In this document: positions 1-32,122 of the stretch, piece after piece
How the letters are laid out: the number at the start of each line of letters is the position of its first letter
Position numbering within the stretch: the first letter of the stretch is position 1
Virus record (IMG/VR): IMGVR_UViG_3300008262_000197
Span: 1 to 32,122 of that record
DNA length: 32,122 bases
Origin: a virus
Reading direction: 5' to 3' (one strand)
Position numbers and translations under genes: made by a program
Notes under the pieces: model-generated
Told to the model about the DNA's origin: nothing
What the model saw: only the letters and a program-made list of their open reading frames with translations
Database searches by the model: none

Positions 1-165
1 GTTAAGGATACTACTGTACAACCCCTCTACCAAGTAGGGAATTCCATTGACTGCGATCCGAGATCCAGCTTTAAGGGCACACTAACAACGCCGGTGCGGG
101 CTTATTTGGCAGTTTGTTGCCTAGATTTATTGAGCCTATCTGTGCCTCGCGGCAGTGTGTGTTTG
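1..165. other. Left-edge stretch without a supported gene
   Basis: This stretch lies beyond the 3' end of the GIY-YIG gene. By eye it is richer in G and C than the flanking genes. It contains several short hairpin-capable segments: a CTAC/GTAG stem near 27-42, and a TGCC/GGCA stem at 143-154 which on the minus strand would close on a GCGA tetraloop. None is followed by a run of T, so I do not call a terminator. I find no tRNA T-loop. One plus-strand frame stays open from base 1 to a stop at 193-195, but its translation is not convincing. Confidence 0.3.
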
Positions 166-600
166 TTATGTTTTAGGTTTTTTGAGGATGTGTGAGCCGT
201 GAACTCGAACCTGTATGTGACCGTTGTACCAGTCAGCGGATTCTAGAACTTTGTGTTTGAATTGTTCTCTTGCCTCGATGTAGCTGCACTCTGATTTGTT
301 TTTGCAGTAGAATAGTATTTCTCTGGTGAAGTTTTCTTTGCCTAATGACTCAACGTCCGCTGTTAGCGCATCGCTAGAACCATAATAGTCCTTCCAGTCG
401 CTTTCAATTTTGCCTCTAATCTTCTTTTTCTTCTTTTTGCCGTTCTTTAACGTTACCGTCTTGTAGGTCGTTTTTGCAAACTTGGCTAGTTTTTTGCCTA
501 TATACTTGCGCCCAGAGACAACATTGGTAATAAGATATACGAACCCGATGTAATCTTCGGAGATTTCAATAACTTCTTTCTTCTTATAGTACCATGTCAT
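166..600 (-). CDS. GIY-YIG family endonuclease, stand-alone
   Basis: This 144-residue protein shows the GIY-YIG nuclease core. The first strand is GFVYLITN (residues 18-25), followed by KYIGKK (about 32-37), which is the YIG half of the motif. An EAREQ stretch near 108-112 is a good candidate for the metal-binding glutamate helix. The family makes single-strand or double-strand DNA cuts. No separate DNA-binding domain of the NUMOD or zinc-finger type is visible, so it is a catalytic domain with little else. The middle carries a lysine run, GKKKKKKIRGK, which could contact DNA. Its ATG overlaps the TGA of the preceding gene by one base (TGATG), so it is probably translated by re-initiation. 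Sitting last in the gp47-gp46 operon, it could be a homing-type relic or a nuclease serving phage recombination; the sequence does not decide between these. Confidence 0.85.
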   Translation of the reverse strand: MTWYYKKKEVIEISEDYIGFVYLITNVVSGRKYIGKKLAKFAKTTYKTVTLKNGKKKKKKIRGKIESDWKDYYGSSDALTADVESLGKENFTREILFYCKNKSECSYIEAREQFKHKVLESADWYNGHIQVRVHGSHILKKPKT

Positions 601-830
601 CAGGTACTTATTTTCTTGGGCCTTCCTATCATGCCTTTTCTGGCTTGTTTACGTTCGTCTCTTTTTGCCTGTATTTCCACTCGCCTAGTGCTTGCTTCGT
701 TGCGTATCTCACTCAGCCAATATCGTGCCTTAATGCCTGCTTCGTCGGAGCCTTTGTACTCAAATCGATCCTGCCACTTAAAATATTCCTGAAAAGCAGC
801 AATCATTTTATCGTGGCTTTCTGAACTCAA
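600..830 (-). CDS. Small basic protein of unknown function
   Basis: This 76-residue protein follows gp46. It probably starts at TTG (830-828), since a GGAG lies eight bases upstream and the TTGA overlaps the gp46 stop. An in-frame ATG at residue 9 is the alternative start. The first half is aromatic and acidic (AFQEYFKWQDRFEYKG). The second half is a charged, probably helical segment with many arginines and lysines, ending in RKGMIGRPKK, which resembles a basic nucleic-acid contact tail. I recall similar short proteins beside gp46 in T4-like marine phages, but I know no assigned function. Its place between a recombination ATPase and a nuclease suggests DNA binding or an accessory role in recombination; that is inference only. 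Confidence 0.75.
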   Translation of the reverse strand: MSSESHDKMIAAFQEYFKWQDRFEYKGSDEAGIKARYWLSEIRNEASTRRVEIQAKRDERKQARKGMIGRPKKIST

Positions 831-2605
831 GCAACAATCTCCACATCGTTTGAATAGCTGGTAAATCCGTTTTCTTTAATCACCTTGAGCACATGATTAA
901 CACGACTGGCTAAATCATCTCTATGTGAAATCAAGAATACATTCTTGTTGCGTTCACGGGTCATCTTTTTAAGTACTGCAATACTTGATTCAACTCCGCT
1001 GGCATCCATACCGCTATCTACTAATTCGTCAATGAACAGTAGATTAATTGCTTGATATAAGTTTTCCCATACATCACGGAACGCCCAACTTAGACTTAGA
1101 ATTAATCGATTGCGTTCGCCACGACTTAGATTGTCAAAGTCTAGATCCTGTCCTAGTTGTGTTATAATAACAGTTAGGTCGTTTTGAAATTCTACTAGAT
1201 GCGGCAGACCAATCTTATCTAGATAATAGGTCAGTCGTTGATTTAGATAGGCAAGATTTTGATCAATAATCCGCTTACGGATAAAACTGTCTTTATTTGT
1301 CAGCAACTTGTGTAAAAACTCTTGATGATCTTTTACACGCACCAGTTTGTTCACACTTTCATAGTCTAATTCTTGTACAGCGGTGTTGCGTAATTCTTCA
1401 ATTTGCTCAATATAAGGATTATCTTCCGAAACTTTGATTTCTAAATCACGCTCTAGGCCGCTCAGAGTGTTCTTGTGATTGAGCGCCTGTTCTAGATTGT
1501 CATAGATAACTGTGGGGCATTGACTCAATTCACCAACTAGGCTAAGTGCTTCGTTGAGTTCGCTAAGTTCTTCGCTGTGAGTTTTTAAGTGTCCTTGGCT
1601 TTCTTCAATCTGCTTGCTTTTAGCAGACATCATTTCATCATGTTTGGTGTCATGCAGGTCTTGACCGCAACTATGACACTTGTGATCTGCAAGAGTTATT
1701 AGCTCTCTTTCTAGCTTTTCCAGCGTTCGCTGTTCTCTTTCTAGTGTACTAGTTTGCTTGGCAATAAGAACAGTGAGACTATCACGTTCTTTTTTACTTT
1801 TGTTCCACTCTACTAGAGCACGTTGGTTGGCAATTTCTTCATCAATCTCAATATCCAACAGTTTTTCGATTGCCTTGGTTAAATTAGCAAGAGCAGTTTC
1901 GTGTTGTTCTTCCCACAGACGTTGTTTGCGCTCAAGAGCTTCGATGCTCTGTTGAATACGTTCATTACTGGCTTTGATAGTTTCAAGTTTTATATTTTCT
2001 GTAGAAATACTATCTTTGCTCTGCCTGATCTGTTCTTTAAGTGCTTCTGCCTTTTCACTTAATTGTGTAATACCCAACAGTTGTTCAATGATAGAACGTT
2101 GATCCGCAGCCTTCATAGAAAGAAACGGTTCTGTATAAGTGTTTAAGGCCACAAGATGCTTGAACATGTCATGAGTCATGCCAAATACATCTTCAATATC
2201 TTTTTGTGTTTCTCTTGAATCTCCTTGACTTTCGTCTTGATCCGGGTTTTCTTGTTCCTGACCGTTAACAGTGAATTTTAAAATGTTGGGCTTACGACCA
2301 CGTTCAATATGATAGTCGATACCGTCCTTTTCAAAACTAACTGTACACAGCATTCCTTTGTTGTTGATCTTGTTAACAAGATTATCTTTCTTGATATTGG
2401 TTAACGCAGTACCAAAGATTGCATAGCTAAGGCCATTGATAATAGTGGTTTTGCCTGTGCCATTGCGGGCGCCGCTGTCATCACCGCCTAGGTCTAGATT
2501 TTCTCCTAGCACTAGAGTTAGTTGTCCTTTATCAAAGTTGATGGCCTGGGTCTGTGCGCCCACGCTCATAAAGTTTCTAACTGTTAGGTCTTTAATTTTA
2601 ATCAT
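827..2605 (-). CDS. 46: Recombination endonuclease ATPase subunit (gp46, Rad50/SbcC type)
   Basis: This 592-residue protein is the phage Rad50/SbcC homologue. With gp47 it forms the nuclease complex that resects DNA ends for recombination-dependent replication and degrades host DNA. Visible parts are: an N-terminal P-loop, GARNGTGKTT (residues 45-54); a long coiled-coil region on both sides of a zinc hook, CHSCGQ (about 309-314); the ABC signature LSRGE (493-497); Walker B LLFIDE (522-527); and a switch histidine in SHR (560-562). All elements needed for ATPase activity are present. T4 gp46 is about 560 residues, so the length is normal. The ATG overlaps the gp47 stop as ATGA, and the 3' end overlaps the next gene, consistent with coupled translation of the complex. 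Confidence 0.96.
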   Translation of the reverse strand: MIKIKDLTVRNFMSVGAQTQAINFDKGQLTLVLGENLDLGGDDSGARNGTGKTTIINGLSYAIFGTALTNIKKDNLVNKINNKGMLCTVSFEKDGIDYHIERGRKPNILKFTVNGQEQENPDQDESQGDSRETQKDIEDVFGMTHDMFKHLVALNTYTEPFLSMKAADQRSIIEQLLGITQLSEKAEALKEQIRQSKDSISTENIKLETIKASNERIQQSIEALERKQRLWEEQHETALANLTKAIEKLLDIEIDEEIANQRALVEWNKSKKERDSLTVLIAKQTSTLEREQRTLEKLERELITLADHKCHSCGQDLHDTKHDEMMSAKSKQIEESQGHLKTHSEELSELNEALSLVGELSQCPTVIYDNLEQALNHKNTLSGLERDLEIKVSEDNPYIEQIEELRNTAVQELDYESVNKLVRVKDHQEFLHKLLTNKDSFIRKRIIDQNLAYLNQRLTYYLDKIGLPHLVEFQNDLTVIITQLGQDLDFDNLSRGERNRLILSLSWAFRDVWENLYQAINLLFIDELVDSGMDASGVESSIAVLKKMTRERNKNVFLISHRDDLASRVNHVLKVIKENGFTSYSNDVEIVA

Positions 2606-3612
2606 AGGTTATTGTAGATCTCCAACAGCAGAGCCTTGTCAAAGGTATCACTGTCGATGGCATTAATTTGATTCATCACAATGGTGTCAACTGATTCGAA
2701 GTTGATATCGATAGGTGTAGACTGTGCATCTACTTCAACTTTTTCAGGAATTAACATAAGCTCACGCAATTTGTATTGCGGCATAAATGTTTCTTTGATA
2801 AAGTTTGCTTCTTCAAAGCTGATAGGCAAATCAATAGTCACCCGGCAATGCATCTTTTCTCTTAGAAGTTCGTCTGGTCGATCAATAATTTGACTCAGTT
2901 TGAAAGTGCGATAAACAGGCTGATCAGACCAAGTGCGAAACTCAGGCTTACCACCCCACTCTAGCATCATCATGCCACGATCGTCGTCTCCAGCATCTGC
3001 ATAGTTGTGAGGAAATGCATTACCGATGTAGTGTATATTTCTGTTGTTTTGTCGTTTATGAAAGTGCCCAGTGAACACATATTCTTGATTGGCAAAGTGT
3101 CCTGATTGAATAGTTCCGTGATCCGGCATCTGCACCATGGCGTTCATGTAGAAACTAGGCAGTTCCAAGTGACCAAACAGATACCGACTCCGGATGTCCG
3201 GAATAGTTTTCCACTCGTCACCTACTAACCAAGGCATAATAGTTACATCGCCTTCAGTAAGCCGTTCTCTAACAGGAATAATATTTGGGAACAGACGCAT
3301 GAATTCAACGGAGTTGATTTCACGCTTGTCTTTGTAAAACAGGTCGTGATTGCCTAGAATGAAATAGACTTTTTCAAATGATTGGCTCAACTTCTCTAGA
3401 TTAGAAACTGTATAGTTCATAGTAGACACATCAGTGGTGTTTCTATTATGATGCCAATCGCCGAGAAAAATTGCTGTCTCGCAATTTTCTTGTTTGGCAG
3501 TTTCACAAAACCACGAGACGAAATCTTCACAATCTTGATTGTGTGTTCTACTACCGGATTTTAATCCGAAGTGGATATCAGTGAAGCAGGCTACTTTTTT
3601 GAATAATGACAT
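2602..3612 (-). CDS. 47: Recombination endonuclease subunit (gp47, Mre11/SbcD type)
   Basis: This 336-residue calcineurin-like phosphoesterase is the nuclease partner of gp46. The metal-binding motifs of the Mre11 family are all visible in order: FTDIHFG (Asp12, His14), GDWHH (Asp52, His54), GNHD (87-90), a GH pair at 147-148, and GHFH (182-185). The expected active site is therefore complete. The length matches T4 gp47 (about 340). It starts at an ATG preceded by AAGGAG five bases upstream, the strongest ribosome binding site seen on the minus strand, and it is the first gene of the gp47-gp46-small protein-GIY-YIG set. A 41-base gap separates it from the gp55-like gene upstream. Confidence 0.96.
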   Translation of the reverse strand: MSLFKKVACFTDIHFGLKSGSRTHNQDCEDFVSWFCETAKQENCETAIFLGDWHHNRNTTDVSTMNYTVSNLEKLSQSFEKVYFILGNHDLFYKDKREINSVEFMRLFPNIIPVRERLTEGDVTIMPWLVGDEWKTIPDIRSRYLFGHLELPSFYMNAMVQMPDHGTIQSGHFANQEYVFTGHFHKRQNNRNIHYIGNAFPHNYADAGDDDRGMMMLEWGGKPEFRTWSDQPVYRTFKLSQIIDRPDELLREKMHCRVTIDLPISFEEANFIKETFMPQYKLRELMLIPEKVEVDAQSTPIDINFESVDTIVMNQINAIDSDTFDKALLLEIYNNL

Positions 3613-3617
3613 AGAAT

Positions 3618-3623
3618 CTCCTT
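3618..3623 (-). promoter_or_regulatory. Strong Shine-Dalgarno of gp47
   Basis: AAGGAG on the minus strand ends five bases before the gp47 ATG. The genes after it have no such site, or have it inside the preceding gene, so this site probably loads ribosomes for the whole coupled operon. Confidence 0.75.
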
Positions 3624-3653
3624 AGTTATTGTAACACGTTTACAACCACTAGG

Positions 3654-4520
3654 TCAATCCCAATCACTACCACCATCTACCGGAGCAGTGCTAACGGGTC
3701 CATATCCACCACCCGGCTTGCCCGATGCATTCTGCCTTGTCCATGATGGATTCATGCCATTTATTTCTAAAATATCATCACGGATATTTTGATTGCGTTT
3801 TTCAATGTTAATGATACGTACAAAACTATTTGTCACAGCAGCAGTGTAGTAGGCAAACGGATTGTCTGATTTTGATTCATCAAATTGTAAACCGATCTGT
3901 GTGAGTTGGAGGATAGCCTGTCCCCGCATTTCATCATTGTAGGTGTAACCACGGACGTTGCCTCTAGTTGCATATCGCTCGCACAATTTTAAAAACATAC
4001 GAGCTAGGTTGTCTGTCATTTTGCCATGTTCTTTGTTAAACTCGCCTGTTACAAAATCACCTTTCCAATGACTTTTACCTACCAGTATTAGATTGTCGTT
4101 TTCGTCAAACTTCCAGTGTTGAAAAGGAGGAAAGTTCACCTTCTCATGACTGTCTGCGGTATTCTTTAGAGTCTTTTTTCTTCCTGGTGCCAGCGGCACA
4201 TGTTCAAAGGTCATGACTCTAAACACCACATCAGTTTTTGCTATCTTTTTATAATCAACTTCATAGTCCTTTGCAGGAAATTTCTTTCCACCTGACTGTG
4301 CAAGTTCATGAGCTTTTTTACCCATTTTAGTTGCGCGATTCCGCTTGGCATCGGCAATTGTTCTAATATTAATCTTAGACAAATTTGGAATGATTAGATC
4401 GTAATCTCCATATGCAGGATCCGTATAGGTGCAATAGGTATTCTTGCTGAGATGTATTTCTTTTAGTAGATCCTTGTTGGTAAGATACTTGATCTTAGGA
4501 GGCTGCGTAATTATAGTCAT
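3654..4520 (-). CDS. 55: Late-transcription sigma factor, gp55-like, with a large insertion
   Basis: This 288-residue protein resembles T4 gp55, the sigma-like factor that directs host RNA polymerase to TATAAATA late promoters. The N-terminus YLTNKDLLKEI (12-22) matches the start of T4 gp55. Residues 167-250 match its sigma region 2 part: NLARMF, GYTYNDEMRGQAI, then FDESKSDNPFAYYT and a NSFVRIINIEKR helix. Between them lies an extra lysine-rich stretch of roughly 100 residues (about 40-150) that T4 gp55 (185 residues) lacks. The C-terminus is Gly-rich and ends in DWD, without the hydrophobic sliding-clamp tail of T4 gp55. A GGAG at 4533-4536 precedes the ATG, though 12 bases away. The gene lies next to, and divergent from, the late structural genes it would activate. 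Confidence 0.85.
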   Translation of the reverse strand: MTIITQPPKIKYLTNKDLLKEIHLSKNTYCTYTDPAYGDYDLIIPNLSKINIRTIADAKRNRATKMGKKAHELAQSGGKKFPAKDYEVDYKKIAKTDVVFRVMTFEHVPLAPGRKKTLKNTADSHEKVNFPPFQHWKFDENDNLILVGKSHWKGDFVTGEFNKEHGKMTDNLARMFLKLCERYATRGNVRGYTYNDEMRGQAILQLTQIGLQFDESKSDNPFAYYTAAVTNSFVRIINIEKRNQNIRDDILEINGMNPSWTRQNASGKPGGGYGPVSTAPVDGGSDWD

Positions 4521-4567
4521 TGTTTTAGAATTCTCCGGTTATTAATATAATAGCACATTTTGTCAAC

Positions 4568-4575
4568 AATAAATA
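4568..4575 (+). promoter_or_regulatory. Candidate T4-type late promoter for the baseplate operon
   Basis: AATAAATA matches the T4 late -10 element TATAAATA at seven of eight positions. It lies in the spacer between the divergent sigma gene and the structural operon. By T4 spacing, transcription would start near 4581, giving a leader of about 23 bases that contains an AAGGA at 4587-4591. By eye the exact octamer occurs on the plus strand only here and at 27700, both at gene boundaries. Confidence 0.5.
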
Positions 4576-4603
4576 GTCTATATGACAAGGAAATTTGCTC
4601 AAA

Positions 4604-5950
4604 ATGGCACGTAACTCTTATCCTGAAACTCCAGCACAAGAAGCTGCACGAATCAACAAGGCCAGCGGCGATCCTGAAGGTATCACGGCAGAACAGGTTG
4701 CCAACAACAGGGGCATTAATGAAAGATTGACAGCAGCGTTTGGTGGCGGTGGATCAACCCCATCAGCAGGTCCCGGCAATCCTTTTGCAAAACTGGTTGC
4801 AGGAGTTTCAAAACAGACTGAAACAATAGCTGCAGATGCAGCCGCCGCCGCCAATGCGTCGGTAGAAAATTTTGCTTCACTGAAATCAGAGCTTAGTGCC
4901 AAGGTTGGCCGTTTAAGCGGAGAAATAGGTACTGGACTTAACGGATTTACGGCCGCGGCCGGAAATCTTGCCAATGATGCCCAAGGAGCATTGGGCGGAG
5001 TCACAGGAGCCATGGGCGGTATCAGCAACACAGTACAAAGCCTTGCGTCGAATGCCACAGGTGTTGGGAGTGCTCTACAAGGTCTAGCTTCCAATGCCAC
5101 TAGTGCAATTTCAGGAGCCGCTGCGTCACTCGGCGGTGTCGCCGGTGGACTCAGCAATGCTGGCGCTGCGATCGGGGCAAGTCTTGACAAATTAGGATTG
5201 GCCAGTGGCGGCCTTGGTGGAGGTATTGCTTCATTAGCTAAGTCGGTTTCATCGGCTGCGGGTATGGTAAACAATTTATTAAGTATGGTCCGAGGAAAGA
5301 ACTTGCCTAGTGGTGCAGAATTATTTAGTCAGCAGGGTACGTTTGTAAAGTTAGAACCGGGTTCCGCCAATGACTGGAGAGTAAAAATCAATGCCAATTT
5401 TGGACTGTTTGGCACAGCATTCTCAAGACTGTCATCCACCGGAGGATTCACCTGGCCCTATCTTCCGCAGATCACAGTTTCTTCCAAGGCCAATTATTCT
5501 CAAATAGATCCAGTACACAGTAACCAACCGTTTTATGCCTATAAGAATAGTCAAATTGACGACATACAAATTTCTGGAGAGTTTTCTGTAGAAAATGAAC
5601 TTGATGCAGAATATTGGATTCAAGCTACTACCTTTTTAAAAACTGCTACTCGAATGTTTTTTGGCTCGGGACCCAATGTGGGTAATCCACCTATAATTTG
5701 TAATCTTACAGGTTACGGAGCCAGAGTATTTGCAGGAGTCCCGGTAATAATTAAAAATTTCTCTGTGGATTTTAAAGACGACACAGCCTATATCAAACAT
5801 GCGTTGAATGGTGCTGCTCCAACATGGGTACCGGTGATGAGCACGATTTCAGTGACCGTGGCTCCTATCTATAACAGAACAAGACTAAGGCAGTTTAATC
5901 TAGCAGAATACGCCAAAGGCAACATTGTGGCTGGTCAGGGATTTGTATAA
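4604..5950 (+). CDS. Baseplate tail-tube-cap-like protein (gp48/gp54 type)
   Basis: This protein has 448 residues from the ATG. A TTG nine bases upstream in frame (4595) would add three residues, but its Shine-Dalgarno spacing is very short, so I prefer the ATG. The C-terminal 200 residues (from about 247) resemble the T4-like tail tube cap proteins: ISGEFSVENELDAEYWI, then TFLKTATRMFFG, a GYGARVFAGVPV stretch and a final TISVTVAPIYNR strand. In T4, gp48 and gp54 cap the hub and start tube polymerisation. I cannot choose between the two names. The N-terminal half (about 60-230) is an Ala/Gly/Ser-rich, probably helical region with degenerate repeats such as LASNAT. It is first in the baseplate operon, directly before gp53. 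Confidence 0.7.
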   Translation: MARNSYPETPAQEAARINKASGDPEGITAEQVANNRGINERLTAAFGGGGSTPSAGPGNPFAKLVAGVSKQTETIAADAAAAANASVENFASLKSELSAKVGRLSGEIGTGLNGFTAAAGNLANDAQGALGGVTGAMGGISNTVQSLASNATGVGSALQGLASNATSAISGAAASLGGVAGGLSNAGAAIGASLDKLGLASGGLGGGIASLAKSVSSAAGMVNNLLSMVRGKNLPSGAELFSQQGTFVKLEPGSANDWRVKINANFGLFGTAFSRLSSTGGFTWPYLPQITVSSKANYSQIDPVHSNQPFYAYKNSQIDDIQISGEFSVENELDAEYWIQATTFLKTATRMFFGSGPNVGNPPIICNLTGYGARVFAGVPVIIKNFSVDFKDDTAYIKHALNGAAPTWVPVMSTISVTVAPIYNRTRLRQFNLAEYAKGNIVAGQGFV

Positions 5951-5951
5951 C

Positions 5952-6251
5952 ATGGCATCATATAAAAAAACATCTCCTTACTACAACACTGTGGCAAATA
6001 ATTCTTATCTAGAATTATTGACTATACGACCGGTACCGGCCGAAGCAGACGATTTTGCCTATACCATAGAAACACAATACAAACATAGACCAGATTTACT
6101 AGCCTTTGACCTTTACGGAAATCCCAATCTGTGGTGGGTATTTGTGCAACGAAATATGGAAATTCTCAAAGATCCTATATACGATTTTGCTCCGGGCACA
6201 GTGATATATTGTCCTAAAAAAACCAATATAGAACGATTCATAGGAATATAA
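5952..6251 (+). CDS. 53: Baseplate wedge protein gp53
   Basis: This 99-residue protein starts at the ATG one base after the stop of the preceding gene. A longer in-frame reading from a TTG at 5925 would overlap that gene and is not needed. It matches the conserved part of gp53: an N-terminal aromatic segment, then ALDLYGNP-like AFDLYGNPNLWWVFVQRN (residues 54-71), comparable with the IYGNPQLYWVLL of T4 gp53. In T4, gp53 joins neighbouring wedges around the hub. T4 gp53 has 196 residues, so this is a half-length form. It ends cleanly without sign of a frameshift, and a CAGGGA lies about ten bases before the start. Confidence 0.85.
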   Translation: MASYKKTSPYYNTVANNSYLELLTIRPVPAEADDFAYTIETQYKHRPDLLAFDLYGNPNLWWVFVQRNMEILKDPIYDFAPGTVIYCPKKTNIERFIGI

Positions 6252-6252
6252 T

Positions 6253-8586
6253 ATGCCAGATATTCGAGACATTGGTCGAACATTTGCTAATTTATTAACT
6301 CCTGCCGGTCAGGCAATTTCACAAATTGCAACCACTTCAGGATTGATCACAGGAGCAGCAAAACAAATAACCAATGCTGTCAGTGCCAATGCCGCCAGTT
6401 TCAACGTTTCAAAAATTGCACAGGTCGTAGAAAATCCCAGTCTTACCAGTTTGCTGAAGTCATTTGGCACAGTCAAACCGCCAGCAGGTGGACCACCGTA
6501 TCAGAATGTGCTTGAGCAATTTGCTTCCTATTCACCTCTATGGACCTTGGCCTGCCTCACACCAGAACAATTTAATAGACCTAGTTCATACCGAGGCTCA
6601 CCATATTTGTTGGACAACATTGTGTTGTCCTCTGCAGGAAGATATGATGTTAGTCGTACAAACACCTTGTACGGAGCTCCAGAATATTTTATTGATAATT
6701 TTCAGTTGTCCGCACAGCTAGGCGGCAGCGCAGCCGCTGGAAATACCAATGTAACAAGTTTTAAATTTGATGTATATGAACCTTATTCTTTGGGAATATT
6801 TTTACAAAGTCTGCAGGCAGCTGCCATAAATGCAGGATATCCCTCTTATCTCAATGATTGTCCTTACTTGTTAAAACTCGAAATAAACGGATCCTCTGAT
6901 GACGGTGCCGTATACAAGGGTTCTGATGAGTTGACCAAGTACTTTACAATTAAAATAACCAAAGTAGAATTCAAAGTAGACGAAGCCGGCAGCAAATACA
7001 CAGTTGAAGCTTCGCCCATGCACTATGCCGGATTCAGCGATGTGGTTACAAATATCACCACTGATTTGAAAATCACAGGTATGACAGTTGCCGAAGTCTT
7101 GGTGTCAGGACAAGAAAGCCTCTGTGCAAGATTGAATGAAACACAGTTGAAAAAAGTTAGTGACGGTCAAGCTAGGTATGCAGATATCTACGAAGTTGTA
7201 TTCCCTGTAACGTCATCAGATCCCATTGGCATTAGCACTTCGGATAATACTGAATTGCTCAAAGCCATAGCAGATCCAAAAAAGGAAAAAACACAAACAA
7301 TTTCTGCTTCTGAAAGACAGGCGCTGGCTGAAAATTTTGGTGAAGGTGATATGGGCAAAGCCAGCATGGGTTTTTCTGAAACCTCTGGCGGTAATTACAA
7401 TTTCAAACTGGCCGGAGATACAGTTGACGAAGATGGTAGGATAGTAAGAGAAACAATGACCATTGATCCCAAACAGCGAGAAATAAGATTTCCGCAGCAA
7501 ACAAAGATCACAGAAGTAATCCAACGTGTGCTGTTGTCTAGTGAATACTGTATTTCAAGATTGAAAGAAGACGCTGTTTCAAAAAATGATGGAAAAGTTG
7601 ATTGGTTTAGGATTGATGTGCAGATTCAATTGTTGGAGTTTGATCCTATTAGAAATATGCGAGCAAGGAGATATATCTATAGAGTTGTGCCATTTAGAGT
7701 CAGCGGCGCTATTTTTCAAAATTCAACTTCAGCCACGCCAGGTCAAGCAAAACTAGAAAGAATAATTGCCAAGAGATATGACTATCTATTCACCGGTCAA
7801 AACAATGATATAATAAAATTTGACTTGCAATTTAACGGACAATTTTATACGGGAATTTCCCCTAGGCCTATACAAAATAATGCCAATATTGCCAACAAAG
7901 AAACTGCTGATACTGCGGAAGAAAAGGTACCACAGGGAAGATTACAAACAGGTGATGCTCCCGAAAGCACCTTGTCAGTTAATGGATCTGCGCCTACTAA
8001 ACCAAATCCTTTATTGACTTTTCCGTCGGCCTCTGGCGAAAAAACAGTTGAACAGATGGTGGCAGATAATTTTAATCAATCGTTCACTAGAAGTTCGGAT
8101 ATGGTCACTGTGAATATAGATATCCTAGGGGACCTATATTATCTTTCTGACAGTGGCCTAAATTCAAATTACTTTGCAGATGAAGGACCCAACGAGCTAA
8201 TCAAAGCAGACGCATCTATGAATTGGGAAGGCAGTGAGATATTCATTTATATCACGTGGCGCAATCCTATTGAACCTAATCTTGGCACCTCAGGACAAGG
8301 CGGATTATATAATTTTCCCAACGGTGGAAAAGTAACGCCTTTCAGTGGAATTTACAAAGTCACGGAAGTTGAAAGCAAATTTTCCGGAGGAACCTTTCAA
8401 CAGACTCTAAAACTAGCTCGTCAACCACAACAAGATATCGACTATGTGGGCACAGCAAAAATCTCCGCACAAAATTCATCAGTATACGACACTACAAAAG
8501 AAGAACCGCCCAAGACTGGTCCAGTTGATTATACAGATGAAGAGATAGCACAAAACAATGCCGACCTCGGCGACTTCCCAGGATAA
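6253..8586 (+). CDS. Large virion protein, probable baseplate hub (gp27-like position)
   Basis: This 777-residue protein lies between gp53 and gp5, where T4-like phages often keep a hub component. The N-terminal 70 residues are Ala/Ser-rich and probably helical. Residues about 110-270 form a beta-rich region (YFIDNFQLSAQ, FKFDVYEPYSLGIFLQSLQ, YFTIKITKVEFKV, KYTVEASPM). The C-terminal part (about 610-735) has strands typical of hub proteins of the gp27 and late-control-D fold: VTVNIDILGDLYYL, IFIYITWRNP, FSGIYKVTEVESKF and GTFQQTLKLARQP. This last pattern is the main reason for the hub call. No enzymatic motif is visible. Its start is set by an AGGA seven bases upstream, inside the end of gp53. 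It may combine roles that T4 splits between gp27 and other hub parts; that is inference. Confidence 0.6.
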   Translation: MPDIRDIGRTFANLLTPAGQAISQIATTSGLITGAAKQITNAVSANAASFNVSKIAQVVENPSLTSLLKSFGTVKPPAGGPPYQNVLEQFASYSPLWTLACLTPEQFNRPSSYRGSPYLLDNIVLSSAGRYDVSRTNTLYGAPEYFIDNFQLSAQLGGSAAAGNTNVTSFKFDVYEPYSLGIFLQSLQAAAINAGYPSYLNDCPYLLKLEINGSSDDGAVYKGSDELTKYFTIKITKVEFKVDEAGSKYTVEASPMHYAGFSDVVTNITTDLKITGMTVAEVLVSGQESLCARLNETQLKKVSDGQARYADIYEVVFPVTSSDPIGISTSDNTELLKAIADPKKEKTQTISASERQALAENFGEGDMGKASMGFSETSGGNYNFKLAGDTVDEDGRIVRETMTIDPKQREIRFPQQTKITEVIQRVLLSSEYCISRLKEDAVSKNDGKVDWFRIDVQIQLLEFDPIRNMRARRYIYRVVPFRVSGAIFQNSTSATPGQAKLERIIAKRYDYLFTGQNNDIIKFDLQFNGQFYTGISPRPIQNNANIANKETADTAEEKVPQGRLQTGDAPESTLSVNGSAPTKPNPLLTFPSASGEKTVEQMVADNFNQSFTRSSDMVTVNIDILGDLYYLSDSGLNSNYFADEGPNELIKADASMNWEGSEIFIYITWRNPIEPNLGTSGQGGLYNFPNGGKVTPFSGIYKVTEVESKFSGGTFQQTLKLARQPQQDIDYVGTAKISAQNSSVYDTTKEEPPKTGPVDYTDEEIAQNNADLGDFPG

Positions 8587-8589
8587 TAA

Positions 8590-10089
8590 ATGGCCATAGA
8601 AAAACGCTCACCTGAAAAACCCGGTGGTACCAAACTACCCGTAGGTATAATGATGGCCAAGGTGGTTGGTTATCTTGACCCATCGTTTATGTGCGGCCTT
8701 GAAGTCACTCTGTTGAGAGAAATTGGCAACGACATTGGAGACAGCGGACAAAGTTACAGTGTAAAATATGCCAGCCCTTTTTATGGATCTACTGCATATG
8801 AAAACATGGGCCAGAATGTGGCCGATTTCAATGACACGCAGAAAACCTATGGCATGTGGTTCCCTGCTGTGGAAATAGGTACCACAGTATTAGTAGCCTT
8901 TGTGAATGGTGATGCATCTGAAGGTTATTTTATAGGCTGTGTGCCCGGTAGATTTATGAATCAGATGATTCCAGCCATAGGAGCATCGTCAGCCTTTGAA
9001 GCCACCGCAGAACAAAAAAAGAAATACGATACTACCTTGCCTTTGCCTGTAGCAGAAATTAATAGAAAAGCCAACACTCTTGAAAAAGGCACAAACACTG
9101 AAAAAATAAAAAAAGCCATACACCCCATAGCTGACAGATTCTTAGAACAGGGTCTATTAGAGGATGATGTTAGAGGAATAACCACGTCAAGCGGTAGACG
9201 CATGGTACCTAATTCAGTATTTGGTATCTCAACTCCCGGCCCATTTGATAGAGGCGCCAATGCCAAGAAACAATTCATAGGCAGTCCGCAGAGCAAAAGT
9301 CCTGTGCAACTTCCGGCCAGTAGACTTGGAGGTACTACCCTAGTAATGGATGACGGTGATGATCGTTTTATTAGAAAAAAGCCTGCAGGCGAAGGTCCAG
9401 TCGAATATGCAGAAGTTGAAAAAAAAGAAAAAGGCAACGTAGATATTCCCTTTAATGAATATTTTAGAGTGCGTACTCGTACCGGTCATCAAATACTTTT
9501 GCACAATAGCGAAGACTTAATTTACATAGGAAATGCACGTGGTACCGCATGGATTGAATTAACCAGCAATGGAAAAATTGACATCTATGCTGAAGACAGT
9601 ATTAGTATACACACTGAGAATGATTTAAATTTTCGTGCCGATCGAGACATAAATTTTGAAGCTGGCCGCAATGTGAATATAAAAGCAGCTGGCGGAAAAA
9701 TGCAATTAGAATCAGTTGGCAGCGTGAATATAATTGCTGCTGCAGATGGCAAGATCACTGTGGGAGCAGGATTTGATCTTGTATCGGGATCAGGTACGAA
9801 ATTGTCTTCAGGCGGAGCGACTAACATTAAATCATCAGATACCAATATTGACGGTGGCAACATTAATTTAAATTCTGGACTGGCAGTAGCAGCAACTCCT
9901 GCTTCGCCGTTGAGTACTCATACTAATCCTAAAACTAGTTCTAGCAGTGAATGGGTTAACAAAAAGAGATATCAGAATGGTACTATGACAAGCATAATGA
10001 AACGAATTCCAATGCACGAACCTTGGCTGCTGCATGAAAATCAAGCGCCAACACTGCTAACACCAACAAGTACTGATAGAGATACATAA
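8590..10089 (+). CDS. 5: Baseplate hub spike gp5, lysozyme domain absent
   Basis: This 499-residue protein is the spike at the centre of the baseplate. Residues about 15-125 form the OB-fold: GIMMAKVVGYLDP at the start and VLVAFVNGDASEGYFIGCVP at the end. Residues about 293-430 are a stretch of short strand repeats of the type IDIYAEDSISIHTENDL and INFEAGRNVNIKA, the beta-helix that makes the needle, as in T4 gp5 and VgrG. Between them, where T4 gp5 carries its lysozyme, I see a linker and no Glu/Asp/Thr lysozyme motif. The C-terminus ends with MKRIPMHEPW, a segment I recall as conserved in marine phage gp5. An AGGA six bases before the ATG overlaps the end of the preceding gene. Confidence 0.85.
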   Translation: MAIEKRSPEKPGGTKLPVGIMMAKVVGYLDPSFMCGLEVTLLREIGNDIGDSGQSYSVKYASPFYGSTAYENMGQNVADFNDTQKTYGMWFPAVEIGTTVLVAFVNGDASEGYFIGCVPGRFMNQMIPAIGASSAFEATAEQKKKYDTTLPLPVAEINRKANTLEKGTNTEKIKKAIHPIADRFLEQGLLEDDVRGITTSSGRRMVPNSVFGISTPGPFDRGANAKKQFIGSPQSKSPVQLPASRLGGTTLVMDDGDDRFIRKKPAGEGPVEYAEVEKKEKGNVDIPFNEYFRVRTRTGHQILLHNSEDLIYIGNARGTAWIELTSNGKIDIYAEDSISIHTENDLNFRADRDINFEAGRNVNIKAAGGKMQLESVGSVNIIAAADGKITVGAGFDLVSGSGTKLSSGGATNIKSSDTNIDGGNINLNSGLAVAATPASPLSTHTNPKTSSSSEWVNKKRYQNGTMTSIMKRIPMHEPWLLHENQAPTLLTPTSTDRDT

Positions 10090-10090
10090 A

Positions 10091-10528
10091 ATGGCAAAAA
10101 TATATAACAAAAAATCAGTGGCTGCATTTACCGCCAGTACTGGTAATAACAGCACAGCAGCATTTACCTACAAGGGTTTCAGTTCTCAAGAAACTAAATC
10201 TAATTTCAAGTCGTATGATATTGATCTTGTCAAACAGGATATCATAAATCATTTTTACATTCGCAAAGGTGAGAAATTAATGAATCCCGATTTTGGTACT
10301 GTGATATGGGATCTGTTGTTTGAACAATTTACCGAAGAAGTCAAAAAACTTATAACAGAAGATGTTGAACAGATCATTAACTATGATCCCCGTATAGCAA
10401 TTAACGGAGTAATTATAGACAGCACAGATATGGGCATACGAATAGAAGCAGATATCACCTATATTCCATTTAATATCAATGAACGAATGACTTTTGATTT
10501 TGATCGAGAAAATAATATTATAAAGTAA
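10091..10528 (+). CDS. 25: Baseplate wedge protein gp25
   Basis: This 145-residue protein belongs to the gp25/TssE family, whose fold resembles lysozyme but which serves as the structural link that starts sheath assembly. The conserved region is IRKGEKLMNPDFGTVIWDLL (residues 57-76), then an EEVKKLI helix and IINYDPRIAI. The family's EPR motif, which binds the core wedge bundle, reads DPR here (residues 98-100), a conservative change. T4 gp25 has 132 residues, so the size is normal. It begins two bases after the gp5 stop and is followed by gp6, the usual order in T4-like phages. Confidence 0.95.
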   Translation: MAKIYNKKSVAAFTASTGNNSTAAFTYKGFSSQETKSNFKSYDIDLVKQDIINHFYIRKGEKLMNPDFGTVIWDLLFEQFTEEVKKLITEDVEQIINYDPRIAINGVIIDSTDMGIRIEADITYIPFNINERMTFDFDRENNIIK

Positions 10529-10544
10529 GCAGTTAATTTTATTA

Positions 10545-10552
10545 GTTAAATA
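10545..10552 (+). promoter_or_regulatory. Weak candidate late promoter before gp6
   Basis: The 41-base gap between gp25 and gp6 is the longest within the structural operon. It holds GTTAAATA, six of eight matches to TATAAATA with the core TAAATA intact, about 18 bases before the gp6 ATG. An AGGA at 10559-10562 serves as ribosome binding site. A match this loose could be chance in AT-rich DNA. Confidence 0.25.
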
Positions 10553-10569
10553 CATGATAGGATAGCAAA

Positions 10570-13500
10570 ATGACCACAACGTCTAGACAAAACAACTTGA
10601 TATTGAACGAAGACTGGACTAGAATCTACCAGACTTTTCAAAATGCCGATTTCAAAAGCTACGATTTTGAAAATCTTCGCAGAGTCATCATTGCCTATTT
10701 CAGAGAAAACTATCCAGAAGATTTCAACGATTACATTGAAAGTTCAGAATATCTTGCCTTAATTGATGCCATTGCTTTTCTAGGACAAAGCCTATCTTTT
10801 AGAATAGATCTAGCTAGCCGAGAAAATTTTATCGAGTTGGCAGAACGTAAAGAAAGTGTTTTACGTCTTGCAAAAATGTTGAGTTATAATGCCAAGCGCA
10901 ATCTACCGTCAGTTGGGCTGTTGAAATTTGACACCATAAGCACCACTGAAAGTGTGTTGGACAACAACGGTAAGAATCTAGCGCAACAGACCATTGTATG
11001 GAATGATCCCACTAATTCTAACTGGGTAGAACAATTTGTCACGGTGTTAAATGCTGCGATGACAGATAACACAGCATTTGGTCGCAGCCAAGGGTCTGCA
11101 ACAATTGACGGAATACCCACAGAACAATATCGATTTAGAACATCGTCGAGCGACGTGCCTATTTTTACCTACAGCAAAATAGTAGCAGGTCGACAAATGA
11201 CATTCGAATTAGTCAGTACCAGTTTCAAAGGCAAAGAAGAAATCTACGAAGAATCTCCAGTCCCCGGTAATCAATTAGGATTTGTGTATAGAAATGATGG
11301 TAAAGGTGGAACCAGTGCTAATACTGGATTTTACCTAATGTTCAAACAAGGTAGTCTGCAGCTGGCAGATTTTTCAATTGATATTCCTGCAACGAATGAA
11401 TTAATTGCTGTGGACAGCAATAATATCAACAACAACGATGTATGGTTATTTGCATTGAATTCGGCAGGCGTACAATTAAACGAATGGACCAAAGTATCCG
11501 CTCTCATAGGTAATAACATATCATACAACAGTATTAATAATAATATTAGAAATATCTATTCAGTGATCACAAAAGAAAATGATAGAATTGATCTAGCGTT
11601 TGCAGACGGAGTATATGGTAATCTGCCTCAAGGATCGTTTAGAGTCTATTATAGAACCAGTAATGGTCTCAGCTATCAAATAGCACCAAACGAAATGCGC
11701 GGTATTAGTATTGCTGTGCCCTATGTCAGCAAATCAGGAGTCCGTCATACACTAACATTGACCATGAGTCTCAAATCTACCGTGAGTTCATCTTCTCCAA
11801 GTGAGTCCCTAGCTTCAATTAGAACAAATGCTCCTGCGCAATACTACACACAGAATAGAATGATAACCGGAGAAGACTACAATCTCGCCCCATTATCTAC
11901 TTCACAGAACATTCTCAAAGTAAAAGCAATCAATAGAGTATCAAGTGGAATCAGTAGAAACTATGACTTAATTGATGCCAGTGGAAAATATTCCAGCATA
12001 AATGTATTTGCTGCCGATGGACTCATTTATAAACAAAACGTTGAGAAATCCTTAGCATTTAAATTCACAAATAGAATTGATATCATTAATTTTATACGCA
12101 ACAGTATCGAACCTATTTTCACTTCTGCAGATACTTACAATTTTTATCTCACTAAATTTGACAAGATCTTGTTTAGTGATACAAATTATCGCTGGAAACA
12201 GATAACCACAGATGTGAATAATTCTACCGGATATTTTTACAATTTTATTGATAATATAATTTTAAAAGTTGGATCATATACCACTAGCACACTGCAATAC
12301 ATCACTCCAGGTACACTGGTTAAATTTACAGCACCAGCAGGTAAGTCTTTTAGACGCGGTAAATTGGTTACCACCGATGCCAACGATCCTGAACAGAAAG
12401 ATCGATTGTGGACCAAAGTGATTAAAATTACTGGCGACGGCACCAATGCAGGTGTGGGAATTCTATCTTCCGGACTGGGAGCAGTTCAGTTTAGCGACGT
12501 TATCCCATCAGAAGCCATTGCTACAAGGATAGTGGCTAAATTTGTGAATAATCTTCCTAACGGAATAGAAAATGAAATGATCAACCTAATGTTGGCCAAT
12601 CTCAATTTTGGCCTGCGTTTCTCTGTAAGTGATTCAACTTGGAAATTAGTGGCCACTGCCGATTTAAATCTTCTTAATGATTTCAGCCTTGGTAAAAGTG
12701 GTGACACAACCAGTCAAAATTTAGATTCGTCATGGATTATTGCATTTGTCAAACAGGCAGATGAATATTTTGTTAGAATACGTGGTTTAGAGTATGTGTT
12801 CGGCAGCCTAGAAGAAAATAGATTTTACTATGATAGCTCACAAAAAACCTATAACGGTAAAACCGGTGATGTGGTCAAAGATCAAATTAAGATTTTAGGA
12901 ATTAATCCGGACAGTAACCTTTTGAATCCTCTGAAGCAAGATATAACTTTTGCTATTAGTGATGCTATTACCTTTGACGACGGATATCAAAGTACAGAAG
13001 AAATCAAAATTGAATTTTATGATTCTGATAGCGATGGAGTAATTGACAATCCCGAAGCATTTGAACAGGTAGCGGGACTAGATTTTGATTTGAAATTTTT
13101 ATTCTTTCAAGAATCTGTAGACGTGGCAGGTAATAAAATTAGACAATATGTTGATAATAGTGATAACGCTATTATTGTGATCCAGAAAGAAAGTCTGATT
13201 AATGTTAATGACTATGCCGACGGTCAATTGATCTACTTCTATGATAGCAATGAAAATGTGATCAAGCGAGTTGATCGAAACACAAATACTTTGGTATTAG
13301 AAAGTTCATACACTGCAAATTACGGCAGAGCAGGACTTAAATTCCAATACATTCACAATGCTAATGTTGATCGCAGAATTGATCCTAGCTCTAGCAATAT
13401 TGTTGATGTGTATCTTTTGACACGAAGCTATAACACTGCATTTAGAAATTATCTTGCAGGCGCAGCCAAGAAACCAGATGAACCAAACAGTGATAGTCTA

Positions 13501-13971
13501 CGAATTGCATTTGGTTCAAATTTAGATCTAATCAAATCTATATCCGATGAAATAATATATCATCCTGTGGCCTACAAGGTGTTGTTTGGATCAACTGCCG
13601 ACGTGCAGTTCCAAGCAAAATTTAAAATAGTTAAAAATTCAAATAGACTAATCAACGACAACGATCTAAAAGTTAAAATTATAAATGCTATCAACGAATT
13701 TTTTGATATCAATAATTGGGATTTTGGTGATAGATTTTACGTCAGTGAATTGGTCACATATGTGATTAACACAGCAGCTCCAGACATCAGCAACATGATA
13801 ATTCTGCCAAGACAGATTACACAGTCATTTGGTAGTTTGTTTGAGATACAAAGCAGAGTTGATGAAATTTTTGTCAGCGGCGCTACAGTAGATGACATAG
13901 AAATTGTAACTGCAATTTCTGCTTCGGAACTTAGAATATCCGTTGATTCAGTTATATCGAGTACAAATTAA
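10570..13971 (+). CDS. 6: Baseplate wedge protein gp6, extended form
   Basis: This 1133-residue protein is the gp6 wedge component that forms the ring around the hub. The N-terminus is typical: WTRIYQTFQNADFKSYDFEN, LRRVIIAYF, then EYLALIDAIAFLGQSL and LAERKESVLRLAKMLSYNA (about residues 15-115). The part around 380-460 (ESLASIRTNAPAQYYTQNR, ITGEDYN) matches the core of baseplate J/gp6 proteins. The C-terminal part (about 960-1090), with LRIAFGSN, YHPVAYKVLFG and FYVSELVTYVINT, also fits. T4 gp6 has 660 residues; the extra length sits mostly in the middle (about 480-930) and includes an EF-hand-type loop. AGGA seven bases before the ATG sets the start. The next gene begins two bases after the stop. 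Confidence 0.9.
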   Translation: MTTTSRQNNLILNEDWTRIYQTFQNADFKSYDFENLRRVIIAYFRENYPEDFNDYIESSEYLALIDAIAFLGQSLSFRIDLASRENFIELAERKESVLRLAKMLSYNAKRNLPSVGLLKFDTISTTESVLDNNGKNLAQQTIVWNDPTNSNWVEQFVTVLNAAMTDNTAFGRSQGSATIDGIPTEQYRFRTSSSDVPIFTYSKIVAGRQMTFELVSTSFKGKEEIYEESPVPGNQLGFVYRNDGKGGTSANTGFYLMFKQGSLQLADFSIDIPATNELIAVDSNNINNNDVWLFALNSAGVQLNEWTKVSALIGNNISYNSINNNIRNIYSVITKENDRIDLAFADGVYGNLPQGSFRVYYRTSNGLSYQIAPNEMRGISIAVPYVSKSGVRHTLTLTMSLKSTVSSSSPSESLASIRTNAPAQYYTQNRMITGEDYNLAPLSTSQNILKVKAINRVSSGISRNYDLIDASGKYSSINVFAADGLIYKQNVEKSLAFKFTNRIDIINFIRNSIEPIFTSADTYNFYLTKFDKILFSDTNYRWKQITTDVNNSTGYFYNFIDNIILKVGSYTTSTLQYITPGTLVKFTAPAGKSFRRGKLVTTDANDPEQKDRLWTKVIKITGDGTNAGVGILSSGLGAVQFSDVIPSEAIATRIVAKFVNNLPNGIENEMINLMLANLNFGLRFSVSDSTWKLVATADLNLLNDFSLGKSGDTTSQNLDSSWIIAFVKQADEYFVRIRGLEYVFGSLEENRFYYDSSQKTYNGKTGDVVKDQIKILGINPDSNLLNPLKQDITFAISDAITFDDGYQSTEEIKIEFYDSDSDGVIDNPEAFEQVAGLDFDLKFLFFQESVDVAGNKIRQYVDNSDNAIIVIQKESLINVNDYADGQLIYFYDSNENVIKRVDRNTNTLVLESSYTANYGRAGLKFQYIHNANVDRRIDPSSSNIVDVYLLTRSYNTAFRNYLAGAAKKPDEPNSDSLRIAFGSNLDLIKSISDEIIYHPVAYKVLFGSTADVQFQAKFKIVKNSNRLINDNDLKVKIINAINEFFDINNWDFGDRFYVSELVTYVINTAAPDISNMIILPRQITQSFGSLFEIQSRVDEIFVSGATVDDIEIVTAISASELRISVDSVISSTN
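13021..13056 (+). other. EF-hand-type calcium loop inside gp6
   Basis: Residues 818-829 of gp6 read DSDSDGVIDNPE. Asp is at positions 1, 3, 5 and 9, Gly at 6, Ile at 8 and Glu at 12, which is a full match to the 12-residue EF-hand loop. Flanking helices are not obvious, so it may be a dockerin- or thrombospondin-like single calcium loop in the inserted middle region. Confidence 0.6.
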
Positions 13972-13973
13972 AA

Positions 13974-16900
13974 ATGGCAGATAAAATATTTCCCAACAGC
14001 GGTCTACCTATTAGAAAAACTTCTGAACTACTCCCACAGATTTTTCAAACGGAAGCAAATCAAAAATTTCTAGCAGCGACTCTGGACCCTCTGACTCAAC
14101 CAGGTGTACTTGAAAAGAAAGTGGGATATATAGGCAGAAGATACGGCAAAACATTTAATACCAAAGACATATATCTTGACAGTGACGAAACACTAAGAAG
14201 TAGATATCAGCTAGAACCAGCAGTTGTGGTTGAAAAAGATCAAAAGGTTACTGACTTTTGGGACTATATAGATTTTAAAAATCAAATAAAGTTTTTTAAC
14301 AACAACGAAGAAAGAGACGACTTAATAGTATCGCAGGATCACTATACTTGGAATCCTCCTATAGAATGGGACAAGATGGTCAATTATCGTGAGTACTATT
14401 GGGTGCCTGAAGGTCCACCGCCAATTAAAATTCTTGGCCAAGCGCAGAACATCACTAGCACCTATCGTGTGAGATCTGGTGTGGGTAGCGTTTTTATATT
14501 CACACCAGATGGCTTGACCAACAATCCTGCAATCACCTTGTATAGAGGGCAGACTTACAAATTCCAAGTTGCAACACCAGGCAATCCATTTATCATTAGA
14601 ACCAATGTTGATACAGGTACATTGCAATACAATCCTGTATTCCCCTATGTCCAAGGCCAGCTCACTGTGTTTGATGGTAAGATATGGAAGGCCAAAAAAA
14701 ATATCAATCCTGCAGACGGCAGCACCATAGATGAAAACAGTGATGATTGGGAGTTTGTTGATGCAGCCAACGAGACTACTTCGTTTGACTATACCAAAGG
14801 ATTGACCAATAACGGAACTGAAAATGGCACCATAACTTTCACTGTGCCTCTAGATGCACCCGATGTGCTATTCTATCAAAGCTTCACAGATCCCAATAGA
14901 TTTGGTCGTTTCATAATTGCTAATATTGAAAGCAATACTAAAATTGATATTGAAAAAGAGATTCTTGGTAAAACCACATATACCAGCAGCAATGGTATAA
15001 CTTTCAGTAACGGCATGATAGTTTATTTTACTGGCACAGTATCACCGGCAAAATACAGTAATCAATCTATGAACAACAAATGGGTAGTAGAAGGTGTAGG
15101 AGAAAAGATTTCATTGATCAATGTTGCTGATCTTGTGGTATCTGCTACATTTTCAAATTCTTCGCCAGAAATCTTATTTGATAATGGTGGATTTGATACT
15201 CAACCCTTTGATGATGCTGCTGCATTTCCTAGCAACAAAGATTATATCACAATTAACAGAGCCAGTGCGGATTCTAATCCATGGTCAAGATACAACAGAT
15301 GGTATCACAGGGCAGTCCTAGATTATGCTCATGGCCTAAATCAATCTAGTTTTTCAGCAGATGAAACTGCTAGAGCAAAACGTCCTATAATAGAATTCAA
15401 ATCAAATTTAAAATTATACAATCACGGATCACTGGCAATGCCTGCAGTGGATTATGTAGACGATTTTACCACAGATGTATTTTCAGTTATAGAAGGCAGT
15501 AGCGGATATATCATCGATGGCGAAAGTCTTTTTGATGGTGCTAGAATTTTGATAACCAACGACACTGACAAGTTGGCAAATAATCAAATATACACAGTGA
15601 AATTTATTAGGCATGTCAACTCAAGACAAATCAGTCTGATAAGAAGTTCAGAATTAGATCCCACAGTGGGAGAGTGTGTGTTAATTAGACTGGGCCTTGC
15701 AAATCGTGGATTCATGTATCACTTCAACGGCACCAACTGGATCAAGAGCCAGACAAAAACAAGTGTCAATCAAGCCCCATTATTTGATATGTTTGATGCT
15801 GATGCTGTAAGTTTTGGTGATAGTGAATCATATCCCGTGAGCTCGTTTGTGGGCAGTCCGATTATCAGCTACAAACAAGGCATAGGTGTTGTTGACAACG
15901 AGCTAGGCTTTGCTATCAGTTATCTTAATATAGATAATGTTGGAGATATACAGTTTGCTTGGAATCTAGACAGTGATGTTTTTAACTACACCATCGATAA
16001 AAAACTGTATTATAAAAATCTAGCCACAGGATTTTACAAATTTAACACAGATGAACAGTATGACAATGGTTGGTTAAAACTAGATCCTGATTTTGTGCAA
16101 CCTATAATAGATACAATTACTGTAAATTCTATTACTAATGAACTTGTCACATCAGTAGTAGATTGGACCACACTTGCAGATGACAAGATAGCAAAGATTT
16201 TATTTTATCTCAACGGTGTACAACTACGTGACACCTATACAAGAAACATCAACACCTTCACTTTCACAACAAATTTTGCTGTTGGCGATGTTATCACAAT
16301 TAAATTATTTGCAGACACTGTGCCTGACCTAGGATATTATGAAATACCAATGGGTCTGGAAAAAAATCCTCTAAATGAAAGAATAAACACATTTACTCTC
16401 GGACAGGCATCTGACCATATTTCTAGCGGACTAGAAATGCTAGATAATTTTGTTGGGCGATATCCTGGCAGTAATAATCTACGTGATATCAGTGGATTTC
16501 AAAATCTTACTAGACGATTTCTAAAACATTCTAGTCCCGCCCCACTGTCGATAGCATTGTTATGTGATAAAGAAATCAATATCATCAAGTCTATACAGTA
16601 TGCCAAAAAAACCTATACAGATTTTAAAAACAGTTTCATCACACTAGCCAATGAACTGTACTATGATCAAACTCCAAAAGATTTTGTAGATTCTATACTA
16701 GAAGAAATCAGCAGATCACAAAATTCTACCAGACCCTTTGCCGGATCGGACATGATCGGTAGTGGAGCATATTCTACAATAGACTACACAGTAGAAGACA
16801 CCGGGATCAAAACATTTGCACTGTCTGAAAAATTTGATCTTGCTACACTTAGTTCTCGAGCAGTCTATGTGTATTATAACAATCAACAGCTTTTACATGC

Positions 16901-19900
16901 TAAAGACTATGAGTTTAATTCAACTTTTGGTTTTGTAAATTTAAAAATACAGCTTGCTGAAAACGATAAAATTCAAATTAGAGAATACGTATCGACGGCT
17001 GTGAATTTTATTCCACCAACTCCTACCAAGCTAGGATTATATAAAAAATATCTACCTAAAAAATTCTTAGACGACACCTATGTCGAACCAAAAGAAGTAA
17101 TTCAAGGACACGACGGAAGTATCACTGTTGCCTATGGTGATTTTAGAGATGATGTTTTACTTGAACTTGAATACAGAATCTACAACAATATCAAACAAGA
17201 ATATAAAGAAAATGTGTTTGATATTGATCTTGTGCTAGGCGGTTATTACGGAAACTCGCAGTATAACAAACTCCAAGTTGACAGTATTGTAACTGCTGAA
17301 TTTTTGAAATGGATTCAAGGCACTAGCATTGACTACGTAAAAAACAGTTATTTCGATTCTCAAAATTCTTTCACTTATACCTACAGCAACATGACTGATC
17401 CTACGGGCACAGTGAATCTTCCAGGGTATTGGAGAGGAGTTTATCAATGGTTTTATGACACAACAAGACCGCACCAATCGCCTTGGGAAATGTTGGGATT
17501 CTCTGAAAAACCCACATGGTGGGAAAGTGAATACGGTCCAGCACCCTATACTTCAAATAATTTAATTCTGTGGGAAGATCTTAGAGATGGCATAATTCGT
17601 CAAGGTGATCGTGCCGGCACATACGACAGGTATAAGCGTCCTTCAATCATGCAACACATCCCCGTAGACGGAGATGGCCAATTGTTGAGTCCTTTAGATT
17701 CTGGTCTTGCTGGCAATTTTTCATTGGTCAATAATCAAGGAGCTTTTCAACTTGGAGATCTAGCTCCTGTAGAATTTGCATGGAGGTCCAGTAGTGAATG
17801 GCCATTTGCTGTCATGTCAGTATTGTCATTGTTGAAACCTATGGAATTTATTGCAGACGGTTTCAATCGAAGCGCAGTAACCACAAATATTCTTGGACAA
17901 ACAGTTAATACAAATACACAGATGTTTCTGACCATGGATGATTTAGCATATGAATCCACTGTAGATCAGCCAGTGTCAGGATTGGTAATTTATATTGTAA
18001 ATTATTTAAAAAGCACAGCCACTACCCCTACCAATCTAGAAGACAAATTGTCAAATATTAATGTTAAATTATCCAATCGATTAGCAGGGTTTGTAGACCA
18101 GGCACAACAAAAATATGTATTAGACAGCAAGAATCCAAAATCGACTTCTAGCAGTATTTTTATCCCTCCAGAGAATTATGACATAATTTTTAATGTTAGC
18201 GCACCAATTGCAAATCTTGTGTACAGCGGAGTAATCGTAGAAAAAACTAACAGAGGATATAAGATCAATGGTTACGATACTTCCAATGCCTTTTTCAATT
18301 ACTATACCGCTATACAATCTCAGCGTGACCCTGTCATCCAGGTAGGGGGAGTCAGCGAAAATTTCTTTGACTGGGAAAGTGAAAAATTCTATGGTAATGG
18401 GGTAGTAATTAGACATCTAAATCAATTTTATCGCAGTATACGCAGCCATACCAGTGGCACCGCATTTGAAGAAACTCCTAATGGCACAGCAACATGGAGG
18501 AAATTAGCAGGAGCCCCTATCACTGGTGGCATCAATGCTTTTAGAAGAAGAAATTTCAACAAACTTAAAATAAGAAAATTATTCTATGGCGAAGTAGTAA
18601 ATGATATTCAACAGGTGATAGATTTTATTCTAGGCTACCAAGAATATCTCAAAAGCGTGGGATTTGTTTTTGATTTTTACGATTCACAGTATCAAGCAGC
18701 TAGAGATTGGTTTACTTCTGCTAAAGAATTCATGTTCTGGAGTCAGCAGAATTGGTCTGAGGGATCGCTGTTAACACTTAGTCCAGCAGCATCGTTGTTG
18801 AAAATTAACTTCGCAGTTGGAGTAGCAGACAACGTATTAGATAGTTTTTATGATTATCAGGTGTTAAAGGATGATGGTACCCCGCTGTCACCTCAAAATA
18901 TCAATGTCAACAGAGATTTTCAAACTATAAGTTTATCAACTATCAATACAAATCAAGGAATTTATTTCTTAAAATTAAACTATGTTCTCAAAGAACATGT
19001 GGTTGTGTTTGATGATCGAACAGTTTTCAATGATGTTATCTATGATAAACCTACAGGATATCGTCAGGAACGAATCAAGAGCCGTGGGTTCCGTACAGTA
19101 GATTGGGATGGTGATTATACCAGTCCTGGATTCTTGTTTGACAATGTCAACATACAGATTTGGCAACCTTTCACAGACTATAAACTTGGTGATATTGTTG
19201 CTTATAAATCGTATAATTGGACCAGCAGGTATAGCCAACTAGGCTCTGCAGAATTTCAAGATGCTGGTTGGACAAAACTTGATTCCACTCCAACTAAATC
19301 GTTAATTCCAAATTTTGACTATAGAATAAATCAATTTGAAGACTACTATGAAGTAAACACCGACGGTGTCGGATCCAGCCAACGAAATCTTGCAAGACAT
19401 GCCATAGGATATCAGCCTAGAGAATATCTGGAAAATTTAGCCGAAGACGAAATTACGCAGTTTAGAATTTATCAAGGATTTATCAGAGAAAAAGGTACAG
19501 CCAATGCTATTGTCAAGGTGTTTGATAAAATCAGTCGAACAGATGACGACAGTGTGGTACTAACAGAAGAGTGGGCATTTAAAATAGCGCAATACGGTGG
19601 CACAGATCAAACCAAAGAATTCGAATTTGAAATAAAAAAAGATGCTTTCCTTATCAATCCTCAACCTATATTAATAACCTATAGTGAAGATACGGGGATT
19701 GTTTTAGATCAATATCTAAGAATAAAATCTTCTAACTTTACCCTAGCCGATACTCCTTTTACTACAAATCTCAACCCATTAATTGACTATGATGGGGTTA
19801 CTAGATCTGCAGGTTATGTTAATAAAAAACATGTGGATTTTATTTTCAAAAACAAAGATGACATTCTTGATCTAGATATTAGAACAGTGTTTGACAACAC

Positions 19901-22900
19901 ACACTTTTGGATCACGTTTGATAAGTCTTCGTGGACAGTGTTGCGTTACAACGAAGAATTGGCGTTGAGAATCAGCAGAGTTGAAAAATTATCCGAAACT
20001 CAAATAGAACTGACATTTGAAAGACCGCATAATTTTGCAGTTGACGATATTGTAGGCGTCACATACGTATTGAATCTCAATGGATTCTTTAAGATTACAT
20101 CAGTCACACGCAATGCCATTATTGTGGCACCATCGTCTACTGATGTGCCAGAAATAGAAGATAGTACCTCCGCAGTGGTAGGAATTTTCACCACAGTGAG
20201 ATTTGCAACTTATGCAGAATTAGATGATCAAAAAACTGCACTGCTTGGCCTTGGATCAAAACTCTGGGTGGATAACAACGGCGACAACAAATGGGAAGTT
20301 GTAGAAAAAACCAAACAATATTCAACTTTTGAATTTACAGAATACGGGATTACCGCTCCTCTTGGCACGGGCACCGCTGTAGTGTATCTAGACAGTCTCA
20401 AACAAATTGCTACCAGCATTCCAGACTCGGGTTACGTGATGATTTATACAACACAGACTGCTGGATCACAATTGATATTGAAACAGATAGTGCCCCCACC
20501 CAACGATTTTGATACAGCAGTATTAGGATCATTTGGTAAGGTATTAGCAGTGAGTCCTGATCATAGATGGTTGGCAGTTGGCTCACCAAATGCCAGCGGT
20601 GTAAAAAGTGGCTATCTAGGCGAGCTAAATCAGTCTGTCAGTTATCTCGTAGGCGAAACTGTGTTATATCAGGGAAAACTTTGGGAAGCTGTGAATAACA
20701 TCAGTGTAGGGGACGGCAGTTCTATTAATTTCAACAGTGAAGATTGGAAACCAGCCACTATAATCAATGCCAATCCTGCAGCCAGAGGAAATGGATTTAC
20801 AGATCAGGGCATGATCTCTCTGTATAGGTATTTTCAGGGACAATGGGAAATTGCTCATAATTTTGTGAGTCCCCGCCAAGCAGCATTTGAACAATTTGGC
20901 AGTGCTATCTCAATTGGTGTATCCGGCAACACCTATTACATGGCAGTGTCGGCAGTGGGCTCGCTGTGCGACCCGGCACTAGGAGCCAATACAGGTCGAG
21001 GCCGCGTATATCTATATTTCTACAACGGTACAGAATGGCAGCATTTAGAAAACACCAAATACCTAGGATTATATCAGACATCGTCTCTAATATTCTATCC
21101 GGCCGGATCGATAGTATGGTATCAGGGAGATTTGTATGAATCGGTGATTGACAATCAAGGTGGCGCAATATTACCCACGGTGCTGACTAATTGGAGAAAA
21201 TTAGATCCTGTGTCCACGCAATGCTCATTGCCAACAAATGTGGCCATGGATGATGACGGATCAACACTTGCAGAAGGCCTATTGAGTACAAGCCAGTTGG
21301 CAGAACTAGTCAAGGACGGAGACCAATTTGGTATAAGTTTGACCATGAGTCGAGATGGCTCAGTGTTAGTTATAGGCGCCCCTAATTCAGACGGACAGTA
21401 TTTTTCTAACTACAAAGGCAATTGGAATCTGTACCAGGAATACACAGAAGGCGATGTGGTCAAATGGCAGGGCGGATATCACAGGTTGATAGATGCAACT
21501 ACATCATCTATAACCAGTCTAGCAGATTATCCAGATAACGGATTGCCTTGGTCAAATATAGGCGACAGTGCGTCACCTTCCACCGGCAAGATTTTTATAT
21601 ATGAAAGAGATGCCAATAACAGATATTCCCTGCTACAGACCATAACTGCAGATTCACTGTCAGATATCAATGACACCGGAAACGGTGGAATTATAGCGTC
21701 CGGAGATCAATTTGGATTTGCCATAGACATAGATGCCGCCGCTACTACCATTGTGGCCAGTAGTCCGTTGGCAGATATTACCAAACAGAATCAAGGTGCT
21801 GCCTATGTGTTTAAATTTGACAGCGATTCTTCTGTGCGTCAATTTAGATTGAAACAAAAATTACAGAGTTTTGAATATTTCACCAATGAATATTTTGGTT
21901 CCAGCATATCTATAAGTCCATCTACAGAAAAGATCGTAGTGGCTGCCAAGAATGCAGGATACTCTATTACCACGCAATTTAATTTTACAACCTTTGACAA
22001 ACGTAGAACTACATTTTCCGATCCTAGGGGTTTCCCAGGACAGGTCTATGTCTATCAACGAAAAGACACTGGTTATTTCTTGGTAGAAAAACTAGAAGCA
22101 GAGTTTCAGTCAGGTGAATCGTTTGGATACTCTATCGACACCACCAGCTCAATCATTGTGGTGGGTTCACCTACTTATCAAGTTGACGGCGCTCCAGCAG
22201 GACGAGTAAGACTGTTTAAGACATCTACTGATACAGATAGTTTTAAAACTATCGGTCAACAAAACAAACTTATAGATGTTGATCTACTGCAAAACATTGA
22301 ATTATTTGACAATGTTAACAACATAAAAATCACTGATCTGGATATTGTAGATGGATATAAACTAAAAATACTAGGAATAGCCGAACAAGAAATTAGCTTT
22401 AAAACTGTGTATGATCCTGCAATCTATATCACAGCCACTGAAGAACAGGTTATAGATGAAACTCAGGCATGGTTCGAAAAACCTGTGGGACAGATATGGT
22501 GGGACCTTAGCACGGTAAAATATTTGAATTATGAACAAGATGATTTTGCCTACAGAATTGGCAATTGGAATTCGCAGGTAGTCGGGTCTTCTATAGATAT
22601 CTATGAATGGGTAGCAAGTCCGTTACTACCATCAGAATGGAGCATCTTGGCAGATACCGTAGAAGGTCTTGCAGAGGGCATATCTGGTCAGCCAAAATTC
22701 ATAGATGATACTGTGTACAATACCAAAGTATTTTTTAACCCCAATACCGGGCTGGCCACAAGCACACTACATTACTATTGGGTAAAATCTAAAACTACCT
22801 TGCCGTCATTGGCTCAGCGAAAAATTTCCGCCAGCGCCATACAGTCGGCCATTGCTAACCCCATAGGCACAGGTGCTGCATTTATGGCAGTGATCGGTGA

Positions 22901-25900
22901 GGACAAATTCTTAGCTTATAATTTGCCCACTGTGATCAACACTGATACTGCGTTAATTAATTTTGAATACATCAAAAATCGCAAGCAGTTGAACGCAGTT
23001 CACAGAGAATATCAATTGTTGACCAACGGTGTTGCTGACAGCTTGCCTACGGCTACACTTGAAGAAAAATGGTTAGATAGTCTTGTGGGTGAAGATCGTG
23101 CTGGTAACGCAGTTCCAGATCCAAAACTTCCCGCAAAGAAAAAATATGGACTCGGTGTAAGACCCCGTCAAAGCATGTTTGTGAATAGAGACAAAGCATT
23201 GAAAATTGCCATAGACAATATCAATGATATCTTATTGACTAGACCGTTTGCAGATACTATTAACTTTGAAAATCTCAATAAATTAGATCCTATTCCCGGA
23301 CAGCTATTAAATCAGTACGATGTTATCGTTGATTCTAATATTGATCTCGAACAAGTGGGTACTGTAAAAATTCGCCAAGCAGAGTTTTTTGCAAATATTA
23401 TCAATGGTGAAATTGATACCATTGATATTGTAGATCCAGGATTTGGATATAGAACTGTGCCATATGTAGAAATCCAAGGAGATGGATTTGGAGCCACAGC
23501 AGTGATTACACTTAACAATCAGGGCAAGGTCAACTCCATAACACTTACATCAAAAGGAAAAAAATACTCCACAGCCATAGTGAAAATCAGACCATTTTCG
23601 GTGTTATTAGTCAGTGACAGCACAGCCAATGGATTTTGGAGTATCTATGGATGGGACCAACAACGCAGAATTTTTTACCGTAGCAAATCTCAAGGCTATG
23701 ATACCACTGTCTATTGGGAACTTATAGATTGGTGGGATCAAGGATATTCTCCGAGCTCAAGAATAATTAAAGAAATTGACAATATCTATCAAGAACCTTC
23801 TATAGAAACCCAAGTGGGAGATCTAATTAGAATAAAAGAATATTCTAATGGCGGATGGGCAGTATTGGCGAGAACTGAAGAGGATCAAGGAACCCTGTTG
23901 GACAACTACAATCTTGTGGGTAAACAGCGTGGCACAATAAGAATCAAAGATATATTGTACAATAGACTGGTCAACAGCTTGGGTTATGACAATGTGGGAT
24001 CCTATGATGCTGCCTTGTACGATCTTCAACCAACCAAAGAACTGAGATTTATCCTTAAGGCCGCCAAAGAAAATATTTTTGTTGATGATCTCACAGTGGA
24101 ATGGAACAAGTTGTTCTTCTCATCTATCAAGTATGCTTTCTCAGAACAGACCTACATTGACTGGGCATTCAAGACCAGTTTCTTAAACGCCACACATAAC
24201 GTTGGTGCATTAGATCAACCTAAAAATTACAAAAATGACAATCTACAAAGTTTTCAACAATATATAGAAGAAGTAAAACCCTATAGAACCAGCATTAGAG
24301 AATATACCAGCAGATACACCAATCTTGATATCAATGGTGCTGCAACTTCTGACTTTGATCTGCCACCAGCCTATTCAGTTAGAGATGGAAAGATACTGCC
24401 TGTAAATCAATACTACAATAGACTTGATGAATACCCTTGGAAGTCTTGGCAAGAAAATAACGGCTACTCAATCACTGCTATTTCTGTATCCTATGGTGGT
24501 AGTGACTACACATCACCTCCTACGGTATTAATTCAAGGCAATGGATCAGGTGCCACAGCACAGGCATTTGTTTCCAACGGCAGAGTATCAGGCATACAGG
24601 TCATCACTCAAGGATCTGGGTATACGGGTATTCCTGTAATCAGTCTAGTTGGCGGTAATGGAGCATCAGTGAACATTGCAAAAGCAGCAGCAGTGCTGGG
24701 CAGCAGCAAGGTAAGATCTTTTGATATCACTATGAGATTTGACAGAACCAACAAAATAGGAACTTATAGTCAGTTGTCAAATACTCAGTCGTTTACAGCC
24801 ACCGGATCAAGTGCAATCTTTGATTTAATCTATGCACCTACTAGAGATAAAACCAAGATTTCAGTGATAAAAAACAATCAAACAGTGTTGAATACAGAAT
24901 ATGAAATAGATCTCTATACATCCAGTACAGACACCTATGGGTTGTTAAAAGGAAAAATAAAATTCTATATATCACCCTTGGCTGGAGATGTAATTGTTGT
25001 TACCTATGAAAAGAATGATCTATTATTAGACAGTGTGGATAGAATTAACAAATATTACGCTCCAACAAGTGGTATGAAAGGACAAGAATTAGACCAGCTA
25101 ATGACCGGTATAGATTTTGGAGGTGTGCAAGTGCAGGGCACAACCTTTGAAGTTACCGGAGGCTGGGATGCTCTTCCTTGGTTTACAGACAGTTGGGACA
25201 GTGTAGAATCCAGCAATGATTTTTATTATGTTGCAGACGGCAGTACCACATTTGTGTCCTTGCCTTACACTCCAGAAAACAATCAGCCAATATCAATCTA
25301 TATTCAACGATCAGGAACTAATCGACCTATCAGAATCGACGACCCGTTGTACGATCCCAGTTTAGATTCCAGTGTGCGCACAAATGCTAATGCAGAAATG
25401 CCAACATTTATCGGAGATGGTTCTACAAAAATTATAGAAATACACAGATACCTAAGTACTCAGCCTGGTGATACACTAATCTTCAGAAAATTAGATAGTG
25501 ACGGATCTGTAACAATCAGTGATGTAAATCTTCTAGACACTAGGATCAGTGGCGGTACATTAGCCAATATAGGCGGCGCCTATGTTTCAGCATCTGGAAT
25601 GACTCCAGAAGAAATAGTCATAGACGGTGAAAAATTTGTCAGTCCGGATCAAGTACCAGCACCTGAGGAAAATGTTCCAGGACAAATTCTAGACAGTGTA
25701 AGTATAAAAGTTTTCAACAAAACTGATCCAGGAGCTGCTCCTTTACAACATCGTGGATACATAGGGGATGGATCTACTCGTAGATTCAAGATTGGACTTA
25801 CCATAGTAGAATCTAAAGCAGTCACAGTATATGTGAATAAAATCAAACAGGAATACATTGGAGATAGCACTATTAATTTCAGTATTGATTTTGTGGAAAA

Positions 25901-27704
25901 TGAAATTGAATTTAATCTTGCCCCTGCAATCAGCGATATAATAGAAATTGTATCTATAGGCATAGGCGGTATTGGAATAATCGACTACCAAGAATTTGTA
26001 GCCGACGGCACAACAAACTTGTTTTTAACCAATGCTCAGTATGCACAGACTTCAGCAGTGTTGGTCACACTAGATGGTGAAGAAATAGATACCGGATTTG
26101 TAAACAGCTCTGATTTTATCAGCGTTGAAAACAAAACCATGGTTCAATTTGGAGTAGCACCAGGATTTAGGCAAGTGATAAAAATAATATGTTTTGAATC
26201 CAGTGAATATTCTAATTCTAATAATCTCAGTTTTGTTAGAATAAATCAACAGACTGTGCCGTTTGACGGCAGCACTCGCAGTATTCCTGTAGATCAATTT
26301 GTTAATCTACAAAGATCGTCTGAAATATCTTCGGTGCTAGTCAATGTCAATGGAACTTTCTTACAGGGAATCGATACCACTTATCTTGTATATGACGGTA
26401 CAAACAATAATATCACCTTGGGAGTAGATCCTGCAGAGTCTATTGGAACTATTACGTCGGGTGGTATAAAGGTCTATATCAACGAAGTGTTACAACAGTT
26501 TGTGATTAATTTTACCTATAACGGAAACGAAAATTTAATCAACATTCCCGCAGAAAATCTCACACTAGGTGATGTTATAAGAATAGAAACTAATGTAAGA
26601 GCTGAATATTCTATAGTTGGAAATAATCTTGTGATTCCTGCCACTGTGGATCTGTCTCTCAATGATGATATACAGATAATCTGTTTCAGTGAATATCCAA
26701 CACTGAATATGATTACCGACGAATATACCGGAGGTCGTATACAGTTTCAACTGCCAAGACAACCTATAGATGAGAATTTTATTTGGGTGTATAAAAATGG
26801 TCAACGATTGACCAAAGATGCAGACTACAGATTAGATGCTCCAAGATCAGTGATATATCTCACAGAAGATTCAACAGTGAATGATCTTATAAAAATAGTG
26901 CAGTTTGGCAATATCATATACAAACCAAATCGTGCATTTGAAATTTTCAAAGACATGCTCAACAACTATCATTACAAACGGCATTCAATATCAAAAACTA
27001 TTAGACTGGCCAAAGCACTAAACTACTATGACACTGAAATTGAAGTCACTAACAGCAGTGAATTATCTAATCCTATACCGAGTAGACGAATTCCCGGAGT
27101 GGTTATCATTAACAATGAGCGTATTGACTATTTTGAAAAGAATGGCAATATTTTGTCACAGATACGTCGTGGCTGTTTTGGCACAGGAATTGCAGAAATC
27201 CATGCCGCAGGCAGTTATGTTATAAATGCAGGTGCCAATGATACTCTGCCCTATACAGAGAATCAAGAAAAATTTAATTTTATTAGTGACGGTAGTACAT
27301 TACTGATTGGTCCTCTAGATTTTACACCAACTCAAGCAGTTCGAACTAGCTGGTACAGAAATTCTATTCCTTCTAGCTACGGTGCCTGCGATCAAGTGGA
27401 AGTGTTTGTGTCGGGCAGACGATTGCGTAAAAATCCTTTAGATGTATATGTGGAATCTAATGGAGCCAGCAGTCCATCGGCAGACGAGATTGTAGAAGCT
27501 GAATTTTCAGTGAGTGGAACTACTCCCTACATCAGGCTGACTGAACCTGTGGCTGCGGGGGCTAAAATTACAATTATAAGGAAATTGGGAAGAATATGGT
27601 ATGAGAGAAGTGAGTTTTCTGCCAGCAAGGGTGTGACACTGTTGTCTAATCACACTCCTATTGCAGAATTCATTGCTGCCAAGACCTCTGAATTGCCCGA
27701 ATAA
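13974..27704 (+). CDS. Giant 4576-residue mosaic baseplate/fibre protein
   Basis: The protein occupies the slot after gp6 where T4 has gp7, and is about 4.4 times longer than gp7 (1032). I recall related N-termini (PNSGLPIRKTSELLPQIFQ, GYIGRRYGKTF) in marine T4-like phages, annotated only as structural. Order of parts: N-terminal wedge-like region (1-180); cupredoxin-like domain with an inserted small module (186-315); long beta-rich region with repeated 'YLNGVQL..VGDVI' sandwich units (about 700-1010); an aromatic block with SPWEMLGF and PTWWESEYGPAPY (about 1160-1190); two more small modules (1472-1513, 1730-1770); six FG-GAP-like blades with three modules inside (2187-2750); GxGY modules (3145-3207, 3499-3576); DGST modules (3749-4490); and a C-terminal PGVVIINNERIDYF region. 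No enzyme motif or signal peptide is evident. A role as gp7-like wedge plus surface-contacting arms is inferred from position and domains. It starts two bases after gp6. Confidence 0.85.
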   Translation: MADKIFPNSGLPIRKTSELLPQIFQTEANQKFLAATLDPLTQPGVLEKKVGYIGRRYGKTFNTKDIYLDSDETLRSRYQLEPAVVVEKDQKVTDFWDYIDFKNQIKFFNNNEERDDLIVSQDHYTWNPPIEWDKMVNYREYYWVPEGPPPIKILGQAQNITSTYRVRSGVGSVFIFTPDGLTNNPAITLYRGQTYKFQVATPGNPFIIRTNVDTGTLQYNPVFPYVQGQLTVFDGKIWKAKKNINPADGSTIDENSDDWEFVDAANETTSFDYTKGLTNNGTENGTITFTVPLDAPDVLFYQSFTDPNRFGRFIIANIESNTKIDIEKEILGKTTYTSSNGITFSNGMIVYFTGTVSPAKYSNQSMNNKWVVEGVGEKISLINVADLVVSATFSNSSPEILFDNGGFDTQPFDDAAAFPSNKDYITINRASADSNPWSRYNRWYHRAVLDYAHGLNQSSFSADETARAKRPIIEFKSNLKLYNHGSLAMPAVDYVDDFTTDVFSVIEGSSGYIIDGESLFDGARILITNDTDKLANNQIYTVKFIRHVNSRQISLIRSSELDPTVGECVLIRLGLANRGFMYHFNGTNWIKSQTKTSVNQAPLFDMFDADAVSFGDSESYPVSSFVGSPIISYKQGIGVVDNELGFAISYLNIDNVGDIQFAWNLDSDVFNYTIDKKLYYKNLATGFYKFNTDEQYDNGWLKLDPDFVQPIIDTITVNSITNELVTSVVDWTTLADDKIAKILFYLNGVQLRDTYTRNINTFTFTTNFAVGDVITIKLFADTVPDLGYYEIPMGLEKNPLNERINTFTLGQASDHISSGLEMLDNFVGRYPGSNNLRDISGFQNLTRRFLKHSSPAPLSIALLCDKEINIIKSIQYAKKTYTDFKNSFITLANELYYDQTPKDFVDSILEEISRSQNSTRPFAGSDMIGSGAYSTIDYTVEDTGIKTFALSEKFDLATLSSRAVYVYYNNQQLLHAKDYEFNSTFGFVNLKIQLAENDKIQIREYVSTAVNFIPPTPTKLGLYKKYLPKKFLDDTYVEPKEVIQGHDGSITVAYGDFRDDVLLELEYRIYNNIKQEYKENVFDIDLVLGGYYGNSQYNKLQVDSIVTAEFLKWIQGTSIDYVKNSYFDSQNSFTYTYSNMTDPTGTVNLPGYWRGVYQWFYDTTRPHQSPWEMLGFSEKPTWWESEYGPAPYTSNNLILWEDLRDGIIRQGDRAGTYDRYKRPSIMQHIPVDGDGQLLSPLDSGLAGNFSLVNNQGAFQLGDLAPVEFAWRSSSEWPFAVMSVLSLLKPMEFIADGFNRSAVTTNILGQTVNTNTQMFLTMDDLAYESTVDQPVSGLVIYIVNYLKSTATTPTNLEDKLSNINVKLSNRLAGFVDQAQQKYVLDSKNPKSTSSSIFIPPENYDIIFNVSAPIANLVYSGVIVEKTNRGYKINGYDTSNAFFNYYTAIQSQRDPVIQVGGVSENFFDWESEKFYGNGVVIRHLNQFYRSIRSHTSGTAFEETPNGTATWRKLAGAPITGGINAFRRRNFNKLKIRKLFYGEVVNDIQQVIDFILGYQEYLKSVGFVFDFYDSQYQAARDWFTSAKEFMFWSQQNWSEGSLLTLSPAASLLKINFAVGVADNVLDSFYDYQVLKDDGTPLSPQNINVNRDFQTISLSTINTNQGIYFLKLNYVLKEHVVVFDDRTVFNDVIYDKPTGYRQERIKSRGFRTVDWDGDYTSPGFLFDNVNIQIWQPFTDYKLGDIVAYKSYNWTSRYSQLGSAEFQDAGWTKLDSTPTKSLIPNFDYRINQFEDYYEVNTDGVGSSQRNLARHAIGYQPREYLENLAEDEITQFRIYQGFIREKGTANAIVKVFDKISRTDDDSVVLTEEWAFKIAQYGGTDQTKEFEFEIKKDAFLINPQPILITYSEDTGIVLDQYLRIKSSNFTLADTPFTTNLNPLIDYDGVTRSAGYVNKKHVDFIFKNKDDILDLDIRTVFDNTHFWITFDKSSWTVLRYNEELALRISRVEKLSETQIELTFERPHNFAVDDIVGVTYVLNLNGFFKITSVTRNAIIVAPSSTDVPEIEDSTSAVVGIFTTVRFATYAELDDQKTALLGLGSKLWVDNNGDNKWEVVEKTKQYSTFEFTEYGITAPLGTGTAVVYLDSLKQIATSIPDSGYVMIYTTQTAGSQLILKQIVPPPNDFDTAVLGSFGKVLAVSPDHRWLAVGSPNASGVKSGYLGELNQSVSYLVGETVLYQGKLWEAVNNISVGDGSSINFNSEDWKPATIINANPAARGNGFTDQGMISLYRYFQGQWEIAHNFVSPRQAAFEQFGSAISIGVSGNTYYMAVSAVGSLCDPALGANTGRGRVYLYFYNGTEWQHLENTKYLGLYQTSSLIFYPAGSIVWYQGDLYESVIDNQGGAILPTVLTNWRKLDPVSTQCSLPTNVAMDDDGSTLAEGLLSTSQLAELVKDGDQFGISLTMSRDGSVLVIGAPNSDGQYFSNYKGNWNLYQEYTEGDVVKWQGGYHRLIDATTSSITSLADYPDNGLPWSNIGDSASPSTGKIFIYERDANNRYSLLQTITADSLSDINDTGNGGIIASGDQFGFAIDIDAAATTIVASSPLADITKQNQGAAYVFKFDSDSSVRQFRLKQKLQSFEYFTNEYFGSSISISPSTEKIVVAAKNAGYSITTQFNFTTFDKRRTTFSDPRGFPGQVYVYQRKDTGYFLVEKLEAEFQSGESFGYSIDTTSSIIVVGSPTYQVDGAPAGRVRLFKTSTDTDSFKTIGQQNKLIDVDLLQNIELFDNVNNIKITDLDIVDGYKLKILGIAEQEISFKTVYDPAIYITATEEQVIDETQAWFEKPVGQIWWDLSTVKYLNYEQDDFAYRIGNWNSQVVGSSIDIYEWVASPLLPSEWSILADTVEGLAEGISGQPKFIDDTVYNTKVFFNPNTGLATSTLHYYWVKSKTTLPSLAQRKISASAIQSAIANPIGTGAAFMAVIGEDKFLAYNLPTVINTDTALINFEYIKNRKQLNAVHREYQLLTNGVADSLPTATLEEKWLDSLVGEDRAGNAVPDPKLPAKKKYGLGVRPRQSMFVNRDKALKIAIDNINDILLTRPFADTINFENLNKLDPIPGQLLNQYDVIVDSNIDLEQVGTVKIRQAEFFANIINGEIDTIDIVDPGFGYRTVPYVEIQGDGFGATAVITLNNQGKVNSITLTSKGKKYSTAIVKIRPFSVLLVSDSTANGFWSIYGWDQQRRIFYRSKSQGYDTTVYWELIDWWDQGYSPSSRIIKEIDNIYQEPSIETQVGDLIRIKEYSNGGWAVLARTEEDQGTLLDNYNLVGKQRGTIRIKDILYNRLVNSLGYDNVGSYDAALYDLQPTKELRFILKAAKENIFVDDLTVEWNKLFFSSIKYAFSEQTYIDWAFKTSFLNATHNVGALDQPKNYKNDNLQSFQQYIEEVKPYRTSIREYTSRYTNLDINGAATSDFDLPPAYSVRDGKILPVNQYYNRLDEYPWKSWQENNGYSITAISVSYGGSDYTSPPTVLIQGNGSGATAQAFVSNGRVSGIQVITQGSGYTGIPVISLVGGNGASVNIAKAAAVLGSSKVRSFDITMRFDRTNKIGTYSQLSNTQSFTATGSSAIFDLIYAPTRDKTKISVIKNNQTVLNTEYEIDLYTSSTDTYGLLKGKIKFYISPLAGDVIVVTYEKNDLLLDSVDRINKYYAPTSGMKGQELDQLMTGIDFGGVQVQGTTFEVTGGWDALPWFTDSWDSVESSNDFYYVADGSTTFVSLPYTPENNQPISIYIQRSGTNRPIRIDDPLYDPSLDSSVRTNANAEMPTFIGDGSTKIIEIHRYLSTQPGDTLIFRKLDSDGSVTISDVNLLDTRISGGTLANIGGAYVSASGMTPEEIVIDGEKFVSPDQVPAPEENVPGQILDSVSIKVFNKTDPGAAPLQHRGYIGDGSTRRFKIGLTIVESKAVTVYVNKIKQEYIGDSTINFSIDFVENEIEFNLAPAISDIIEIVSIGIGGIGIIDYQEFVADGTTNLFLTNAQYAQTSAVLVTLDGEEIDTGFVNSSDFISVENKTMVQFGVAPGFRQVIKIICFESSEYSNSNNLSFVRINQQTVPFDGSTRSIPVDQFVNLQRSSEISSVLVNVNGTFLQGIDTTYLVYDGTNNNITLGVDPAESIGTITSGGIKVYINEVLQQFVINFTYNGNENLINIPAENLTLGDVIRIETNVRAEYSIVGNNLVIPATVDLSLNDDIQIICFSEYPTLNMITDEYTGGRIQFQLPRQPIDENFIWVYKNGQRLTKDADYRLDAPRSVIYLTEDSTVNDLIKIVQFGNIIYKPNRAFEIFKDMLNNYHYKRHSISKTIRLAKALNYYDTEIEVTNSSELSNPIPSRRIPGVVIINNERIDYFEKNGNILSQIRRGCFGTGIAEIHAAGSYVINAGANDTLPYTENQEKFNFISDGSTLLIGPLDFTPTQAVRTSWYRNSIPSSYGACDQVEVFVSGRRLRKNPLDVYVESNGASSPSADEIVEAEFSVSGTTPYIRLTEPVAAGAKITIIRKLGRIWYERSEFSASKGVTLLSNHTPIAEFIAAKTSELPE
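14529..14918 (+). other. Degenerate cupredoxin-like domain split by an inserted module
   Basis: Residues 186-315 of the giant protein begin with AITLYRGQTYKFQVATPGNP and resume after an insertion with TNNGTENGTITFTVPLDAP and DVLFYQSF. This is the pattern of phage cupredoxin-like beta-sandwiches (RGxTYxF, xHPFxI, NNG, ITFTVPxDAP, LYYxCxxH). The copper-binding Cys, His and Met of the last loop are absent: the segment reads QSFTDPNRFGRF. The domain is therefore structural only. A 39-residue carbohydrate-binding-like module lies in its middle. Confidence 0.55.
14646..14762 (+). repeat. CBM5/12-like module 1 (residues 225-263)
   Basis: The pattern is Y-x-x-G, a strand, VFDGKIWKAKKN, then a short acidic loop and a closing DDWEF. 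It matches the small three-stranded aromatic fold of carbohydrate-binding families 5/12. It lies inside the cupredoxin-like domain. Confidence 0.5.
18387..18512 (+). repeat. CBM5/12-like module 2 (residues 1472-1513)
   Basis: FYGNGVVIRHLNQFYRSIRS, then PNGTATWRKL. The pattern of aromatic residues, the middle QFYRS strand and the closing W agree with the other modules. The GD-V-x-Y part is weaker here (GNGVVIR). Confidence 0.45.
19161..19283 (+). repeat. CBM5/12-like module 3 (residues 1730-1770)
   Basis: WQPFTDYKLGDIVAYKSYNW, then DAGWTKLD. This is one of the clearest copies: W, Y-x-x-GD-x-V-x-Y, a second aromatic strand and a closing GW-x-KLD. Confidence 0.55.
20643..20756 (+). repeat. CBM5/12-like module 4 (residues 2224-2261)
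   Basis: YLVGETVLYQGKLWEAVNN, then NSEDWKPA. It is a clear copy, inserted after the first FG-GAP-like blade core. Confidence 0.6.
21096..21206 (+). repeat. CBM5/12-like module 5 (residues 2375-2411)
   Basis: YPAGSIVWYQGDLYESVIDN, then LTNWRKLD. It is a clear copy, inserted between the second and third FG-GAP-like blade cores. Confidence 0.6.
21441..21566 (+). repeat. CBM5/12-like module 6 (residues 2490-2531)
   Basis: YTEGDVVKWQGGYHRLIDA, then NGLPWSNIGD. It is a clear copy, inserted between the third and fourth FG-GAP-like blade cores. Confidence 0.55.
23406..23594 (+). repeat. GxGY beta-module, copy 1 (residues 3145-3207)
   Basis: IDTIDIVDPGFGYRTVPYVE, then GDGFGATAVITLNNQGKV and SITLTSKGKKYS. 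It has the repeating plan (I-x-x-GxGY-x-x-P-x-V, GxGxGATA, x-G-x-V-x-x-I) found in many phage structural proteins. Confidence 0.6.
24468..24701 (+). repeat. GxGY beta-module, copy 2 (residues 3499-3576)
   Basis: ISVSYGGSDYTSPPTVLIQG, then GNGSGATAQAFVSNGRV, followed by a second half VITQGSGYTGIPVISLVGG. It follows the same plan as the copy at 23406, about 290 residues downstream of it, and is better preserved. Confidence 0.65.
25218..27460 (+). repeat. Run of DGST-type fibre-like modules (residues about 3749-4490)
   Basis: At least six units begin with ADGST, GDGST, FDGST or similar: YVADGSTTFVSL, FIGDGSTKIIEI, YIGDGSTRRFKI, FVADGTTNLFLT, PFDGSTRSIPV and FISDGSTLLIGP. Several continue with a strand like AVTVYVNKIKQEY and a closing xxGDxIxI. 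This is the common beta-sandwich unit of phage fibre and baseplate proteins. Confidence 0.6.
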
Positions 27705-27707
27705 ATA
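27700..27707 (+). promoter_or_regulatory. Candidate late promoter overlapping the end of the giant gene
   Basis: AATAAATA, seven of eight matches to TATAAATA, covers the last codon and stop of the giant gene. T4 spacing would put transcription start at about 27713, the A of the next ATG, so a transcript from here would be leaderless or would use a later start. Confidence 0.3.
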
Positions 27708-27712
27708 CTACT

Positions 27713-28372
27713 ATGAATAACCAACACGAAAACATCATGCCAAACAACAGCGAAAAACCTGAAAAACTGCCCAATGAAACCGGCGGATTTCATTTTGAAG
27801 GTCACATAAAGATATTTGATCCAACTACCGGCGAAGTTTTAATCGACAAAAGAAATGCAATTCATTATGAAAACATGAGTGTAGCCATGGTTAACAGCCT
27901 TAGCAATCAAGGTCAAGGCACGCTATATCAAATGGTGTTTGGCAACGGCGGTACCAATGTTGATCCCACAGGTCTTATTACCTATTTAACACCCAATACA
28001 GTGGGCATAAACACCAGCCTATATAATCAAACATTCCAAAAAGTCATAGATCAAAACGCTATAGAAAACGTTGACCCCATAAGAAATAAAATGCAGATCC
28101 GTCACATTAGCGGAGCCACCTATAGTGATATCATCATCAGTTGCATATTAGACTACGGTGAGCCAGATGGCCAGGAAGCCTTTGACAACAGTGTGGATAT
28201 GAGTGGTAATTTTGTGTTTGATGAATTGGGATTGATATCCTTTAACCCATCAGGAACCGGAAAGTTGTTGACACATGTGATATTCCATCCTGTGCAAAAG
28301 TCATTGAATAGACTGTTACAAATTGACTACACGATACGTATTCAAAGTTTAACCAGTTTCACTGAGGTCTAA
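27713..28372 (+). CDS. Virion-associated protein of unknown function, 219 residues
   Basis: I do not recognise a named family, though I recall similar proteins between the large baseplate genes and the fibres of T4-like marine phages. Landmarks are FHFEGHIKIFDPTTGEVLID (about residues 26-45), KRNAIHYENMSVAMVNSLSN (46-65), MVFGNGGTNVDPTG (about 74-87) and a C-terminal beta-rich part ending in LLQIDYTIRIQSL. The N-terminal 25 residues are polar and probably flexible. No clear Shine-Dalgarno precedes the ATG at 27713; an in-frame ATG at residue 9 (27737) is an alternative, also without one. From its place it could be a small wedge or a connector between baseplate and fibres; that is a guess from context. 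Confidence 0.7.
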   Translation: MNNQHENIMPNNSEKPEKLPNETGGFHFEGHIKIFDPTTGEVLIDKRNAIHYENMSVAMVNSLSNQGQGTLYQMVFGNGGTNVDPTGLITYLTPNTVGINTSLYNQTFQKVIDQNAIENVDPIRNKMQIRHISGATYSDIIISCILDYGEPDGQEAFDNSVDMSGNFVFDELGLISFNPSGTGKLLTHVIFHPVQKSLNRLLQIDYTIRIQSLTSFTEV

Positions 28373-28374
28373 AA

Positions 28375-30447
28375 ATGCCATATATTGTTAATTTTACAGA
28401 CAAAGACAACAAGTTACCAATCACGGTATACGATAATACTTCCAGCACAGATACCAGTTTGACATTTCCTGGTAGAAATGTCACAGGCTACGGTCAGACA
28501 ATAGCTGAAAATTTCCTAGCACTGTTAGAAAATTTTGCCAAAGAAACACAGCCGGTGAACCCTGTTGAGGGTCAGTTGTGGTATAATACCACTGACGGTG
28601 TTCTTCAGTTATGGGACAGTACCGCCTGGAAAGCAGCCAGCAACATTCAAAAAGGTGGAGTTGAACCTTCTACCGAACAGTCAAAAGTTGGAGAACTATG
28701 GGTAGACACAACTAATCAACAACTGTATGTTTACAGTGGCACACGCTGGATTCTAGTAGGACCTAACTTTTCAACAGGATTACGAAGCGGCCCCATAGTG
28801 GAATCTATTACAGATTCTGATAACGTATCTAGAGTGGTACTGATATTTTACATCGAAGATATCCCGGTAATTATATTCAGCAAGGATAGTTTTACTCCGA
28901 AATTATCTCTTTCAGGATTTATTACCATTAAGTCCGGTCTAAACATCACAGAAAATAATATTGGTCTTGGTGGATTTGATACCAAAATATATGGAGCTGC
29001 GACGTCTGCCGAATCGTTGATTGTTTCAGATGTTGAAATTCCCGCAGCTAAATTCCTGCGTTCTGATATCGTCAATACTACTGAATTTGGCATCAATGTT
29101 AGAAATAATCAAGGCATCACTATTGGAGTCAACGGCACATTCAGTCTTACCACATCTGATGTGGCCTCTAGAATTTATGATTCAACTCCAGGTGGCAGTA
29201 TTGATTTACAGATAAACAATGATGGTATTCCATCTACAGTACTACGAGTAATTGGTAACACAGTGGGCATCAATGTGTTATCGCCAGATGAAGCCTTACA
29301 TGTTGATGGCAACATTAAAACTAATGGATCGTTAATACTTACAGGCACTACAGCAAGTTCTAATTTCAACAACGGTACATTTAGAACAGCTGGCGGTGCT
29401 GCAATTACAAAAAACTTGCTGGTAGGTGACGGTCTTAAAGTTATCGGAGTCAGCGAATTTGATAATACGCAGCCGGCTGCTACTGATTTTTATGACAGTG
29501 GTACAGTGTTGAAACGTTGGAAAAATGTCAGAACTAAAAATTTAATTGCTGAAACCATCGAAGGAGTACTGACCGGAAACATTGTTGGCAATGCATCTAC
29601 AGCAACAAACTTAAAATTTACATCAACATTTAAAATGGAAGGAGATGTAACAGCTCCGTCTTTTATATTTGATGGCCAGGTGGGAGGAAATACCAAAACA
29701 TTTACCACCACCTTGACTTCGGCATTGATTAGTAGCAAGGATGAACCTTTTCCTTTAATATCGACTCCGCTAGATACCGTATTAGTTTTTCGACCCAGTC
29801 TTGGTCTGATCAAAGAAACACGAAACACTTTTGTTGCTGATTTAGCTGTGCCGATTGGCGCCATATTGCCTTATGCCGGAGCAGAAGCTCCATATGGATA
29901 TGTATTGTGCGACGGCAGCGAACTTGAACAGACAAAATATTCCGACCTATATGATGTTATTGGCGTAACCTACAATGGAGTAACAGCTCTTAACGGTATC
30001 AATACGTTTAGGGTACCGGATCTTAGAGGTAGATTCCCGCTCGGAAAAGACAACATGGATAATGCCTTTACTGTGCCTAATAGCACAGGTGGCTTTATTG
30101 ATGCAGGAGGTGGAAATGTAGATAGAGTATCTGGTACCGCTCCCGACAATCTTGGTGACAACGGTGGACAAAGTGCCAACACGCTTACTGTGTTGAATCT
30201 ACCAGATCATGAACACAACATGAAAGGATCAACTGGACAGCAATATTTTGCGACTAGAGTAGATAGTGCTATTCCTAGTGATGTGGGATCTTTCTCAGAA
30301 AAAGGCCCAACTACTGTGGGACAAAGTCAATATATCCCCAGCTCGGGTGGTATTAAAACATCCGGCACACTGGGGCAAGAATTTTCAGTTATAAATCCGT
30401 TTTTGACATTGAATTATATTATTCATTCTGGTCCGCCAGCATTCTAA
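28375..30447 (+). CDS. Tail fibre with C-terminal phage collar domain (gp12-like)
   Basis: This 690-residue protein carries a phage tail collar domain from about residue 492: VPIGAILPYAGAEAPYGYVL, CDGSELEQTKYSDLYDVIG, then FRVPDLRGRFPLG. Near 608-615 LPDHEHN holds the His-x-His pair (612 and 614) that binds a metal ion in T4 gp12, the short tail fibre. The C-terminus NPFLTLNYIIHSG is also typical. The first 240 residues are a different, repeated unit: two GxLWxxxxxxxLxxxxxxxW motifs near 66 and 105, and IFSKDSFTPKLSLSGF near 170; they are shared with the next gene. The middle holds a SPDEALHVDGNI fibre segment. A GAGGT six bases before the ATG sets the start. Likely role: trimeric fibre that anchors to the baseplate and binds the host surface. 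Confidence 0.85.
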   Translation: MPYIVNFTDKDNKLPITVYDNTSSTDTSLTFPGRNVTGYGQTIAENFLALLENFAKETQPVNPVEGQLWYNTTDGVLQLWDSTAWKAASNIQKGGVEPSTEQSKVGELWVDTTNQQLYVYSGTRWILVGPNFSTGLRSGPIVESITDSDNVSRVVLIFYIEDIPVIIFSKDSFTPKLSLSGFITIKSGLNITENNIGLGGFDTKIYGAATSAESLIVSDVEIPAAKFLRSDIVNTTEFGINVRNNQGITIGVNGTFSLTTSDVASRIYDSTPGGSIDLQINNDGIPSTVLRVIGNTVGINVLSPDEALHVDGNIKTNGSLILTGTTASSNFNNGTFRTAGGAAITKNLLVGDGLKVIGVSEFDNTQPAATDFYDSGTVLKRWKNVRTKNLIAETIEGVLTGNIVGNASTATNLKFTSTFKMEGDVTAPSFIFDGQVGGNTKTFTTTLTSALISSKDEPFPLISTPLDTVLVFRPSLGLIKETRNTFVADLAVPIGAILPYAGAEAPYGYVLCDGSELEQTKYSDLYDVIGVTYNGVTALNGINTFRVPDLRGRFPLGKDNMDNAFTVPNSTGGFIDAGGGNVDRVSGTAPDNLGDNGGQSANTLTVLNLPDHEHNMKGSTGQQYFATRVDSAIPSDVGSFSEKGPTTVGQSQYIPSSGGIKTSGTLGQEFSVINPFLTLNYIIHSGPPAF

Positions 30448-30458
30448 GGTAAAAACAA

Positions 30459-32122
30459 ATGGCATATACAATTAACAAAACTGACGGAACAATTTTAGCC
30501 ACAGTGGCAGACGGTCAGATAGATGAGTTATCAACAGATCTTACACTCATAGGAAAAAACTACAGCGGCTTTGGTGAATCAATTAATGAAAATTTTGTCA
30601 AACTGCTGGAAAATTTTTCCAGCTCTAGCCAACCTACAAGTCCTATCAGAGGACAAATTTGGTTTGATGTAAGCGAATTAAAATTAAAAGTCTACAGTGG
30701 AACAGGTTTTGTGCCAGTGAGCTCTGCCACAATATCCAGTCAACAACCTTTGAATCTAGGTGTAGGAGATCTATGGTTCAATGATTTGGCAAAACAGTTG
30801 TATTTCTTTGACGGTTCAAACACTATATTATTAGGACCAGATTATTCTGTGCTTCAAGGTATTAGTGGACTAAAGGTAGTGAATATTTTAGACTCATTAA
30901 ATCAAAATCGAGTAGTGGTATACCTCTATACCAACGGCATATTGCTAGGTATTTTTTCCAAAGATGCATTCACTCCCAAATTGCCTATCGACGGATTTAG
31001 TGGTAGTATCATACCTGGATTCAGCGCAGGAACATTGGCTGGTTTAAAGTTTAATGTTACTGTGACAAACAGTGAAAAACTTGGAGGTCAGACTGCGAGC
31101 CTATATGTTAGAAACGATACAAGTAATATTGTTAACGGCCAGATTATTATTTCATCAAACTTAGGGTTGATTATTGGAGATGCAAACCAAGGACAGTTTC
31201 AAGTTCAAGATGGTAATTTAATAATTGCTAACATCGCTTCAAACAAACAGATGACTTTCAACGTTAGACGAGATGTTATCGCAGAAGCAGCAATCAATAT
31301 AGAAGCTGATGCTCGTCGAATTGATTTATATGATGGATTTCCTACCAGTGAAGTACAAATAGGTGGAAGTCTCACAGTGCAGGGAGACCTTACTGTGAAC
31401 GGAAACGTGGTCACAGTGAATACCAGCACAGTAACCATTGAAGATAAGAACATAGTGTTGGCCAAACAAACTGGTATTGTACCCACAGATACAAATGCAG
31501 CTGGCGGAGGTGTAGTACTACAAGGAGCCGCCAGCCATGTATTTTTATGGCACGATGTAGGTCAAGCAGCACAGGCCACTAGCGGGACTGCAACTGCTGA
31601 AGGCTACAATGATGCTATTCCTGCATTAGCCAGTGCTGCGTGGACCAGTTCAGAACACATAAATCTAGCCACAGGTAAAGAATTTAAAATTGACGGAGTA
31701 ACTGTGTTGTCGGGTACATCACTTGGTCCAGGTATAACTAGTATTCCGGGTGTAACCAGCTTCGGTGTGCAAACACAACTATCTGTAGATAGCCTATATC
31801 TCAATGATGCCGCTATACAGGTAACAACATCAAACACCGATTTATCGTTGCTTATCAACGGCACAGGCGGTCTTAATTTAGGCAGCAAAAAGATCAAATC
31901 AGTAGCAGACCCAACTTCTGCACAAGATGCTGCCACAAAAAATTATGTTGATAATACCATCAAAGCTAGAAGTATTGTACTCAGCCTGGATATATCTGAC
32001 GGTATTTCTAATGCAGGTATTGCTACATTATTAGAGCAGATTGCACCGGTAGCAGAGTACAACAACGGTACCATTGCTAGAGTGTTGTGTTCACTGTTGA
32101 TCAACAGCACCACTAATCTTGA
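30459..32122 (+). CDS. Second tail fibre protein, cut by the right edge
   Basis: An open frame runs from the ATG at 30459 (AAGG nine bases upstream) to the window end, 554 codons with no stop, so the C-terminus is missing. The first 240 residues are paralogous to the preceding fibre: NYSGFGESINENFVKLLENF, GQIWFDVSELKLKVYSG, VGDLWFNDLAKQLYFFDG and GIFSKDAFTPKLPIDGF. After that comes SLTVQGDLTVNGNVVTVNTS and TIEDKNIVLAKQ, a segment I recall from T4-like marine phage fibres. Further on, IKSVADPTSAQDAATKNYVD is a fibre repeat seen in many phages. No collar domain is reached before the edge. It probably forms a second fibre sharing the attachment site of the first. Confidence 0.85.
   Translation, partial: MAYTINKTDGTILATVADGQIDELSTDLTLIGKNYSGFGESINENFVKLLENFSSSSQPTSPIRGQIWFDVSELKLKVYSGTGFVPVSSATISSQQPLNLGVGDLWFNDLAKQLYFFDGSNTILLGPDYSVLQGISGLKVVNILDSLNQNRVVVYLYTNGILLGIFSKDAFTPKLPIDGFSGSIIPGFSAGTLAGLKFNVTVTNSEKLGGQTASLYVRNDTSNIVNGQIIISSNLGLIIGDANQGQFQVQDGNLIIANIASNKQMTFNVRRDVIAEAAINIEADARRIDLYDGFPTSEVQIGGSLTVQGDLTVNGNVVTVNTSTVTIEDKNIVLAKQTGIVPTDTNAAGGGVVLQGAASHVFLWHDVGQAAQATSGTATAEGYNDAIPALASAAWTSSEHINLATGKEFKIDGVTVLSGTSLGPGITSIPGVTSFGVQTQLSVDSLYLNDAAIQVTTSNTDLSLLINGTGGLNLGSKKIKSVADPTSAQDAATKNYVDNTIKARSIVLSLDISDGISNAGIATLLEQIAPVAEYNNGTIARVLCSLLINSTTNL

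Follow-up and report, generated by a model that had tools for sequence, protein, structure and literature searches.

Does the baseplate of a very large phage carry a propeller from whose successive blades small modules project, and are those modules a repeating unit, binding domains, or neither? The question is raised by the window, as we term the whole stretch of DNA analyzed here (32,122 nt, IMG/VR record IMGVR_UViG_3300008262_000197), a 32-kb virus fragment. An earlier note on its sequence had read one giant gene in it as encoding FG-GAP-like blades, the first three intervals of which each hold one CBM-like module.

Gene context and phage type

The giant open reading frame (13974..27704, plus strand) encodes 4,576 aa, contains the propeller, and is assigned to the gp7 position of the baseplate by PHROG matches and synteny. 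It matches PHROG 10938 (virion structural protein) and PHROG 438 (baseplate wedge). Directly upstream is a gp6-like baseplate wedge gene (10570..13971, plus strand; PHROG 10646, 3.9e-281), itself preceded by a gp5-like hub gene (8590-10089). This order of gp5-like, gp6-like and giant genes is kept in named jumbo T4-like phages, whose scaffold is homologous. A near relative (L011) sits on a 353-kb contig, and the uncultivated source phage was probably a very large (jumbo), T4-like phage. Homologues of the middle third of the giant protein were found in 87 named phage records, including those of jumbo phages PA5oct, 121Q, Atu_ph07 and SCTP-2. PA5oct gp355 is syntenic with the giant gene and its record notes ESI-MS/MS detection; homology to it suggests that the giant protein is a virion component. 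T4 gp7 was absent among the PDB-sequence matches of scaffold profiles A4–A6, a comparison made at the level of sequence profiles.

The giant gp7-position proteins of named phages (PA5oct gp355, 121Q gp582, Atu_ph07 gp180, SCTP-2 140, Phosso and XaC1) share the position downstream of gp6 and are homologous to the window scaffold at aa 15–160, 420–1930 and 2744–3470, but unlike in the window no propeller was detected at the corresponding site. XaC1 has just ~88 residues between the flanking aligned pieces there, and Atu_ph07 has ~1,500 other residues. Atu_ph07 does encode a stand-alone propeller “hemagglutinin” (A0A2L0UZX4, 393 aa, a BFVD match), separate from its giant protein, which is without this propeller; the stand-alone protein is a possible source of the insert. 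Querying named phages by tblastn with the window propeller gave no match, and with two relatives (L138 and L132) matched only the C-terminal scaffold, not the propeller, so no isolate bearing this propeller was found. In a scan of genome contigs the sole FG-GAP-like sequences matched, from Desulfonema and Marivirga, were distant ones, and hence no clue to the host. Searching PDB sequences with either the propeller or module 1 alone as query was unproductive; designed TIM barrels among those matches were judged to be chance.

Blade anatomy and predicted fold

FG starts lie at residues 2187, 2308, 2452, 2580, 2641 and 2717, with intervals of 121, 144, 128, 61 and 76 residues, exactly the spacing first reported. 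Residues 2187–2764 comprise six FG-GAP-type blades. Pfam FG-GAP_2 (PF14312) matches above its cut-off (1.9e-11), and all 26 relatives in alignment A3 match both FG-GAP_2 and CBM_5_12. A single-blade HMM found blade 1 split (2186–2208 and 2268–2293), blade 2 whole (2306–2356), blade 3 again split (2449–2483 and 2534–2557) and blades 4–6 whole, with values of 6.4e-19 for blade 4 and 3e-19 for blade 6; the best value for the reversed protein, used as control, was only 0.22. Cutting the inserts (slots of 68, 86 and 63 residues) to a normal short loop brings the intervals to ~59–71 residues, like the uninserted ones.

All features of the propeller are on the plus strand. From the blade HMM together with the AlphaFold2 strands, blade 1 has strands A–B at aa 2186–2208 (20529..20597) and C–D at aa 2279–2300 (20808..20873), and blade 2 is complete at aa 2306–2365 (20889..21068). 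The HMM places blade 3 strands A–B at aa 2449–2474 (21318..21395) and C–D at aa 2538–2560 (21585..21653), insert-free blade 4 at aa 2577–2634 (21702..21875), blade 5, with a B–C loop of 27 residues, at aa 2638–2711 (21885..22106), and the last blade, insert-free blade 6, at aa 2714–2764 (22113..22265). Just upstream of the six is a degenerate blade (aa ~2123–2173; 20340..20492), recognized from AlphaFold2 strands and preserved intact, as an FG-GAP repeat, in relatives L127, L138, L142, L114 and L132, of which L138 and L132 are distant. It had been missed in the earlier note, and our own six-bladed reading was dropped once it was recognized. Seven four-stranded blades are therefore predicted, six by HMM plus this N-terminal one.

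By inspection, none of the window's blades has a DxDxDGxxD calcium-binding A–B loop; the A–B turns read SPDHRW, GVSGNTY, SRDGSV, DAAATT, SPSTEK and TTSSI. That motif is typical of calcium-binding FG-GAP repeats only, and its absence narrows the FG-GAP subtype rather than arguing against the fold. Between module 2 and blade 3 lies a strongly conserved segment (SLPxNxAxDDDGSTL...LAELVK, aa 2416–2447; 21219..21314), modeled with low confidence, in which a hairpin-like SLPTNxAxDDDGSTLAxGLL stretch is followed by a LAELVK helix. It resembles the A–B half of a blade and is retained in L081 and L089, both of which are without module 2.

An AlphaFold2 model of the window propeller region, made from an alignment with 26 relatives, had a mean pLDDT of 71 and pTM of 0.75, with most propeller strand blocks at ~80–95 and ABCD strands in the blades. 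Its top Foldseek matches in the PDB were integrin alpha heads (best E 2.8e-13; TMt 0.62 for the alpha-5 head), although TM-scores over the whole model were modest (TMq ~0.3–0.37, rmsd ~10 or more). BFVD matches were to FG-GAP proteins from phages and giant viruses, one of them the separate Atu_ph07 protein. A module-free relative (L118), folded alone from a second alignment with a mean pLDDT of 68, matched seven-bladed Gbeta/WD40 propellers (TMt 0.6–0.69). The propeller proposed at the outset was thus returned as the best PDB match by both predictions, and the region is predicted to be an integrin-alpha-like FG-GAP propeller of seven blades.

Intervals 1–3 between blade starts hold exactly one module apiece. 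Module 1 (aa 2217–2266; 20622..20771) interrupts blade 1 in its B–C loop, module 2 (aa 2372–2412; 21087..21209) lies in the D–A connector joining blades 2 and 3, and the divergent module 3 (aa 2484–2532; 21423..21569) interrupts blade 3, again in the B–C loop. The module 1 region matches Pfam CBM_5_12 (PF02839) at 28.5 bits against a cut-off of 26.2 (1.6e-6); modules 2 and 3 are assigned to CBM5/12 solely through kinship to module 1. Profile comparison by hhalign joined modules 1 and 2 with a probability of 98.5 and modules 1 and 3 more weakly (93), with no direct match between 2 and 3 (1.7). The closest relative of module 1 is a fourth copy outside the propeller (aa 219–261; 14628..14756, plus strand; i-E 7.5e-14 with the module-1 HMM), which went undetected in the majority of the distant scaffold relatives. 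The conserved scaffold has a further CBM5/12-like module (aa 1467–1510; 18372..18503, plus strand), where family profile A5 gives a match to the chitin-binding domain of ChiA1 (1ed7; E 0.0042). The family profile over blade 3 and module 3 matches PDB All3316/Cis13 (E 0.0087).

In any propeller the B–C loops and D–A connectors share one face, and the A–B and C–D loops the other. By this topology all three modules should leave from the same face, and so project together from it. The emergence of modules from successive blades that the earlier note had suggested is borne out by the blade HMM and by AlphaFold2 and Foldseek. As for the shared exit that it had wanted checked, a common face is what topology indicates, but a common loop position was not found, with two B–C loops and one D–A connector in use, which by the note's own test counts in part against its reading.

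Loop contents among relatives

A scaffold-alignment scan yielded 80 loci, from which 60 non-redundant propeller regions (window included) were aligned and then divided by loop into slots. Three modules were carried by 35 of these relatives, two by 23, one by one and none by one. The same three loops are filled in all of the 35, so the three-module pattern of the window is not a chance one. Judged by length, occupancy of the slots B1C1, D2A3 and B3C3 was 1,1,1 in 35 relatives, 1,1,0 in 19 and 1,0,1 in four, with extremes of 1,0,0 in L104 and 0,0,0 in L118. B1C1 measured ~66–88 residues in most, 21 in L118 and 531–781 in 14; D2A3 was at least 71 residues with a module and 22–55 without; B3C3 was either 58–91 or 3–13; and C2D2 was either 0–10 or 90–195. 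The 14 very long B1C1 slots (L114, L116, L120, L121, L123, L125, L126, L130, L132, L134, L136, L137, L139 and L141) all belong to the 19 relatives without module 3. Several of these long inserts begin like a CBM module.

Other loops were also used. GGxNYT-type modules occupy the blade 2 C–D hairpin, on the opposite face by topology, in L042, L044, L061 and L063; tandem CBM-like modules fill slots of L101 and L142; and long inserts occur at D3A4 in L081 and L105 and at B6C6 in L073 and L076. The GGSGYT/GGxNYT repeat module recurs in propeller loops of relatives and in the window itself at aa ~3140–3210 and ~3500–3570. An apparent loss of module 2 in L039 and L040 was rejected; the frame is broken in blade 2/module 2, probably by assembly error. 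On the scaffold tree the fewest changes needed were four for D2A3, two for B3C3, four for C2D2 inserts and one for B1C1.

The propeller is conserved while the contents of its loops turn over slot by slot, which identifies the propeller as the host fold and the modules as separate insertions. The regular one-per-blade pattern reported in the earlier note does not reflect a repeating unit of blade plus module, since each loop changes occupancy independently of the others across relatives. Duplication of a unit of blade plus module would readily give one module in each of three consecutive intervals, but the modules occupy two different loop types, module 1 is nearer to the copy at aa 219–261 than to modules 2 and 3, and occupancy varies by slot; we reject this origin as very improbable. 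Equally improbable is that the FG-GAP-like and CBM-like motifs simply follow one another along the chain and form no propeller at all, a reading with which the moderate overall confidence of both models (mean pLDDT 71 and 68) would agree, but not the agreement on propellers between predictions that used different alignments and lead sequences.

Precedents and possible role of the modules

The integrin alpha head, source of the best Foldseek matches, is a seven-bladed FG-GAP-type propeller, as the window region is predicted to be. Alpha-I integrins have an additional domain, which enters between two blades on the upper side of the propeller. We dropped the notion that module 2 takes the I-domain position, because the extra N-terminal blade shifts the numbering by one. 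Integrin is moreover a cellular receptor with one ~200-residue I domain, against several 50-residue modules in the window, and the window's blades are without the canonical DxDxDG calcium loops of integrin alpha. Among phages, T7 gp12 (PMC6702177) and the SU10 nozzle (PMC9509320) are seven-bladed tail propellers that house extra domains, either within a loop of a blade or at the junction of two blades. The likeness to the window is one of architecture, a domain inserted in a propeller loop, and we do not claim membership of the gp12 family. Unlike the window protein, these are podovirus nozzle hexamers lining a channel; their extra domains (Ig-like in SU10) enter at a single point, docks are present besides, and consecutive blades carry no run of small modules that can be exchanged. 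The arrangement, not known as described to the earlier note, is therefore familiar in general form from T7 gp12, SU10 and alpha-I integrins; in the literature searched, we found no description of a myovirus baseplate protein whose consecutive blades bear a set of small, exchangeable modules. It is the number and changeability of the modules that appear new.

The modules share with CBM5/CBM12 domains (ChiA1 1ed7, PfChiA 2rts) the core Y-x-x-G-(D/E)-x-V-x-Y-x-G-x-x-W/Y ... W, but are embedded in propeller loops and lack the exposed chitin aromatic pair. In CBM5 this Y-W/W-W pair is reported to be conserved and chitin-binding (PMC8449059). Hand alignment on the shared core puts NN, ID and ID at its position in modules 1–3, and a coarse pattern found the pair in only 2 of 68, 0 of 43 and 1 of 28 of the relatives' modules, respectively. 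The module 1 region does match the CBM5/12 core-aromatic profile, and conservation in the modules falls mainly on core residues. With the chitin-contacting pair missing, the label “binding modules” first given to them is unproven. Mean identity among near relatives was 0.45–0.51 for modules and 0.44–0.64 for blades; the modules are not hypervariable, unlike typical specificity-determining receptor binders.

True binding of chitin or GlcNAc polymers on the host, as by bacterial chitinases, would fit the above-cut-off Pfam match and the scaffold profile match to ChiA1. We nonetheless consider it improbable, given the replacement of the aromatic pair in all three window modules and its near absence among relatives. 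Quite possible, by contrast, is a structural role, in which the modules would be spacers or clips packing on neighboring baseplate or fiber proteins rather than on host glycans, with the propeller architecture unchanged. Absence of the chitin-contacting aromatics with retention of core residues suits such a role, as does the presence of related modules in the scaffold of the same giant protein. So too does Cis13 (All3316) of the Anabaena thylakoid contractile injection system, a contractile-machine protein with a CBM5/12 domain like module 3. Unlike the window protein, Cis13 is a small, propeller-free, tail-fiber-like trimer with a membrane anchor, joining baseplate and membrane (PMC8894136). 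A fixed protein–protein interface fits poorly, however, with cargo that changes so freely, by loss or by unrelated inserts of 90–780 aa.

The best explanation as a whole, to which we give about an even chance, is a display platform for weak multivalent adhesion. A predicted seven-bladed FG-GAP-type propeller lies between two conserved scaffold segments of the giant baseplate protein, and its loops would serve as sockets (the blade 1 B–C loop, the blade 2–3 connector and the blade 3 B–C loop), each taking one module of CBM5/12 fold. Sharing one face, the sockets would let the modules project jointly, and among relatives each has gained, lost, doubled or swapped its module independently on a constant propeller. 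The propeller would then be a rigid platform presenting modules outward from the baseplate, where they may make weak, multivalent contacts with host-surface glycans or polymers. Counting against it are the near absence of the chitin-contacting pair and the want of hypervariability in the modules, as well as the moderate confidence of the model and its modest whole-model scores to integrins. More tentatively, the propeller may be a multi-socket platform with three or more sockets, probably all on the same face, each module of which is exchanged separately so that attachment is tuned.

If this multi-socket reading is true, it would be a modular counterpart of tail-fiber tip exchange, within the baseplate itself. 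The ~60 natural variants, which range from a propeller with empty loops to one with several loaded, allow module gain and loss to be traced for each loop against a stable fold, and make it testable whether jumbo-phage baseplates bear an exchangeable adhesion surface of their own besides the tail fibers. A CBM5/12-like annotation in phage baseplates need not imply chitin binding.
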